In this document: piece by piece, positions 1-64,000 of the stretch
How the letters are laid out: each line of letters opens with the position of its first letter
How positions within the stretch are numbered: the stretch's first letter is position 1
Assembly (NCBI RefSeq): GCF_024509055.1
Contig: NZ_JANINM010000482.1
Coordinates: 1-64,000 of the forward strand
DNA length: 64,000 nucleotides
Origin: Mesorhizobium sp.
GTDB taxonomy: Bacteria; Pseudomonadota; Alphaproteobacteria; Rhizobiales; Rhizobiaceae
Reading direction: 5' to 3'
The notes under the pieces: model-generated
Databases searched by the model: none
Seen by the model: only the letters and a program-made list of their open reading frames with translations
What the model was told of the DNA's origin: nothing
Program-made: the position numbers and the translations under genes

Positions 1-2
1 TC

Positions 3-71
3 CAGGTCGCCGACTACGGCCTCGTCGGCGATCTCTTCGTCATCCTGCCGGAACTTGCTTCGCAAATCTGA
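3..71 (+). CDS. etfA: Electron transfer flavoprotein alpha subunit, C-terminal end (partial)
   Basis: Only the last 22 codons lie in the window, read in frame 3 up to a TGA. The peptide QVADYGLVGDLFVILPEL matches the conserved C-terminal signature of ETF alpha (FixB-type) proteins, where the ADYGLVGDLF stretch lies in the FAD-binding domain. ETF alpha/beta accepts electrons from acyl-CoA and other dehydrogenases and passes them to ETF-ubiquinone oxidoreductase. The call rests on this tail motif alone; the rest of the gene is outside the window. Confidence 0.8.
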   Translation, partial: QVADYGLVGDLFVILPELASQI

Positions 72-257
72 GCTAGCTTCCCGCGCGAGCTCGAGAGCGC
101 TGATCTGAACGAGAGATCCCGCGAGGTGGCAAAATGCGCGGGGACAGAGCTAGCGAGACATACGCTTGAACGTGATGCAGACAACAAGATCCGTCGCCGA
201 ATGGTTAGGTCTTCACAAGAAGCTGGCGGCTAAAACTTTCGGCGCTCCCTGGGCCTG

Positions 258-1307
258 ATGAACGCGCCTGCTCAAATCAACGCAGCGAGCTCGCGAGATA
301 CATCATATGCCGCGGTCGCCCGGCCGTTCGCCATTGCGGTTCTGGTGTTGCCTGGCTTTTCCAACCTCGCGCTTCACGCGTACCTGGAACCGTTTCGGAT
401 AGCCAATGCAGTTTCACGATCGCCACTGTTTCGTTGGCAGATCGTAGGAACCAAAAGGCTGCCCGTGGAGGGGGCGAACGGGCTTTCCGTAGCAGTCGAC
501 ATGTCAATAGACGATCTGGCGTTGGGTATTGACGACCGGGAAAGGATTCAAGTCGCCATCGTGGCGGGCGAACCAGTTGAGAGGCAGCTGACGCCTCAGC
601 TCGCCGGCTTTCTCAGGACCGTAGCCCGGCGCGGTGTGCCAATCTCGGCAGTGGGCACTGCAACCTGGCTGCTCGCTCGGGCCGGCCTCCTGGCAGACAC
701 GCGCTGCACGATCCATTGGTCGCGGCTCGCGGCCTTTTCCGAAGTGTTTCACAAGCCGCGCATCCGCGACGCGCTTTTCGTCAAGGACGGGCAATTCTCA
801 ACTTGCGCCGGCGAACTAGCAGCCTTCGATCTCGCGGTCGAATTCATCGGCTGTCATGCGGGTGACTTCATCGCACAGGAGGTCTGTAGGCACGCGACCG
901 TCGACGGGCAGCGCTCCGGTTCAAGCCGCCAGACAGGCCCATCCGGTGTGGCTTTTGCCCGAGTGAGCGAGAACCTTCTAATCGCTACGCAAATAATGGA
1001 AGACAATATTGAGTTTCCGCTTTCCATGGACCAAATCGCTCAACGCGTCGGAATTTCTCGAAGACAGCTTGAGAGACTGTTTGCTTCGCATATCGGACTT
1101 GCTCCGGCCCAGTATTATCTGAGGGTTCGGCTAGACCACGCAAGGCGATTGATCGAGGGTACTCGAATGCCCATTGTCGATGTCGCCATGGCGTGCGGGT
1201 TTATGTCTGCCTCGCATTTTGCGAAGTGCTTTCGACTGCTCAACGGTACTTCGCCGCAACAGTGTCGAGCGACCGTGCTCAATAGGATGGGGTCCGGTCT
1301 AGTCTAG
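258..1307 (+). CDS. GlxA-family transcriptional regulator (DJ-1/PfpI-like domain plus AraC HTH)
   Basis: A 349-aa protein with the two-domain layout of GlxA-type regulators. Residues about 24-200 form a DJ-1/PfpI-like fold (FAIAVLVLPGFSNLA start), used in this family as a ligand-sensing domain rather than an amidase. Residues about 250-340 form an AraC/XylS DNA-binding domain with both helix-turn-helix units (MDQIAQRVGISRRQLERLF and the VAMACGFMSASHFAKCF block). It follows the etfA end by about 190 bp with no clear Shine-Dalgarno before the ATG. Rhizobial relatives often control amine or amino-acid catabolism, but the ligand and targets here cannot be told. It seems to be the last core gene before the accessory region. 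Confidence 0.9.
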   Translation: MNAPAQINAASSRDTSYAAVARPFAIAVLVLPGFSNLALHAYLEPFRIANAVSRSPLFRWQIVGTKRLPVEGANGLSVAVDMSIDDLALGIDDRERIQVAIVAGEPVERQLTPQLAGFLRTVARRGVPISAVGTATWLLARAGLLADTRCTIHWSRLAAFSEVFHKPRIRDALFVKDGQFSTCAGELAAFDLAVEFIGCHAGDFIAQEVCRHATVDGQRSGSSRQTGPSGVAFARVSENLLIATQIMEDNIEFPLSMDQIAQRVGISRRQLERLFASHIGLAPAQYYLRVRLDHARRLIEGTRMPIVDVAMACGFMSASHFAKCFRLLNGTSPQQCRATVLNRMGSGLV

Positions 1308-1412
1308 CTGGAGAGGTTCTAGGCACAACGGTGCAGCAGTTCTATTGAATGTTGATTCGGACGCTCGTTAGCGATGAGTTGCGTATTGATCTTACAAACG
1401 ATCTGCACACCG

Positions 1413-1436
1413 ATCTAACCGAATTATCGGTTAGAT
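1413..1436. repeat. Perfect inverted repeat, 10-bp arms with 4-bp loop
   Basis: ATCTAACCGA, then ATTA, then TCGGTTAGAT: a perfect 10-bp inverted repeat about 105 bp after the AraC gene. There is no T-tract on either side, so it is more like an operator or an element-end marker than an intrinsic terminator. The rest of the roughly 400 bp between the AraC gene and the zinc-ribbon gene shows no convincing gene; the ORFs listed there have no start signals or family signatures. Confidence 0.6.
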
Positions 1437-1708
1437 GTGATCGGTGGAGTGAGTGGCAGGCTCAAGTTCAAATCCGGCCCCAGGGATCAGACACGCGGGC
1501 TACGCGTCGCTAGGGTCGTTGCAGAGCGCATACCAAAATCGCCCGGCCATTGTTCGTTTCGGTTTCAAGCATGGAAGTATGCAAAACAAAACCAGAGAAA
1601 CAGGCCCTTCTATCGGATCGGGTCAAGGGCTCTTTGGCGGTCTTTGTTCTTTTTTCGTTCCCGAGAAATGGGGCCTGAAGCCGGACTATCCGATGGTGGC
1701 GTCAACCT

Positions 1709-1987
1709 ATGCACCCAACGATCCGCTCTGGCGAAGTCGATCGGGCTCGGGCGAAAGCCTGGGGCAAAGCCGACAAAGAGCAATGGCAAGAAGCGTTCGG
1801 CGCGGTGATGGCGGATGCTTGCCCGTTTTGCACAAGCTCCGACGTAGGCCCGAATGTGACCGATGAGGGCCGCGTCGTGGTGCGGTGCGACGACTGCGGC
1901 GCATCCGGCCCGGTCTGCATCGACGAATTGGACGCCGTCAGAAGCTGGAATCGTCGTCCCGCCACACCCGATCAGGATTGGGACTAG
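1709..1987 (+). CDS. Lar-like restriction-alleviation zinc-ribbon protein
   Basis: A 92-aa protein with the spaced cysteines CPFC...VVVRCDDCG followed by a short AVRSWNRR tail, the signature of the Lar family zinc ribbon (two CxxC knuckles and a final WNRR). Lar proteins are small phage or prophage proteins first described as relieving type I restriction. The zinc ribbon begins near residue 37; the first 35 residues are charged and the true start could be the internal Met at MADACPFC. It stands alone on the plus strand. The family fits a mobile-element setting. Function in this host is inferred from the motif only. Confidence 0.65.
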   Translation: MHPTIRSGEVDRARAKAWGKADKEQWQEAFGAVMADACPFCTSSDVGPNVTDEGRVVVRCDDCGASGPVCIDELDAVRSWNRRPATPDQDWD

Positions 1988-2140
1988 GGCGAGCCGTTGC
2001 ACGCAAGCATGATGAAGGCTCGAAACGTGAACCCTTTGCGCGGGCGATGTGTATCATTTTAATACAATCTTTGATTTGTAGACTCCTGGTGTCTCCGTCT
2101 CGGCTAAGGGCGGGAACAGCCGACGGACCGGGAGGAAACC

Positions 2141-2350
2141 ATGTCTGTCCAAAGAGAAGACTTTCGAACGAACAGAGCCGACTATTTGATCGCCGCGACG
2201 AAAGACCGATCGGCCGCTGATGTAGGCCGCGTCGACGTGCTGGAAAGACAAAAGAAAACACTCTGGCTAAGAGATCCGCGAGCCGCCAGGTTGGCTGCAA
2301 ATCCCTGTGAGAGCTTGCCGGCACCAAGAGCCCTACGGCGCGGCAATTAG
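2141..2350 (+). CDS. Small hypothetical protein (69 aa)
   Basis: A 69-aa ORF with a strong ribosome binding site (GGGAGGAAACC just before the ATG). The product is basic with no membrane segment, Cys motif or recognisable domain. Upstream, at about 2050-2066, there is a short dyad TGTAT-N7-ATACA that could be an operator. The good Shine-Dalgarno is the only reason for calling it; the codon pattern is not decisive. Confidence 0.4.
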   Translation: MSVQREDFRTNRADYLIAATKDRSAADVGRVDVLERQKKTLWLRDPRAARLAANPCESLPAPRALRRGN

Positions 2351-2417
2351 ACCCCGCCGGTTAGGCCCGGCTTTCGTTGGCCTACCCCGTCAGCGTGCCG
2401 GGCCGCTTTGGCCAAAT

Positions 2418-2735
2418 CTATTCGTCGCGCCAAATCACCCGCTTCTCCCACCGGATCTGAACAAGGCGCCGGTAGCGGATCGTGTGCGCCTGCTCGCCGG
2501 TCGGGTGGAATAGCTGCGCGCTCATCCACTCCCTGCTTTTGCACTGCTGACAGCGCACTTTGTCCCTGACGTCGTCGATCGTGACGTTGCCGACCACCTC
2601 CCGCAACTCGAGCGGCTTGTAATAGCGCGTGACGTTGCAGCGGGCGCAGCGGATGCCCGCTACCTGCCCCGCATCGTGGGCATGCGACAGGGTCCAGGCA
2701 GCACCTCGCGGCCACTTCTCGGGTTGTTCCGGCAT
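2418..2735 (-). CDS. Hypothetical zinc-ribbon protein (105 aa)
   Basis: A 105-aa protein with two CxxC knuckles about 33 residues apart (CARC near residue 30 and CQQC near residue 63), so probably a structural zinc site. The C-terminal third (HTIRYRRLVQIRWEKRVIW) is basic. No named family is recognised. It is divergent from the SRAP operon, and the 95-bp space between them holds a LexA-type box, so it may share that control. It has no obvious Shine-Dalgarno. Confidence 0.6.
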   Translation of the reverse strand: MPEQPEKWPRGAAWTLSHAHDAGQVAGIRCARCNVTRYYKPLELREVVGNVTIDDVRDKVRCQQCKSREWMSAQLFHPTGEQAHTIRYRRLVQIRWEKRVIWRDE

Positions 2736-2777
2736 TTGCTGAAATGAGGAACATATTCCTGACTCGTCAAGGGGCGC

Positions 2778-2803
2778 TTGACTCTTTTGTTCTCATTTTG
2801 TTC
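2778..2803 (+). promoter_or_regulatory. LexA-type SOS box (GTTC-N7-GTTC) overlapping a promoter
   Basis: The sequence GTTC TCATTTT GTTC at 2789-2803 is an exact match to the alphaproteobacterial LexA operator, a direct repeat GTTC-N7-GTTC. A -35-like TTGACT lies at 2778-2783 with a weak -10-like hexamer about 17 bp downstream, so LexA would cover the core promoter. It sits 27 bp before the first gene of an operon that contains an SRAP (SOS response-associated) protein, which supports a real SOS link. Confidence 0.75.
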
Positions 2804-2829
2804 ACTGCTGGCCAAACGGAGACATTTCC

Positions 2830-3117
2830 ATGAAACCGACCACAGTCGACGTAAATTCCCCGGACTATCTCGCGGTCCAGGAGACGGTGACGCGCGAACG
2901 TCATGAGATCACCCGCACAGCCGACAAGATGCTGGAACGCCTTCGCGGCCTTTCTCCTGTCAGCCAAAAGCAGGCGATCTGCCAGATGACCGCGATCTGG
3001 GTCATGGCCAACTACCCCAGGGACAAGGAAACGCAGCTTTCGCTCTCCGATGCGATCCGCGAGCAAACCGATATGTATCTGAAGGGTGATGGCAAGCTGC
3101 CTTCTAACCACCACTAA
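2830..3117 (+). CDS. Hypothetical protein, first gene of the SRAP operon (95 aa)
   Basis: A 95-aa soluble, mostly helical protein with a GGAGACATTTCC ribosome binding region just before the ATG. Residues about 20-75 look like two or three amphipathic helices (HEITRTADKMLERLRGL, AICQMTAIWVMANYP). No family is recognised. It lies directly behind the LexA-type box and its stop overlaps the next start by one base (taATG), so translational coupling is likely. Confidence 0.65.
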   Translation: MKPTTVDVNSPDYLAVQETVTRERHEITRTADKMLERLRGLSPVSQKQAICQMTAIWVMANYPRDKETQLSLSDAIREQTDMYLKGDGKLPSNHH

Positions 3118-3497
3118 TGGCAACGCGCAGCCGGAGCATACCGTCGCCGTCGACCATCGATCGCGAGTGGCCGCATCAGGTCGCACTGCCCGACGACATT
3201 TGCACGGCGCACAACTTCACGCTGATACGCCATTTTTGCGGCGCGCACGGGCTCGAGCATTGGACGCGCCAGGTGCAAGCGATCTGGCCGAGCGGAAAGT
3301 ATGAGGAGTGGCGATTGCACTGCTTTCGCGATGCTGCCGCTGCCGAAGCTTTCCGCGTCCATTTTGGCGGGATAGCCTTCAACCCGATCAAAAATCGCGA
3401 GGGCGGCCGGGCGCATGGCGTCTGGCGGCGCGAGGGCGACTATAAGCGGATTTTCGACCAAGGGCCGCTCAGCGTGCCCGAAGCCTTGAGGAGCTAG
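3117..3497 (+). CDS. Hypothetical protein (126 aa) in the SRAP operon
   Basis: A 126-aa protein read from an ATG that overlaps the stop of the preceding gene. It is rich in His, Trp and aromatic residues (HNFTLIRHFCGAHGLEHW, W..GKYEEWRLHCF), has no signal peptide or membrane segment, and resembles no family I can name. The tight packing between a LexA-boxed leader gene and the SRAP gene two bases downstream suggests co-transcription and a role linked to DNA damage, but that is inference from position only. Confidence 0.65.
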   Translation: MATRSRSIPSPSTIDREWPHQVALPDDICTAHNFTLIRHFCGAHGLEHWTRQVQAIWPSGKYEEWRLHCFRDAAAAEAFRVHFGGIAFNPIKNREGGRAHGVWRREGDYKRIFDQGPLSVPEALRS

Positions 3498-3499
3498 CG

Positions 3500-4204
3500 A
3501 TGTGCAACCTCTACAACCTCACCACCAGCCAAGAGGCTATCCGGCAGTGGACGAAGGCGATGCGCGACGTCCTCGGCAATCTCGAGCCGTCGATCGACGT
3601 CTACCCGAACATGCCCGGCGCAGTGGTCCGAAATGCGCCTGAAGGGCAGCGTGAGATCGCCAAGCTTCTTTGGGGAATGCCGACGCCAGCTGAGCGAGTG
3701 AAGGGGAAAGCCGATTACGGCACGACCAACATCCGCAACCCGCAATATGCCCACTGGCAGCAATATGTCGGCGTTGAAAATCGTTGCGTCGTCCCGGTCA
3801 CGAGCTTTGCCGAGCCATCGCCCACGCCGAACGATAAGGATGCTGAAACAGGTATCCAACGAAACTACTGGTTCGCCCTCAACCAAGATCGGCCCCTGTT
3901 CTTCTTCGCGGGCATGTGGACGCGCTGGCAAGGCGTACGGCGTGTGAAGGACGGGCCGGGAGATTTCGAGCTCTACGGCCTTTTGACCACCAAACCGAAT
4001 GCGCTGATCGCACCGATCCACGAGAAGGCGATGCCGGTGATCCTCACCACTCAGGATGAAATCGAGACCTGGCTGACCGCGCCGTGGTCGGAGGCAAAGA
4101 GGCTGCAGCGGCCGGCCCCGGACGACACTTTGGTGATCGTCGACAAGCCGGCGACGCAGATCAAGTTTCCGCAGCAGGCGCCGGTGCAGGGCTCGTTGTT
4201 CTGA
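3500..4204 (+). CDS. SOS response-associated peptidase, SRAP family (YedK/HMCES-like)
   Basis: A 234-aa protein starting MCNLYN, so Cys2 becomes the N-terminal nucleophile after Met removal, as in all SRAP proteins. The family forms a thiazolidine crosslink with abasic sites in single-stranded DNA and shields them. Other conserved parts are visible: an Asn near NIRNPQYAHW, the basic RCVVPVTSFAEP loop with the catalytic Glu, and the MPVILTTQDEIETWL tail containing the conserved region that follows the active-site His (IHEKAMPVIL). It sits mid-operon behind a LexA-type box. The product is likely full length for the family (about 220-240 aa). Confidence 0.92.
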   Translation: MCNLYNLTTSQEAIRQWTKAMRDVLGNLEPSIDVYPNMPGAVVRNAPEGQREIAKLLWGMPTPAERVKGKADYGTTNIRNPQYAHWQQYVGVENRCVVPVTSFAEPSPTPNDKDAETGIQRNYWFALNQDRPLFFFAGMWTRWQGVRRVKDGPGDFELYGLLTTKPNALIAPIHEKAMPVILTTQDEIETWLTAPWSEAKRLQRPAPDDTLVIVDKPATQIKFPQQAPVQGSLF

Positions 4205-4383
4205 TGGGCGACGAAGCGAACCGCGCCGAAGAAGCTGCGCCGTCGCGCGAACGGGGTCCGCTTGGCCATTCATGCGAGCACCTCGGTTGCGGCAGGGATG
4301 CCGGGTGGGGCTTTGCTAGGCCGAAACAGCCGTCGCACTGGTTTTGTTTTGAGCACCGCGGCGAAGGCGAGCAGTTTTTGTAG
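4204..4383 (+). CDS. Small Cys/His-rich hypothetical protein (59 aa)
   Basis: The start ATG overlaps the SRAP stop codon (tgATG), giving a 59-aa product. Residues about 20-52 have CEHLGC...HWFCFEH spacing, which could bind one zinc ion. The ORF track shows it only as the tail of a longer frame starting inside the SRAP gene; the overlap and motif argue for the short form. Function unknown. Confidence 0.55.
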   Translation: MGDEANRAEEAAPSRERGPLGHSCEHLGCGRDAGWGFARPKQPSHWFCFEHRGEGEQFL

Positions 4384-4396
4384 GAGCTAAGGGTCG

Positions 4397-4690
4397 ATGT
4401 CGCGCTATCAATTCGTGCATGAATTGGAAAGCACCGCCGATCACATCGCGGACGCCTCACGGGCTGATTTGCAGGTGATGTTGCGCCGGGCGGCGCTGAT
4501 GATCCGCAACGCTGGCGGGCTCAGCCTCGATCCTCGAACAGATGACGCCTTGAGCAGCCTGGCAGCTGAGATTGGCAAGGCCAAGCCCGATCTGGTGAAA
4601 ACGATCGTCGGCGAATGGCTTGTGGCAAATGCCTACTTGCCGGTGCCGTACGCATTGGACGAAGAGAGCGCGGTGGAAGGCAACTCATGA
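4397..4690 (+). CDS. Hypothetical protein (97 aa) in the SRAP operon
   Basis: A 97-aa acidic, helical, soluble protein with a GGAGCTAAGG-type ribosome binding region 6-14 bases before the ATG. It has no Cys motif and no membrane segment, and I do not recognise a family. Its stop overlaps the next start (ATGA), so it continues the operon that begins behind the LexA-type box. Confidence 0.65.
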   Translation: MSRYQFVHELESTADHIADASRADLQVMLRRAALMIRNAGGLSLDPRTDDALSSLAAEIGKAKPDLVKTIVGEWLVANAYLPVPYALDEESAVEGNS

Positions 4691-5262
4691 TTGACGGGCC
4701 AAGGCAGAACGGGAATATCCTTGACCGCGCGCGGAAGGGCGAGAGGCTGCGCGTCACCGATGTCGAGGAGGTCATCAAGCAGCTTCGCGACCGTGAGAGG
4801 GAAACGAAGGGCAAGGGACCCGTCGCCCGCGCCTATGCTGACGACAACGCGCCCGTCGGCGCCGACGCGCTGCGCATCCTAGCCGATCGTGCCCGCGACG
4901 AACTCATTCCCCGGATCATCGGCCGCGCCCAAAAGGCCCTGGGCGTCCTTGAGGAGGCTGAGAACAAAATTGCCGACGGCAAACGCGCCACGGCGGAGAG
5001 CTTGAAAGTGTTGCGCCCGCATGCGCAATGGCTCACCGACGCGCTGGAGCAACTGACCCAGCGACGGGCCGCAGTGGAGGCAAGGATTGCCCATGAAACG
5101 TTCCTTGAGCGCCAACCGCTGGCGGACGGTCCATGGACGGATGCAGCCGTCTTCCTGCAAAGCATCTCATCTTCGGATGCTATCACCGCGGCGCTGAAAG
5201 GAGACACCACGCCATTCGTTGAACGCGGAACAAAGGCGCTCCGGAAGGCGCTATTCCGGTGA
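4687..5262 (+). CDS. Hypothetical helical protein (191 aa), last gene of the SRAP operon
   Basis: The start is set at the ATGA overlap with the preceding gene rather than at the track start (4615), giving 191 aa. The product is highly charged and predicted to be almost all helix (residues about 60-150 with long Ala/Arg/Glu runs such as RAQKALGVLEEAENKIADGK), suggesting a coiled coil. No catalytic motif or known family is visible. As the last member of the operon it may act with the SRAP protein, but nothing in the sequence proves it. Confidence 0.6.
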   Translation: MIDGPRQNGNILDRARKGERLRVTDVEEVIKQLRDRERETKGKGPVARAYADDNAPVGADALRILADRARDELIPRIIGRAQKALGVLEEAENKIADGKRATAESLKVLRPHAQWLTDALEQLTQRRAAVEARIAHETFLERQPLADGPWTDAAVFLQSISSSDAITAALKGDTTPFVERGTKALRKALFR

Positions 5263-5398
5263 GCGCTCCAGGCCGCTCGCGTGCGCGCTTGTAGCCAAAG
5301 ACCGATGGCGGCCAGCGCGGCCGAGGAGACCGGCCTGTTGCGGAAATTCACAAAAGCGGCGTTGTTGCGGATGGGGAAGGGCCCTCCGCCCTAGAAGG

Positions 5399-6586
5399 TC
5401 ATCCCGGTGGTCCAACCCATTGGCCCTCTTCATTGTAGCTTGGGGATCTTTGAAAACCGAAGCCGTTCCACAGGGTGTTGAACGTCAGTCGCATTGCCTC
5501 GGCTATACTCGATGTGGGTCCGGTGAGCGTTGCGTCGGGGAGCTGGATCACATCGTCATAAAGGAGGCCCATTTGGTTGTATCCGCCCCCCTTCGAGTAG
5601 CTCCCGCTAAAAGGCGTTCTAATCCGGCAGCCCTTCGCGTTCGTTAGCGACAGGAATACGAAGAATGGATATCCGAGACCAATGTCCAAGAGAAAGCGGC
5701 GGTAATTCCCCACGGCGGAAATAACCACTGGTTCGAAGTTGCCGACAATGTATGGAAGGCGCTCGTCGAGGTTCAGGTAATCAACACCCTCTACCGCTCC
5801 GGAGCGGAAGGCTTGGCAATACGCTCGGGCGAGCTCGCCAGGTGGATTGCTGAAAGTGAACACGCCGTCGAGATTGATGCCATGGCTGTATGACGAACCT
5901 GCCCGACCCGGGGGAAGAGGCATCTCCGTTCCGTTGGCGGTCAGGGAAACAATGTCCAGGACCTCGCCCGTGGCGAACGTGGAGAGCGGGACTACGTGAG
6001 TTACGAGCCGCCCTCCTGCATCCAGTTGCAGCGGTGTTTCGCCCGACTGGATTTTAATCAGGCGGTCCGCCCGAAATGATCGAATTCGGTCAGCCGCCGC
6101 CTGGGATTGGACGAAGGCAGATCGAAGCTCGCTAACATCCAGGGGATATTTTCCCGCCGAGTTGCGGCCGTAGAATTTGTCGTTGCTGGTGACGCGGTGC
6201 GGCGCCAACCAGCTTCTTGGCACCCGGATAATGAGGACGAAGGCCCCCGCGCCAACTTCGATCTGCTGGAACTGGCAACGCGGAAGCCGCTGGTCTACGC
6301 CCGTGTCGAGCAGCTGCTCCAAGCGGAGCTTCTCGGCATCTGCGTTGGAGATTTGAACGCCGGGGACATCCGACGCTACCCCGTCCTTGGTTTCGATGCC
6401 GATGACGAGGTCACCGCCAGCGGTGTTTGCGAGCGACGTCACTGCGGCGAGAAACTTGATTTTCTCTTCTGAGGAGCCTGCTCGCATCTCCCGCTTGAAC
6501 TCCAGGGTCCGGGTCTCCGAAACTCGGCCCTTCAGTCCCTCCAAGTCTTGCTTGGTTACTTTACTCAGGTCGCTGAACGGTAGCAT
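5399..6586 (-). CDS. Schlafen/AlbA_2-domain protein (putative DNA-binding or defence protein)
   Basis: A 395-aa protein if started at MLPFSDLSK; the open frame extends to 6676 with two earlier Met codons and no clear ribosome binding site at any. Residues about 25-165 have the AlbA_2 (Schlafen AlbA-like) signature: ETRTLEFKREM, LANTAGGDLVIGIE, VLIIRVPRSWLAPHRV and FYGRNSAGKYPLDVSELRSAF. This domain occurs in predicted nucleic-acid-binding regulators and in several anti-phage systems. The C-terminal 230 residues match nothing I know and could be the effector or sensor part. It is convergent to nothing and divergent from the coiled-coil membrane gene. The family call is firm; a defence role is inference. 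Confidence 0.75.
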   Translation of the reverse strand: MLPFSDLSKVTKQDLEGLKGRVSETRTLEFKREMRAGSSEEKIKFLAAVTSLANTAGGDLVIGIETKDGVASDVPGVQISNADAEKLRLEQLLDTGVDQRLPRCQFQQIEVGAGAFVLIIRVPRSWLAPHRVTSNDKFYGRNSAGKYPLDVSELRSAFVQSQAAADRIRSFRADRLIKIQSGETPLQLDAGGRLVTHVVPLSTFATGEVLDIVSLTANGTEMPLPPGRAGSSYSHGINLDGVFTFSNPPGELARAYCQAFRSGAVEGVDYLNLDERLPYIVGNFEPVVISAVGNYRRFLLDIGLGYPFFVFLSLTNAKGCRIRTPFSGSYSKGGGYNQMGLLYDDVIQLPDATLTGPTSSIAEAMRLTFNTLWNGFGFQRSPSYNEEGQWVGPPG

Positions 6587-6777
6587 GAAATTCGACGGAT
6601 TGGCCTTTCGGGCTTCGACCATACAATGATGGAAATGAGCTAAGTAGGATCGCCAGGCTCGGAACCATCTCACCAAAGTGGCAGGAAACGAATTCTTGTA
6701 AGGGTAAATGACACTCGCACAATTGGCAGGTGAATCCTATATCTGTTGCGGGTTACTCGAAATCGGAATCGCCGCTG

Positions 6778-7653
6778 ATGACTGACGATCAATCCGAACC
6801 GCCAAAGAAGCCTTTGAAGCTCAGTGATCTTGCCAAGCTCCCCGAGGACATAGCGCCTCCTGGCGAGATTGGGATGGAGCCGCAATTGAATGCTACTCAC
6901 ATTCTGGCAAAGCAACTCCGAGAGCAGCAAGAAAAGATCGGGGGCTTGCTTCGCCCCTCCAAGGAAGCCGAAGCCTTCCAAAAGCACTTGGAATCTCTTT
7001 CGAAACCAAGCCCCGCTGTGAAATCCATACTGGATCAAGTTGAAAACCAGAGGCGGCTGCTCGACTCAATCACCAATTTCCATGTTGGAAAGGCGGCAGC
7101 AAACAGGCCGGGCTTTGGCATCGCTGATCGGTTCGTTCCGGTCCATAGGCTTCCAGATATCAAGCTGCCTAAGAATCCAGTTCTGGATACCAACGCCAAG
7201 CTAGCTAATATCGAACAGAAGTTCGAGGGCATGCTGGATGTCTTGTCAAATGCCGCGCGGATCGGAAACGAAATTCAAGCTCAAGCGGCAACGTTTATTG
7301 AAAAATTCGAGGTGGCCTCTGATCAGACTGACAAATCAGCCAAGAAAGCAATTCGTGTTGGCGTAATTGCCCTCGTTATTGCTACTCTGAGCCCGTTCGC
7401 GCCAATGGTGGTAGACTACTTTGCTCCTAACCGAACTGTTCCAACTATTGAAGCTCTCACGCGTGAAGTCGTTTCCGCGAGCCAGTCGGCCAGCGTCGAC
7501 AATCAGAAACTGATCGAGGCTTTGAAGGGCCGCGACGAGCAAATTGCTGAAAGACTCATGGATGAAGTTCGGCGGAAGCAGGACGAAACAAACGTTATTT
7601 TGAGCAAACTGCTGGAAGCGCTGAAAGAACGCGATTCCTCTACCAATCCATGA
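6778..7653 (+). CDS. Membrane-anchored coiled-coil protein (hypothetical)
   Basis: About 291 aa from the ATG at 6778; a GTG at 6730 would add 16 residues. The N-terminal 190 residues are charged and helical. A hydrophobic segment (VGVIALVIATLSPFAPMVV, about residues 194-212) would span the membrane once, followed by a helical tail with a long coiled-coil region (EALKGRDEQIAERLMDEVRRKQ). Base composition is visibly more AT-rich than the flanking core genes, consistent with transfer. No family is recognised. It lies between the AlbA_2 gene and the MauJ-like gene. Confidence 0.6.
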   Translation: MTDDQSEPPKKPLKLSDLAKLPEDIAPPGEIGMEPQLNATHILAKQLREQQEKIGGLLRPSKEAEAFQKHLESLSKPSPAVKSILDQVENQRRLLDSITNFHVGKAAANRPGFGIADRFVPVHRLPDIKLPKNPVLDTNAKLANIEQKFEGMLDVLSNAARIGNEIQAQAATFIEKFEVASDQTDKSAKKAIRVGVIALVIATLSPFAPMVVDYFAPNRTVPTIEALTREVVSASQSASVDNQKLIEALKGRDEQIAERLMDEVRRKQDETNVILSKLLEALKERDSSTNP

Positions 7654-7670
7654 CGATCGATCTGGCCGGG

Positions 7671-7689
7671 TGACCCTCTCGAAGGGTCA
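7671..7689 (+). terminator. Stem-loop between the coiled-coil and MauJ-like genes
   Basis: TGACCCT-CTCGA-AGGGTCA forms a perfect 7-bp stem with a 5-nt loop, 18 bp after the coiled-coil gene. There is no T-tract, so it is at best a weak or Rho-assisted terminator, or an operator for the gene that follows. Confidence 0.35.
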
Positions 7690-7734
7690 TCACCACACCC
7701 CCCGAGAGCGATAACTATTGGATGAGCTGAAACC

Positions 7735-9090
7735 ATGCGCGACGAGATGGGATTGCCCCTTCCCATAGAGCGATTGCCAAAGAAGGCGGTGTACGAGGCT
7801 GTACCCGAACTGTTGAAGCGCGGGCAATGGATATGCCTGAACATCGAGCCGTCCTGTGCCTGGCCGACCCGACCTCAGACCGTCGAGTTTGGTGGTTACA
7901 CACTTTGGATTATTCCGCTTACCCAGGAGGACCATCCCGGTGTCGCGATCAATCGTCCACCGGACATGTCCCAGGAAGATGCCGAAAGCTTGCTCTACAG
8001 GTTCTTGAGCGTCGTCGCCTGGCGGCACGGTGCTGGGATCGCCGTCCCCTATCGGACTGGCGGGGGTATGCCTTACATGATGGCCTTGGATAAAAAGTCT
8101 GGCTTTGCCATTCGGGAGCCGTTCGACTTCACCGAGCTGATCTGTCCAGAAGAAGAAGAGCCTCGTATAGCGCTGGCGCTAGTCCGGGAAGCGCGTAGCC
8201 TCAACCATCACGGATACGCCTTTTTATCTTACTGGCGCGTTCTCGAATTGGCCTTTCCCAAGGCCGCTGATCGCGTCTCTTGGATGAACGCGACTCTGCC
8301 CACACTCAAGGGAACAGGTGTGCAGGAGGCAAAAGACAGCATCGCCGCGGAAGGTGCTGAGGATACCTGCGCTCATCTCTTTGCCTCAGGCCGCTGCGCG
8401 ATCGCGCATGCCACCGGCAAGCCAGTTATCAACCCAGACGATCCGCGCGATGCGTCGCGGTTGTATCGCGAACTGCCACTGGTACGCGAAATGGCGATCC
8501 GCGCTGTGGAGGAGCGGTTTGGCATAGCGACACCCATGACTGAGTATCAGCAGCATCTTTATGAGCTGCGCGGTTGGAAAAAGGTTCTAGGCGAACCGTT
8601 GTTAGCTGCCGTCACCACAGGGACGGAACCCAAGGCCGACCAGGTTGTCGATCTACCACCGATTCATGTCCGATTGCGAACGAGCCCGCCTTATGGTCCC
8701 TTCGAAGGTATGGTGCCGAAGGGCATCGAACAGCAAGGCCGGGAGCTGTTGATGGTCTACGGTACGGAAGACGGGTTGGTGGAGATCCGCTTCCGGCTGG
8801 CGCCTGCGGAAGAGCGGCTCAAATTCGATATCTTTGACGGGATTTACGGCAGGGACGACGGATCGGTTGCGGCCGCCGAATACAAGCAGGAGACCCAACG
8901 GTTCTTTCGCGATTACATGCTCAATGGAGAGCTGCAGATGTGGAACGCTGACTCCGGTGCGCTCTTGTCGCGGCTCGATGCATACGTGCCCCTTAACATG
9001 ATGGTCGATTTGGAAGCCTGCAACGCAAACATTGCCGCTGCGCGGGAAGAAGTTGAACGCCGTCGCGCCGAATCGGTGTGTCCCGGGTAG
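7735..9090 (+). CDS. Large hypothetical protein resembling the MauJ family
   Basis: A 451-aa soluble protein with no signal peptide. The centre (about residues 145-265) holds ARSLNHHGYAFLSYWRVLELAF, GRCAIAHA and the NPDDPRDASRLYRELPLVREMA block, which I associate with proteins labelled MauJ (methylamine utilisation, function unknown) and with HEPN-like all-helical folds; the RCAIAHA motif is reminiscent of the RxxxxH of HEPN domains. No mau genes are nearby, so a methylamine role is unlikely here. Given the mobile setting a defence or toxin-like role is possible but unproven. Confidence 0.6.
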   Translation: MRDEMGLPLPIERLPKKAVYEAVPELLKRGQWICLNIEPSCAWPTRPQTVEFGGYTLWIIPLTQEDHPGVAINRPPDMSQEDAESLLYRFLSVVAWRHGAGIAVPYRTGGGMPYMMALDKKSGFAIREPFDFTELICPEEEEPRIALALVREARSLNHHGYAFLSYWRVLELAFPKAADRVSWMNATLPTLKGTGVQEAKDSIAAEGAEDTCAHLFASGRCAIAHATGKPVINPDDPRDASRLYRELPLVREMAIRAVEERFGIATPMTEYQQHLYELRGWKKVLGEPLLAAVTTGTEPKADQVVDLPPIHVRLRTSPPYGPFEGMVPKGIEQQGRELLMVYGTEDGLVEIRFRLAPAEERLKFDIFDGIYGRDDGSVAAAEYKQETQRFFRDYMLNGELQMWNADSGALLSRLDAYVPLNMMVDLEACNANIAAAREEVERRRAESVCPG

Positions 9091-9232
9091 ATCAAGAGGA
9101 CGCCAGCGCGTTGTATTCGCGAACATCGGGCCAGCCGCCACCGGTCACGCCCATACAGACCTTCCTCGCCCTTTCTGCCCGAAGTCCTGGATCTCGCCTC
9201 TCTGTCGTATACGGAAGCGTCGGGCGGACCGT

Positions 9233-9541
9233 TCAGCCGGCCACCGAGCAAGAATACCTGCACCGAGGGTATTCGGAGCAGCCGAGGAATTCCCCGAACC
9301 TGCCGCTTTTCCTCATAAGGTAGCCGCGACAGCTTTCTGCCGGGCATAGGGGCTTTGGCGCCTTATTGCGATACTTCTGTTTCTTGAATTCCCAAGGATG
9401 GATGTTGTCCTTGAATGCCCATGTGCCCCGCTTTGCGCGCCTGGCTTCCTCCAGGGCATCCAAATATCGCTGGCCGGGCCCGTACCGTTCCAGAACCCAA
9501 GCCCAGCCTATAACGCCCCTGGTCTTCCTTGCGGAAGCCAC
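9233..9541 (-). pseudogene. Remnant of an SNase-type nuclease with a topoisomerase-like zinc finger
   Basis: Residues about 18-52 (VLERYGPGQRYLDALEEARRAKRGTW) match the C-terminal end of staphylococcal-nuclease-fold proteins, but the first two thirds with the catalytic Arg/Glu residues are missing. Residues about 65-100 are a complete type IA topoisomerase C4 zinc finger (CPAESCRGYLMRKSGRFGEFLGC...CRYSC). The frame is open about 40 nt upstream of the GTG and ends at a stop that coincides with the end of the neighbouring gene, so the N-terminus was probably lost by deletion. A short DNA-binding product might still be made. Confidence 0.65.
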
Positions 9542-9580
9542 AAATTCAGACGACTGCCAGGTAGTTTCGGTGCCTGGAAT

Positions 9581-10075
9581 TCATTTGACCATGGCTTTCA
9601 CGCTGTCGTGGACGGCGACATAATGGTCGGCGAAGAATGCCAAGAAAATCGCCAACGATACCGGGTCCGGTTCATCATAGCCAATTGCCTGAAACCATTG
9701 ACGGCACCAGGTAAGCTTTTTGTCTTTGTCAGGATCAACGAGAGTCCCTAGGTCTGCCATGGCCGCCTTCATTTCTTGCAACCGGGCCGCACCACTTGGC
9801 GTTTCGGGTGAATTAGGGAAGACAATGCGCTCGTATTCCAGCTGCGTCTGGTGGAGCAAAGGCTCTTTCTTCGCCTGCAATACCAGGTTCCTCAACACCA
9901 TTGCTTCGCGATAGAGAAAGACCTTTGCGCGGAAGCGTTCGTGAAACGCCAGAGGCAAATCGTAGGTTTCCGGAGTGGCCTGCGCTTGGTCCTCGACTGC
10001 ACATATTCGGTGAAGCAACTCGGCCATAACGGGCGGGGTCGTTACTAACTGACGTTTCTTGGTGAACCAGCCCAT
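9581..10075 (-). CDS. Hypothetical protein (164 aa)
   Basis: A 164-aa soluble helical protein starting MGWFTKKRQ. It contains a Trp-rich C-terminal part (LTWCRQWFQAIGYDEPDPVSLAIFLAFFADHYVAVHD) with a mildly hydrophobic stretch that is too short and broken for a clear membrane segment. No family is recognised. It overlaps the open frame of the nuclease remnant by its stop codon. The N-terminal MGWFTKK resembles the MFGFFKK start of the gene at 10483, which may be chance. Confidence 0.55.
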   Translation of the reverse strand: MGWFTKKRQLVTTPPVMAELLHRICAVEDQAQATPETYDLPLAFHERFRAKVFLYREAMVLRNLVLQAKKEPLLHQTQLEYERIVFPNSPETPSGAARLQEMKAAMADLGTLVDPDKDKKLTWCRQWFQAIGYDEPDPVSLAIFLAFFADHYVAVHDSVKAMVK

Positions 10076-10163
10076 TCAGATCAGTCCTTCGACTAGCTGC
10101 TAGCGAATTCTCATCGGACCTTTCCGGTAGCCTCGGCTCAGGTTCGAGAGGCATCATACTAAG

Positions 10164-10179
10164 CCGCTGCCGGCAGCGG
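10164..10179. repeat. 16-bp perfect palindrome
   Basis: CCGCTGCCGGCAGCGG is its own reverse complement. It lies in the roughly 400-bp stretch between two hypothetical genes, where I see no convincing gene (the minus-strand ORF 10159-10593 has no start signal). Such sites can be protein-binding sites or simply GC-rich chance palindromes. Confidence 0.4.
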
Positions 10180-10579
10180 TTCCAAGTAGGTAGCGCCTGG
10201 CACTACGCTGCCTTCGGTCACCACGTTTGCTTTGCTCCGCCTGTGCTCCGCCTGCAAATCCCGGCACAGCCGCAGCGCCGCTCGCAAAAGGGTCGGCCAG
10301 CACCCCAAAGGCTCCCGCGCCTCGCAACTAACTTCCCAGTCGGAGAATCGCCCTTGAGATTCCGTTGGAGACAAGCGAGATTGGCGCGTTATTAGAGACG
10401 TAGTTTTCGGATTTTCCCTGGGGGCCACGCGCAGTGCGGCAGATATAGCCCTTGAGCCTTTTGCTAGGGGTGAGCTTGTGCGATGTTTGGGTTTTTCAAG
10501 AAAAATAAGCGGATCGAATCCGAATTTGCACGGGCGCTTGAGTTTGACAATTTGACCTACGCGAAGGTTGTTTCCGACC

Positions 10580-11098
10580 ATGTTCGAGAACATGGACTCG
10601 ATGACGCGGGCGCATGTTGTCGTGGCTTACGAAAACCTGCTTCCTCACCTCACCGCCTACTGGCAAGTCGCCAAGGAGAGGGGCGAAGACGGTTCAGTTG
10701 AACAGTTTATCGGCATGGCGGCCAAGCGCCTCGACGAGGTCGGTAACGACGAAATCCAATCGCGGCGTTGGGCCTGGTTTCTCTTTGCCGCGATGCTGGG
10801 GCGGCTAGAAAAACTGTCCTTCAAGAACCCTGCGATCGTGCAGACTGGCGCTAAGATATGGTGCGCACTTGTGAGTGAGATTCCACGCTTGAAAGGGCTG
10901 CTTCCTAATAATGTGGTCTGGAAACCGGAAGAAAAGGAATGGTTCAACTTGTCGATGGACGATGACACGCTGATCCAATTTGCGATCAACAATGTGATCC
11001 CGCCGATGTTTGCGAAGCATGAAAGCGTTCAGGTTTTCGCAAAATCTCGGCGTCTTTATTATCGGCCTTCCGATTCCCGCTTCGGCATAATTCCTTGA
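10580..11098 (+). CDS. Hypothetical protein (172 aa), N-terminus possibly lost by frameshift
   Basis: A 172-aa soluble protein from ATG 10580 (a TTG at 10568 is also possible). It is Trp-rich and helical in the centre (SRRWAWFLFAAMLGRLEKL). An overlapping frame starts at 10483 with a better start region (GGGGTGAGC then ATG) and reads MFGFFKKNKRIESEF before running on to 10701 in the wrong frame. One reading is that the two were a single gene and a frameshift near 10580 split them; another is two overlapping genes. No family is recognised for either part. Confidence 0.5.
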   Translation: MFENMDSMTRAHVVVAYENLLPHLTAYWQVAKERGEDGSVEQFIGMAAKRLDEVGNDEIQSRRWAWFLFAAMLGRLEKLSFKNPAIVQTGAKIWCALVSEIPRLKGLLPNNVVWKPEEKEWFNLSMDDDTLIQFAINNVIPPMFAKHESVQVFAKSRRLYYRPSDSRFGIIP

Positions 11099-11174
11099 CG
11101 GCACGGCTTTCCCGCTTCGTCCCTGACGACTCCCGTTCTGCTCCGTTTTTGCAAATGGCCGTTCCGTTTTTGCG

Positions 11175-11699
11175 TCATCCGGGCAGCCACCCAACCCCAT
11201 GGGGAGGCCCGTCAGGGCCGATCCTTGGGTCGGTTGGGATATCTGAAAGTCCCTTGTCGGAATCCGCGAATTCGGCCGTTTCAAAACCTTCACCGTCCGA
11301 ATCCATCCACGCCGATTCCGAATCCGCGCCTTCCTCGTAAAGAGCCTTGCAGGCATCGCGAAGGTCTTCACGCGCGGCGCGCCTCTGTGCCTCCGCCTGC
11401 ATCTCTGCCTCGACCTTCCGTCGCTTCTCCTCTACCATGGCTTGAGCCGTGGCCTTGTCCGTAATTGTCCATTCTTCGACCCGAAGCAGAATCTGGTCGT
11501 ACGGAGAATCCGAGGGGCGCACGATGACCCACCCGCCGGCATCATCGACGGTCAGGATCATTTCCCCGCCCTCCAGGGCATCGGCCGCTGCCTTCCTTTC
11601 TCCAGCCGTGCCGGCGAGGACGACGACAGGGGCGGCTACCAGTGAGCGCCGGTGTACTCGCGAACCTTGAGGGAAGTCCCTTGTCAACCGGCGCTCCAT
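11175..11699 (-). CDS. Hypothetical protein (up to 174 aa)
   Basis: An open frame of 174 aa. Residues about 45-115 look genuinely coding: GGWVIVRPSDSPYDQILLRVEEW followed by a charged helix rich in Glu, Lys and Arg (about residues 85-115), and an acidic tail with many Ser/Asp. The first 40 residues are less convincing, so the true start may be the internal Met at MILTVDD. No family is recognised. The following 346 bp up to the HARE-HTH gene (11700-12045) shows no gene. Confidence 0.4.
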   Translation of the reverse strand: MERRLTRDFPQGSRVHRRSLVAAPVVVLAGTAGERKAAADALEGGEMILTVDDAGGWVIVRPSDSPYDQILLRVEEWTITDKATAQAMVEEKRRKVEAEMQAEAQRRAAREDLRDACKALYEEGADSESAWMDSDGEGFETAEFADSDKGLSDIPTDPRIGPDGPPHGVGWLPG

Positions 11700-12045
11700 G
11701 GCGTGGGGTGCACGCCATTGGTCAACGATAACGCCGCCTAGTGATTGCCCTCATCCGCCGATTGGATGACGAATTGAGCCCGGCCTTCTTTGAGGCGGCA
11801 AGCACAGGAGTGACAGGCCAGGCCGGGAAGCGGCGGCGACACGTCGCTGCCTTGAGTTTCTCGTCCACGGCGCCTCCGTCTCAACGGCGTAGACCGAGGT
11901 AATCGAATCCTAAGCCCGGTTCCCTGCTTGCAAATTGAGTCCTACCGCTGCCTCCAGAGCGCCTCTGGCGACTTGGTACGCTCGCACAGGATTCGGTCCG
12001 TAAGGACATCTCGAAACCAAAGCCGCAGCGCTACGTGTAAGGGGG

Positions 12046-12612
12046 CTAGACTTCCGGACTGGCCAACGTCCAGCCTCGACCTTTAACGTGCTGGAATTCG
12101 TCGTTATGCCGTCGAAGGGCCGCCCGAACCAGTTCCACAGGATCGGCGGATTGAATCCGAACGCCTATCTCGTCCATCTTCGCCTTGATCTCCCGTTGCA
12201 TCAAGGGCCGACCAGCATCCCTAAGGATTCTTCGTGCGGCGTCGCGGATTCGCTCGGACTCGCTTGTTTCGGCGTCGCGGATTCGCTCGGACCCGGTTGG
12301 TTTGGCATCGCGGATTCCCTCGGATCCGCCGGCGCTTTCGTTGCCCGTCTCAGCAGGCAATCTTGGGTTCGAAGATTCAATCGGCAAAGAGCCCACTTGG
12401 AAACCGCGCATAGCAACCAATTCGGCCTTGAATACTTCAATGCTCTTCCGAGTCCGGACGATCTCCGCACTCCGAGCAGCTTCGAATTCCTCAAGCTTTG
12501 TCCGGTATTCCTGTGCAGCTTTTCGGAATAGAGCGAGTTCCGCCTCTTGTTCTTGGACGCGAGTTTCCATCGCCTCCAAAAGGTTCTCCAAGATCTGCTG
12601 GGGCTCTGTCAC
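12046..12612 (-). CDS. Coiled-coil, repeat and HARE-HTH-like protein
   Basis: 188 aa when started at GTG 12612, which has GGAG six bases upstream; the track start is a TTG four codons earlier. Three parts are visible: residues about 5-70 form a coiled coil (QILENLLEAMETRVQEQEAEL), residues about 93-128 hold three near-copies of an ERIRDA(E/A) repeat of 12-13 residues, and residues about 125-185 resemble the HARE-HTH winged helix (AARRILRDAGRPLMQREI...FQHVKGRGWTL), a module found in restriction-type and chromatin proteins. It could be a DNA-binding adaptor. The next gene is the first recombinase of the trio, divergent and 470 bp away. Confidence 0.65.
   Translation of the reverse strand: MTEPQQILENLLEAMETRVQEQEAELALFRKAAQEYRTKLEEFEAARSAEIVRTRKSIEVFKAELVAMRGFQVGSLPIESSNPRLPAETGNESAGGSEGIRDAKPTGSERIRDAETSESERIRDAARRILRDAGRPLMQREIKAKMDEIGVRIQSADPVELVRAALRRHNDEFQHVKGRGWTLASPEV
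12232..12330. repeat. Degenerate tandem repeats of about 36-39 bp inside the HARE-HTH gene
   Basis: Three near-identical copies of GTCGCGGATTCGCTCGGA-type sequence are spaced 36-39 bp apart on the plus strand; they encode the ERIRDA repeats on the minus strand. The spacing is a multiple of three, so copy number could change without breaking the frame. Confidence 0.7.
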
Positions 12613-12690
12613 GGGGGACTCCAAAATGATCGGAGCAAGTCAGTTGTGGACGTCCGCAGTTGCAGGTATGTTCCGAGTAGTGATTCGGAC

Positions 12691-12730
12691 ATAAAAATTC
12701 GGGTGAGCGCGGTGCAACGCGCTCACCCGA
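12691..12730 (-). terminator. Strong stem-loop with a T-tract in the minus direction
   Basis: CGGGTGAGCGCG at 12700-12711 pairs perfectly with CGCGCTCACCCG at 12718-12729 across a 6-nt loop. Read on the minus strand the stem is followed by AATTTTTAT, the form of an intrinsic terminator. No minus-strand gene lies just to its right, so it may block antisense transcription from the recombinase side, or act as a binding site. The rest of the 470 bp between the HARE-HTH gene and the trio shows no gene. Confidence 0.6.
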
Positions 12731-13081
12731 GTGATCCGACTTCCAAACCCGTCAGGAAAGGAGGCCGCATGCAGCCTCTGTAGCATCATCTCCTCCATCA
12801 CGCCACTGTTTTGATCGGTTCTCCAACTGTCGGTGACGCCGAATGCTGGACGTGCCTGAAAACAAGGTGTTTCGGGGCTGATTGCGTCCGTCCTTACTTG
12901 GCCATGTATGCAGTTTTCCGTTTGCGAAAGCGCACTGACCGGATGCTTGCAATCGAACCGCCCCTGAAAGGGGCGGGTCGTGCTGACGTGATTCGCTGAC
13001 ATCATCAAATCGCTCGACCGTGCGTCCGCCACCGTGGACGTGGCACGGACACGCCCGACTATGCTCGACAAGAGGTGAATA

Positions 13082-14680
13082 ATGAATCTGAAACCTGCAC
13101 AAACCTTGCGTCCGAAAAGGCGCCATCTAAACCTTGCGCTGCTCGAACGCGGACGTCACCATCTGATTGTCCGTCAGACGGTATACGAGGATGGCATGCC
13201 AAAAAAGCGTCCCGTCCTATGGATAATAATCCCGGGGGCGGATGGACTGCTCCGAATATTCCGATACGAGCCGCTTCTGGAGTACTACGCGGATCACTCC
13301 GCGATGTCCTACACATGGATGAAGAATGCTGCACGGGCCGTCGGTGCGCTGTTTGACCACTCCTTGGCGGTTGGTGCGTCTCCATCCTTCGACCAATGGA
13401 GGGAACAAGGCGGGCTCCAGCGGCGCCTGGTGCGGGGTCTCGCCCGTTCGCTTGCTCACGGCACAATGGAGATCGGTCCCGACGGACGCACCGTTGATCC
13501 AACGCGTCTCTATTGGAGCCCTCGAGGAAAGCGCCAGGCGGCCGTCCTCCTGTCCGCTCTGACCCTCCATTTTAGGTGGTTTCAGAACGAACCGTCGGCC
13601 GCCAAGTGGGCCCAAGCGACTTCCACTGATGCAATCGCCAAGTCGCCACGGGTGGCCCTCAGCCTTGCAACGGAACTTATGATCCGCAGGCACAACTCAT
13701 TGCTCGGGCATTTGAAAGGGTTGGAACGGGAACCGGCGCACGCGTTTCCCGGAGTGATTGAGCCGAGCAGAAGGGGGACAGGGGCGGTTCCCACGTTTCC
13801 GGCGAAGTATGTTGGTCCTTTTCTCTACGAAGGGTTCAAGGACGAGTCCGGCGAATGCGACGAGGCCGGCCAGTTGCTCGCGCATTTTGCGATCGCGCTC
13901 GGCCTCCGAAAGAGCGAAGGGTTCCATCTCTATAATTCTGACGTGCAATTCATCGGCGACGTTCCGTGGATCTTTTTTCATCATCCCGAATTCGGAAAAA
14001 TTGCAGATGGCGGCAGGTACGTTACTCGCGAGGAATACCTGGAGCGGTTCGGACTTCTGCCACGTAACCGGGATACAGGCAGAAACAAAGCCGGCTGGAA
14101 GGGCATGGCCGACGACGAGCAGGGGACGCCCGGGTATTTCCTCCCGATCCCGTCCCTTCGCCACAGGGTTGCGCAGCTGCTGACCAAGTATCTCTACGTT
14201 ACGCGCCCTGCCATCATGGCTAGGCGCCCCCGCCACCTCCCAGACCATCCATTTCTATTCGTCAGCAGAGGGCGAACCTTAGCGTCGGGCGGCGGAGACA
14301 TCGGAGATCCCTACACGATGACTGCTTTCGAGCATTCTTGGGGGCAGGGCATTAAAAGGGTCGGCTTGCAGTTCGATGACCCTACGATGATGACGCCAAT
14401 CAAGTGGAGAGGAACGACACAGCATGGGGGACGTCACTTCTATGGTAGGTTTCTGTTCACTTCCGGCGTGCCGGGCGACCTTATCCAAAGGTGCATGCAC
14501 CACCGAACGCTCAAAGCCCACCTGGCCTACACGCAGCTGACCCCGTCCGAAATCAACACTCTCCTGAACGACGCCAGCGGAGACTGTTCGCCCGACCAAT
14601 CCTTTCGCAACATGCGCGATGAATTCGCGTCGCAATTTCGGGACCCGCAACGCCAGGAATTTCACCGGCAGTACACCTAG
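13082..14680 (+). CDS. Tyrosine recombinase, first gene of a GMT-like trio (GmtY-like)
   Basis: A 532-aa protein with GAGGTG six bases before the ATG. The C-terminal half has the tyrosine-recombinase residues in order: Arg in GLRKSEGFH (about residue 275), HxxR in QHGGRHFYGRF (about 447-451), a His in MHHRTLKAH and the likely nucleophile Tyr in HLAYTQL (about 484). It cuts and rejoins DNA through a 3'-phosphotyrosine. The length, the two downstream partners and their order match the architecture of the gamma-mobile-trio recombinase GmtY. It would catalyse integration or excision of the surrounding element. A relationship to other long plasmid or ICE integrases is the alternative. Confidence 0.8.
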   Translation: MNLKPAQTLRPKRRHLNLALLERGRHHLIVRQTVYEDGMPKKRPVLWIIIPGADGLLRIFRYEPLLEYYADHSAMSYTWMKNAARAVGALFDHSLAVGASPSFDQWREQGGLQRRLVRGLARSLAHGTMEIGPDGRTVDPTRLYWSPRGKRQAAVLLSALTLHFRWFQNEPSAAKWAQATSTDAIAKSPRVALSLATELMIRRHNSLLGHLKGLEREPAHAFPGVIEPSRRGTGAVPTFPAKYVGPFLYEGFKDESGECDEAGQLLAHFAIALGLRKSEGFHLYNSDVQFIGDVPWIFFHHPEFGKIADGGRYVTREEYLERFGLLPRNRDTGRNKAGWKGMADDEQGTPGYFLPIPSLRHRVAQLLTKYLYVTRPAIMARRPRHLPDHPFLFVSRGRTLASGGGDIGDPYTMTAFEHSWGQGIKRVGLQFDDPTMMTPIKWRGTTQHGGRHFYGRFLFTSGVPGDLIQRCMHHRTLKAHLAYTQLTPSEINTLLNDASGDCSPDQSFRNMRDEFASQFRDPQRQEFHRQYT

Positions 14681-14819
14681 CGACATCGCGCCCAAACAAT
14701 AGCCCGCAAAGCTCTAACGCGAGCCAGCAGTGCCAACTTCGTGGCCGCCTTTCGGCGGAACCCGGTGTGCGCGGCTGCTACATGAGCGGCTCGCTCGACG
14801 CTCGAACAGGAGACGAACA

Positions 14820-17804
14820 ATGACCTATTTCACTACCGCTCAAGGCGAAGGAATCTTCCTTAACCTCGATCATGTTGATCTTCGAGAAGACGGCACCGCA
14901 GACTTCTCGGACGAGGAAGCGAAGGCGCTCAAGCTTATCAAATCGATCGCAAATTCGCGGCCGCTAACTTCGGATCACCTCGCGGCGGTCGACCTTATCT
15001 TCGACAAGGGGATATGCATCTCACCGTACACGATCTTCAAGCTGCCGCTCCATCGCGACGTCTGCAGACACTTGAATGAAACCTCAGTGCCTGGCTGCGA
15101 GTTGCGCTTGGCGCTGGAAGCCGCGGGAGCCTTTGCGTTCCTCGATGGAGTGAACAAAAGGCAGGAATCGCAAGCAATTCTGGAGCGTATACTTGCGGTG
15201 TTCACCGTATCCACTATTGGACTTCAGACCATTAGCGATGCGCCACCAGACTTTGTTCATGCTATTGTCGATTTCTTCCGGTCGAGTGATGGGCTGGATT
15301 GGAACCGGGAGGTGCTGAAGGCTAACAACGTCGCTCGGCAGTGCGTTTCAAACGTTGTCGTGGGCATGGCCAAGGTCTTCAATGACCCCACCCTCACCAA
15401 CAAAGCGCGTAAATACAAAAAAGCACGTAAATACAAGGATGGCGCTGCCGGAAACAACCCGGGCTGGTACGCATTTCAACGTTCGAACGATATCCTTGAT
15501 CAGGAACTTCTAGGCCTTTCTCAAGATTTCTTCGAGGACACACGCATGAGGCCCGGTCTTGTGCAGTCGGCAATAATCAATGTCGCGTCCTGGATGAAGC
15601 AAACCTGCCCGAATGAGAAGGTTCGCGATGTCATCCTGTCCGCTAGTCGCGCCGAGTCTTTCAGTTCATTTCTGGCGAAGAAAAGCGGAGCCACGGCAGG
15701 CAGCAGTCACATGCTCAGCATGCTGCAAGCAGCGCGGAAGCTATCGCTGAGCATCAGCGAGAAACTGGCTGAATACGTTGGCGACAGGGTCCAGTTTGAC
15801 CTTGTGTCCGAGAAGGAAGTCAACAAGGTCAAGAACGAGGTCAAGAGACGCACCAAGCCCAGCAGCGTGCGCTCCCGACCCTTGCCCGAGAAATTGATCC
15901 CGATCATGAGAGAGATCCTTGAAGAAGGTTCCGAAGGTTGGCCCGGGAAAAACTTCAGGGTCGACGTCACCGTCGATGGTTCGGTCGAAAATATCCATTG
16001 CCCTGTCATTCCCTCGCTATTCAGGGTGATGCTGGACATACCACTTCGCATGGGACAGATCCGGCGGCTCGACAGCGGCGAGGGAGACGTTCGCCATTTC
16101 AATGGCGAGAAAATGGAGTGGGAGGACAACAATGGTCCATTGGCTGGATATTGGGCGGATCAAGCCGGCGTATCCCGGGAAGGCTTCGCGACGCGGGGTT
16201 ACGCGATTGAGATCGACGATGAAATAAAACCCGTAACCGGCATCTGGGTGAACACCAATAAGACCGGAGCGCCGTTCGCTATGCCTTGGCACGTGCCCAA
16301 CGTATTAAGAATCTTGTGGGACGTCCGTAGATGGCAAGACAGGTATAATCCGATCTCAGCACCAGTTGGTCCTCAATTATATCTGGATGATCCTGAAAAA
16401 TATCCGGCTTCAACCAAGGAAAGAATGCCGAAGATTTTTCCAATTGGCCGTTTGTTTCCGAGTCGGTACCGCCGGACCCAGGGCCGTATAGTAACCGGTG
16501 GTGAAATACACCATGCGTGGTGTTCAATTCTCTTTGAGATACAACGTCGCTGGAATGCGCAGCATCCAGGAAACCCGGTGACGCTGGCGGAGATCCATCC
16601 GAAGACAAAGCAAGCTTGGCGGCCCCGCTACAGAATCCATGGGTTGCGGGTCCGGGGCCTGACAAACCTTCGGCGCGGTGGAATGCCACTAGATTTGTTG
16701 ATGAAATTCATCGCAGGTCACGCGTCCCTTGCCATGACGATCTCTTACATTACGCCGAGTCCGTCAGAAATAGCCGATATGGTCGATAAGGCCGCTGCGA
16801 GGGCAGAGACGCAGCGCGCGTTTATTGACGATTTGAAGCGGATGGAAGTCGACGAAGCGCTTAAACGAACCGTTTCGCTGTCGCCATCGGCGGCCCGCTC
16901 GGCGATAAAGTCTGGAGCGCAGTTCGAATTTTGCAACGTCGCTATCGGGGTATGCCCGTATGATGGATCGCGTTGTAGCGATGGCGGAGACCTGATCCGG
17001 AAAGACGACAGCCAGGGTGTTTCAAAGGGGGTATATGGACCAGTTGAACCTCGAAATTGCGTGATGTGCAGGCACTTTCTTTCAGGGCCGGCGTGGCTAT
17101 CCGAGCTCATGGCTTACGGTACCAAGCTCTGCGAGCGCATGAGTTACTTGGCAGAAGAGGGAAATAAAATCAATCAGCTTGCCGCGCAATACGATGAGGC
17201 GCGAAGAGACGGGTCGATTAGCGTTGCGGAGTACGAGAACCACTGGGATGATCTCGGTGCAAGCATGCAACAAGTGAAAAATGAGCAAGAAAGGTTGTGC
17301 GCCGCTATATTTAATGTAGAGGTTCTGTCAAACGCCAGCATTAAACTTATCAACGATATCCCGAATAACGATTCTGGCTTGATGCTTGTCGCGAACAGCC
17401 GTTCTTCCTTTGTCGAATACCGGGAAATCACCGAGTACGAACAGGCGGTGCGCATTATCGCTGCAGGCCGGATATACCCGATTCTCGGCGACGAACGGGT
17501 CGAGCGGAAGCGCAATGACTACTCGGAGCTAATGATGTGGAATTCCGGCATGGTGCCTCCCCGGATGGTTACCAAGGCCAGTCCTTGGCATTTGCAGAGG
17601 GCGATGGACCAGTACGCCCTCTTTATAGCCTCGAGGGCATCGCGCGCAGAGATCGAAGGCCTGATCGATGGATCCATGCAGTTGCGCGATCTCGGGTTTG
17701 AGGAGCAGGTTGAAAGTCTATTCAATGCCGCCCTTGGCGAGCCGATCCACCTTTCGGGGGTGGCGCGGCAACACAGCTCTGCAGCCTTGGAGGGGGCGGT
17801 CTAA
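14820..17804 (+). CDS. Large recombinase with Cys-rich tail, second gene of the trio (GmtZ / VPA1269-like)
   Basis: A 994-aa protein from the ATG at 14820, which follows AGGAGACGAACA; the longer track start lacks such a signal. The N-terminal 380 residues are unassigned. A tyrosine-recombinase-like core follows: Arg in PLRMGQIRRLD (about residue 409), HGLRVRGL (about 605), GHASLAMTISYI with the Tyr near residue 643. After it come cysteine clusters CNVAIGVCPYDGSRCSDGG (about 704-722) and CVMC (about 746), likely a zinc-binding module, then about 245 mostly helical residues. This layout matches what I know as the VPA1269 family, renamed GmtZ. Its stop overlaps the next start. Confidence 0.75.
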   Translation: MTYFTTAQGEGIFLNLDHVDLREDGTADFSDEEAKALKLIKSIANSRPLTSDHLAAVDLIFDKGICISPYTIFKLPLHRDVCRHLNETSVPGCELRLALEAAGAFAFLDGVNKRQESQAILERILAVFTVSTIGLQTISDAPPDFVHAIVDFFRSSDGLDWNREVLKANNVARQCVSNVVVGMAKVFNDPTLTNKARKYKKARKYKDGAAGNNPGWYAFQRSNDILDQELLGLSQDFFEDTRMRPGLVQSAIINVASWMKQTCPNEKVRDVILSASRAESFSSFLAKKSGATAGSSHMLSMLQAARKLSLSISEKLAEYVGDRVQFDLVSEKEVNKVKNEVKRRTKPSSVRSRPLPEKLIPIMREILEEGSEGWPGKNFRVDVTVDGSVENIHCPVIPSLFRVMLDIPLRMGQIRRLDSGEGDVRHFNGEKMEWEDNNGPLAGYWADQAGVSREGFATRGYAIEIDDEIKPVTGIWVNTNKTGAPFAMPWHVPNVLRILWDVRRWQDRYNPISAPVGPQLYLDDPEKYPASTKERMPKIFPIGRLFPSRYRRTQGRIVTGGEIHHAWCSILFEIQRRWNAQHPGNPVTLAEIHPKTKQAWRPRYRIHGLRVRGLTNLRRGGMPLDLLMKFIAGHASLAMTISYITPSPSEIADMVDKAAARAETQRAFIDDLKRMEVDEALKRTVSLSPSAARSAIKSGAQFEFCNVAIGVCPYDGSRCSDGGDLIRKDDSQGVSKGVYGPVEPRNCVMCRHFLSGPAWLSELMAYGTKLCERMSYLAEEGNKINQLAAQYDEARRDGSISVAEYENHWDDLGASMQQVKNEQERLCAAIFNVEVLSNASIKLINDIPNNDSGLMLVANSRSSFVEYREITEYEQAVRIIAAGRIYPILGDERVERKRNDYSELMMWNSGMVPPRMVTKASPWHLQRAMDQYALFIASRASRAEIEGLIDGSMQLRDLGFEEQVESLFNAALGEPIHLSGVARQHSSAALEGAV

Positions 17805-18484
17805 TGCCCTCCAGGATCGGCTCCATCATTGCAATTGCGGATATGAAGTCGGCAGGCATCCTTGACGCTTTGCCCGACGGCCGTAAGGCAAAATCCAGCA
17901 TGGAAGGCATCAATGAAATCTGCAGGGCACTGCTTTTGAGAAGGACACCCTTGTGCCCCACTGCAAAACTCGTGGCGGAAGAGGGTCGCAAAGGAAATCC
18001 GCACTTCCCACTCGAGCGGACGATCTTCAACTCCTACAGTAAGGTGGTCAGGATCTGGAAGAAAGCATATTACGATGTAATGAACATCGATGCCGACGCT
18101 CCTATCGATGAAAACGAGGTCGAAAGGATCGATACGTCTGTGATGGAGCCATCGACGGGCGATCTGGTGGACAGGTTGAAGGAGATCGTTTCGGAGCTCC
18201 TGCAGCGCTGCAACGTGTTGAAGCGGATCATCGACGAGGGCGTTCCCGTGCCGGCCGGCGGCCTCCCGGAGGGCATAGGCGCTGACGAGATCATGGCTAG
18301 ACTAAAGGACTGGCTTCAGTCGCTTTACAGTAGTGGTTTCGACCTAAGCGACCTAGGGCTGAAGGTCAGCCGCAAGACGCCGCCCGGAACGAGGATAATG
18401 GGCGGTCCTCTCCTCGACGAATTGAGGACGTTCATCGAGGATTACGAGCGCGTTCAGAAGACACGAAGAGCGAGAAACGACTAG
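17804..18484 (+). CDS. Third gene of the trio (GmtX-like, 226 aa)
   Basis: A 226-aa protein whose ATG overlaps the stop of the large recombinase (tAATGc), so expression is coupled. Residues about 30-90 (SSMEGINEICRALLLR...FPLERTIFNSYSKVVRIWKKAYYD) have the helix-turn-helix-like pattern of small partner proteins of recombinase trios, with the TIFN...Y..vvriW core resembling GmtX. The middle part (about 115-150) is a probable coiled coil. It probably assists or directs the recombinases. Assignment depends more on context than on sequence. Confidence 0.65.
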   Translation: MPSRIGSIIAIADMKSAGILDALPDGRKAKSSMEGINEICRALLLRRTPLCPTAKLVAEEGRKGNPHFPLERTIFNSYSKVVRIWKKAYYDVMNIDADAPIDENEVERIDTSVMEPSTGDLVDRLKEIVSELLQRCNVLKRIIDEGVPVPAGGLPEGIGADEIMARLKDWLQSLYSSGFDLSDLGLKVSRKTPPGTRIMGGPLLDELRTFIEDYERVQKTRRARND

Positions 18485-18564
18485 AAGGCCGGACGACTCT
18501 CGGTTGCATTCTTTGCTACGTTTCTGAAAACAGTTGGCGCGCGCATTGCCGACATTTTGAGATA

Positions 18565-18597
18565 GCCGCCGATGTGCTGGGAGGCGACATCGGCGGC
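18565..18597. repeat. Inverted repeat with 11-bp arms after the trio
   Basis: GCCGCCGATGT and ACATCGGCGGC are perfect inverted repeats separated by 11 nt, 80 bp after the trio and 40 bp before the tRNA 3' end. No T-tract follows. It could be a Rho-type transcript end for the trio or a recombinase-binding site at the element boundary. Confidence 0.5.
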
Positions 18598-18636
18598 GCG
18601 GCCTTCGAACGCCGCACACTATTGTCGGTGCGTAAT

Positions 18637-18933
18637 TGGTGTCCACGGCAGGATTTGAACCTGCGACCCCAGGATTCATACCACTTCGGCTTTCGCCGCC
18701 GCTTCCGCGTTCGTGGTCTGGACTGTCCCTTCACCATTGGCCAAGGCCGTTAGGTGCTGCCCATCCAGTCTCTACACCTTCACCGGAATATTCCGGAGCT
18801 TGGCTCGGGATTGGCATGCTGAGAGTTCAGCGAAGCGTTCCCCGAATTTGAGCAGATCGGTTGTACCGTTTCCGAATTACAACCCCCAATTGTTTCAGGA
18901 ATCCTGTGCTCTATCCAACTGAGCTACGTGGAC
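18637..18933 (-). tRNA. tRNA-Arg(CCU), interrupted by a group I intron
   Basis: Exon 1 is 18933-18897 and exon 2 is 18676-18637. Joined, they give a 77-nt tRNA with acceptor GTCCACG/CGTGGAC, D stem GCTC/GAGC, anticodon stem CAGGA/TCCTG, loop TTCCTAA with anticodon CCT, T arm GCAGG-TTCAAAT-CCTGC, discriminator A and an encoded CCA. All stems pair perfectly once the 220-nt insert is removed. It reads AGG codons. It is the neighbour of the recombinase trio, so it is the natural candidate for an integration target or passive boundary. Confidence 0.93.
18677..18896 (-). ncRNA. Group I intron (IC3-like) in tRNA-Arg(CCU)
   Basis: A 220-nt intron inserted between U36 of the anticodon and A37. The upstream exon ends in U and the intron ends in G, the two invariants of group I splicing. 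The guide GGGGGUU near the intron start can pair with exon GGAUUCCU to form P1. Core pieces are visible: a P2 hairpin GGUUGUA/UACAACC, a P4-P6 region ending CAAUCCCGAGCCAAGC, the GGUGUAGAGACU element of P7, its partner CAGUCCAGACC, and a GGCGAAAGCC P9 hairpin. There is no ORF inside. Such introns in the same tRNA are known from Agrobacterium. Confidence 0.92.
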
Positions 18934-19023
18934 GTTCTCCTTCTAGCGAGGAGGGCGTCGTACCCGATGCGCCCGAAAATATCAATTGACCCAAACTGGT
19001 AAAGTTACCGCACCTCGAAACCC

Positions 19024-19100
19024 TGGTGGTGGCTGGAATTCCCCCAGATCGGTAACTCTTTCCCCCTTAGAGGCGCTCTATCCTACTGAGCTACGGGACC
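19024..19100 (-). pseudogene. Degenerate tRNA-like sequence (77 nt)
   Basis: On the minus strand the 77-nt stretch starts GGTCCCGTAGCTCAGTAGGATAGAGC style, with an intact D arm (GCTC/GAGC) and ends in CCA. The anticodon arm and the T loop do not fold properly (no T33, no TTCRA loop) and only about four acceptor pairs form. It looks like a decayed tRNA, perhaps once tRNA-Arg, lying 90 bp upstream of the intron-containing tRNA-Arg. A covariance-model search would settle whether it is functional. Confidence 0.4.
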
Positions 19101-19194
19101 ACGCGGCCCGACACATAGCCGCTTCGGACCGGTTCGCCAAGAGGCGCGTATGGCGCCGGGGCAAATCGCTCCGGCGCCTCGGTGCATTTGGACG

Positions 19195-20358
19195 TCAGGC
19201 GGCGAGCGCCGTTTCCGCCAGCCTCACCCAGTAACTCATGCCGTGCGGGATGACCTCGTCGTTGAAGTCGTAGGCGGGATGGTGCAGGCCGGCTGAATCG
19301 CCATTGCCGATGAAGATGAAGGCGCCGGGCCTCGCCTCCAGCATGTAGGAAAAGTCCTCGCCGCCCATCACCGGCTGGATGGCGCGGTGGACCTGCGCGT
19401 CGCCGGCAACGTCGGCGGCGATATCGCTGGCAAAGATCGTCTCTTCCGGATGGTTGAAGGTGACGGGGTAATTGGCGTCGTAGTCGACCTCGATCGACGC
19501 GCCGAAGGCAGTGGCCAAGCCCGCGCAAAGCGCGCGGATGCGCTCTTCAGACTTCTTGGCCACTTCCTTCTTCAGCGTGCGCACGGTGCCGCAAATCTCG
19601 GCGCTTTCGGGGATCACATTATAGGCGTCGCCGGCGTGGAATTTGGTGACAGACACCACCACGGCCTCGACGGGATCGGTGCTGCGCGAGGCGATGGTCT
19701 GCAGTGCACCGACCAGCTGGCTGGTGATGACGATCGGGTCGATTGTGCCATGCGGCATCGCCGCATGCCCTCCGCGGCCCTTGACGGTGATGGTGAACTC
19801 GGCGGTCGCGGCCATGATCGGGCCGGGCTTGATGGCGAATTGGCCGACCGGGAGCCCCGGCATGTTGTGCATGCCGAATACCCTGGAAATGCCGAAGCGC
19901 TCCATCATGCCGTCCTTGACCATTTCATTGCCGCCGCCGCCGCCTTCCTCGGCCGGCTGGAAGATGACGGCAACGGCGCCGGCGAAGTTGCGGGTCTCGG
20001 CCAGGTATTTGGCGGCGCCGAGCAGCATCGCGGTATGGCCGTCATGGCCGCAGGCGTGCATCTTGCCGGATACCGTCGAGGCCCAGGGCTTGCCAGTGAT
20101 CTCCTCGATCGGCAGCGCGTCCATGTCCGCGCGCAGCCCGATGGTCGCGCCATCGCCCTTGCGGCCGCGGATGATGCCGACGACGCCCGTCTTGCCGAGA
20201 CCTGTCACCACCTCGTCGCAGCCGAAGGCCTTGAGCTTGTCGGTGACGAAGGCGGCGGTCTTGAAAACATCGAAGTTCAGCTCCGGTGTCTGGTGCAGAT
20301 GTCGTCGCCAGCCAGCAACTTCTTCCTGCATTTCCGCGGCGCGGTTCAAAATCGGCAT
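19195..20358 (-). CDS. M20-family amidohydrolase (hippurate hydrolase/N-acyl amino acid hydrolase type)
   Basis: A 387-aa dizinc hydrolase of the AbgA/HipO group. Metal-site motifs are present: GLRADMDALP (about residue 74), KMHACGHDGHTAMLLG (about 98-113), PAEEGGGG (about 134) and the HNMPGLPVG loop. The dimerisation domain insertion begins near VKGRGGHAAMP. The enzyme cleaves N-acyl or amide bonds, for example of hippurate or indole-amino acid conjugates; the natural substrate cannot be read from sequence. Length is normal for the family. It stands alone on the minus strand. Confidence 0.9.
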   Translation of the reverse strand: MPILNRAAEMQEEVAGWRRHLHQTPELNFDVFKTAAFVTDKLKAFGCDEVVTGLGKTGVVGIIRGRKGDGATIGLRADMDALPIEEITGKPWASTVSGKMHACGHDGHTAMLLGAAKYLAETRNFAGAVAVIFQPAEEGGGGGNEMVKDGMMERFGISRVFGMHNMPGLPVGQFAIKPGPIMAATAEFTITVKGRGGHAAMPHGTIDPIVITSQLVGALQTIASRSTDPVEAVVVSVTKFHAGDAYNVIPESAEICGTVRTLKKEVAKKSEERIRALCAGLATAFGASIEVDYDANYPVTFNHPEETIFASDIAADVAGDAQVHRAIQPVMGGEDFSYMLEARPGAFIFIGNGDSAGLHHPAYDFNDEVIPHGMSYWVRLAETALAA

Positions 20359-20572
20359 TTGGCGTCCATTTCTTCGTTGGGGGCAGGCGGTTCAGATCCG
20401 CCGCTCGTCAATTGTGATTGGCCTGTGTTTTGCCATTTTGGCGTCACATAGGATAAATAGCACCGCAACAATGCGATCCGGGTTGAGGGTCGGAGCGCAT
20501 TTGCTGGCCATGGGTAACCAAATCTTACGGAGCCAGCGGCGATTACGGCAAGAGGCGATTTCGGAATAGATC

Positions 20573-21748
20573 ATGCGGCATAGGCATTTCCTCAACCTGT
20601 TGCTGGCGGGCGCGCTGGCGTTGCCGGTGCTTGCGGGCGCCGCTCGCGCCAATCCGGTGGTGCTGTTCGACCTCAAGAGCGGCCAGATTCTGGAGCACCA
20701 GGACGCCTTCAAGCGCTGGTATCCGGCATCGCTCAGCAAGCTGATGACCGCCTATGTCGCGTTCCGGGCGATTGCCGCCGGCGAGGTGGCGCTCGATTCG
20801 CCGATCAAGGTGACAAAGCATTCGGCGGGCGAGCCGCCGAGCAAGATGGGCTTCAAGCCCGGCTCGGTCATGCGGCTCGACAATGCGCTGAAGATGATGC
20901 TGGTCAAATCTGCCAACGACATCGCCATGGCCGTTGGCGAGAATGTCGGTGGGTCGCAGGCGGCATTCGCCGATCGCATGAACGCCGAGGCCGCCCGGCT
21001 CGGCATGACCGGAACGCATTTCGTCAACCCGAACGGGCTCTTTTCGCCCGATCAGTATTCGACCGCGCGCGATCTCGCCGTGCTGGTGACGGCGCTTCGC
21101 AACGACTTCCCGCAATATGCTTCCTGGTTCTCGATCGAAGGGCTTGCCGTCGGCAAGAAGGCGATTCCGAACTACAACCTGCTGATTGGCCGCTATCCCG
21201 GCGCGGACGGCATGAAGACCGGCTTTGTCTGCAATTCGGGCTTCAACATGATCGGTTCCGCCACGCGCAACGGCCGCACGCTGGTTGCCGTGGTGCTTGG
21301 CGAGAAATCCGCCGTCAGCCGCGCCGAGGCGGCGGCGAAGCTGCTCGACCAGGGGTTCGACACCCCGGCCGCCGGCTCGACGACGCTCGCGGCGCTCAAG
21401 CCCTATGGCGATACGCTGTCGCCCAACGACCTGCATGACGAGATCTGCAAGAAGAAGGCGACCGACGAGGAGCAGTCCGAGGCCGCGCCGACCGTGGCGC
21501 CGAAGGACAAGCCCAAATCCCCCTATCAGGTGAAGCTCGATCATCCGACGCTGGTCGCGGTCGGTCTGGGCGGCGCCACCGGGCCCGCGCCCAAGGCCTT
21601 CATCGACCAGGTCAACCAGAATTACGCCGACGTGCCGCTGCCGAGCTGGCGTCCCGACAAGCCGGCGCCGACCGGCGCCGAGCCGCTGGCCACCGGAACT
21701 GCGGCAGCCGCCGCGCAGGGCGACCAGCCCGTCAAGGGCGCCAACTAG
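20573..21748 (+). CDS. D-alanyl-D-alanine carboxypeptidase (DacF/PBP5-6 type)
   Basis: A 391-aa serine-type low-molecular-weight PBP. A signal peptide covers about residues 1-25 (FLNLLLAGALALPVLAGAARA). The three S11 motifs are present: SLSK (about residue 46), SAN in VKSANDIAMAVGE (about 104) and KTG in GMKTGFVC (about 214). It removes the terminal D-Ala from peptidoglycan pentapeptides in the periplasm. The C-terminal Pro/Ala-rich tail (after about residue 300) differs from the usual PBP5 membrane anchor. The CobW-type GTPase follows two bases downstream. Confidence 0.9.
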   Translation: MRHRHFLNLLLAGALALPVLAGAARANPVVLFDLKSGQILEHQDAFKRWYPASLSKLMTAYVAFRAIAAGEVALDSPIKVTKHSAGEPPSKMGFKPGSVMRLDNALKMMLVKSANDIAMAVGENVGGSQAAFADRMNAEAARLGMTGTHFVNPNGLFSPDQYSTARDLAVLVTALRNDFPQYASWFSIEGLAVGKKAIPNYNLLIGRYPGADGMKTGFVCNSGFNMIGSATRNGRTLVAVVLGEKSAVSRAEAAAKLLDQGFDTPAAGSTTLAALKPYGDTLSPNDLHDEICKKKATDEEQSEAAPTVAPKDKPKSPYQVKLDHPTLVAVGLGGATGPAPKAFIDQVNQNYADVPLPSWRPDKPAPTGAEPLATGTAAAAAQGDQPVKGAN

Positions 21749-21750
21749 GG

Positions 21751-22860
<1,110 letters not shown>

Positions 22861-22877
22861 GGCGAAACCTGGAAGGT

Positions 22878-23117
22878 TCAGGCCGCGCCGCGCTCGACCA
22901 GGAAACGATGTCCGCCGGCGACAGACGCCGTCTCTATCAACTGGTGGCCTGCATCGGCGCAGAAGGCTGGAATGTCGATGACCGCCAGCGGGTCGGTGGT
23001 TTCGAGCCAGAGCAGGGTGCCTGGCCGCATCGCCGCCAGCCGCTTGCGGGCTTTCAGCACCGGCAAGGGGCAGTTCAGTCCTTTGAGATCGTAGACGGCG
23101 GCGGGCTTGTCGGCCAA
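22878..23117 (-). CDS. TusA-like sulfurtransferase (79 aa, TTG start)
   Basis: A 79-aa protein with the TusA/SirA signature YDLKGLNCPLPVLKARKRL, in which Cys carries the persulfide, and a C-terminal GHRFLVERG strand. TusA proteins hand sulfur to tRNA thiolation or molybdenum cofactor pathways; this short alphaproteobacterial type is often annotated only as sulfurtransferase TusA family. The only start in frame after the upstream stop is a TTG 9 bp after the end of the L,D-transpeptidase gene. The track shows it as the tail of a longer false ORF. Confidence 0.8.
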   Translation of the reverse strand: MADKPAAVYDLKGLNCPLPVLKARKRLAAMRPGTLLWLETTDPLAVIDIPAFCADAGHQLIETASVAGGHRFLVERGAA

Positions 23118-23125
23118 GACTGGTC

Positions 23126-24415
23126 TCAGCCGCCGAACATGCCGAGCAGCTTCTTCTTCAGCTTCGACACAGTGCCTTCGTCGGTGTTCGCCGCCTGTGT
23201 CTCGACCGCCGGTGCGGCGGGCGCAGCACCCGCGGTCACAACCGGCTGCTGGGCTGCCTTCTTGGCGGCTTCCTTCTCCGCCAGCGCCTGCGCCTTGGCG
23301 GCTTCCTTGGCGGCCTTGGCAGCCTCGATCGCGGCGAGCCGCTGCTCCTCGGCCTTGCGCTTGGCTTCCTTTTCGGCGTCGAGGGCCGCCATCTTTCGGC
23401 CGAGCGGGGAATCGATGCGGCCCATGCGCACCGTCTCGGTCACCGAGCCGTCGGCATTCATCGACGGCGGATCGATCGGCACACGCTCGCCGCGGGCGCG
23501 GCGCTTCGACCAATCGGAGACGATGCTCGCTTCTTTGATGCCGGCTATGGTCGGCTTCGGCGGCGGCGTGCTCGACCTTATGGCAGAGTTGAACGCCGCG
23601 TCGTAGCTCTTCTCATAGTCGGTATAGGCAGTCTTCAGCGAATCCGGCTGTGTCGTTGCCGGGCAGGGGCCGGTCGGATCGAAAGTCGTGCCGTCAGGCG
23701 CAACCTGGTTGAAAACGTAGCGCTTCTCGCAGACGTCGACCTTCGGCGGTACCTTGGTGATCTCGAAATTGTCGTAGCCGACCTTCAGCATCTTCCAGAA
23801 CTCGTAGTTCGGGTCGTTGCGATAGCGCGCCATGTTGGCGGCGGTCATGCGGAACGGGAAGGCCTGGATCTGGAACTCGGTCTGGCCGCCCTGGAACGCA
23901 TCGCGGCCGAAGGCGTAGATCTGCTCGATCTGCGCGTCGGTCATCGAATAGCAGCCCGATGACGAGCACGCGCCGTGCACCATCAGGTTCTGACCCGTGC
24001 GGCCGTTGGCGCGGTCATAGGCGTTGGGGAAGCCGATGTTGAAGGAAAGATGGTAGTTCGATCGCGGATTCATCTGCGAAGGACGCACCGTGTAGAAGCC
24101 TTCCGGCGCCTGGCGGTCGCCCTCGGTGTATTTGGGTCCGAGCTTGCCCGACCATTTGCAGATGTCGTAGGTGGCGACGAGATCGTAGCGGCCGTTGGTC
24201 TTGGCCTTCCAGATCTCCAGCTTGCCTTCTTCCTTGAAGATGCGCGCCATTACCGACGAGGTGCGCACCATGCCCTTTGCCCTCATGTCGGCAAGGATCT
24301 TGTCGGGCAACGGCTTGTTGGCCTCCGGCGCGAAATCCTTCATCGACGAATCATTGCAGCCGGCAACGCCGATGGCAGCGATCAGGACTCCGGTGCGGGC
24401 AAGCTTGGCAAACAT
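23126..24415 (-). CDS. L,D-transpeptidase family lipoprotein (YafK-like)
   Basis: 429 aa from the Met that begins the signal MFAKLARTGVLIAAIGVAGC; the Cys in VAGC is a good lipobox, so the protein is probably anchored to a membrane. The track start 22 codons earlier lacks a signal peptide. The YkuD-type catalytic motif is HGACSSSGCYSM (about residues 165-176), with Cys as nucleophile for peptidoglycan crosslinking or lipoprotein attachment. The C-terminal 100 residues are a low-complexity Ala/Lys/Glu helix. The TusA-like gene follows 9 bp downstream. Confidence 0.82.
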   Translation of the reverse strand: MFAKLARTGVLIAAIGVAGCNDSSMKDFAPEANKPLPDKILADMRAKGMVRTSSVMARIFKEEGKLEIWKAKTNGRYDLVATYDICKWSGKLGPKYTEGDRQAPEGFYTVRPSQMNPRSNYHLSFNIGFPNAYDRANGRTGQNLMVHGACSSSGCYSMTDAQIEQIYAFGRDAFQGGQTEFQIQAFPFRMTAANMARYRNDPNYEFWKMLKVGYDNFEITKVPPKVDVCEKRYVFNQVAPDGTTFDPTGPCPATTQPDSLKTAYTDYEKSYDAAFNSAIRSSTPPPKPTIAGIKEASIVSDWSKRRARGERVPIDPPSMNADGSVTETVRMGRIDSPLGRKMAALDAEKEAKRKAEEQRLAAIEAAKAAKEAAKAQALAEKEAAKKAAQQPVVTAGAAPAAPAVETQAANTDEGTVSKLKKKLLGMFGG

Positions 24416-24622
24416 CAGTACGGCTATGTCTTTTCTCTCGGGCCAAAGGCCTCGGCACGACCGAGCCCGCACGCTGAACACCGACGGACGGTAAGCCCGT
24501 TAACCTTGAAAATTCCTTACCGCAAGCCTTGGAAACCCCTCACGGCATTTTCATTGAGCCGAATCCGGCGGCATTTTTGTGGCGAAGGGGCGCATTGCCG
24601 CCGCAATGCGGTTACGGGGCGG

Positions 24623-25573
24623 TCAGAGGCTGCGGCCCATCGCCAGATATTTTTCGCGGCGCTGCTCGCGGAAATCGATGTTGGCGCCGGCGAAATCCTT
24701 CATCGTCTTGGCGATGAGGTCGCCGGTGGCGGCGATCACCGTTTCGGGAGCGCGTTGCGCACCGCCCATCGGCTCGGGAACGATGGCGTCGATGATCTTC
24801 ATCTCCAGAAGATCCTGGGCGGTGATCTTCATGCTGGTCGCCGCATCCTTGGAGCGGGTGGTGTCGCGCCACAGGATCGAGGCCGCGCCCTCCGGCGAGA
24901 TCACCGAATAGATGGCATGTTCCAGCATATAGACGCGGTTGGCGGTGGCGATCGCGATAGCGCCGCCCGAACCGCCTTCGCCGATGACGACCGAGATCGA
25001 CGGCACCTTGAGCGCCAGGCAGGCGGAAGTCGAACGTGCGATGGCCTCGGCCTGGCCGCGCTCCTCGGCGCCGACGCCAGGGTAGGCACCGGCCGTGTCG
25101 ACCAGCGTCAAAAGCGGGATCTGGAAACGGTCGGCCAGCTCCATCAGCCGCACCGCCTTGCGGTAGCCCTCCGGTCGCACGGAGCCGAAATTGTGCTTGA
25201 TGCGGCTTGCCGTGTCGGAGCCCTTTTCCTGGCCGATCACCGCCACGGGCTCGCCGCGGAAACGGGCGAAGCCGCCGACGATCGCCTGGTCGTCGCCGAA
25301 ATTGCGGTCGCCCGCCAAAGGCGTGAAATCGCTGAAAAGAGCCTTGATGTAGTCGACGCAGTGCGGCCTGTCGGGGTGACGGGCCACCTGCACCTTCTGC
25401 CACGGTGTCAAAGCCTTGTAGAGGTCGCGCAACGCGTCGCGGGAACGCTTCTCCAGCCGGGTGATTTCGTCCGCGACATCGACCGCCTCGCCATTTTCGG
25501 CAAGCTTCTTGAGCTCAAGGATCTTGAGCTCAAGATCCTGCACCGGCTTTTCGAAATCGAGGTAATTATACAT
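24623..25573 (-). CDS. accA: Acetyl-CoA carboxylase carboxyltransferase subunit alpha
   Basis: 316 aa from [11 protein letters not shown], the usual start of rhizobial AccA; the longer track start at 25657 adds 28 residues that do not belong to the family. The carboxyltransferase fold shows [13 protein letters not shown], [36 protein letters not shown] and [12 protein letters not shown] (oxyanion holes). With AccD it transfers the carboxyl group from biotin to acetyl-CoA, giving malonyl-CoA for fatty acid synthesis. xerD lies 100 bp upstream on the same strand. Confidence 0.95.
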
Positions 25574-25672
25574 GCTTGGGCGGACCGATCCGTCGGAAGG
25601 CAATGGCAGGCGGAACCTCGGAAATGCTGGCTCCGGGCGGTGGAACGTCGCCCTCACATAGCGATATGAGGC

Positions 25673-26587
25673 CTAGTCGGCAAGCGGATGATGATCGTTG
25701 ACCAGCCGCACCAGCCGCTCCTCCAGCACGTGGGTATAGATCTGGGTCGTCGAGATGTCGGCATGGCCGAGCAATTGCTGCACGGCTCGCAGATCGGCGC
25801 CGTTCTGCAGGAGATGGCTGGCAAAGGCGTGGCGTAGCACGTGCGGCGAGATCTTGGCCGAGGCGATGCCGGCCCGCGCGGCCAGCCCCTTGAGGTCGCG
25901 GGCGAAAACCTGCCGTGAGAGATAGCCGCTGTCTGAAGAGGCGGGAAACAGGAACGGACTGTCGGCAAAGGCCGGCCGCCCGGCTCTCGCGACAAGCCAG
26001 GCGCGCATCGCTGCGCGCGCTTTCGCCGATAGCGGCACCATGCGCTCCTTGTCACCCTTGCCGCGCACCATGAAGAAGCGGTCGTCGCGAAGCGCGACCG
26101 TCACCGGCAGGCCGACCAGTTCGGAGACGCGCAGGCCGGTGGCATAAAGCACTTCGACCAGCGCATGCAGGCGGAGCGCGGCCATACTGTCGCCGCCCGG
26201 CTGGGCTTCGCCAGCCTCGAGCGCCGCGCGGTCGAGCAGGCGGCCGGTCTCGGCCTCGCTCATCGTCTTCGGCAGCGGCCGGCCCTTTCTCGGGCTGTCC
26301 AGCGTGCCGGTCGGGTCGTCGCCGCGCAGGCCCTCGGCGTAGAGGAATTTGAAGAACTGCCGGATCGCCGAGAGTTTGCGCGCCTGCGACGTCGGCGCGA
26401 AGCCGCGGGCGGCGACGTCGTCGAGATAGGCGCGGATATCCGCTGCTGCCGCTCCGGCCAGTCCGCCGCCGATGGCGCCGGAAGCCTCCTCCAGGTCACG
26501 ACGATAGGAGGAAAGCGTGTTCTCGGCCGCTCCCCGCTCGGCGCTCATCATCTCCAGGAAGGCTTCGATGCGGGCCGCGCTGTTCAT
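25673..26587 (-). CDS. xerD: Tyrosine recombinase XerD
   Basis: A 304-aa Xer recombinase. The N-terminal SAM-like core-binding domain covers about 1-95. The catalytic residues are Arg in [11 protein letters not shown] (about 151), Lys in [12 protein letters not shown] (about 175), HxLRH in [14 protein letters not shown] (about 247), His in [13 protein letters not shown] (about 270) with Tyr at the end. It resolves chromosome dimers with XerC at dif. Size and motifs are normal; its place next to accA and aroK is typical of the order. It is not part of the accessory element. Confidence 0.93.
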
Positions 26588-26597
26588 CCGACCAGGG

Positions 26598-26750
26598 TCA
26601 GTTTTTCTTGGGATTGAGCTTTTCGGGAGGAATGCGCACGCTCATTTCGGCCTTTTTCGGCTCGACGAACATCGCCAGCGCGAACATCGCGCCATAGGCA
26701 ATGCCCGCAAGGACCGCCAGCGTCACGACGAAGCGAAACAATGTCGGCAT
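26598..26750 (-). CDS. Conserved small membrane protein (50 aa)
   Basis: A 50-aa protein too short for the ORF track: [20 protein letters not shown], then a hydrophobic run to about residue 28, then a charged tail [22 protein letters not shown]. One membrane helix is predicted. A protein like this sits between xerD and aroK in many Rhizobiales genomes, so I call it real. Its stop is 10 bp from the xerD start. The function is unknown. Confidence 0.75.
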
Positions 26751-26951
26751 TCAAATTTCGCCCGTCTTCTTGTTCTGCGATTCCAAGCCCTGTGCCCTTA
26801 TGGGACGCCATTCCGGCCAATTCAAGGACGAAGCCTTTGTTTTCACATGGGGCTTGTTCGGGAAATCGTTCGATGCGTTCGAAGCGCGCCCCTCCTGCCA
26901 TGCTTGACGCAAACAGGCTTTTGATGTCGATACGGCGCAAAGAGGGTCCGC

Positions 26952-27563
26952 ATGAACGCGTCACCAAATCCGCCGGACGAAGGTCGCGCCGCGTTGCTCG
27001 CGCAACTCGGCAGCCGCTCCATCGTCTTTGTCGGCCTGATGGGCGCCGGCAAGACGGCGATCGGCCGCAAGGTGGCCACCGTGCTGTCGCTGCCCTTCAT
27101 CGACAGCGATCATGAGATCGAAACCGTCTCGCGCATGACGGTGCCGGAACTGTTCGAACGCTATGGCGAGCCGGAATTCCGCGCGCTGGAGCAGCGGGTG
27201 ATCCTGCGCCTGCTGGAAAACGGCCCGCAGGTGCTGTCGACCGGCGGCGGCGCCTTCATGAACGCGCAGACCCGCGAGGCGATAGCCGCGCATGGCGTGT
27301 CGGTCTGGCTGAAGGCCGATCTCGATCTCCTGATGGAGCGCGTGTCCAAAAAGCAGAATCGGCCGCTGCTGAAGAGCCCCGATCCGCGCGGCGTGCTGGA
27401 GCGGCTGATGGACGAGCGCTATCCGGTCTACGCCACCGCCGACATCACCGTACCGACCCGTGACGACCGCAAGGAGATCATCGCCGGTGAGGTGATTTGC
27501 GCGCTCTGCACGCATCTCGGCGTCGCCGCGATCGAGACCAGCGACGAGGTGGAACATGAATGA
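26952..27563 (+). CDS. aroK: Shikimate kinase
   Basis: A 203-aa P-loop kinase: Walker [16 protein letters not shown] (about residues 28-42), the shikimate-binding DSDHEIE (about 56), FRALEQRV, and STGGGAFM (about 98-105). It phosphorylates shikimate at the 3-hydroxyl in the aromatic pathway. The ATG at 26952 gives about 20 residues before the P-loop domain, as in rhizobial AroK. The stop overlaps the aroB start by 8 bp. Confidence 0.95.
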
Positions 27564-28701
27564 GGCCGCACCCGTGAAGGTCGAGGTCGGGCTCGGCGAC
27601 CGGGCCTATGACATATTGATCGGCACCGGGCTGCTCGCCAGCGCCGGAAGCGAGATCGCGCGCCGCCTGCCCGGCACGCGCGCGGCCATCGTCACCGACG
27701 AGAATGTCGCCGCCGCCCATCTCGAAACGATGAGGGCCGGCCTCGAGAGAGGTGGGATCCAGGCAGCGGTCATCACGCTGCCGGCGGGCGAAAAGACCAA
27801 AAGCTTCGCGCATCTTGAAGAGGTGGTCGACGGCGTGCTTGCGGCCAAGCTCGAACGCCGGGACGTCGTGATCGCGCTCGGCGGCGGCGTCATCGGCGAT
27901 CTTACCGGATTCGCCTCCGGCATCGTGCGGCGCGGCATGAACTTCGTGCAGGTTCCGACGTCGTTGCTCGCCCAGGTCGACTCTTCCGTTGGCGGCAAGA
28001 CCGGCATCAACAGTCCGCGCGGCAAGAACCTCGTCGGCGTGTTTCATCAGCCGAAGCTGGTGCTCGCCGACACGGGCGTGCTCGACACGCTGCCGATCCG
28101 CGAATTCCGGGCCGGCTACGCCGAGCTTGCCAAATACGGGTTGATCGACCGGCCCGCCTTCTTCGCCTGGCTGGAAGCGAACTGGCAGGAGGTGTTTTCC
28201 GGCGGTCCGGCGCGGGCGGAAGCCATCGCCGAGGCTTGCCGCGCCAAGGCCGATGTCGTTGCCCGCGACGAGTTCGAAACCGGCGACCGCGCGCTGCTCA
28301 ATCTCGGCCACACTTTCGGCCATGCGCTGGAAGCCGCCACCAACTATGACGGCGCCCGCCTCGTCCATGGCGAGGGCGTCGCCATCGGCATGGCGCTGGC
28401 GCATCGTTTCTCCGCGCGCCTCAACCTGGCGAGCCCGGACGACGCGGAACGTGTCGAGGCGCATCTTCGCGCCGTCGGACTGCCCTGGCGCATGGCCGAC
28501 ATTCCCGGCGACCTGCCTGACGCCGAGGCGCTGCTCGGCTTCATCACGCAGGACAAGAAGGTGTCGCGCGGCGCGCTCACCTTCATTCTGACGCACGGCG
28601 TCGGGCAGGCGTTCATCGCCAAGGACGTGCCGCCTTCGGAAGTGCTGTCCTTCCTCAAGACGAGCCATCCCGGATCGCCCCGGATGAGCGATCCCAGATG
28701 A
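27556..28701 (+). CDS. aroB: 3-dehydroquinate synthase
   Basis: A 381-aa NAD-dependent, metal-requiring enzyme. Motifs: [20 protein letters not shown] (about 76), [44 protein letters not shown] region (about 112-155, quoted in part only), EYAKYG-type AELAKYG (about 191) and [11 protein letters not shown] (about 251) with metal-binding His residues. It makes 3-dehydroquinate from DAHP. It is translationally coupled with aroK upstream, and its end overlaps the CBS-protein start by four bases (ATGA). Confidence 0.95.
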
Positions 28702-29591
28702 TCGACGCCGGCTGGATCGCCGCCGCCGTCCTCGCCGGCATCGTCATGCTCGCGCTTGCGTTCCGTACGCGCGCGCTTGCCACTTTCGGGTACAGGCTGG
28801 AGCCGATCGAACCGCAACGGGCCGCGCATGAGGAGTTGCGCGAGCCCACTGACGAATCCCGACGCGAAGCGCAGGCCGAGCGCGAGCACCGCAACCGGCT
28901 TGGAGGGCTTCTCGACCTCGAGGAGCTCGAAGTCTCCGACATCATGGTCCATCGCACCAACATGCGTTCGGTGAACGCCGACAACGCGCCGGAGGCGGTG
29001 GTTCGCGAAATCCTGCAGAGCCCGCACACCCGCATGCCGCTGTGGAAGGGTTCGCTCGACAACATTGTCGGCGTTCTGCACGCCAAGGATCTGCTCAGGG
29101 CCCTCAACGAAGTCGGCAACGACTTTTCCCAGATCGATGTGATGAAGATCGCGTCGAAGCCGTGGTTCGTGCCGGACACCACCACCTTGCAGGACCAGCT
29201 CAACGCCTTCCTGCGCCGCAAGGCGCATTTCGCCATCGTCGTCGACGAGTATGGCGAAATGGAAGGGTTGGTGACGCTGGAGGACATCATCGAGGAGATC
29301 GTCGGCGAGATCGCCGACGAGCACGATGTCGACATGCAGGGCGTCAAGCAGGAGGCGGACGGCTCGGTTGTCGTCGACGGCACGGTGCCGATCCGCGATC
29401 TCAACCGTGCGCTCGACTGGAACCTGCCCGACGAAGAAGCCACGACCATCGCGGGCCTCGTCATCCACGAGACGCAGTCGATCCCCGAGGAAAAACAGGC
29501 TTTCACCTTCCACGGCAAGCGTTTCGTCGTGATGAAGCGGGATAAGAACCGCATCGCGCGGCTGAGGATCAGGCCGGCCGGCGAGGGTTAG
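28698..29591 (+). CDS. CBS-domain HlyC/CorC-family protein lacking most of its DUF21 membrane domain
   Basis: 297 aa. One hydrophobic helix (about residues 7-23) is followed directly by the segment that normally comes after DUF21, two CBS domains ([14 protein letters not shown]... to about 195; [25 protein letters not shown]) and a CorC_HlyC domain ([13 protein letters not shown]...). Family members with DUF21 are about 430 aa; here some 130 residues of the membrane domain are missing, so this may be a deletion form or a naturally short paralogue. The protein would be a membrane-associated regulator of ion export. Confidence 0.8.
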
Positions 29592-29615
29592 AGTTTCACG
29601 GACGCAATGATCCGA

Positions 29616-31160
29616 TCATAGGTCCTTGGTCGAGCGCTCGCTGAGCATGGCGGATGTTTCGGCATCGATGGCGGTCAGGCTGACGTCGTAGCCCCATAGC
29701 CTCCGGACATGGCGCAAGGTTGCGTCGCGGCTTTCGCCCTCGAGCGTGACCCCGTCCTTCACGTTGTGCTGCAGGCGCAAGTGCCGGTCCCCGAGCAAGT
29801 CGACATCGACCACCTGGATGTCGGGCCGGGTCGTTCGCATGTCGTAGCTGTCGGCCAAGGCGGTCCGGACCTTCCTGTAGCCGCGCTCATTGTGGATCGA
29901 GGCCACTTCGTAATGGGCCTTGTCGGCTCCGTCGGCCAGCACGAACAGGCGCCATTTGCGGATCAGTGCCGGGCTGAGAAACTGGCGGATGAAGGATTCG
30001 TCGCGATGATTGGCCCAGGCATCCAGCAAGGCCTCCCGCCAGTCGCCGCTGCCGGCAATATCCGGGAACCAGTCGCGGTCCTCCGACGTCGGCTCGGTCG
30101 CAATGCGTTTTATGTCCTGCATCATGTCGAGCCCGAGTGCGTAGGGGTTGATGCCGGAGTAGCGAGGATCGTCGAAGGCTGGCTGGAAGATTACATTCGA
30201 GTGGTTGCCCAGTATCTCGAGCATGGCGCCTTCGCTGATCCGGCCACGATCGAACAGAATGTTCATCAGCGTGTAGTGGACGAAAGTGGCGCAGCCCTCG
30301 TTCATCACCTGCGTTTGCCGCTGAGGATAGAAGTACTGGGCAATGACACGGACGATCCTGACGATCTCGCGCTGCCAGGGCTCGAGGATGAGACTGTTCT
30401 TCTCGAGGAAGTAGAGCAGGTTTTCCTCGGGCAGGTTGAGCGCCTTCTTGCGTTCGGCAAGGGTTTCATCCCGCTCCTCAGCCTTGTTCTTTCCTCGCGT
30501 GTGCGGCAGCGTCCGCCAAAGATCGTTGTAGGAACGCTCCTCGTATTCGAGGCGGTCGCGCAGCCCCTCGCGCTGTTGCTCGGACGACAGCTTCGGCGGC
30601 CGGTGATAACGGAAAACGCCTTGCTCCATCAGCGCGTGGGCGGAATCGAGCACCGCCTCCACCGCGGCCAGGCCATGCCGCTCCTCGCAATGGGCAATGT
30701 ATCCCTTGGCGAAATCCAGATAGCTCAGGATCCCGCCGGCGTCGGTCCACTGCCTGAAGAGATGATTGTTCTTGAAGAAATGGTTGTGCCCCAAAGCAGC
30801 ATGGGCAGTCACCAGGGCCTGCAGGGCCATGGTGTTCTCCTCCATCAGGTAAACGATGCAGGGGTTGGAATTGATGACCAGTTCATAGGCCAGCCCGCGC
30901 CGACCCTTGCGGTAGAGAAGCTCGTCGAAAAGGAAGTGCTTGCCGAACGACCAATGTCGATACATCAGCGGCATGCCGACCGACGAATAGGCGTCGAGCA
31001 TCTGTTGCGACGAGATCACCTCCATCTGCACTGGATAGACGTCGAGATGAAGTTCCTCGATCCCGATCGCTTCGATCTCGTCGTAGACCCGCGATAGCTT
31101 TGCAAAGTCCCAGTCCGACCCAGAGAAGAGCAACCCGGACTTGCTGGCTCGGCCGACCAT
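29616..31160 (-). CDS. SpoVR family protein (YcgB)
   Basis: A 514-aa SpoVR-family protein. The family motifs are visible: LHLDVYPVQMEVISSQQMLDAYSS (in part), HWSFGKHF, LAYELVINSNPCIVYLMEENTM (in part), and the DEGCATFVHY-type NEGCATFVHYTLMN. Function is unknown in non-sporulating bacteria but it is always linked with the PrkA kinase and the YeaH VWA protein. It is the last gene of the three-gene minus-strand operon and ends convergently 25 bp from the CBS gene. Confidence 0.93.
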   Translation of the reverse strand: MVGRASKSGLLFSGSDWDFAKLSRVYDEIEAIGIEELHLDVYPVQMEVISSQQMLDAYSSVGMPLMYRHWSFGKHFLFDELLYRKGRRGLAYELVINSNPCIVYLMEENTMALQALVTAHAALGHNHFFKNNHLFRQWTDAGGILSYLDFAKGYIAHCEERHGLAAVEAVLDSAHALMEQGVFRYHRPPKLSSEQQREGLRDRLEYEERSYNDLWRTLPHTRGKNKAEERDETLAERKKALNLPEENLLYFLEKNSLILEPWQREIVRIVRVIAQYFYPQRQTQVMNEGCATFVHYTLMNILFDRGRISEGAMLEILGNHSNVIFQPAFDDPRYSGINPYALGLDMMQDIKRIATEPTSEDRDWFPDIAGSGDWREALLDAWANHRDESFIRQFLSPALIRKWRLFVLADGADKAHYEVASIHNERGYRKVRTALADSYDMRTTRPDIQVVDVDLLGDRHLRLQHNVKDGVTLEGESRDATLRHVRRLWGYDVSLTAIDAETSAMLSERSTKDL

Positions 31161-31169
31161 CCCTGATGC

Positions 31170-32483
31170 TCACGCGCTCTTGCGGATGGCGGCTGGCTGG
31201 CGGGAGAAGAGCTGGCGAAAGACCGGGTAAATGTCGGCCGGGGCCGCGATGCGCTTCATCTGGAAGTTCGGCCATTTCTCCTCGACGGCCCTGTAGGCGC
31301 GCCAGAGCGAGGTCCCGTTGTCGGTCTTGCCGAAAATATGGCTTTCGCGTTGGTCGATGATCTCCACATAGGCAAAATACTGGCAAAGCCGCATGAGCTT
31401 GCCATCGAGCAGTTCGATGCAGCGTTCGGAGTCGGTGGAGAAGTTGTCACCATCCGAAGCCTGCGCAGCATAGATGTTCCATTCGGCGGCCGGATAGCGC
31501 CGCTCGATGACCCGGTGCATTTCCTCGAGCGCCGTAGACACGACGGTGCCGCCACTTTGCGTGTGGTAGAAGAACGTATGCTCGTCCACCTCCTGGGCCT
31601 CGTGGGTATGGCGGATGAAAACGATCTCGGTGCGTTCGTAACGACGCGTCAGGAAGAGGTGCAGAAGCACGAAGAAACGTTTCGCCAGGTCCTTTTCGCG
31701 CTCGCCCATCGAGCCGGAGACGTCCATCAGGCAGAACATCACGGCGTTGGCGTTCGGCAGCGGCTGGGGGTCGAAGCGGTTGAAGCGGATATCGACCGGA
31801 TCGACATAGGCAATCCGCCTGCGCCGGCGCTCCAGCCGCTCGGCTTCCTCGCGCAGGGCGAGGATGCGCGCAAGCACCGGGGCGCTTACCGGCTCCGATT
31901 CGAGCGCCGCGATCTGCTGGAGGACCGCATCAACTTCCGCCTGCTTTGGACGCCGGAGCGCAATGCGGCGACCTTGGCTGTTTCGCATCGTGCGGCCGAC
32001 ATTGATGTTGACAGGAGAACCGGCCGCGGTGAAACCCGCCCGCCTGGGCTTGAATGCAAGGATCTGTTTGAGGTTGAGCTTGACCAGGTCGGGCAGCTCG
32101 AGATCTTCAAAAAAGAGGTCGAGCACCTCCTCGCGCGACAGCACGAAGCGAAAGTTGTCTTCGGACGGCGTCTTTCCCGGCGATGAAAAATCCGCGCCGC
32201 CGTGGTCGGGCTTCGGGATCAGGTCGCCGGCGCTGAAGGTCCTGTTGCCGGGCAGGATGTGCTGGTGCCGTCCGCTGTCCTTGGCTTCGCTGAAGGTCGG
32301 CTCGCTGGTGCCTTGCCGGGGCAGGGGAACCGCATGCTCCCCGTCCACATCGGCGATACGGCCTGCCCTGACCTGGTCGCGGATGCTGCGCTTGAGCTCT
32401 TCCCGAGCGCGCCTGAGGAAGCGCTGACGATTCCCCAGGCTTTTGTCCTTCGGGTTCAGGCGTCGGTCGATGAAGATCGGCAT
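31170..32483 (-). CDS. YeaH/YhbH family protein (DUF444, VWA-like)
   Basis: A 437-aa DUF444 protein. The N-terminal part is basic with an IDRRLNPKDKSLGNRQRFLRR start; the C-terminal part has a von Willebrand A-like fold with a MIDAS-type DVSGSMGEREKD (about residue 253) and a later TSGGTVVSTAL-type loop (SGGTVVSTALEEM). It is thought to work with the PrkA kinase. Ten bases separate it from the spoVR start, and 15 bp from the prkA stop, so the three genes are one operon. Confidence 0.92.
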   Translation of the reverse strand: MPIFIDRRLNPKDKSLGNRQRFLRRAREELKRSIRDQVRAGRIADVDGEHAVPLPRQGTSEPTFSEAKDSGRHQHILPGNRTFSAGDLIPKPDHGGADFSSPGKTPSEDNFRFVLSREEVLDLFFEDLELPDLVKLNLKQILAFKPRRAGFTAAGSPVNINVGRTMRNSQGRRIALRRPKQAEVDAVLQQIAALESEPVSAPVLARILALREEAERLERRRRRIAYVDPVDIRFNRFDPQPLPNANAVMFCLMDVSGSMGEREKDLAKRFFVLLHLFLTRRYERTEIVFIRHTHEAQEVDEHTFFYHTQSGGTVVSTALEEMHRVIERRYPAAEWNIYAAQASDGDNFSTDSERCIELLDGKLMRLCQYFAYVEIIDQRESHIFGKTDNGTSLWRAYRAVEEKWPNFQMKRIAAPADIYPVFRQLFSRQPAAIRKSA

Positions 32484-32498
32484 GGAACCATCGTTCCC

Positions 32499-34448
32499 TC
32501 ATCCAGCCTTGTTCACGCGCATGTACCAGTCGACCAGGCGGCGCACCTGCCGCTCGGTATAGCCGCGTTGCACCATCCTCTGCACAAACTCGTTGTGCCG
32601 CTTTTCCGTGACGCTGTCCTGCTTCGAGCCGAAACTGATCACCGGCAGCAGATCCTCGACCTGTCCAAACATGCGTTTCTCGATGACTTCGCGAAGCTTC
32701 TCATAGCTCGTCCAGGACGGGTTGCGGCCATGGTTGCGGGCTCGCGCGCGCAGCGTGAATTTCACCACCTCGTTGCGGAAATCCTTGGGATTGGCGATGC
32801 CAGCCGGCTTTTCGACCTGCGACAATTCCTTCTCCAGCACGTCGCGGTTGAGGATCTGTCCGGTGTCGGGATCCTTGTAGTCCTGGTCCTCGATCCAGGC
32901 GTCGGCATAGGCGATGTAGCGATCGAAGAGGTTCTGGCCGTACTCGCTGTATGATTCCAGATAGGCCTTCTGGATCTCATGACCGATGAACTCGGCATAG
33001 CGGGCCGCGAGTTCCGACTTGATGAAGTCGAGATAGGAGGATTCGGTCTCCTTCGGGAATTGATCGCGCTTGATCGCCTCCTCCAGGATGTACATCAGAT
33101 GCACCGGATCGGCGGCCACCTCCTTGGTGTCGTAATTGAACGTCTGGGACAAGATCTTGAAGGCGAAGCGCGTGCTGACACCTGTCATACCTTCATCGAC
33201 ACCGGCGGCGTCGCGATATTCCTGAACCGATTTCGCCTTGGGATCGCTCTCCTTGAGGTTCTCGCCGTCATAGGCGCGCATCTTGGTGTAGAGCGGCGAA
33301 TTCTCGTGCTCGGCAAGGCGGGTCGAGACGGTGAAACGGCTGAGGATATCCAGCACTTCGGGGGCGCAGGGGCTGCCGGACAACTCGCTTTCGCGCAGCA
33401 GCTTTTCATAGATGTGCCGTTCTTCGGTGACGCGCAGGCAGTACGGAACCTTGACCACGAGGATGCGGTCGAGGAATGCCTCATTGTTCTTGTTGTTCTT
33501 GAACTGCTGCCATTCGGATTCGTTCGAATGGGCGACGACGATGCCCTGGTAGGGGAAGCCGCCGAAATTCTCGGTGCCGTTGTAGCTGCCCTCCTGCGTC
33601 GCCGTCAGCAACGGGTGCAGCACCTTGATGGGCGCCTTGAACATCTCGACGAATTCAAGCAGGCCCTGCGTGGTCCGGTTCAGTCCGCCGCTATAGGAGT
33701 AGGCGTCCGGGTCGGACTGGCTGAAATGCTCGAGTTGCCTGATGTCGACCTTGCCGACGAGGGCGGACACATCCTGGTTGTTCTCGTCGCCGGGCTCCGT
33801 CTTGGCGATCGCGATCTGGCGCAGCCGCGAGGGCAAAAGCTTGACAACGCTGAATTTGGAGATGTCGCCGGACAGTTCGTCGAGCCGCTTGGCCGCCCAG
33901 GGCGAAATGAGCCCGTTCAGGCGACGGCGGGCAATCCCGTACTTTTCCTCCAGCAGATCGCCCATTCGATCGGGATGGAAAAGGCCAAGCGGGGATTCGA
34001 AGATCGGGCTGATCTGGTTGCCGACCTTGAGCGTGTAGATCGGCCGCAGTTCCATCAGCTTCTTCAGCCGCTCGGCGAGAGACGATTTGCCACCGCCGAC
34101 AGGGCCAAGCAAATAGAGGATCTGCTTGCGCTCCTCGAGACCCTGGGAGGCGTAACGGAAATATCCGGCGATACGCTCTATCGTATCCTCCATTCCATAG
34201 AAATCGGAAAAGGAGGGATAGATCTTGATCGTGCGGTTCGAGAAGATGCGGCCGAGCCGCTCGTCCTTGCTGGTGTCGACAAGGTTCGGCTCGCCGATGG
34301 CCGCGAGCATGCGTTCGGCGGCCGAAGCGTACATGGATTTGTCCTCGCGGCAGGCTAGCAGATATTGCTGGAGGCTGATCTCTTCCTGGGCCGCGTTCGC
34401 GTAAATCTCCGAAAACAGGTCGAAGACGTCGGATTGATTCTCGCGCAT
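32499..34448 (-). CDS. PrkA-family serine protein kinase (YeaG)
   Basis: A 649-aa AAA-type kinase with Walker A LLGPVGGGKSSLAERLKK (about residues 110-127), a PrkA AAA domain to about residue 390 and the C-terminal PrkA domain. In enteric bacteria YeaG responds to nitrogen starvation and stress; it phosphorylates itself and other proteins. It is the first gene of the prkA-yeaH-spoVR operon. A promoter-like GGAAC-N18-TT sequence 50-80 bp upstream suggests general stress sigma factor control. Confidence 0.93.
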   Translation of the reverse strand: MRENQSDVFDLFSEIYANAAQEEISLQQYLLACREDKSMYASAAERMLAAIGEPNLVDTSKDERLGRIFSNRTIKIYPSFSDFYGMEDTIERIAGYFRYASQGLEERKQILYLLGPVGGGKSSLAERLKKLMELRPIYTLKVGNQISPIFESPLGLFHPDRMGDLLEEKYGIARRRLNGLISPWAAKRLDELSGDISKFSVVKLLPSRLRQIAIAKTEPGDENNQDVSALVGKVDIRQLEHFSQSDPDAYSYSGGLNRTTQGLLEFVEMFKAPIKVLHPLLTATQEGSYNGTENFGGFPYQGIVVAHSNESEWQQFKNNKNNEAFLDRILVVKVPYCLRVTEERHIYEKLLRESELSGSPCAPEVLDILSRFTVSTRLAEHENSPLYTKMRAYDGENLKESDPKAKSVQEYRDAAGVDEGMTGVSTRFAFKILSQTFNYDTKEVAADPVHLMYILEEAIKRDQFPKETESSYLDFIKSELAARYAEFIGHEIQKAYLESYSEYGQNLFDRYIAYADAWIEDQDYKDPDTGQILNRDVLEKELSQVEKPAGIANPKDFRNEVVKFTLRARARNHGRNPSWTSYEKLREVIEKRMFGQVEDLLPVISFGSKQDSVTEKRHNEFVQRMVQRGYTERQVRRLVDWYMRVNKAG

Positions 34449-34499
34449 GATGTTTTGCTCTCAGAGCCCGATCTGGCTATCAGTCGGCTCATCATACAT

Positions 34500-34526
34500 T
34501 CAACCGCTGGAGAGCATTGTGGTTCC
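34500..34526 (-). promoter_or_regulatory. Possible RpoE2/EcfG-type promoter for prkA
   Basis: On the minus strand GGAAC (34526-34522) is followed after 18 nt by TT within CGGTT (34506-34502), which fits the rhizobial general stress sigma factor pattern GGAAC-N18-TT. It lies about 55 bp before the prkA start. The rest of the 400 bp between prkA and the hydrolase gene shows no other gene. Confidence 0.45.
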
Positions 34527-34845
34527 CTTCACATGAAGGAGAGCGCGCATGCAATCCGCTATCGATCTACGGCAAGACATCCGACGTGCTCGAGATGCCC
34601 GCCTTGGGAAATACGTGGTGATTGCCGGTGGAGCTTCAAGGGCAAATCTGGGGTTGTTTTCGCACTTGTGACTCGTTGACGAGAATTCCGTGGCCAAGCG
34701 AATTCGAGGCGTCGCCTCGCCAGCGGGTTTGACGATGGGAGGGGGAGGCTATGGGGACGGCCAAAAATCCGGCCATTACCGAACCTTAACTGGACGTCGG
34801 CGGCGCACATGTGCACTCTGCCGCTCGGACCGGTCGGAGATGATG

Positions 34846-35652
34846 ATGATCAATCGACGCAGCCTGCTGATGGCATCGCTTGCGGCCCTGCTGCCGGCGC
34901 GCGCGTCGGCGGCCTGGTGGCCGAGCCGGCCAGAGCCGCAGACATTCGACTACGGCCCGGCAAAGCTCGACATCTACGCGCCGGAAGGCGCGCATGGACT
35001 GCCGGTCGTGTTCTTCGTCCATGGCGGCGGCTGGCGAATCGGAAACCGGTCCGAGGTCCATGCCAAGCCCGGCTTCCTGCTCGACAACGGTTTCTGTTTC
35101 GTGTCGATCGATTATCGCATGCTGCCCGGCGCCGATGTCACCACGCAGGCGGGCGATGTCGCCAAGGCCTATGCCTATGTCCGGGCCAACATCGCCAGCC
35201 ACGGCGGCGACCCCGCCCGTATCGCCGCGATGGGTCATTCGTCCGGTTGCCATCTGGTCGCGCTGACGGGCATGCGGGGCGACCTGCCGGGCGTTGTCGC
35301 GCTGGTGCTCGACGATACCAGGGCCTACGATCTGGAGGCGCTGGCGAAAAATGGCGGCATGGTGCGCGCCTATGCCCGCGCCTTCCCCGACCGGGCGCAG
35401 TGGCGCGCGCTCTCGCCGGCCAGCTATGTGGATGGCCGCAAACATCCGCCGACCTTCATCACCTATTCCGGCGCGTCCGGCCGAGGGGCGGACTCGACGG
35501 CCTTCGCCGACCGGCTGCGCGCGACGGGCACCAAGGTGACGCTGTTCGACGGCAGCGCCTATTCGCATATGTCCATCGATCGCCGGCTCGGCAAGAACGG
35601 CGATGCGCTGAGCGATGCGGTCCTGGCCTTTCTCAAGGCCTCGATCGCCTGA
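34846..35652 (+). CDS. Alpha/beta hydrolase (esterase/lipase-like) with Tat-type signal
   Basis: 268 aa from the third of three adjacent ATGs, chosen because GGAG lies 6 bases before it. The start INRRSLLMASLAALLPARASA looks like a Tat signal, so the enzyme is probably exported to the periplasm. The hydrolase core has the HGGGW oxyanion motif (about residue 59), the nucleophile elbow GHSSGCH (about 131) and a C-terminal His region (YSHMSIDRRLG). The fold is that of BD-FAE/carboxylesterase-type proteins (VFFVHGGGW). The substrate is unknown. Confidence 0.85.
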   Translation: MINRRSLLMASLAALLPARASAAWWPSRPEPQTFDYGPAKLDIYAPEGAHGLPVVFFVHGGGWRIGNRSEVHAKPGFLLDNGFCFVSIDYRMLPGADVTTQAGDVAKAYAYVRANIASHGGDPARIAAMGHSSGCHLVALTGMRGDLPGVVALVLDDTRAYDLEALAKNGGMVRAYARAFPDRAQWRALSPASYVDGRKHPPTFITYSGASGRGADSTAFADRLRATGTKVTLFDGSAYSHMSIDRRLGKNGDALSDAVLAFLKASIA

Positions 35653-35794
35653 CGTCGCACGGAGCACCGGCTCCGCCTTTGGGCTGGCGCCGTATTTCCC
35701 CGAACTGGATCAGGTCAAAGTCCGTAACCGGACATTGCGACAGGAGGCTGCGTGAGCCAATTGTCCGGCGACCACCGGAAACAAGGGGAATGCA

Positions 35795-37348
35795 ATGAAC
35801 GGAGCCGACGTCCTGTGCGACGTGCTTTTGGCGAACGACGTGAATGTCTGCTTCGCCAATCCCGGCACCTCGGAAATGCATTTCGTCGCGGCGCTCGACC
35901 GCAAGCCGGAGATGCGTTGCGTGCTCGGCCTCTTCGAGGGCGTGGTGACGGGAGCCGCCGACGGCTATGCCAGGATGACCGACCGGCCGGCGGCGACGCT
36001 GTTGCACACCGGTCCGGGCCTCGCCAACGGATTGGCCAACATCCACAATGCCAGGCGTGCCCGCGTGCCGATGATCAACATCGTCGGCGACCATGCCTCC
36101 TACCACCTGCCGCTCGATGCGCCGCTCACCAGCGACATAGAGGGCCTGGCGGCGCCGATGTCGAACTGGGTCCACCGCATCGCGGGGCCCGCCGACATCG
36201 CGCCGGCCGCGCAAGAGGCTTTTCGCGCCGCGCTGACCCCTCCCGCCATCGCGACGCTGATCCTGCCGGCGGATGCCGCCTGGGGCGAGGCCGGTCCGGT
36301 CCAATCGGCGAAGGTGGAGCTTGCCGCGCCTGCGGCCGTCGACATGAGCGCGGTGCGCAAGGTTGCCGAGGCCATTCGCGCCGCTCCCGGCCGCGTCGGC
36401 ATGATCGTGCGCGGACAGGCGGCGCGCGCGGATGCGCTTGAAATCGCCGGCCAGATATCGGCGGCCCTGGGCGTGCGCCTCTTCAGCGAGGTTCTGATCG
36501 CCCGGATGCAGCGCGGGCGCGGGCGGGTCGCGCCGACCCGCATTCCCTATCCGATCGACGCGGCCCGTGCTCTGCTCGCCGACATCGATGTCCTGATCCT
36601 TGTCGGGGCCAGGGAACCGGTTGCGTTCTTTGCCTATCCCGGCAAGCCGGGACGGCTTGTGCGCGAGGGCAGCGAGGTTATGACGCTGGCAGCGCACGGC
36701 GAGGACCTGAAGGCGGCACTCGCCGCGTTGCGGGACGAGTTGGGCGTCAAGCCCTCCCAACTGGTGTCGGCGGCGGCAGCATTCCCCGATGAGCCGACCC
36801 CGCGTGGCAAGCTGACCGACGACGCCATTGCCGTTTCGGTGGCGAGGAGACTCCCGGAGAACGCGATCGTCTGCGACGAAGCCGTCACGTCGGCGCGGCG
36901 CTATTTCGCGCTGTCGGCCTTTGCCGCGCCGCACGACTACATGATGGGCACGGGCGGGTCGATCGGCGGCGGCATGCCGATGGCGACGGGGGCCGCGATC
37001 GCCTGTCCGGATCGCAAGGTGGTCAATCTCGAGGCCGACGGCAGCGGCATGTACACGGTCCAGGCGCTATGGACACAGGCGAGGGAAAAGCTCGACGTAT
37101 TGACGATCGTCTTTTCCAACCGCACCTACGCCATACTGCATGGCGAGATGCGCAATGTCGGGGTGAACGCCATCGGCGAGAATGCGCGGCGCATGCTCGA
37201 TCTCGATCAGCCGGCGCTGGATTGGGTTTCGCTGGCAAAGGGAATGGGCGTCGAAGCCGCTCGCGCCGATACGTGCGAAAGGTTCGACGCGCTGCTGGAG
37301 AGCGCGTTGTCGCGCCCAGGACCATTCCTTATCGAGGCCGTGATCTGA
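35795..37348 (+). CDS. Thiamine-pyrophosphate enzyme, acetolactate-synthase-like
   Basis: A 517-aa TPP enzyme. The N-terminal Pyr domain has NPGTSEMHFVAAL (about 22-34) with Glu51-type catalytic Glu in LFEGVVTGAADGYARM; the C-terminal PP domain has the metal-binding GDG-like ADGSGMYTVQALWT (about 413). It is shorter than true acetolactate synthases (about 560-590 aa) and lacks a regulatory partner gene nearby, so it is more likely a decarboxylase-type relative of uncertain substrate. An AGGGG-like ribosome binding site (AAGGGGAATGCA) precedes the ATG. Confidence 0.85.
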   Translation: MNGADVLCDVLLANDVNVCFANPGTSEMHFVAALDRKPEMRCVLGLFEGVVTGAADGYARMTDRPAATLLHTGPGLANGLANIHNARRARVPMINIVGDHASYHLPLDAPLTSDIEGLAAPMSNWVHRIAGPADIAPAAQEAFRAALTPPAIATLILPADAAWGEAGPVQSAKVELAAPAAVDMSAVRKVAEAIRAAPGRVGMIVRGQAARADALEIAGQISAALGVRLFSEVLIARMQRGRGRVAPTRIPYPIDAARALLADIDVLILVGAREPVAFFAYPGKPGRLVREGSEVMTLAAHGEDLKAALAALRDELGVKPSQLVSAAAAFPDEPTPRGKLTDDAIAVSVARRLPENAIVCDEAVTSARRYFALSAFAAPHDYMMGTGGSIGGGMPMATGAAIACPDRKVVNLEADGSGMYTVQALWTQAREKLDVLTIVFSNRTYAILHGEMRNVGVNAIGENARRMLDLDQPALDWVSLAKGMGVEAARADTCERFDALLESALSRPGPFLIEAVI

Positions 37349-37375
37349 CGGGTTGCGGCCCGCGCCGTCCTGAGC

Positions 37376-37678
37376 TTACCAGCGCGTCTTCTCGCCGGGC
37401 GCCGCCGGTTCGATAGCCAGCGCGTGCACGCCGGCCTTCAGTTCATCGGCAAGCAGTGCGTTGACGGCGCGGTGGCGATCGATGCGGCTCATGCCGGCAA
37501 AGCTCGGCGCGACGATGCGGACGCGAAAATGCGTCTCGCCCGTGCCGTCGAAGGTGGCGTGGTGACCGGATTCGACATGGTGATGGCCGGCGTGAAGGTG
37601 GCTTTCGTTGATGACCGACAGCCTTTCCGGCGAAAATGCCGCTGTCAGCTTGCTTTCCATCGTCGACTGTATGGACAT
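37376..37678 (-). CDS. BolA family protein
   Basis: A 100-aa BolA-like protein with the family core: ESHLHAGHHHVESGHHATFDGTGETHFRVRIVAPSF (about 25-60, in part) and the class C-terminal HRAVNALLADEL helix with a final VHALAI strand. BolA proteins bind glutaredoxin-linked [2Fe-2S] clusters and act in iron homeostasis or stress-regulated transcription. The His-rich loop is a normal feature. It is convergent to the TPP enzyme gene. Confidence 0.9.
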   Translation of the reverse strand: MSIQSTMESKLTAAFSPERLSVINESHLHAGHHHVESGHHATFDGTGETHFRVRIVAPSFAGMSRIDRHRAVNALLADELKAGVHALAIEPAAPGEKTRW

Positions 37679-37835
37679 CCTGGCATCCCTTCACCACATG
37701 ACGGCATAGCCGCAAATCATCTACGGCACCGCCGCAAAATCCGAAATTTCGACCGCTTTTAAGCCGCGATTCAGCGGTTAGGGCGATCATCGGCGAAATG
37801 TCAATTCTTGTTTCGCAGTAGCGAACAGCCCATAA

Positions 37836-38459
37836 ATGGGTGAGATGAAACCGTATCCCAAATATTTCGAGAAAATCCGCATCCGGCCGGAAAAGGACGC
37901 GGAGCTGAAGTCGCATGCCCCGATCTGCCAGTGGGACGGTTGCCACGAGGCCGGCACGCATCGCGCTCCGGTCGGACGCCTGAAGGAGGGCGAGTATTTC
38001 CGCTTCTGCTTCGATCACGTTCGTGAATACAACAAGAGTTTCAATTATTTCTCGGGCGTGTCGGACACCGAGATCGCCCGCTTCCAGAAGGAGGCGCTGA
38101 CCGGACACCGGCCGACATGGCGCATGGGCGCCAATGGCGGCGGCATGCGCTCGGCGCCCGACTTTGCCCAGCAGCGTTCAGGGCGTGCCGGCTACCACAA
38201 CCGCATGCGCGATCCTTTCAACCTGTTCGGCGCCGGCGCGCGGGAGCCGCGCGAGCGCAAGGCAAAGCCGCTTGAGGCCAAGGCGCTGGAAACGCTTGGC
38301 CTTGATACAAAGGCGACTGGTCAGGACATCAAGGCGCGCTATAAGGAACTCGTGAAGCGCCACCATCCGGATGCGAATGGCGGCGACAGGGGTTCGGAAG
38401 ACAGGTTCCGCGATGTGCTGCAGGCCTATCGCGTGCTCAAGCAGGCAGGATTGTGCTGA
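37836..38459 (+). CDS. DnaJ-like protein with C-terminal J domain
   Basis: A 207-aa protein with a J domain at its end (about 150-205): LETLGLDTKATGQDIKARYKEL, the HPD motif in KRHHPDANGG, then DRFRDVLQAYRVL. The N-terminal 140 residues have Cys/His pairs (CQWDGC...H) in a conserved alphaproteobacterial domain. It would stimulate DnaK. The gene precedes cobS, a linkage common in rhizobia, and a perfect inverted repeat lies between them. Confidence 0.9.
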   Translation: MGEMKPYPKYFEKIRIRPEKDAELKSHAPICQWDGCHEAGTHRAPVGRLKEGEYFRFCFDHVREYNKSFNYFSGVSDTEIARFQKEALTGHRPTWRMGANGGGMRSAPDFAQQRSGRAGYHNRMRDPFNLFGAGAREPRERKAKPLEAKALETLGLDTKATGQDIKARYKELVKRHHPDANGGDRGSEDRFRDVLQAYRVLKQAGLC

Positions 38460-38480
38460 GCGACCCTACGGTCCGTGTCG

Positions 38481-38507
38481 TTTTCCAACTTTCATAAGGT
38501 TGGAAAA
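38481..38507. terminator. Perfect 9-bp inverted repeat between dnaJ-like and cobS
   Basis: TTTTCCAAC and GTTGGAAAA are separated by 9 nt. The A/T-rich ends could act as a terminator after the dnaJ-like gene, or as a cis site for the cobST unit. No T-tract beyond the arm. Confidence 0.4.
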
Positions 38508-38582
38508 GGCTCTAAGACCGCCCCCGGACAAAATCGATTGCCGGCGAAACGCGGCGTTTCGCCCGTGGAGACGTTGATAGAG

Positions 38583-39569
38583 ATGAACAAGGTCGATCGC
38601 GACATCGCCAACCTGCCCGACACGACGGTGTCGGTGAAGGAGAAATTCGGCTTCGACTCCAAGATGGTGGTTCCCGCCTACTCGGTGTCGACCGAGCATG
38701 TGCCGGACATCGACCCCGACTATCTGTTCGACAAGGCGACCACGCTGGCGATCCTCGCCGGCTTCGCCTACAACCGCCGCGTCATGGTGTCGGGCTATCA
38801 CGGCACCGGCAAATCGACCCATATCGAGCAGGTCGCCGCGCGCCTCAACTGGCCTTGCGTGCGCGTCAACCTCGACAGCCATGTCAGCCGTATCGATCTC
38901 GTCGGCAAGGACGCGATCGTCGTCAAGGAAGGCCTGCAGGTCACGGAATTCCGCGACGGCATCCTGCCCTGGGCTTATCAGCACAATGTGGCGCTCTGCT
39001 TCGACGAGTACGATGCCGGTCGCCCGGACGTGATGTTCGTCATCCAGCGCGTGCTGGAATCGTCCGGCCGTCTGACGCTGCTCGACCAGAGCCGGGTCAT
39101 CCGTCCGCACCCGGCTTTCCGGCTGTTTGCCACGGCGAACACCGTGGGCCTCGGCGATACCACCGGCCTCTATCACGGCACGCAGCAGATCAACCAGGCG
39201 CAGATGGACCGCTGGTCGATCGTCACCACGCTCAACTACCTGCCGCACGACAACGAAGTGAACATCGTGCTGGCCAAGGCCAAGCACTATCGCGACGGCA
39301 AGGGCAAGGACATCGTCAACAAGATGGTGCGCGTCGCCGACATGACGCGCTCGGCCTTCATCAATGGCGACCTCTCGACCGTGATGAGCCCGCGCACGGT
39401 CATCACCTGGGCCGAAAATGCCGAGATCTTCGGCGACATCGGCATGGCGTTCCGGCTCACCTTCCTCAACAAGTGCGACGAACTGGAGCGTTCGGTGGTG
39501 GCCGAATTCTATCAGCGCGCCTTCGGCGAGGAACTGCCGGAGAGCGCCGCCAACGTGGTGCTGGGGTAA
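38583..39569 (+). CDS. cobS: Cobaltochelatase subunit CobS
   Basis: 328 aa from [12 protein letters not shown], the normal start and length for CobS; the track GTG start 36 codons earlier lies across the inverted repeat and is unlikely. The AAA+ ATPase has Walker [19 protein letters not shown] (about 72-89) and the Walker B region [14 protein letters not shown] (about 137). With CobT and CobN it inserts cobalt into hydrogenobyrinic acid a,c-diamide in the aerobic cobalamin pathway. cobT follows 56 bp downstream. Confidence 0.95.
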
Positions 39570-39625
39570 AGCGCGTGCCGGAAGGCCCCAGCGCCTTTCA
39601 GGACAAATCGCGCAGGGAATGATCG

Positions 39626-41524
39626 ATGGCGGGTCCGGGCGACAACACGCGCAACAAGCCGAAGACGGGTTCTGAAGCGGACAGCTTCAAGCGCGCCGTA
39701 ACCGTCTGCATGCGCGCCGTCGCCGGCGACAAGGACCTCGAGGTCGGCTTTGCCAAGGACCGCCCGGCGCTTGCCGGCAACCGCGCGCGGCTTCCAGAAC
39801 TGCCGAAGAAGGCGTCCCGCAACGATATCGCGATCACCCGCGGCATCGGCGATTCCATGGCGCTGAAGCGCGCCTGCCACGACCAGCGCATTCACACAAA
39901 GCTGGCGCCGGAAGGCAAGCTGGCGCGGGCCATCTATGACGCTGTCGAGCAGGCGCGCGTCGAGGCGATAGGCAGCCGCGCCATGCAAGGCGTCGCCGAC
40001 AATATCGGCTCGATGCTCGAGGACAAGTATGCCAAGGCTAACCTCGTCGACGTCAAGGACAAGGCCGACGCGCCGCTTGAGGAAGCCATCGCGCTGATGG
40101 TGCGCGAGAAGCTCACCGGCCGCCCGGTGCCGAAGAGCGGCGAGCGGATGGTGGAGCTGTGGCGCCCCTGGGTCGAGGAGAAGGCCAGCGCCGATATCGA
40201 CGGGCTTTCGTCCAAGCTCGGCGACCAGCAGGCCTTCGCACGCGTCGTGCGCGACATGCTCGTCTCCATGGAGATGGCCGAGGAGCTCGGCGACGACCAG
40301 GAGACGGAGGACACGGAAGACAACGAAGAGAACGAGCAGCAGGGCGAGGAACAGAGCGAGGAAGGCGGCGAGGACGATTCCGGGTCCGAGCAATCGCAGT
40401 CCGAGGACGCTGAGGCATCCGCCGACGAGGAAGAGTCGGCCGAGACGGAAGCGACCGACGCCACTTCCGACGATCTCTCCGACGAGGACGATTCCGACGC
40501 GGAGACACCCGGCGAGGCGAAGCGCAACGACAACCCATTCCTCAACCTGCCGAGGGAGATCGACTACAAGGTCTTCACCACCGCCTTCGACGAGACGGTC
40601 GGCGCCGAGGACCTTTGCGAGGAAGAAGAGCTCGATCGGCTGCGAGCCTTCCTCGACAAGCAGCTTGCCAATCTCTCCGGCGTCGTTGGCCGGCTCGCCA
40701 ACCGCCTGCAGCGCCGGCTGATGGCGCAGCAGAACCGCTCCTGGGATTTCGACCTGGAGGAAGGCTATCTCGATCCGGCGCGGCTGGTGCGCGTCGTCAT
40801 CGATCCGATGCAGCCGCTGTCCTTCAAGCAGGAGCGCGACACCAAGTTCCGCGACACCGTGGTGTCGCTGGTGCTCGACAATTCGGGCTCGATGCGCGGC
40901 CGGCCGATCACGGTCGCTGCCACTTGCGCCGACATCTTGGCGCGCACGCTGGAACGCTGCGGCGTTTCGGTCGAGATTCTCGGCTTCACCACGCGTGCGT
41001 GGAAGGGCGGGCAGGCGCGCGAGAAATGGCTGAAGGACGGCAAGCCGCCGAACCCGGGCCGGCTCAACGACCTGCGCCACATCATCTACAAGTCCGCCGA
41101 CCATCCGTGGCGGCGCGCGCGGCGCAATCTCGGGCTGATGATGCGCGAGGGCCTGCTCAAGGAGAACATCGACGGCGAGGCGCTGCTTTGGGCGCATAAC
41201 CGGCTGATCGGGCGCCCCGAGCAGCGCAAGATCCTGATGATGATTTCGGACGGCGCGCCGGTCGACGATTCCACGCTCTCGGTCAATCCCGGCAATTATC
41301 TCGAGCGCCACCTGCGCGCGGTGATCGAGCTGATCGAGACGCGCTCGCCGGTAGAACTGCTTGCCATCGGCATCGGCCACGACGTGACCCGCTACTATCG
41401 CCGCGCCGTCACCATCGTCGATGCCGAGGAACTCGCAGGCGCCATGACCGAGCAGCTGGCTTCGCTGTTCGGAGAGGAAAGCGCGCGGGACACGCGGCGC
41501 GGCGGGCTGCGGCGCGCTGGATGA
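39626..41524 (+). CDS. cobT: Cobaltochelatase subunit CobT
   Basis: A 632-aa CobT. The middle (about 215-305) is a very acidic low-complexity linker with many Glu/Asp, as in the family. The C-terminal VWA-like domain (about 405-620) has the MIDAS motif [13 protein letters not shown] (about 414) and [13 protein letters not shown] (about 537). With CobS it forms the AAA+/VWA motor of the cobaltochelatase. Its end overlaps the next gene by four bases. Confidence 0.95.
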
Positions 41525-42544
41525 TCTTTTCGCGCGGCGAGGGCCGGCGGACGGTTTTCACCTGCTTGCTGGTCTGTTTGGCGGCTTTGTCGGCGAATGC
41601 CGCCGAGCGAGCCGCGGTCGAGACGGTCGAGATATCGGCGCGGCCGATTACCCAGTTCCATATCGGCCATGACGAGAAGCGGTTCGGTCCGCTCGAATTC
41701 GTCGGCGGGCTGGAGATGACCTCGCCTTCAGGCGATTTCGGCGCGCTGTCGGCACTGCGCTTCCTGAAGCCAGGCAGCGATTTCATCGGCGTCGCCGACA
41801 CCGGCTTCTGGTTCTTCGGCACGATCACGCATGATGCGGACAAGCGGCCTTCCGGAATCCGGAACTTCCGCATGCAGCGGATGGTCGACGCTTCCGGCCG
41901 GGCGGTCGAGAAGAAAGGGAAGGTCGATGCCGAGGGCCTCGCGGTGAAAGACGGTATCGCCACGGTCGGGTTCGAGCGCGACCATCGCGTCGTCCAGTTC
42001 AGGATCGATCCGGACGATATGAAGGCGCCGTTCAGGGCGCTCGATTTCCTGATCCCGGCTCGGGAGTTGCGCCAGAACCGCGGCTTCGAGACGGTCGCGC
42101 AAGCCGACCCCCCCCAGCCGTCTCCAGGGCGGGCTGGTCGTGGTTTCGGAAAGAAGCCTCGACAAGGCCGGCAACATCTATGCCGCCATCATCGAAGGAC
42201 CGCATAAGGGCATCTTCACCATCAAGCGAAACGGTGATTTCGACATCACCGACGGCGCTTTCCTGCCAGGTGGCGACCTGCTGCTGCTCGAGCGCAGCTT
42301 CTCCATTGCGCGCGGCGTGAAGATGCGGCTGCGACGCATCCATGGCGACAGCGTCGAGAAGGGCGCGGTCGCCGACGGACCAGTGCTGTTGGAAGCCGAC
42401 ATGGGCTACCAGATCGACAACATGGAAGGTCTCGACGTCTGGACCCGAGACGACGGCGTGCAGATGGTGTCGCTGGTGTCGGACGACAACCACTCGATCC
42501 TGCAGCGCAATCTCTATCTGGAGTTCATGCTGCACGGAGATTGA
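41521..42544 (+). pseudogene. Phytase-like esterase, frameshifted at a C8 tract
   Basis: The protein begins with a signal peptide (about residues 10-28, TVFTCLLVCLAALSANAAE) and continues as an esterase-like activity of phytase-type beta-propeller (GLEMTSPSGDFGALSALRF, GVADTGFWF, DAEGLAVKDG). After residue about 200 the frame is lost at CCCCCCCC (42108-42115); with seven Cs the frame would continue as PSRLQGGLVVVSERSLDKAGN and end normally at 42544, giving about 340 aa. It overlaps cobT by ATGA. It is either a decayed gene, a phase-variable gene or an assembly error at the homopolymer. Confidence 0.8.
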
Positions 42545-42558
42545 GCGGCCTCCGCCTC

Positions 42559-44337
42559 TCAGCGAATCCTGTACAACTGGATCGGCTTGCCGCTGGTCGA
42601 GCCGACCAATTCCAGCCAATCCGGGACATCTCCGCGCAGCAATTGCGCGACCAGGCCGGCCGGCGCGTCCTGGGCGAGCGAGATTTCTTCCGAATTGCCG
42701 CGGCAAATCGCAACCAGTCCGACATGCTCGCGCTCGATGACCGCATGCGCGGCCTCGGGCGATCCCATGAAGGCATCGAGCATCGCGAGGTTGCCGGCGA
42801 TATTGCGGTGGTATGGGCCGGCCAGCGTCCTGTGGCCGGTGAACATCAAGATGGCGGAGCCGAGGTTCGAAGAGGCAAGGACTGTGGTCGCCGGCATGGA
42901 AGCAAGATCGCTGAAATCTCCAGCCCTGCCGCAGGTGATTGCGTGATCGGCATCGGAATTGACCTTGCTCGGCGCGTTCTGGACCACGGACTGGGCCGCG
43001 ACCGCGACACCCGCCCAGGTCGCGTTGAGCGACACCAGCCATGTCGCCGCAATACGGGTGGACACGCGCCAGGAAGGAGCAATGTTGGCCTGCAGACGTA
43101 TCCTCGCGATCCAGGCCGAGAGCGGCAGCACGGAGAAGGTGACCGAGAAGGTCGAGGCCCGCACCTCCCACAAGCTGACCGTAAAGGCGACGGTCAGCAA
43201 CACGGCGACAAGCATTTCCTCGCGGCGCAGGCGACGATTGCGCAACTGAGCGCCAATCAGAAGGATCGCGATGAAGGGTGTCACATAGCGTGCGGCCATC
43301 AACTTCGGCTGGTGGACCGCGACGCTGAAGAAAGGCTGCGCCTCGACGACACCGTCCAGCCAGTAAGTGCGGACACGCACGTCCATGTCGGCATAGGGCA
43401 TTGCCAGGCATTGTGGGAAGAGCGCGACCGTGACGGCCCCGACAGCCATGGCCAGCCCCGCCATCCAGGCAAGCCGCGTCCGGACTGTCGACTGTTTGGA
43501 TAAGCCGGCGATTGCCGCAAGGCCGAAGCCGGACAGTGCCGCAACCACGAACTGGAATGACGAGAAGGCATCGCACTGGGCAATGCTCCATGCCGACGGT
43601 CTCACGGTAGCGACCAGGACTACCGAGGCCGTGATCGCAAATCCCATGCCGAAGCCGCTTGCGGTCGGACGCTCCTTTTCATCAAGGATGAAAAGGAGGG
43701 CGGCACAGACGCCTAGTGACGCCACGTAGGGGGCGGTTTCCATGCCGATGGCCAGCGTCAGGCCCGCGCACAGGCCTGAGAACAGCGCCGCGGGCCGCCA
43801 GAAAGGCGCCTCCATCAGCAGGCAGAGGCTGGCTGCCGTCAGGAGCACCTGGATGTTGTGATGATCAACCGTGCCGGGGCTGAAGATGCCGAGGAAGAAA
43901 AGCCCGGCGGTGGACAGTATGAGCGCCGGCAGCGCCACGTTGGCGCCGGCGAAGCGCTGCGAGGCGCGCAGGATGACAAAGATGGTGAGGCCGTAGAGAA
44001 GGACAGGCCATATGATCTGGGCCGCCCGCTCACCTGTCGCGGTGCTTGCGCCGAACGCCTCGGAGGCCAGAATGATCAGCGCGATCGGTGCGTCGACCAG
44101 TCGCGACCAATGCATGACGAAGCCGCCCGCCGGCCCCATCCTGTACTGATGAAGGTCGAACCAGCCCTGGCCGGCGCGAAGGTCGCGGACCTGGACCAAC
44201 TGCAGCATGCTGTCATTGTCGCTTCCGTAATCCGCAAGCGACGGAAAGCCGGAGATCGCGTTGATGGCCAGCACGACCAGCGTCGCGCAGAGCGCTAGCA
44301 GGAGATCATTTTTCCAACCGGTGCGCTGGAGGGTCAT
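42559..44337 (-). CDS. Multi-pass membrane protein, GT-C glycosyltransferase-like
   Basis: 592 aa from MTLQRTGWKNDLLL; the track start 53 codons earlier has no matching signal. The first 450 residues contain about 10-12 hydrophobic segments. The first loop has GSDNDSMLQLVQVRDLRAG and MHWSRLVDAP, a pattern with an acidic residue in the first periplasmic loop typical of GT-C glycosyltransferases (STT3/PMT type). The C-terminal 150 residues form a soluble periplasmic domain. A role in lipopolysaccharide or glycan modification is inference. Confidence 0.7.
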   Translation of the reverse strand: MTLQRTGWKNDLLLALCATLVVLAINAISGFPSLADYGSDNDSMLQLVQVRDLRAGQGWFDLHQYRMGPAGGFVMHWSRLVDAPIALIILASEAFGASTATGERAAQIIWPVLLYGLTIFVILRASQRFAGANVALPALILSTAGLFFLGIFSPGTVDHHNIQVLLTAASLCLLMEAPFWRPAALFSGLCAGLTLAIGMETAPYVASLGVCAALLFILDEKERPTASGFGMGFAITASVVLVATVRPSAWSIAQCDAFSSFQFVVAALSGFGLAAIAGLSKQSTVRTRLAWMAGLAMAVGAVTVALFPQCLAMPYADMDVRVRTYWLDGVVEAQPFFSVAVHQPKLMAARYVTPFIAILLIGAQLRNRRLRREEMLVAVLLTVAFTVSLWEVRASTFSVTFSVLPLSAWIARIRLQANIAPSWRVSTRIAATWLVSLNATWAGVAVAAQSVVQNAPSKVNSDADHAITCGRAGDFSDLASMPATTVLASSNLGSAILMFTGHRTLAGPYHRNIAGNLAMLDAFMGSPEAAHAVIEREHVGLVAICRGNSEEISLAQDAPAGLVAQLLRGDVPDWLELVGSTSGKPIQLYRIR

Positions 44338-44517
44338 GCTGGTCGCTTCGCCTTGGACGATTTTCGCGATCCTGCACGATCGGCCGTAAGAAAGCGTAAA
44401 GCCATCGGGATATCGCATGGCGATGGCCGGCCGGCTGCGGCGGAGCCGTAAGATCTGACAGATGCGCCATCGCGGCGTTCCTCGACCGCCCCGCAAGGCG
44501 CGAGACGGCTGGCGCTG

Positions 44518-45192
44518 TCACCGTTGCGATCCGTTGGTCGCGATCCAGATGACATGGCGGGCGCCGCGCTTTCCGCGGGCGCGCGTGTTGACCTCCTCGA
44601 CCGTGAAGCCCGCCTGCTTCAGCCGCCGCGTGAAGCCGCTGTCCGGCCCCTGCGACCAGACCGCCAGTACGCCAGCGGGCTTCAATGCGGCGCGCGCGGC
44701 TGCGAGGCCGTCCACGCTGTAGAGCGCATCATTGCCCTTGTAGACGATGCCTTCCGGGCCATTGTCGACATCGAGCAGGATGACGTCCCACAGATTCGAG
44801 CGGATTACACGCCCGACATCAACCTCGCGGATGGTGACACGGGGATCGTCGAGGCAGCCGCCGAAGATCTCGGCCATCGGGCCGCGCGCCCAGGCGACGA
44901 CCTCGGGGACCAACTCGGCAACGGTGATGGCAGCGTCGTCGCCTAGCGAAGCAAGGGCGGCGCGCAGCGTGAAACCCATTCCGAGACCGCCGATCAGGAT
45001 TTCCGGCTGCTTGCGGCCAGCGATCCGCTCGCAGGAAAGCCGCGCCAGCGCCTCCTCGGAGCCGCTGAGTCGGCTGTTCATCAGCTCGTTCGTGCCCAGC
45101 ATGATCGAGAACTCGGCACCGCGCCGCTTCAGGCGGAGTTCCTGATCGCCATCGGAGGCGCGAGCCGAAGCAAGTTGAACCCAGGGGATCAC
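44518..45192 (-). CDS. Spermidine-synthase-like protein
   Basis: A 224-aa Rossmann methyltransferase-fold protein of the spermidine synthase type. Motif I is ILIGGLGMGFTLRAAL (about residue 66), the acidic residue at the end of the next strand is in VAELVPEVV, and the catalytic-loop-like LDVDNGPEGIV follows. The enzyme lacks the usual long N-terminal strand domain, and rhizobial spermidine synthesis mostly uses other enzymes, so substrate is uncertain. It starts with GTG. Confidence 0.75.
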   Translation of the reverse strand: MIPWVQLASARASDGDQELRLKRRGAEFSIMLGTNELMNSRLSGSEEALARLSCERIAGRKQPEILIGGLGMGFTLRAALASLGDDAAITVAELVPEVVAWARGPMAEIFGGCLDDPRVTIREVDVGRVIRSNLWDVILLDVDNGPEGIVYKGNDALYSVDGLAAARAALKPAGVLAVWSQGPDSGFTRRLKQAGFTVEEVNTRARGKRGARHVIWIATNGSQR

Positions 45193-45248
45193 GGGCTGAA
45201 GCCTGTTCCATCCGGATAAAGCCGGGGTGGGGCTCGATCTCTTTGTTT

Positions 45249-45318
45249 GAGCATGATCTTTTCCAAAACCCGGTTTCCAGGGTTCGCCAAAGCGGACCTT
45301 GAGTCGACGATCATACTC
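45249..45318. repeat. Degenerate Rhizobiales-type palindromic repeat
   Basis: The segment begins GAGCATGATCTTTTCCAAAACC and ends GATCATACTC, with inverted ends. It resembles the widespread rhizobial repeat with the GCATGATCTTTTCCGAAAACCGG consensus. It fills most of the gap between the spermidine-synthase-like and transporter genes. Confidence 0.55.
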
Positions 45319-45998
45319 TAGACCGCGACGGCGGGCTGGCTCCAGCGGGCGGCAACGAGCCTATAGGGGATCAGTGCCACCACGGCGATGATCAGCTTGA
45401 CCGAAAGATCGCCAAGCGCCCACGACACCCAGCGCATCGTCTCGACCGGCAGCACGCCCATCAGCGGCGCCGTCTGAAGCGCGAAGCTGTCGTTCGGGCC
45501 GGCAAAAGCGAAGGCGGCGGAGAAGGCGATGCCGAAGAACACGACGGTGTCGAAGACGGAGCCCACCAGCGTGCCGATGATCGGCGCGCGCCACCAGCTC
45601 TGACGGCGCAGCCGGTTGAAGACGGTCACGTCGAGCAATTGCGCGGTGAGGAAAGCGGCTCCGGAGGCGGCGGCGATGCGCACCAGGCGATCGGCGGCGG
45701 TCTCGAATTCGATAAGCCCATGACGGAACAGGAACGGGGGAACGAGGATCGAGCAGGTGACCGCCGTCATGAAACCGACGAACACCACCTTGCGCGCCAC
45801 GGCCGGGCCGTAGCGACGATTGGCAAGGTCAGTGACCAGGAAGGAAAATGGATAGGTGAAGGCGCCCCAGGTGAGCAGGTCGGCTAGCGACAGGCCGCCG
45901 ATCTGGCCCTGCATCGGGAACTGGACAAGGATGTTCGACGCCACGACGACAAGCGCCATGGCAGCCACAAAGGGCAGGTACCGCGAAAGGAAGTTCAT
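45318..45998 (-). CDS. yhhQ: Queuosine precursor transporter (YhhQ/VUT family)
   Basis: A 226-aa inner-membrane protein with about six hydrophobic segments, starting MNFLSRYLPFVAAMALVVVAS. Family motifs: TYPFSFLVTDLANRRYG (about 49-65) and the later SVFDTVVFFGIAFSAA region. It imports preQ0 or preQ1, the precursors of queuosine in tRNA. The preQ1-I riboswitch directly before the ATG confirms the role and predicts repression when precursor is abundant. It starts with an unusually short leader (the aptamer pairs with the start codon). Confidence 0.92.
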   Translation of the reverse strand: MNFLSRYLPFVAAMALVVVASNILVQFPMQGQIGGLSLADLLTWGAFTYPFSFLVTDLANRRYGPAVARKVVFVGFMTAVTCSILVPPFLFRHGLIEFETAADRLVRIAAASGAAFLTAQLLDVTVFNRLRRQSWWRAPIIGTLVGSVFDTVVFFGIAFSAAFAFAGPNDSFALQTAPLMGVLPVETMRWVSWALGDLSVKLIIAVVALIPYRLVAARWSQPAVAV

Positions 45999-46026
45999 TT
46001 TTTTATCCTGGGTAATGGAACCAGCC
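45996..46026 (-). promoter_or_regulatory. preQ1-I riboswitch
   Basis: The transcript reads GGCUGGUUCCAUUACCCAGG then AUAAAAAAAUG, where AUG is the yhhQ start. Stem P1 is CUGG/CCAG; UUC and ACC match the conserved loop of the class I aptamer (GGUUC...ACCC...AUAAAAAA). The loop CAUU can pair with AAUG, so the pseudoknot P2 contains the start codon itself. preQ1 binding would hide the start of translation. This small aptamer (about 31 nt) is complete. Confidence 0.88.
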
Positions 46027-46106
46027 GAGCGCCCACGGAGTCCGGGCCGCCCGCTTATGTTCGAGCACCGCTCCGATAACCGCTCGCGGCCTTCGGTCCG
46101 GCGCTC

Positions 46107-46127
46107 GAGGCGGTCGTCCCCCGCCTC
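46107..46127 (-). terminator. Weak stem-loop after rpmB
   Basis: GAGGCGG and CCGCCTC form a perfect 7-bp stem across a 7-nt loop, ten bases after the rpmB stop. No T-tract follows, so termination is uncertain. Confidence 0.35.
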
Positions 46128-46136
46128 AATGACGAA

Positions 46137-46433
46137 TTAGGCAGCCGGCTGCTCGGCGAGCTTCTTGGCGATCTGCTTCTTCAGCAGGCGCGCGCGCTGC
46201 GACAGATCCTTGGCGTCGGCCTTGGCCAAGAAGGCGTCGAGGCCGCCGCGATGCTCGACCGAACGCAGGGCGTTGGCCGAAATGCGCAGGCGAACGTTCT
46301 GGTTCAGCGCTTCGGAGATCAGCGTGACATTGACCAGGTTCGGCAGGAAGCGACGCTTGGTCTTGTTGTTGGCATGGCTTACATTGTTGCCGGTCTGGAC
46401 TGCCTTGGCAGTGAGCTCGCAAGTGCGGGACAT
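46137..46433 (-). CDS. rpmB: 50S ribosomal protein L28
   Basis: 98 aa from [24 protein letters not shown] (in part), the normal L28 start; the longer track ORF begins ten codons earlier without support. The basic patch [11 protein letters not shown] and the [19 protein letters not shown] tail are family features. Alphaproteobacterial L28 is about 97-100 aa. It is a monocistronic housekeeping gene. Confidence 0.95.
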
Positions 46434-46689
46434 TGGTCTTACCTTCAGTTCTAAGCCTGCCAAACCATTCTGCCCGCGCCGGGCGGCGCGCGGTCTCGGT
46501 CAGGCGGCCTTTGGAAAAGTTGGCGTTCCATAGTTGCATTTAGCCAGCGCGTCAAGCACCGGCACATGCGCTGCCGTCGGATGTGTTCCATATAAAGGCC
46601 GGATTTTACCCTATAAGCCCTTCGCGAAGGGATATGCCAGGCTGGAAACCACAATTTCCCGCCGACGAACCAAGGATTCGCCGCCCGCC

Positions 46690-47481
46690 ATGCTTCGCCC
46701 GTCCCATGTAGTCGCCATTTTGCTCGCCGTCGCCACGCCGGCCACAAGCTTTGCCGCGTCCAGCCCGCAATCCTTCAAGGGCGAGTATACGGTATCCTTC
46801 CTCGGCCTCTCGATTGCGCGGTCGACCTTCTCCAGCCGCTACGAGAACGGCGTCTACTCGATCGACGGCAGCGTCTCGGCTGCGGGTCTCGCCAAGCTGT
46901 TCGACGACACGCGTGGGACGATCTCGTCCAAGGGCACGATCTCAGGCCAGAAAATGGTGCCGCAGGCGTTCCGCGCCGACTATACTTCCGGCAAGAAAGC
47001 GTCGCTGGTGGACATCCGTTTCGGCAATGGCGACGTCACTTCGACCAAGGTCGTTCCAGCACCGGAAAAGCGCGATCCCAAGTCGTGGGTGCCGCTTGGC
47101 GCCGGCGACCTGAAGTCGGTGCTCGATCCGATGGCGGCGACAGTCATCTACGCCGACAGTCTCGACAAGGTCTGCGGGCGAACGGTCAAGCTCTATGACG
47201 GCGAGATGCGCGCCAACCTTAGACTCACCTACGCCTCGAAAGGCTCGATCTCGGTGCCAGGCTACAAGGGCGACACCGTGACCTGCCGGATGGGCTTCGA
47301 GCCGGTCGCCGGATACCGAAAGGGCCGCAAGGCGCTGGAGTATCTGACGAAAAAGAGCAAGATGATGGTGACATTTGCGCCGCTCGGCAAATCCGGCGTA
47401 TATGCGCCGATCCACGCCACGGTCGGGACGCAGATCGGTCCGCTGACCATCAGCGCGAGACGGTTCGAAGCAGTCGACTAG
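46690..47481 (+). CDS. DUF3108 family secreted protein
   Basis: 263 aa from MLRPSHVVAILLAVATPATSFAA, a clear Sec signal peptide with an A-x-A cleavage site near residue 23; the track start is upstream of this. The mature part has the DUF3108 beta-rich pattern (FKGEYTVSFLGLSIARSTFSS (in part), KAHLVDI-type KKASLVDIRFGNG, GYRKGRKALEYL). It is an exported periplasmic protein of unknown function. A DMT transporter gene follows 32 bp downstream. Confidence 0.82.
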   Translation: MLRPSHVVAILLAVATPATSFAASSPQSFKGEYTVSFLGLSIARSTFSSRYENGVYSIDGSVSAAGLAKLFDDTRGTISSKGTISGQKMVPQAFRADYTSGKKASLVDIRFGNGDVTSTKVVPAPEKRDPKSWVPLGAGDLKSVLDPMAATVIYADSLDKVCGRTVKLYDGEMRANLRLTYASKGSISVPGYKGDTVTCRMGFEPVAGYRKGRKALEYLTKKSKMMVTFAPLGKSGVYAPIHATVGTQIGPLTISARRFEAVD

Positions 47482-47513
47482 ACCAGGCGCGGTGGCGCGC
47501 CGCCGGGGGAATT

Positions 47514-48401
47514 ATGGGGCGCGCAACACTGATCGGATTCTCGGCGGTCGCCATGTGGTCGCTGCTTGCGCTGCTCACCAATGCGTCGGGGCAGGTGCCG
47601 CCATTTCTTCTGTCTGCCATCACCTTCGCCATCGGCACCTGCGTCGGGCTTGCCGCCCGGCTGGTGATGCCGGCACCCGACAGGAGCCAGAAAATTCCGC
47701 CGCAGGTGTGGGTGATCGGCATTGCCGGCCTGTTCGGCTACCATTTCTTCTACTTCACCGCCCTGCGCAACGCGCCGGCCGTCGAGGCCAGCCTGATCGC
47801 CTATCTGTGGCCGCTGCTCATCGTGCTAGGCTCGGCGTTGATGCCGGGCGAGCGGCTCGCCTGGAACCATGTCGTCGGCGCGCTGCTCGGGCTCGCCGGC
47901 ACGTTCCTCATCGTCACCAAGGGCGGTGGGCTTGCCTTCGACGCGCGCTATGCCTTTGGCTATGCGATGGCGGCCGTCTGCGCGGTGGTGTGGTCGTCCT
48001 ATTCGCTCCTGTCGCGGCGCTTCCCGTCGGTGCCGACGACTATCGTCACCTGGTTCTGCGCGGCGACATCGGTCCTGTCGCTGATTTGCCATTTCCTGCT
48101 GGAGAAGACCGTGTTGCCTGATGGCCCCGGACAGTGGCTGGCGGTGGTCGGGCTGGGGCTGATGCCGGTGGGCGCCGCCTTCTACGCCTGGGATATCGGC
48201 GTCAAGCGCGGCAACATCCAGGTGCTGGGCGCGGCAAGCTATGCCGCGCCGCTGCTGTCGACGCTGGTGCTGATCGCGGCGGGCGTCGCCGAACCGTCGC
48301 TGCGCATCCTGGCGGCCTGCGTGCTCATCACAGGCGGAGCCGTGCTTGCCGCCAAGTCGTTGCTGCTGAGGAAGCCGGCAACCGGCGGAGCCGGCGCATG
48401 A
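47514..48401 (+). CDS. DMT/EamA family transporter (YddG-like)
   Basis: A 295-aa membrane protein with ten hydrophobic segments and two EamA repeats. Motifs such as FFYFTALRNAPAVEASLIAYLWPLLIVLGSA (about 83-113, in part) and FYAWDIGVKRGNIQVLGAASYAAPLLSTL (about 220-247, in part) resemble aromatic amino acid exporters of the YddG type. Substrate is not certain. It overlaps the next gene by ATGA, and its start is 32 bp after the DUF3108 gene. Confidence 0.85.
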   Translation: MGRATLIGFSAVAMWSLLALLTNASGQVPPFLLSAITFAIGTCVGLAARLVMPAPDRSQKIPPQVWVIGIAGLFGYHFFYFTALRNAPAVEASLIAYLWPLLIVLGSALMPGERLAWNHVVGALLGLAGTFLIVTKGGGLAFDARYAFGYAMAAVCAVVWSSYSLLSRRFPSVPTTIVTWFCAATSVLSLICHFLLEKTVLPDGPGQWLAVVGLGLMPVGAAFYAWDIGVKRGNIQVLGAASYAAPLLSTLVLIAAGVAEPSLRILAACVLITGGAVLAAKSLLLRKPATGGAGA

Positions 48402-49069
48402 TGCCGTTTGCGGGCGGCATCGAGGCCAATCCAAATGCCACGCTTTTGTTTTCGGTCGCCGCGGCGGCGATCTATGCCCTGGCGCTCGAACTGTCGCCGC
48501 GGCTCGCCCGTTCGGCCGCTAAAACACTGGCCGTCGCCTTGCTAGCGGCGCTGGCTTTCATGCAGGGCGGGCCGTCGCTGCTCGTCGCGGCGCTTGCCCT
48601 CAGCGCTGTAGGCGACGCGTTCCTGTCGCGCGACGGCGAAAAGGCCTTTCTCGGCGGCCTCGCCAGCTTCCTTGCCGCGCATATCGTTTTTGTCGTTCTG
48701 TTCGCGAAGACCGGCAATGGACTGGCGTTGCTGGTCAGCGAGCCGTGGCGTGCCGTGCTCGCGCTGGTGATGGCCGCGTTCGCCATCGTCATGCTCACCA
48801 CCCTCTGGCGCCGCGTCGAAATGCAACTGCGTGTTCCAATCGCCGTCTATGTCGCGGCGATCCTCGCCATGGGCATCTCGGCGCTCACGACCAGCAATCT
48901 GTGGGTCATTGCCGGCGCCTTGCTGTTCATGGCCTCGGACGGGCTGCTGGCGGCGGAGCGGTTCCTGCTTGCCGCCGCCTCGCCGGGCCGCGTCTGGATG
49001 CGCTATGCGGTCTGGGTGCTGTACTACGCCGCGCAGCTGGCGATCACGCTGGGCTTCCTGCTGGGTTAA
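48398..49069 (+). CDS. Lysoplasmalogenase (YhhN family)
   Basis: 223 aa starting at the ATGA overlap with the DMT gene. It is a multi-pass membrane protein (about eight segments). Family features are KTLAVALLAALAF (about 44), the acidic ALSAVGDAFLSRD (about 66-78) and FMASDGLLAAERF (about 183-195), which carry the catalytic Asp residues of YhhN/TMEM86-type enzymes. They split vinyl ether lipids; in bacteria the substrate is uncertain. It ends convergently with the cupin gene (4-bp overlap). Confidence 0.82.
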   Translation: MMPFAGGIEANPNATLLFSVAAAAIYALALELSPRLARSAAKTLAVALLAALAFMQGGPSLLVAALALSAVGDAFLSRDGEKAFLGGLASFLAAHIVFVVLFAKTGNGLALLVSEPWRAVLALVMAAFAIVMLTTLWRRVEMQLRVPIAVYVAAILAMGISALTTSNLWVIAGALLFMASDGLLAAERFLLAAASPGRVWMRYAVWVLYYAAQLAITLGFLLG

Positions 49070-49497
49070 GCGGTTCTCGGTTGCCAACCCGGCTCGGCCA
49101 GCTCGAAGGCGGCGAAATCGAAGCCCGGCGCCACCGTGCACCCGACCAGCGTCCATTCGCCAAGGCTGCGCGCCGATTGCCACCTGCCGGCCGGCACGAC
49201 GAGCTGCGGTCGCTCGCCGGCGGCGAGTGCGGGGCCGAGGACCTGTTCGGTGACGGCTTGGCTTGCCTCCTCATGCATCGACAGCGCGAGCGGCGCGCCG
49301 GCATAGAAATGCCAGACTTCGGCTGCGTCCCTAACCCGATGCCAGGCTGAAAGCTGGCCTTTTTCGAGCAGGAAATAGATCGCGGTCGAGTGACCGCGGG
49401 CACCTCCCGAATCGTCGCGGAAGGTCTCGGCATACCAGCCGCCTTCCGGGTGCGGCTCAAGCCCGAGCATCGCGATGATTTCGGCGGCACTGGTCAT
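49066..49497 (-). CDS. Cupin domain protein (DUF985-like)
   Basis: A 143-aa single-domain cupin. Motifs are EPHPEGGWYAETFRDDSG (about 15-31), GHSTAIYFLLEKGQLSAWHRVRDAAEVWHFYAGAPL (about 35-70, in part), with His residues near WHRV and EVWHFYAG, and a C-terminal CTVAPGFDFAAFELA. DUF985 members such as YML079w are small sugar or nucleotide isomerase-like proteins of unknown function. It sits close to gloB, 50 bp upstream on the same strand. Confidence 0.85.
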   Translation of the reverse strand: MTSAAEIIAMLGLEPHPEGGWYAETFRDDSGGARGHSTAIYFLLEKGQLSAWHRVRDAAEVWHFYAGAPLALSMHEEASQAVTEQVLGPALAAGERPQLVVPAGRWQSARSLGEWTLVGCTVAPGFDFAAFELAEPGWQPRTA

Positions 49498-49546
49498 TGG
49501 CGGTCTTTTTCTTGGAGCGTGCCGTTGTCCGAAACCGCGACATGCA

Positions 49547-50314
49547 TCAGAAATTGTCCTTGCGCTTGCGGATTTCGGCGAAGACCTCGGCGTCGCTGGC
49601 CTTTTCCATGCCGAGATGCTTGCGGATCGCCGGATCGTGCCAGCGCAGAAACGGATTGGTCGACAGTTCCTCGCCGATCGTGGTCGGCAGCGTCGGCTTG
49701 TTGTCGCGACGCAACGCCTCGATCCTGGCAGCGCGCTGTTTCAGCGCCGAATTGGTGGGATCGACCGTCAGCGCGAAGCGCGCGTTGGCCAAAGTGTATT
49801 CATGGCCGCAATGGATCGCGGTTTCGGCCGGAAGGGCCACCAGCTTCTTGAGCGACTCGTACATCACCGGGGGCTTGCATTCGAACAGCCGGCCGCAGCC
49901 CAAGGCAAACAGCGTATCTGCGGTGAAGGCCACTTTCGAGGTCGGCAGGTGGTAGGAGACATGGCCTGCAGTGTGACCGGGCGTCTCGATGACCTCGATG
50001 CTTTCCTCGCCAAGTCGCAGGGCCGAGCCTTCCTTCACCGTCTGGTCGATGCCGGGGATCTTCGCCTTCTCGGCCTCCGGCCCGACGATGCGCAGCTTGA
50101 AGCGCTCCTTCAGTGCCAGATTGGCCTCGACGTGGTCGGCATGGTGGTGCGTGGTGAGGATCAGGGTCGGCTTCCAGCCAGTGCGCTCGATCGCTGCCAG
50201 AATTGGCGCTTCTTCGGGAGCATCGATGATCGCAGTCTGGCCGCTTCTGGGATCGTGGACCAGCACGCCGAAATTGTCGGTGCGGCACATGAACTGTTCG
50301 ATTTCGACCGGCAT
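49547..50314 (-). CDS. gloB: Hydroxyacylglutathione hydrolase (glyoxalase II)
   Basis: 255 aa from MPVEIEQFMC, the normal rhizobial start; the track adds five codons. The metallo-beta-lactamase motif THHHADH (about 54-60) is complete, further ligands are in GHTAGHVSYH (about 107-114) and the DTLFALGCGR region, and HCGHEYTLANARFAL (about 167) marks the C-terminal glyoxalase domain. It hydrolyses S-lactoylglutathione, the second step of methylglyoxal removal. Confidence 0.93.
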   Translation of the reverse strand: MPVEIEQFMCRTDNFGVLVHDPRSGQTAIIDAPEEAPILAAIERTGWKPTLILTTHHHADHVEANLALKERFKLRIVGPEAEKAKIPGIDQTVKEGSALRLGEESIEVIETPGHTAGHVSYHLPTSKVAFTADTLFALGCGRLFECKPPVMYESLKKLVALPAETAIHCGHEYTLANARFALTVDPTNSALKQRAARIEALRRDNKPTLPTTIGEELSTNPFLRWHDPAIRKHLGMEKASDAEVFAEIRKRKDNF

Positions 50315-50338
50315 GGCGTGTCTCTCCATCAGAGCGCC

Positions 50339-50358
50339 GTGCGTCCCTGTGGACGCAC
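50339..50358. repeat. Perfect 8-bp hairpin between gloB and the methyltransferase
   Basis: GTGCGTCC-CTGT-GGACGCAC forms a perfect stem with 4-nt loop. It lies between divergent genes, so a regulator-binding role is possible. Confidence 0.4.
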
Positions 50359-50476
50359 AAGAGGATTCTCTTACACTTCTTGCCTGCTGCTCGTGCTTTG
50401 CGAAATCGAAACCGATTTCGGGCCGATGCAGGAGTCGCCGCAGACATAGGGCGGCCCGCCGCCGATGTCATCGGCC

Positions 50477-50527
50477 TTTGTCGAACTTGGCACTTTGTTG
50501 AACTTGGCCCTTTGTTGAACTTGGCAT
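50477..50527. repeat. Three tandem 17-bp direct repeats upstream of a methyltransferase gene
   Basis: Three copies of TTTGTYGAACTTGGCNY follow each other without gaps (50477-50493, 50494-50510, 50511-50527). The array ends 24 bp before the methyltransferase ATG. It may be an operator array or a copy-number variable spacer. Confidence 0.75.
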
Positions 50528-50550
50528 GCATCGCAGCTACCGTCCCGCGC

Positions 50551-51345
50551 ATGCATTCCGATATCGTCGATCTCCGTTCCTTCTATTCGACCACGCTCGG
50601 GCGCCTGGCCGAGCGCTCCATCACAATGGCGTTGTCGTCGATTTGGGCAAGTGTTCCCAACGAACGGCTGGTGGGCCTCGGCTACACCTTGCCGTGGCTG
50701 GAACGGTTCGGCACCGATGCCGAGCGCGTCTTCGCCTTCATGCCGGCGACGCAAGGCGCCGTGGTGTGGCCTGCCGCCGGGCCGGCGGCAACCGCATTGG
50801 TTTTCGATGAGGAGCTGCCGCTGGTCGATTCCTGTATCGACCGTATGCTGCTCGTGCATTCGCTCGAGCATGCCGAGAATCCGCGTGAGACGTTGAACGA
50901 GATCTGGCGGGTGCTGTCGCCGGCGGGCCGCGTCGTCATCGTCGTGCCCAATCGGCGCGGTGTCTGGGCGCGCTTCGAGCATACGCCCTTCGGCAATGGC
51001 CGGCCGTTCTCGCGCGGCCAGCTCACGGAGTTGCTGCGCGAGGCGAACTTCACCCCGGCGGCATGGTCGGACGCGCTGTTCTTTCCGCCATCGCCGCGAC
51101 GCTTCATGATGCAATTCCACAACGTGCTGGAGAGGGCTGGCCGGCGATTCTGGCCGATCTTTTCCGGCGTCATCGTGGTCGAGGCGCAGAAGCGGCTCTA
51201 CCAGGGCGTGCCGGTCGCGCAACGCGCGTCACGCCGTGTCTTCGTCCCGGTCTTCTCGCCGCAGGGCGCGACGCGGCTCGGGCGCAAGGTCGCCGATGCG
51301 ATGCCTGGGGACAAGCCGATGCGATGCCTGGGGACAAGCGGGTGA
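50551..51345 (+). CDS. Class I SAM-dependent methyltransferase, 3' end altered by a 23-bp duplication
   Basis: 264 aa from MHSDIVDLRSFY; the track start 57 codons earlier lies in the repeat region. The methyltransferase region is visible through ALVFDEELPLVDSCIDRMLLVHSLEHAENPRETLNEIWRVLSPAGRVVIVVPNRRG (about 88-141, in part). An exact tandem copy of a 23-bp unit at 51292-51337 shifts the reading frame at the end, so the last residues become KPMRCLGTSG. Without it the protein would end KRVTRS. The substrate is unknown. The gene is divergent from gloB. Confidence 0.78.
   Translation: MHSDIVDLRSFYSTTLGRLAERSITMALSSIWASVPNERLVGLGYTLPWLERFGTDAERVFAFMPATQGAVVWPAAGPAATALVFDEELPLVDSCIDRMLLVHSLEHAENPRETLNEIWRVLSPAGRVVIVVPNRRGVWARFEHTPFGNGRPFSRGQLTELLREANFTPAAWSDALFFPPSPRRFMMQFHNVLERAGRRFWPIFSGVIVVEAQKRLYQGVPVAQRASRRVFVPVFSPQGATRLGRKVADAMPGDKPMRCLGTSG
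51292..51337. repeat. Exact 23-bp tandem duplication
   Basis: Two identical copies of GCCGATGCGATGCCTGGGGA-CAA (51292-51314 and 51315-51337) lie at the end of the methyltransferase gene. The unit is not a multiple of three, so it changes the C-terminal frame. Confidence 0.9.
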
Positions 51346-51463
51346 CGCGTTCGTGATCGGGGCCAAACCTTGCGTCGCATGGCAATCGTCCCCCTATCTC
51401 AGGGACGGTTTTGCGGCGTGGCAGCGGCGCTCATGACCACTCGCGCAAGCAGGGAAACCGCCG

Positions 51464-53317
51464 ATGGCTGATCAAATGGATGGCAAGCCCGCCGCCGAAA
51501 CAGCGGCCGTCTCGATCGAGACCAGCAGTCTTTCCGACCAGCTGACGGCGATCCGGCTGGCGTTGAAGACTTCGCCGGTTCGCATGCCGCTGATGTGGGT
51601 GTCCGTCGGAATTGTCATCGTCATCATCGCGACCTCCGTTGGGCAGGTGCTGCTCAACAGCTGGAACCAGCCGTTCTACGACGCGCTGGCGCGTCGCGAC
51701 CTGGCCGGCTTCATGCACCAGCTGATGGTCTTTGCCATGATTGCCGGGAGCCTGCTTGTGCTCAATGTCGGCCAGACCTGGCTCAACCAGACGATACGGC
51801 TGAAATTGCGCGAGGCGCTGACGCTCGACCTCATCGACGAATGGATGCGGCCGGCTCGCGCTTTCCGGCTCACCCATGCCGGCGCCATCGGTGTCAATCC
51901 CGATCAGCGCATGCAGCAGGATGCCGCGCATCTGTCGGATCTATCGACCGATCTCGGCGTCGGCCTGCTGCAATCCTTCATCCTCTTGGTGTCCTTCATC
52001 GGCGTGCTCTGGCAGCTCTCCTCCGGCTTCGTCTTCCATGTCGGCGGCTATTCGTTCGCGATACCCGGCTACATGGTGTGGGCGGCGCTCCTCTATGCCG
52101 GCATTGCGTCCTGGCTGAGCTGGCTGGTCGGGCGATCGCTGATCCGCTTCAACAGCGATCGCTATACGCGCGAGGCCGAGCTGCGCTCCTCAATGGTGCG
52201 CGTCAACGAGAACATCGATGCCATCGCGCTCGCTCACGGAGAGCCCGATGCCAGGCGGCAGCTCAATCTCGACCTCGGCACCGTGCTCGACGCCATGCGG
52301 CGCATCTACAGCGCCCAGATCAACCTCTCCTGGGTCACCGACGGCTATGGCTGGATCACCGTGGTGGCGCCGATCCTGGTCGCCGCTCCGGTCTATTTCG
52401 CGGGCGACATCAGCTTCGGCGGATTGATGATGGCTGTCGGCGCGTTCAACCAGGTGAACACCTCGCTGCGCTGGTTCATCAACAATATCGGCGCCATAGC
52501 CGACTGGCGGGCGACGTTGATGCGCGTTGCCGATTTCCGCATCGCGCTCGGCGAAACCGACATCCTGCACGACAAGGAAAAACGCATCGAGTTCGGCGAG
52601 AATGCGGACGGCAAGCTGACATTCGAGAAGCTCGAGGTCGCATCTCCCGATGGCTGCACCAGGTTGGCCGAGACGGATGCCGAGATCCATGCCGGCGAGC
52701 GTGTGATGATCACCGGCGACCCGCGCGCCGGCAAGACGCTGTTCTTCCGCGCGATTGCCGGCCTGTGGCCATGGGGAAGCGGCCGCATCGGCCTGCCTGC
52801 CGGGCAGAAGCCGTTCTTCGTGCCGCGCACGCCTTATTTTCCGCTCGGCACGTTGCGCGACGCGCTCAACCATGCGGAAGGCGCCAAGATCGACGACGCC
52901 GACATCAAGGCGGTGCTGGCAGAAGTCGGTCTCGAAAGGCTAACGGCGCAGCTCGACCGCTCGGCGCGCTGGGAGCACGAGCTGGTGGATGAGGAGCAAC
53001 GCCTGCTGGCCTTCGCCCGGCTGGCGCTGAGGAAGCCTGAGTGGGTGATCATCGACGAGGCGCTGGATACGTTCGATGGCGCGACGTTGCGGCGGGTGCT
53101 TTCGATGCTGCAGGCGCGGCTGCCGGACGCCGCCATCCTCAACATCGGGCGTGGCCTGCACAACAACCAGTTCTTCCCGCGAGCGCTCACCATCGTCAAG
53201 GACAGCGGCGGATCGTCACTCAAGCCAGCGCGCTTCCGGGCCGGCGCGATCGAACCGCCACCGCACGTCGTTCGGCGCAGGAACGGCCGCGCTCCGAGCC
53301 ATCAGGTATCCGGATAG
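51464..53317 (+). CDS. ABC transporter, fused permease/ATPase (SbmA/YddA-like)
   Basis: A 617-aa fused ABC protein. Residues about 40-345 hold an ABC_membrane_2-type domain with about six segments and the family NPDQRMQQDA motif; residues about 400-600 are the ATPase with Walker A GDPRAGKTLFFRAIAG (about 418), the degenerate signature DEEQRLLAFARLAL, and Walker B WVIIDEALDTFD. The signature lacks the usual LSGG, normal for this subfamily. Relatives move peptides, bleomycin or vitamin B12-type compounds. The gene has no operon partners. Confidence 0.88.
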   Translation: MADQMDGKPAAETAAVSIETSSLSDQLTAIRLALKTSPVRMPLMWVSVGIVIVIIATSVGQVLLNSWNQPFYDALARRDLAGFMHQLMVFAMIAGSLLVLNVGQTWLNQTIRLKLREALTLDLIDEWMRPARAFRLTHAGAIGVNPDQRMQQDAAHLSDLSTDLGVGLLQSFILLVSFIGVLWQLSSGFVFHVGGYSFAIPGYMVWAALLYAGIASWLSWLVGRSLIRFNSDRYTREAELRSSMVRVNENIDAIALAHGEPDARRQLNLDLGTVLDAMRRIYSAQINLSWVTDGYGWITVVAPILVAAPVYFAGDISFGGLMMAVGAFNQVNTSLRWFINNIGAIADWRATLMRVADFRIALGETDILHDKEKRIEFGENADGKLTFEKLEVASPDGCTRLAETDAEIHAGERVMITGDPRAGKTLFFRAIAGLWPWGSGRIGLPAGQKPFFVPRTPYFPLGTLRDALNHAEGAKIDDADIKAVLAEVGLERLTAQLDRSARWEHELVDEEQRLLAFARLALRKPEWVIIDEALDTFDGATLRRVLSMLQARLPDAAILNIGRGLHNNQFFPRALTIVKDSGGSSLKPARFRAGAIEPPPHVVRRRNGRAPSHQVSG

Positions 53318-53341
53318 GCTCGCCGGCGGGAATTTTCGCTA

Positions 53342-54271
53342 TCAGACGGGACGGGCGCCGTAATTCCGGCGGAACTCGTCATAGATGCCGCGGCGCCAGC
53401 GCCGGCCAACCACGTAGCCACGCAAAAGTTCCGGCAGCGAGTAGCCAAGCACCTCCGAAGACTTGTTGGCCCGGTAGCCGGAAAAAGCCTGCGGCCACCT
53501 TCCCTTGATGGTGTCGGCGATGATCTGGCGCGCGATCATGTAGGGCGGAACATCGGGATAGTGATCGGCGATATAGGGATGCTTGCCGATTAGGTTGGCA
53601 TAGGCCTCGACATAGCCGTCGCGGCGGCGCGAGATCGAGTTTTCGGTATTGTACTTCTCCCAATCGATATCCTCGGACAGCAAGGCGCCGCTGCGGTGAG
53701 CGAGGCGCAGCAGAAGCTCGCGGTCCTGCATCCGGGTGACGTCGCTGTCATACCCGCCAATGGCGAGCAGCGACTCGTAGCGTGCGGTTATCGCCGAGCC
53801 GGCGATGAAAATTGTCTGCGAGATAAGGGCGCGCAGCAGCACGCTCTTGTCGAGAAATGCCTCGCGGTTGACGCATCGCGTGCAGCGACTGCCCTTCGTC
53901 GAAACGAACGAACTGATGAGCACTTCAAGCGAAGGATTCTGGTCGAAGCGCGCCAATGTCCGCTCCAACCGCTCGGGCAGGTAGACATCGTCCGAATCTA
54001 GGAAGGTGACGATCGGCGCCCGCGCGCGCTCGATGCCGGCATTGCGCGCGGCGTTGGCGCCCCGCCATTTCGCGCCGACATAGATCAGCCGCGGGTCGCG
54101 GATCTGGGCAAGCGCCTGAGCCGTTCCGTCAGTCGAGCCATCGTCGACCACGATATGCTCGAATTGGGTAAGTGTCTGGGCCAGCACGCTTTCGACGGCG
54201 CGCACCACCTGGCTGCGCCGGTTGTGGGTCGGAGTGACAACGGAGATGAGCGGAACCGTATCAGCCGGCAT
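53342..54271 (-). CDS. Glycosyltransferase family 2
   Basis: A 309-aa inverting GT2 enzyme with SVVTPTHNRRSQVVRAVESVL (in part) and VDDGSTDGTAQAL (about 41-52), the DxD-type motif in TFLDSDDVYLPERL (about 96) and a variable C-terminal acceptor part. It probably adds sugar to a polysaccharide or lipid. Nothing nearby fixes the pathway. The 330 bp before it (54272-54601) holds no gene that I can support. Confidence 0.88.
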   Translation of the reverse strand: MPADTVPLISVVTPTHNRRSQVVRAVESVLAQTLTQFEHIVVDDGSTDGTAQALAQIRDPRLIYVGAKWRGANAARNAGIERARAPIVTFLDSDDVYLPERLERTLARFDQNPSLEVLISSFVSTKGSRCTRCVNREAFLDKSVLLRALISQTIFIAGSAITARYESLLAIGGYDSDVTRMQDRELLLRLAHRSGALLSEDIDWEKYNTENSISRRRDGYVEAYANLIGKHPYIADHYPDVPPYMIARQIIADTIKGRWPQAFSGYRANKSSEVLGYSLPELLRGYVVGRRWRRGIYDEFRRNYGARPV

Positions 54272-54601
54272 ATGGCTTCGCCGTGTCCGGAACCTGAAAT
54301 ATGGCTGGCTGGATTCCCCGCCGATCGTTTTGCATGTCCGCCCCCCGGAATGTGCATCGTTAACGGTACCAGAAAGCGGGTTTCACTGTCACGCCGCGCA
54401 GGTCGACGCGTCTTGGGGAACTGCCGGTTTTCCCGCCAGGCGCGATCTGATTGCAACACTGCCAGCACGGTCGATATGCCCCGCTATATCGATCACGACG
54501 CTCTTCGATGACTTTTGAGGTAATCGACCGGGATACTTCACGACGGCATACCTGCTCCGGTGAAGCCAATTTGTCGGCTTCGGTCAATCGAGGAGCAGAT
54601 C

Positions 54602-54922
54602 ATGACCGCCTACGCCGTTGCCCATATGCGCCATGCCACGCCAGGCCCGTGGATGGCCGACTATCTCGGAAGGATCGACGCGACATTGACGCCGTTCGGG
54701 GGGCGTTTCGTCGTCCATGGCGGCGCCGTGGAAGTGGTCGAGAACGACTGGCCGGGACACCTCATCGTCATAGAATTCCCGGACAGGCAGCATGTGCGCG
54801 GCTGGTACGATTCGCCCGCCTATCAGGCGATCCTCAAATTGCGCACCGATAATTCGGACTCCGACGTGATCTTCGTTGACGGCGTCGAGTATCCTCACAA
54901 GGCTACGGATGTGCTGGACTGA
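54602..54922 (+). CDS. DUF1330 domain protein
   Basis: 106 aa from MTAYAVAHMRHATPG with AGGAG eight bases upstream (GAGGAGCAGATC). The ferredoxin-like dimeric alpha-beta barrel pattern (YLGRIDATLTPFGGRFVVHGG, in part; EFPDRQHVRGWYDSPAYQAIL, in part) identifies DUF1330. The function of this family is not known. The macro-domain gene follows 14 bp downstream on the same strand, so they may be co-transcribed. Confidence 0.9.
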   Translation: MTAYAVAHMRHATPGPWMADYLGRIDATLTPFGGRFVVHGGAVEVVENDWPGHLIVIEFPDRQHVRGWYDSPAYQAILKLRTDNSDSDVIFVDGVEYPHKATDVLD

Positions 54923-54936
54923 TTGAGGGGGGCGCG

Positions 54937-55392
54937 ATGCGGACGATTGACGGGGACCTGTTGCAATTCGCACTCGATGGCGAGTTCGACGCGATCGTGC
55001 AGGGCTGCAATTGCCAGTGCGCGATGGGCAAAGGCATCGCGCTTTCGATAAAGCAGCGGTTTCCCGAAGCCTATGCCGCGGACCTCGCGACCGTGAAGGG
55101 TGATCGGTCCAAGCTCGGCAGCATCTCGGTGGCGGAAATCCTGCGCGGGCATCGAACCTTCTGCGTCGTTAACGGCTACACCCAGCTTCACTACCAAGGC
55201 TCGGGCATGAAGGCCGACTACGCGGCCATTCGCAACGTCATGAAGGCCGTCAAGGCTGGTTTTGCCGGCCGGCGCATCGGCTACCCGAGGATCGGCGCCG
55301 GTCTGGCGGGCGGCGACTGGACGATCATCGCCGCGATCATCGATGAAGAGCTCGACGGCGAGGATCACACGCTGGTCGAGTACAGACCGTAG
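54937..55392 (+). CDS. Macro-domain protein (ADP-ribose binding)
   Basis: A 151-aa macro domain with GDLLQFALDGEFDAIVQGCNCQCAMGKGIALSIK (about 6-39, in part) and the second loop RIGYPRIGAGLAGGDW (about 111-126). Members bind ADP-ribose or hydrolyse ADP-ribosyl groups from proteins or nucleic acids. The GIGAGL-type loop is intact. The gene is convergent with metW (55394); only one base separates their stops. Confidence 0.88.
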   Translation: MRTIDGDLLQFALDGEFDAIVQGCNCQCAMGKGIALSIKQRFPEAYAADLATVKGDRSKLGSISVAEILRGHRTFCVVNGYTQLHYQGSGMKADYAAIRNVMKAVKAGFAGRRIGYPRIGAGLAGGDWTIIAAIIDEELDGEDHTLVEYRP

Positions 55393-55393
55393 G

Positions 55394-56011
55394 TCAGCCT
55401 CGCTTCAGCAGGAAGACCGCCTGCTGGCCGAAGAAATTCCAGAACCACCAGGGCATCGACAGGCCGATCTTCTGGCCATTGGCGTCGAGCGCGGTCGCCT
55501 TCTCGACGGTAGCGCCGAGTTCCTCGCACAGGTTGACGAAGTCGCGGATGGTGCAGAAGTGGATGTTGGGTGTGTCGTACCAGGAATAGGGGAGGTCCTT
55601 GGTGACCGGCATCCGCCCCTTGATCAGCAGCGAGAAGCGCACGCGCCAGTGGCCGAAATTGGGGAAGGAGACGATGGCGCGGTTGCCGATCCGGAGCAGT
55701 TCGTCGAGCACCAGCTTCGGGTTGCGGGTCGCCTGCAGCGTCTGCGAGAGCACGACGAAGTCGAAGCCCCTGTCAGGATAGAATTCGAGGTCCTTGTCGG
55801 CATCGCCCTGGATCACGGAGAGGCCGCGCGCCACGCATTCGTTGACGCCGCGCTGCGAGAGTTCCAGGCCGCGGCCGTCGACCTGCTTGGTCTCCTGCAA
55901 AAGTTCCAGCAGCAGCCCGTCGCCCGAGCCGACATCGAGCACGCGCGAATGCGCGGGGATGAGATCGGTCACGACCTCCAGGTCGACGCGCTGCGCGCGG
56001 TTGACGCTCAT
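55394..56011 (-). CDS. metW: Methionine biosynthesis protein MetW
   Basis: A 205-aa SAM-dependent methyltransferase-like protein with IPAHSRVLDVGSGDGLLLELL (about 17-37, in part), GRGLELSQRGVNECVARGLSV (in part), and DFVVLSQTLQATRNPKLVLDELLRIG (in part). MetW pairs with MetX and is needed for homoserine acetylation in many bacteria. It is 35 bp downstream of metX on the same strand and under the same SAM-II riboswitch. Confidence 0.95.
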   Translation of the reverse strand: MSVNRAQRVDLEVVTDLIPAHSRVLDVGSGDGLLLELLQETKQVDGRGLELSQRGVNECVARGLSVIQGDADKDLEFYPDRGFDFVVLSQTLQATRNPKLVLDELLRIGNRAIVSFPNFGHWRVRFSLLIKGRMPVTKDLPYSWYDTPNIHFCTIRDFVNLCEELGATVEKATALDANGQKIGLSMPWWFWNFFGQQAVFLLKRG

Positions 56012-56045
56012 CGATGAACCTCCGGCCTGTAATGTTGTGGCCCGC

Positions 56046-57215
56046 TCATGCGCCCAGCCCCCTTGCCCGCGCCGCCGAGGCGATGAAGCCGTTGATGGCC
56101 GCGAACAATTCCGGTTCGTCGAGCAGGAAGGCGTCGTGGCCGCGATCGGTCTCGATCTCGACGAAGGAGACGGAGGCGCCGGCGGCGTTCAGCGCATGGA
56201 CGATCGAGCGGCTCTCCTCGGTCGGGAACAGCCAGTCGCTGGTGAAGGATACCAGGCAGAAGCGCGTCTTCGTGTTGGCGAAGGCATCGGCCAACCGCCC
56301 GCCATGGTCGGCGGCAAGGTCGAAATAGTCCATCGCCCGGGTCAGATAGAGGTAGGAATTGGCGTCGAAGCGGTCGACGAAGGTCATGCCCTGGTGGCGC
56401 AGATAGCTCTCGATCTGGAAATCGGCGTCGAAACCGAAGGTCAGCGCCTCCCGATCCTGCAGGTTGCGGCCGAACTTGCGGTGCAGCGCAGCTTCCGAGA
56501 GATAGGTGATGTGGGCGGCCATGCGCGCGACGGCGAGGCCCTTTTCCGGCCGCTTGCCGAAATCGAGATACTTCCCGCCGTGCCAGTCCGGATCGGCCAT
56601 GACGGCCTGGCGTCCGACCTCGTGGAAGGCGATGTTCTGCGAGGAATGGCGGGCGCCGGTGGCGATCGGCAGCACCGAGAAGACGCGGTCCGAGTGGCTG
56701 GAGGCCCATTCCAGCACCTGCATGCCGCCCATCGAGCCGCCAAGCACGCAAAACAGTTTCTCGATGCCGAAATGATCGACCAGCATCGATTGCGCGCGCA
56801 CCATGTCGCGGATGGTGATGATCGGCAGGTCGAGCCCGTAAGGTTTGCCGGTCGCCGGATTGGTGGAGGCCGGGCCGGTGGAGCCGAGGCAGCCGCCGAT
56901 GACGTTGGAGCAGATGACGAAGAAGCGGTTGGTGTCGATGATCTTGCCGGGGCCGATCAGCACCTCCCACCAGCCGGGCTTGCCCGTCACCGGATTGGTG
57001 CTGGCGACATGCTGGTCGCCGGTCAGCGCATGGCAGACGAGGATGGCGTTGGAACGCGCCTCGTTGAGGGCGCCGTAGGTCTGGTAAGCGATCTGGAAGG
57101 GCGACAGCAGCGTGCCGGCGTCGAGCTTCAGCGGCTTGTCGGGGCCGAAATGCAGCACAGGGCTCGACGGGTTGTCGGCCTCGTTGTTGGTCCTTGCAGC
57201 GCGCTGAGCGGCCAT
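56046..57215 (-). CDS. metX: Homoserine O-acetyltransferase MetX
   Basis: 389 aa from [14 protein letters not shown], preceded by GAGGA at a proper distance; the track start 21 codons earlier overlaps the terminator side of the leader. The alpha/beta hydrolase fold has [25 protein letters not shown] with the nucleophile Ser (about 153), and the catalytic His in DRGHDAFL (about 367). It acetylates homoserine for methionine synthesis by sulfhydrylation. metW follows. The gene lies behind a SAM-II riboswitch with terminator. Confidence 0.95.
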
Positions 57216-57276
57216 AGCAGTCCTCATCCCTGCCGCATCGTCTTGCCTTCGATGCGGTGTCCGGCCGGCGGCGGAC

Positions 57277-57311
57277 AATAAAAAACCGGCAATGCCATTG
57301 CAAAGCCGGTT
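57277..57311 (-). terminator. Intrinsic terminator in the metX leader
   Basis: On the minus strand AACCGGC, a 14-nt loop and GCCGGTT followed by TTTTATTG form a complete intrinsic terminator, 16 bp after the SAM-II aptamer and 60 bp before the metX start. SAM binding would favour termination, or the stem may be the expression platform. Confidence 0.85.
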
Positions 57312-57326
57312 ACAGGATGCAAACGG

Positions 57327-57381
57327 CCCTTTAGCGAGTTGTTTAACGTGGCTGCAAGCCGACCGGCCAAATCACCACGGG
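57327..57381 (-). promoter_or_regulatory. SAM-II riboswitch
   Basis: The minus-strand leader reads CGUGGUGAUUUGGCCGG...GGCUUGCAGCCACGUUAAACA...GCUAAAGGG. This is the conserved SAM-II (metA) aptamer of alphaproteobacteria: a stem CGUGG/CCACG, a GAUUUG stretch, CUUGCAGCCACGUUAAA, and the GCUAAAGGG end that forms the pseudoknot. It controls metX-metW in response to S-adenosylmethionine, with an intrinsic terminator following. Confidence 0.9.
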
Positions 57382-57526
57382 AATTCCATTCTAGTTCTAG
57401 GACCAGCGCGGCGCTTCGTCAACGCCTGGCATCCCTGGCGTAACCGCCACCTCTCGACATTCGGGGCCACGGCTTGTATTCCCGCTGCGGCTTCCGCACA
57501 GGGGGCCTTTTCGACGGATTTGCGAC

Positions 57527-58630
57527 ATGAAGCAGGATCAGGCACGTCCAACGCCACGCGCAGGCATCATGGACATCGAGGCCTATGTGCCCGGCAAGAG
57601 CACGGCGCCCGCCGGCGTAACGAAGGTCTACAAGCTGTCGTCCAACGAGAATCCGCTCGGGCCTTCGCCAAAGGCAATCGAGGCCGCGCGCGAGGTGGCG
57701 GCGAAGCTGGATGTCTATCCCGACGGCACGGCCCGCCGGCTGCGCGAGGCGATCGCCGAGGTGCATGGCCTCAACCCGGCTAACATCATCTGCTCCAACG
57801 GCTCCGACGAGATTCTTGGCCTGTTGGCGCAGACCTATCTGGCGCCTGGCGACGAGGCGGTATTCACCGAACACGCCTTCATGGTCTACAAGATCTACAT
57901 CCAGGCGGCGGGAGCCAAGCCTGTGGTGGTCAAGGAAACCGACGAGCGCGCCGATGTCGACGCGGTCCTAGCGGCCGTGACGCTAAAGACCCGTATCGTC
58001 TTCCTCGCCAACCCTAACAACCCGACCGGCACCTACCTGCCGTTCAGCGAGGTCCGCCGCCTGCATGCCGGCCTGCCGAAGAACGTGCTGCTGGTGCTCG
58101 ATGCGGCTTACGCCGAATATGTGCGCCGCAACGATTACGAAGCCGGCATCGAGCTCGCCGGAAGCGCGGAGAACGTGGTGATGACGCGCACCTTCTCCAA
58201 GCTCGGCCTGGGCGGCGCCCGCGTCGGCTGGATGTACGGTCCGGCCCACATCGTCGATGCCATCAACCGCGTGCGTGGCCCGTTCAACGTCAATGCGACG
58301 GCGATCGAAGCCGGCATTGCCTCGATCCGCGATCGCGCCCACCTCGAGCGCAGCGTGCTGCACAACGAAAGGTGGCTGGCCTGGGTTAGCGCCGAACTGA
58401 CCGTGCTTGGACTGCGCGTGACGCCCAGCGTCGGCAATTTCGTGCTGATCCATTTTCACGACGACAAGAAGCACTCTGCTGCTGCCGCCGACGATTATCT
58501 CAGCCAGCGCGGTTATATCCTGCGGCGCGTCACCGGTTACGGCTTCCCCAACGCCCTGCGCATGAGCATCGGCACCGAAGAAGCCAATCGCGGCGTCGTC
58601 GAGGCGCTGACTACATTCCTGAAAAGCTAG
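57527..58630 (+). CDS. hisC: Histidinol-phosphate aminotransferase
   Basis: A 367-aa PLP-dependent aminotransferase. Motifs: [15 protein letters not shown] (about 33), [28 protein letters not shown] (about 160-173), and [15 protein letters not shown] with the PLP-binding Lys in TRTFSKLGL (about 225). It makes histidinol phosphate and, in rhizobia, may also use aromatic substrates, which fits its pairing with tyrC six bases downstream. The gene is divergent from metX. Confidence 0.92.
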
Positions 58631-58636
58631 ATCACC

Positions 58637-59572
58637 ATGGCATCACCGATGTTCGAAAAGATCGCGCTGATAGGCATCGGCCTGATCGGCTCGTCGCTTG
58701 CCCGCGTCATCCGTCGCGAGGGGCTCGCGCGCCATATCGCCATCGCGACGCGCAGCAAATCTACGCTCGCGCGGGCCGAGGAACTTGGGCTTGGCGATTC
58801 CTACACCACGGACGCGCAGGAAGCGGTGCGCGACGCCGACCTGGTTATCGTCTCGGTGCCGGTCGGATCGTCCGGCGAGGTCGCCGCCGAGATCGCGCCG
58901 GCGCTGAAAAAGGGCGCCATCCTCACCGATGTCGGCTCGACCAAGGCATCGGTGATCGCGCAGATGCAGCCACATGTGCCGGAGGGCGTGCATTTCATCC
59001 CCGGCCATCCGCTGGCCGGCACGGAAAAATCCGGCCCCGATGCCGGCTTCGCCGATCTCTTCGACAACCGCTGGTGCATCTTCACGCCGGTGCCAGGCAC
59101 CGATCCCGAGGCGCTGGAAAAGCTTTCGGAATTCTGGCGGCGCTGCGGCTCGAACATCGACACGATGGACCCGCAGCATCACGACATGACGCTGGCGATC
59201 GTCTCGCACTTGCCGCATATCATCGCCTACAACATCGTCGGCACAGCCGACGACCTGGAAGCGGTGACCAAGACCGAAGTCATCAAATATTCCGCTTCCG
59301 GCTTTCGCGACTTCACCCGACTGGCGGCATCGGATCCGACGATGTGGCGGGACGTTTGCCTGCATAACAAAGACGCGATCCTGGAGATGCTGGCACGGTT
59401 CTCGGAGGATCTCGCCTCGTTGCAGCGGGCGATCCGCTGGGGCGACGGCGAAAAGCTGTTCGACCTCTTCACCCGCACCCGCGCCATCCGCCGCTCGATC
59501 ATCGAGGCCGGCCAGGACATCGACGTGCCGGACTTTGGCCGCCAGGCGGTCGAGCATCCGGCCAAGCCTTAG
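58637..59572 (+). CDS. tyrC: Prephenate/cyclohexadienyl dehydrogenase TyrC
   Basis: A 311-aa protein with the NAD-binding motif ALIGIGLIGSSLARVIRRE (about 9-26) and PGHPLAGTEKSGPDAGF (about 121-137, substrate binding) with the catalytic His in FIPGHPLAG. The C-terminal helical domain fits PDH. It makes 4-hydroxyphenylpyruvate or tyrosine from prephenate or arogenate. It starts six bases after hisC and is a standard hisC-tyrC pair. Confidence 0.92.
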   Translation: MASPMFEKIALIGIGLIGSSLARVIRREGLARHIAIATRSKSTLARAEELGLGDSYTTDAQEAVRDADLVIVSVPVGSSGEVAAEIAPALKKGAILTDVGSTKASVIAQMQPHVPEGVHFIPGHPLAGTEKSGPDAGFADLFDNRWCIFTPVPGTDPEALEKLSEFWRRCGSNIDTMDPQHHDMTLAIVSHLPHIIAYNIVGTADDLEAVTKTEVIKYSASGFRDFTRLAASDPTMWRDVCLHNKDAILEMLARFSEDLASLQRAIRWGDGEKLFDLFTRTRAIRRSIIEAGQDIDVPDFGRQAVEHPAKP

Positions 59573-59656
59573 GCTTCCGCACCCGGATTTCGATCGGTCG
59601 GCAAATGTCTGCAGCTGAAGGTGGTATATCTTCGAGATTGGCCGAAACGCCCACTC

Positions 59657-59818
59657 GGTCGTCATTCTCGGGCTTGACCCGAGAATCCATTCCGTGACGT
59701 TCGACATAGGGTGCAACGGCGCAAATTCTGTAACCGCTGCAACGGCTTAGCGTCACGGCATGGATCCTAGGGTCTGCGCGCGTCGCTTCGCTCCTTGCTC
59801 CGCCCTAGGATGACGAGA
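59657..59818. repeat. Rhizobiales palindromic intergenic mosaic element (RIME-like)
   Basis: The sequence starts TCGTCATTCTCGGGCTTGACCCGAG and ends CGCCCTAGGATGACGAG, with inverted internal blocks (TCCGTGACG and CGTCACGG). This is the form of a RIME/BIME-like repeat common in rhizobial genomes. It fills most of the 350-bp gap between tyrC and the PfkB gene; no gene lies there. Confidence 0.75.
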
Positions 59819-59923
59819 GGGGCAGAGTTTCCGCCTCGCAGAGTTGGCACCGATCTCACGGCAAGGATGGTGAAGTCTGCCCGCGGACAAACGGCAATCC
59901 TTCAAAATCCGTGTGTCGAGGAA

Positions 59924-60859
59924 CTACGCTTCTTGGGATGACGGCCAGTGAGCCGCCATCATCGCCAGCGTCTCGGCCCGGTCCGGCGCGCCGAGCCGGC
60001 CGCCGAAACGCAGGCATTTGAGCGCGGCGGCGGCGCTGGCGAAGCGTATCGCCTGTTCCGGCGGCATCGCCTCTGCAAGGCCGACCGCGAAGGCGCCGTG
60101 GAAGACGTCGCCGGCGGCGAGCGTATCCACCGCCTTGATCTTCGGCGCCCCGACATGGCGTACGCGACCTGCTGCCTTGTCGTGCCACCAGGTTCCGGCG
60201 GCGCCACCCGTCACCGCGACGAAGGCGTCGGTGCGGGAGGCGAGATCGGCGCAGGCGCTTTCCGGATCCAGCGCATGGCCGCAGACGATGCGCGCGGCCG
60301 GTTCCGAAGCGACGATATGCGAAGCCAGGGGCAGCAGCCGTTCCAGAACCTCGATCGGCGCTGTGTCGGCGTCGAGGATTGCATGGCGACCCACGTCCCT
60401 GGCGGCGCTCAAGGCGAGCGCCGCCGCGCCCGGCCAGCGCACATCGACCAGTACGGCGTCGAAGGCGGAAAGGTTGGCGAGCGGCAACTCCTCTGGGTCT
60501 GCCTGAGCCTTTCTGTCGTAGAACGGCACGATGATGCGCTCGCCATGCTGATCAACGAGGATCGCGGCCAGTGCCGACCGCGCGCCGGCGACGCGACGGA
60601 TGAGACTGCAGTCGATGCCTTCTGCCTGAATCTCCGCCACCAGCTGGTCGCCGACCTGATCGTCGCCCGCGCTCGCCCAAAGCGACACTTGGGCGCCAAG
60701 GCGATGCGCTGCACATGCGGCGCTCGTCGCCATGCCGGAGGCGATCTGGACGCCGTCGCTGGCGATGAACTTGCCTTGATGGGCGGGAAGCGTCTCGACG
60801 CGAAGTATCGTATCGAGGGTGAACGCGCCGACGCTGAGCAGTCTGACCGGCTCCCCCAT
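59924..60859 (-). CDS. PfkB/ribokinase-family carbohydrate kinase
   Basis: 311 aa from MGEPVRLLSVGAFTLD, chosen over the track start because the upstream part overlaps the DUF2125 gene. Family motifs are SVGAFTLDTILRVE (about 9-22), GQIASGMATSAACAA region (about 40-55) and the ATP/anion-hole DTLAAGDVFHGAFAVGLA (about 243-260) with catalytic Asp in AAGD. The sugar substrate is unknown. It lies 7 bp after the DUF2125 gene, so likely one operon. Confidence 0.88.
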   Translation of the reverse strand: MGEPVRLLSVGAFTLDTILRVETLPAHQGKFIASDGVQIASGMATSAACAAHRLGAQVSLWASAGDDQVGDQLVAEIQAEGIDCSLIRRVAGARSALAAILVDQHGERIIVPFYDRKAQADPEELPLANLSAFDAVLVDVRWPGAAALALSAARDVGRHAILDADTAPIEVLERLLPLASHIVASEPAARIVCGHALDPESACADLASRTDAFVAVTGGAAGTWWHDKAAGRVRHVGAPKIKAVDTLAAGDVFHGAFAVGLAEAMPPEQAIRFASAAAALKCLRFGGRLGAPDRAETLAMMAAHWPSSQEA

Positions 60860-60866
60860 CGTGGCA

Positions 60867-61865
60867 CTACTCAAGCGGCTTGATCTTGCCCAGCGGGATG
60901 AAGCCGAGCGAGGCCTTGCTCTTGACGATCTTGAGCGGCAGCGACGGTTCGCTGCCGAGCATGGCAATGCCGGCAAAGCCTTGCTCGATCTCGCTCTTGT
61001 GTTCGGGAATAGCCCCGCCAAGGATGGCGGCCACGGCTTTGGGATCCTTGAGCTTGATCGTCAGGCTGGCATCGATCAGGCCGTCTGCATCGATCGAGAT
61101 CGGTCCCGAGACGGTAATGCGCGCCGTCCCGGACGACACGACGAGACTGGCGATGTCGACGGACTGACCGCGCAGGCTTTTGGGAGGAGCCGCGACCAGG
61201 GCGACGCCGTTCTTCAACGTCAGTTCGCCGCTTCCGTCCATTGCTGGCAAAACGCGCCCGCCAATGGCATCCGCGTTGATCTCGAGGTCGCCGAAGCTGC
61301 CGGTATAGTTGATATCCGCGCCGATCGGCCGCAACTGTCCAGCCGCCTTGCCGGCACTGAACAATTGTATCGGGTCGGTATCGTCGGCCGGGTCAGTTTG
61401 GCCGGAAAGGCCCTCGGCCTGCAGCGAAACGCTTCTTGGCAGCGGCCACGACACTTTGACGTTGGCATGCAACTGGTCCCAGTCGATGAAGAGCGGCGGC
61501 ATGCCGGGCGCCATCGTCCTCAGCGGGCCGCGCAATTCGGCACTCGGCGACAGAGGCCCGGTGATGTCCGCGACGGCGTTGAGGCTGCCGCTGGAGGCGG
61601 CGATTTTCTTGGCGTCGTCCTCGTATGCGATGTTGTCGCAGGAGACGGCGAAGCTCAGCGGATAGCCGCTCACGGTCATGTTGGCGCAGCCGGCCGCGAT
61701 GCCCTTGGCGCCAAGCGTGGCAACAGCCTGGTCCGCCTCGGTCTTCAGGCGATTGGCCAGATAGAACCAGCCGGCGCTGTATATGGCGAACAGCACGACA
61801 AGGAAGGCCGCAAGCCAGAACAGCCGGCGGCGAAAGTTCGGCGATCGCTCGTCACTTGACGTCAT
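60867..61865 (-). CDS. DUF2125 family protein
   Basis: A 332-aa protein with one N-terminal membrane helix (about residues 14-35, FWLAAFLVVLFAIYSAGWFYLA, in part) and a beta-rich C-terminal part (TVSGYPLSFAVSCDNIAYED, in part). This is the alphaproteobacterial DUF2125 family, probably periplasmic and membrane-anchored; function is unknown. A PfkB kinase gene follows directly on the same strand. Confidence 0.85.
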   Translation of the reverse strand: MTSSDERSPNFRRRLFWLAAFLVVLFAIYSAGWFYLANRLKTEADQAVATLGAKGIAAGCANMTVSGYPLSFAVSCDNIAYEDDAKKIAASSGSLNAVADITGPLSPSAELRGPLRTMAPGMPPLFIDWDQLHANVKVSWPLPRSVSLQAEGLSGQTDPADDTDPIQLFSAGKAAGQLRPIGADINYTGSFGDLEINADAIGGRVLPAMDGSGELTLKNGVALVAAPPKSLRGQSVDIASLVVSSGTARITVSGPISIDADGLIDASLTIKLKDPKAVAAILGGAIPEHKSEIEQGFAGIAMLGSEPSLPLKIVKSKASLGFIPLGKIKPLE

Positions 61866-61972
61866 GCTGCGGCTCTCGTTAACCCCTCGTGCGGTGACGA
61901 ATAACAGGCGGGGACAGAAGAAGCACCTTGCCCGTGCGGTATCGTCACTCGAATACGATCAGGCTTGGCGAT

Positions 61973-62509
61973 ATGGGCGATTTTTGGGTTTTTGGCTATG
62001 GGTCGCTCATCTGGCGTCCGGGATTCGCGCATGTCGAGACGCGGCGCGCGCGTCTTTACGGCTATCGCCGCTCGCTCTGCGTCTATTCATTCGTCCATCG
62101 CGGCACGCGCGAGCGCCCGGGGCTGGTGCTTGGTCTCGACCTGGGCGGCTCCTGCATTGGCCTGGCCTTTCGCGTGCCCGGCGAATTGCGCGACGAGGTG
62201 CTTTCCTATCTGCGCGAGCGCGAGTTGGTGACCAGTGTCTATCTCGAACGCACGCTCGAAGTCAGGCTCGATAAGAATGGCGCAGGGGAGGGCAGCACCG
62301 TCGAGGCGGTCGCCTACATCGTCGACCGAGAGCATGAACAATATGCCGGCGCGCTCGACACCGGCCACGCGGCGGCAGTCGTGCGCGGCGCGGTCGGCCA
62401 GTCCGGAAAGAACGAGGATTATGTCGAAAGCACGCTTGAGCACCTGAAGGCGCTGGGCATTCGCGACCATTGGCTGGAAGAGGTGGCGAGGCAGGTAGCG
62501 CCCGCGTGA
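61973..62509 (+). CDS. Gamma-glutamylcyclotransferase (ChaC-like)
   Basis: 178 aa from MGDFWVFGYGSLIWRPGF; the track start 15 codons earlier has no support. The GCT fold has YGSLIW (about 9-14) and a catalytic Glu in the SxxLE region; the central VYLERTLEVRL matches ChaC proteins. The enzyme degrades glutathione to 5-oxoproline and Cys-Gly. It stands alone on the plus strand between the DUF2125 gene and the aldo/keto reductase. Confidence 0.88.
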   Translation: MGDFWVFGYGSLIWRPGFAHVETRRARLYGYRRSLCVYSFVHRGTRERPGLVLGLDLGGSCIGLAFRVPGELRDEVLSYLRERELVTSVYLERTLEVRLDKNGAGEGSTVEAVAYIVDREHEQYAGALDTGHAAAVVRGAVGQSGKNEDYVESTLEHLKALGIRDHWLEEVARQVAPA

Positions 62510-62630
62510 CGGCCTGGTCCGATCAAAAAGCAAAACCATGCCTTTGACCTCGGCGGGGCAAGACCTAGCTTAGCGACAGCCCCGACGCTTAGGGCCTCGA
62601 GCAACCATCCCAGCCACACGGAGATCAGTC

Positions 62631-63578
62631 TTGCAGAAACGCCGTCTCGGTCGCACCGACCTTTCCATCGCGCCGCTGGTTCTGGGCGGCAACGTCTTCG
62701 GCTGGACCGCCGACGAGAAGACATCGTTCGACCTGCTCGACCGTTTTGTCGGGGCCGGCTTGAACGCCATCGACACGGCCGACGCTTACTCGCGCTGGGT
62801 TCCCGGCAACAAGGGCGGCGAATCCGAGACCATCATCGGCAACTGGATGAAAAGCCGCGGCAACCGCGACAAAGTCGTGGTCATCACCAAGGTCGGTTCC
62901 GACATGGGGCAGGGCAAGCGGGATCTGTCGGCCCCTTACATCGAAAAGGCGGTCGATCAATCGCTGAAGCGGCTGCAGACCGATGTCATCGACCTCTATT
63001 TGTCGCACTGGCCGGATCCGGCTACGCCCTATGAGGAAACGCTTGGCGCTTATCAGCGCCTGCTGGAGAAGGGCAAGATCCGCTATCCGGGCTGCTCGAA
63101 TCTCGATGTCGGGCAATTGCGCGCGGCGCTCGATGTCGCCAGCCTGCGCAGCCTGCCGCGTTATGAGGTGCTGCAGCCGGAATACAATTTGTACGATCGT
63201 TCCTCGCTCGACGGTCCGCTGCTCGACCTTTGCAAGGCGGAGGATCTCGGCGTCATCACCTATTTCAGCCTGGCGAAGGGTTTCCTGAGCGGCAAGTACC
63301 GCGCCAAGGCCGATCTGGGTCAGAGCGCGCGCGGCGAAGGCGTGGCCGGCTATCTCAACGAGCGCGGCATGCGCATCCTCTCTGCGCTGGACGCGGTCGC
63401 CGAACGCCATTCGGCCAAGCAGGCGGAGGTGGCGTTGGCCTGGATCATCGCGCGGCCAGGCGTCACCGCGCCGATCGCCAGCGCCACCACGCCGGCCCAG
63501 ATGGAGAGCCTGATCCGGGCTGCTTCGCTCAAGCTTTCGGCCGACGATATAGGAGCGCTCGACCGCGCCAGCGCCTGA
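62631..63578 (+). CDS. Aldo/keto reductase (TTG start)
   Basis: A 315-aa (alpha/beta)8-barrel NADPH-dependent reductase. Motifs: LGRTDLSIAPLVLGGNVFGW (about 5-24, in part), the catalytic Asp/Tyr in DTADAYSRW (about 46-54), a Lys in VITKVGSD (about 84-90), and the His of LYLSHWPDPATPYEETLGAYQ (about 122, in part). The start is a TTG with CGGAGATC at a good distance. The substrate is unknown; the family covers sugars, aldehydes and steroids. A Rhizobiales palindrome follows. Confidence 0.9.
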   Translation: MQKRRLGRTDLSIAPLVLGGNVFGWTADEKTSFDLLDRFVGAGLNAIDTADAYSRWVPGNKGGESETIIGNWMKSRGNRDKVVVITKVGSDMGQGKRDLSAPYIEKAVDQSLKRLQTDVIDLYLSHWPDPATPYEETLGAYQRLLEKGKIRYPGCSNLDVGQLRAALDVASLRSLPRYEVLQPEYNLYDRSSLDGPLLDLCKAEDLGVITYFSLAKGFLSGKYRAKADLGQSARGEGVAGYLNERGMRILSALDAVAERHSAKQAEVALAWIIARPGVTAPIASATTPAQMESLIRAASLKLSADDIGALDRASA

Positions 63579-63617
63579 GGCGAGTTCATCTTCGGGTGGG
63601 GCCGGCTTGCAAAGGCC

Positions 63618-63679
63618 TGCTTCCTGCGCGTCCGGTGCTTACGTACTTTATGTACGCTCCGCTCCGGTTCTCGGAAGCA
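63618..63679. repeat. Imperfect palindromic repeat
   Basis: The segment TGCTTCC...TTACGTACTTTATGTACG...GGAAGCA has inverted ends and a central TACGTAC-TTTAT-GTACG dyad. It is of the type of interspersed repeats seen in Mesorhizobium-like genomes. Confidence 0.5.
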
Positions 63680-63764
63680 GCTCGCGCACAATCGTCCAAT
63701 ACCGCCATCGCGATCTGCCGTAACTCTAACTCCTGCCGCATCAGGCGGGAGATGGAAGTACGAG

Positions 63765-64000
63765 ATGGTTGCAGGCGTTTTGACCGAGGCGCAGCCCTGG
63801 CAGCAATTGCTGGCGCTCATCGTGGCGGCAACCGTCGTCATGGGCAGCCCGGGGCCATCGACTGTGAGTGTCACCGCCGTTGGGGCGGCATTCGGGCTGC
63901 GTTCCTCGTTGGGTTACGCGTCAGGGCTTGTGGTTGGAACGATCGCCGTGCTCCTGGTCGTGGCGGCCGGTATCGTCGGCATGCTCGCTTCGCTGCCGGG
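63765..64000 (+). CDS. LysE family translocator (partial, runs off the window)
   Basis: The window holds the first 78 codons. The product starts MVAGVLTEAQPWQQLLALIVAATVVMGSPGPSTVS (in part) and continues AVGAAFGLRSSLGYASGLVVGT, the LysE/RhtB family pattern with the conserved PGP in the first segment. It would be an amino acid or small-molecule exporter in the inner membrane. GGAAGTACGAG precedes the ATG. Confidence 0.85.
   Translation, partial: MVAGVLTEAQPWQQLLALIVAATVVMGSPGPSTVSVTAVGAAFGLRSSLGYASGLVVGTIAVLLVVAAGIVGMLASLP

Follow-up and report, generated by a model that had tools for sequence, protein, structure and literature searches.

A probable GMT-related island in Mesorhizobium that breaks a tRNA-Arg(CCU) gene and carries an intron-containing substitute

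The DNA analyzed here, hereafter the window, is the 64,000-nucleotide stretch at the start of contig C482 (NZ_JANINM010000482.1) in the Mesorhizobium sp. assembly GCF_024509055.1. Three genes lie on its plus strand, in the order that a sequence-only reading had given them: gene 1 (13082-14680), specifying a tyrosine recombinase of 532 aa; gene 2 (14820-17804), specifying a large tyrosine recombinase of 994 aa, or of 1024 aa from an alternative GTG start upstream at 14730; and gene 3 (17804-18484), which overlaps gene 2 by one base and specifies an accessory protein of 226 aa. Order and common strand (Y-Z-X) are those of the gamma-mobile-trio (GMT) islands with GmtY-GmtZ-GmtX, said to have been described by Mahata et al. 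in 2024 (Nat Microbiol 9:3268).

The tyrosine-recombinase residues claimed for gene 1 are all there (R276-K340-H448xxR451-H474-Y483), and the set of gene 2 is likewise complete (R410-K481-H607xxR610-H634-Y643). Gene 1 matches the GmtY profile NF040693 over residues 63-493 (E 2.1e-61), with 208.5 bits against a curated equivalog cut-off of 340 bits. Gene 2 matches the GmtZ profile NF047926 over residues 387-951 (E 1.4e-70), with 238.2 bits against a cut-off of 600 bits, and Pfam PF13009 (E 3.6e-24). Described earlier as a VPA1269/GmtZ-like protein with a Cys-rich tail, it has four cysteines (C712, C719, C747, and C750) that are invariant in 18 of 18 aligned relatives. Gene 3 alone has no family match in Pfam and NCBI profile searches, and the GmtX profile NF040692 matches one of eight gene-3-type proteins, at E 0.056 only. 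A tblastn search of plasmids with gene 3 also returned no match, so a profile comparison was needed. Gene 3 and seven homologues (n = 8), compared profile to profile with nine annotated GmtX proteins, gave a probability of 93.9 and E 1.6e-7, and an earlier run with fewer gene-3 sequences had agreed. The GmtX-like label thus survives in profile-profile comparison, but not as a significant single-sequence match. On these scores, the trio is homologous to GMT, yet it is not a member by NCBI criteria, since its GmtY and GmtZ matches, significant as they are, fall under the curated cut-offs.

The cargo-like genes that had been noted left of the trio are present and occupy positions 1-12000, from the contig start; GC content is 54-61% in this region versus 63-66% right of 20 kb. 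Pfam matches identify an AraC/GlxA-type regulator (258-1307), an SRAP-domain protein (3500-4204), an AlbA/Schlafen-type protein (5399-6676, minus strand), and a MauJ-domain protein (7735-9090). PADLOC, run on six window proteins, gave no match. Between cargo and trio, a divergent gene of 192 aa (12046-12624, minus strand) may specify a regulator, with a coiled coil and a weakly winged-helix-like C terminus (Pfam HARE-HTH, E 0.08). It has a homologue in the same divergent position at another locus (L178; 36%, E 8e-17) and, judged by eye, a similar-looking gene in an element of Rhizobium redzepovicii. Elsewhere in the window, a SAM-alpha riboswitch occupies 57311-57388 on the minus strand (RF00521, 78 bits).

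Downstream of gene 3, the minus strand carries a tRNA-Arg(CCU) gene (18637-18933) with a 220-nt group I intron (18677-18896) directly 3' of the CCU anticodon. ARAGORN reports this tRNA-Arg(CCT), its strand, and its 220-nt intron when introns are allowed, and no tRNA-Arg at the position when they are not. The Rfam group I intron model RF00028 matches at 18704-18906 (E 3.2e-8) with 39 bits, below its gathering score of 50 bits; the native Agrobacterium tRNA-Arg intron (L065) reaches no more than 33.3 bits with this model, and 39 bits, though under the gathering value, is thus normal for this group of tRNA-Arg introns. Introns of the family also occur at three further loci (L061, L122, and L178), and together with the native Agrobacterium intron they match at E 1e-7 to 2e-4. 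The boundaries (CCT before the intron, GGTATG at its end, AATCC after it) place a U before the intron and a G as its last base, as is the rule for group I introns (PMC11915505), and the spliced sequence is recognized as a good tRNA-Arg(cct). This is the sole intron-containing copy in the assembly; a whole-assembly search saw no intact intronless tRNA-Arg(CCU).

The sequence-only reading had taken the intron-containing gene as a landmark next to the trio. The gene is real, but it is part of the element, and the true landmark is a broken intronless tRNA-Arg(CCU) beyond it, whose 5' half occupies 19074-19100 on the minus strand. Similarity to the genus begins exactly there: in most of 60 other same-genus genomes, the match to the right flank starts at 19074. 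The nearest host gene on the right side of the break specifies an M20-family peptidase (19195-20358, minus strand), and same-genus genomes have the same tRNA-M20 arrangement. In the window, the host tRNA is present only in its 5' part up to AGAGCG, after which foreign sequence follows. The proposed comparison of empty and occupied sites was informative, with one intact intronless tRNA-Arg(CCT) called by ARAGORN at the empty site in 26 of the 27 same-genus loci scanned and no intron-containing tRNA gene at that site in these relatives. In a same-genus relative (L014, positions 1-1450), apparent accessory sequence lies directly left of the intact tRNA gene, so the tRNA-Arg(CCU) locus may be an integration hot spot.

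A whole-genome search located the missing 3' part of the host tRNA on another contig, at C524:76295-76353. It is preceded by the left end TCGGTAACTACTTGTTCGCCCCTAAA (C524:76269), which forms an inverted-repeat pair with the right terminal repeat TCGGTAACTCTTTCCCCCTTAGAGG of the window (19049-19073, plus strand). The host halves overlap by exactly 6 bp, CGCTCT at 19074-19079 (AGAGCG on the tRNA strand, here the minus; tRNA nt 22-27), and rejoined they give a perfect tRNA-Arg(CCT). As this overlap is identical at both ends, the direction of a strand-biased copy-out cannot be read from it. A subterminal palindrome, TGGTAAAGTTACC (18997-19009), is a probable recombinase arm site; similar palindromes (GGTAA..TTACC) were read at two other loci (L090 and L115). 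Ends resembling the left one occur in four other genomes, and ends resembling the right one at ten loci. Beyond the 3' half, C524 matches the chromosome of a relative. On its island side, it carries left-end genes common to other elements of this kind (AAA ATPase and metallophosphoesterase), and the last 9.2 kb of this side are complete in no genome of the relatives' sample. The assembly is fragmented, with 565 contigs and 7.9% contamination, and the two ends lie on separate contigs. If C482 and C524 belong to one island, they would contribute 19 kb and 76 kb, respectively, to a total length of at least about 95 kb.

Genes for tRNAs are common targets of islands and are usually restored upon insertion (PMC4383910), and intron-containing tRNA-Arg(CCU) genes without a trio occur in many alphaproteobacteria. 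The window could accordingly hold an ordinary tRNA-targeting island, whose att identity restores the tRNA, with the intron-containing gene as a separate native gene that lies there by chance. We consider this quite improbable. With the split at nt 22-27 and only 6 bp shared, neither half is restored; the complete tRNA differs in sequence from the host tRNA and sits about 140 bp inside the element end; and the intron-containing gene is absent from the site in same-genus relatives but accompanies the trio in five or more other genera.

Very probably, a large integrative island instead has its right end in the window; it would belong to a GMT-related, target-replacing branch that breaks tRNA-Arg(CCU) and supplies an intron-containing substitute. 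What the DNA itself contributes to this reading is a broken target with both halves, matching ends, an intact substitute, empty sites in relatives, recurrence, and a single GmtZ clade. Mechanistically, the GmtY- and GmtZ-like recombinases, with the GmtX-like protein as a helper, would recombine the inverted ends (GGTAA motifs and a CCCCTWAA-type core). Their predicted target is a site in the intronless tRNA-Arg(CCU) gene, namely the 6 bp of its D-arm at which the halves overlap, and insertion there would split the gene. This loss would be made good by the complete second tRNA-Arg(CCU) beside gmtX, which is part of the fixed end of the island. The group I intron of the substitute presumably splices itself out, and the host would then use the substitute tRNA to read AGG. 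The island may still be mobile, and transposition could proceed by cut-and-paste or by copy-out as proposed for SEs (PMC10214605). Neither an excised form nor a circle of the island was seen.

Continued mobility has a rival in which the window holds the scar of the same target-replacing element, with a trio that is nonfunctional in this strain. Decayed trios in two relatives (L058 and L057) and several loci that retain only the tRNA and a broken half point in that direction. Here, however, the three frames are open, neither recombinase lacks a catalytic residue, and the repeats are preserved at both ends, so that a dead island is possible but, on balance, unlikely.

The package recurs. Searching GTDB genomes for the intron-end pattern yielded 72 loci, six of which have gmtX or the whole trio directly upstream of the intron-containing tRNA gene (two Aureimonas, Rhizobiales R129_N, Phyllobacterium trifolii, Agrobacterium vitis S00303, and Rhizobium Root1212); 59 have neither trio nor broken half within the stretch examined. 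In all, the trio accompanies the intron-containing tRNA gene at L089, L090, L122/L174, L061/L173, L172, and L178, and gmtX accompanies it at L115 and L131. The three-gene order that the sequence-only reading had proposed to look for in other alphaproteobacteria is thus found in Rhizobium, Phyllobacterium, Aureimonas, Agrobacterium vitis, and others, and by sequence comparison no fewer than five other genera have the package of trio and intron-containing tRNA gene. At ten loci besides the window, the intron-containing gene is followed by a broken 5' half with a similar element end. Four genomes (P. trifolii, R. redzepovicii, Aureimonas Leaf324, and A. vitis) retain both halves of the host tRNA, and the break is always at about nt 22-27. 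An M20 gene is likewise the neighbor of the elements in Phyllobacterium, A. vitis, and R. redzepovicii.

Searches for GmtZ relatives in samples of 299, 398, and 385 genomes, at a threshold of E 1e-50 or better, returned seven genomes. The intron-containing tRNA gene lies beside gmtX in three of them (the window's own, G079, and G663) and elsewhere on the contig, with decayed trios, in two (G009 and G102); the remaining two (G726 and G1001) have no such gene near the trio and fall outside the tRNA-Arg clade. A peptide-pattern scan for GmtZ in GTDB contigs gave no match. The GmtZ searches added R. redzepovicii and G663, a genome of another family (49, 47, and 44% identical to the window). Across the tRNA-Arg elements, GmtZ is 26-47% identical to that of the window.

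The element of R. redzepovicii 18T (L179/L172; G741:C51, about 22843-56975) is complete, with both ends on one contig, 34.1 kb apart, and its intron-containing tRNA gene about 3.8 kb from gmtX. PADLOC identified DrmD, DrmMI, and DrmB of DISARM in its cargo. An IetA-like ATPase is also part of the cargo, and inspection by eye suggests a TcmP/Gp37-like pair. Near the decayed trio of Xaviernesmea oryzae (L057), a retron-type RNA (RT-13, RF03017, 73.8 bits) was detected at 4340-4409.

Other loci record repeated or lost insertions. In P. trifolii (L061, about 1592-2550), two broken tRNA 5' halves, one of them intron-type, stand in tandem after the intron-containing gene, which points to successive insertions at one site. 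At L109, L132, and L088, broken intron-type tRNA-Arg 5' halves adjoin an intact intron-containing gene with no trio in the stretch examined; these are probably decayed islands. We had considered that the intron might shield the substitute from re-insertion, and rejected this idea because intron-type 5' halves are broken at L061, L109, L132, and L088.

In the GmtZ tree, the seven elements with an intron-containing tRNA gene form one clade (100/100) with Bosea as its neighbor (98/97); the GmtY tree recovers the same clade weakly (67/45). The trio of the window therefore appears to represent a GMT-related branch with a separate GmtZ clade, and the proposed likeness to the gamma-mobile-trio module is kept as kinship rather than membership. 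The tree of the intron-containing tRNAs mixes element copies with plain copies and contains no single element lineage, and thus does not support descent of all element tRNAs from a single copy. The element tRNA may have been swapped, exchanged, or captured more than once, or the plain copies may be left-overs of lost islands. Several Rhizobiaceae carry a plain intron-containing gene at the same M20 locus without a trio, which fits both readings.

This same mixture, and the intron-containing gene next to the M20 gene without a trio, could also be expected if that gene were an ancestral host gene near which elements insert, the broken half being an old tRNA duplicate. Same-genus genomes, however, carry one intact intronless tRNA gene at the site, the 3' half is found not nearby but at the opposite end of the element, and in five genomes the gene is split in this way, with element ends where it is broken. 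An ancestral origin at this locus is therefore highly improbable, and replacement of the target by an island-borne gene is retained.

The nearest known machines are GMT, SE, GInt, and Tn554. With GMT, the window shares three homologous genes in the same order, and one complete relative carries antiphage cargo (DISARM). It differs in scores below the cut-offs, a barely recognizable GmtX, a separate GmtZ clade, and the replacement that it carries for the gene it destroys. Unlike the Klebsiella and Acidiphilium elements, it also has no VPA1267-family or RecD/AAA gene after gmtX. In the Klebsiella pneumoniae plasmid pIncHIB (L189/L194), a complete tyrS lies beyond the AAA ATPase that follows gmtX. 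The accessible part of PMC10214605 gives the SE core as intA-tfp-intB-srap, with tfp as a necessary fourth gene, and describes strand-biased copy-out with a 6-bp footprint for SE and Tn554. The window has a 6-bp overlap, identical at both ends; between its Y and Z genes there is no counterpart in position to tfp, and that part of the source mentions no target replacement. GInts (ginABCD) resemble the window in their recombinase operon at one end, large variable cargo, and site-specific insertion; the portion of PMC5385486 available describes no tRNA target or replacement for them. RIT elements (PMC10214605) consist of three tyrosine recombinases with an archetype of 315-410 aa, each with a catalytic Tyr, whereas the window has two large recombinases (532 and 994 aa) and a 226-aa protein without a recombinase match, and so is not assigned to RIT. 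In canonical tRNA islands (Islander, PMC4383910), a tyrosine recombinase splits the tRNA gene and leaves a displaced fragment, while attP carries a target fragment that restores the gene in place; the window has a whole, differing, intron-containing gene beside the break. This intron has the same postanticodon position as bacterial tRNA-Arg(CCU) group I introns, the same Rfam family, and a score similar to that of the native Agrobacterium intron. It differs in being a fixed part of a mobile island's end, and not just of a resident host gene. We define the target-replacing tRNA-Arg(CCU) clade by a split host tRNA together with a complete substitute, and the window has both. The literature searched, which did not extend to the original GMT study, had nothing relevant on island-borne intron-containing tRNAs or on target-replacing islands, and in it no island was described as destroying a tRNA gene while providing a whole one with an intron.

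The sequence-only reading had suggested that the trio would extend GMT to the Hyphomicrobiales. A GMT-related trio is indeed present here, but the extension is not new, as GMT in this order is already visible in public annotation, with GmtX beside a VPA1269-family protein on a Bosea plasmid. On this plasmid (pANAM02 of Bosea sp. ANAM02; L051, 10125-11751), a tRNA-Glu(CTC) gene comes after gmtX, in the opposite orientation, and GGTA-type repeats are present. The same plan may exist here in a variant with tRNA-Glu, but a broken tRNA-Glu was not observed, and the case is therefore not counted as target replacement.

A different gene is affected in Acidiphilium multivorum JZ-6, where a GMT element lies inside recA on plasmid NZ_CP041717.1 (L053/L185/L186). 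The 5' part of recA ends at the P-loop codons beside a gmtY-like gene, and about 16 kb separate it from the 3' part, which lies on the other side of the record start. Just after gmtX stands a complete recA, 78% identical over the 3' part of the broken copy. Self-comparison of ten other GMT-type loci for replaced genes brought out only the Acidiphilium recA within the stretches compared, and L195 had none in its stretch. The logic is the same with another gene, although one case cannot prove a rule. We tentatively suggest, as a possibility somewhat short of an even chance, that GMT-related elements include a general class whose insertion breaks a conserved host gene and whose recombinase end brings a complete but diverged version of it. 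The gene would be tRNA-Arg(CCU) in Rhizobiaceae and their relatives and recA in Acidiphilium, and there are perhaps others.

To conclude, the ends, overlap, and target described here provide a clear definition for a GMT-related element outside gammaproteobacteria. The usual view is that islands inserting into tRNA genes leave their host unharmed because identical att sequence restores the target; at this locus, the target is instead lost and its role would pass to a different, intron-containing gene, which is a possible reason why a target-replacing island is hard to lose. If the general class proves true, the host would depend on its island and loss would be costly, and decayed islands would leave the intron-containing tRNA behind as a resident gene. 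Such islands could thereby offer a testable route for the spread of self-splicing introns in tRNA genes.
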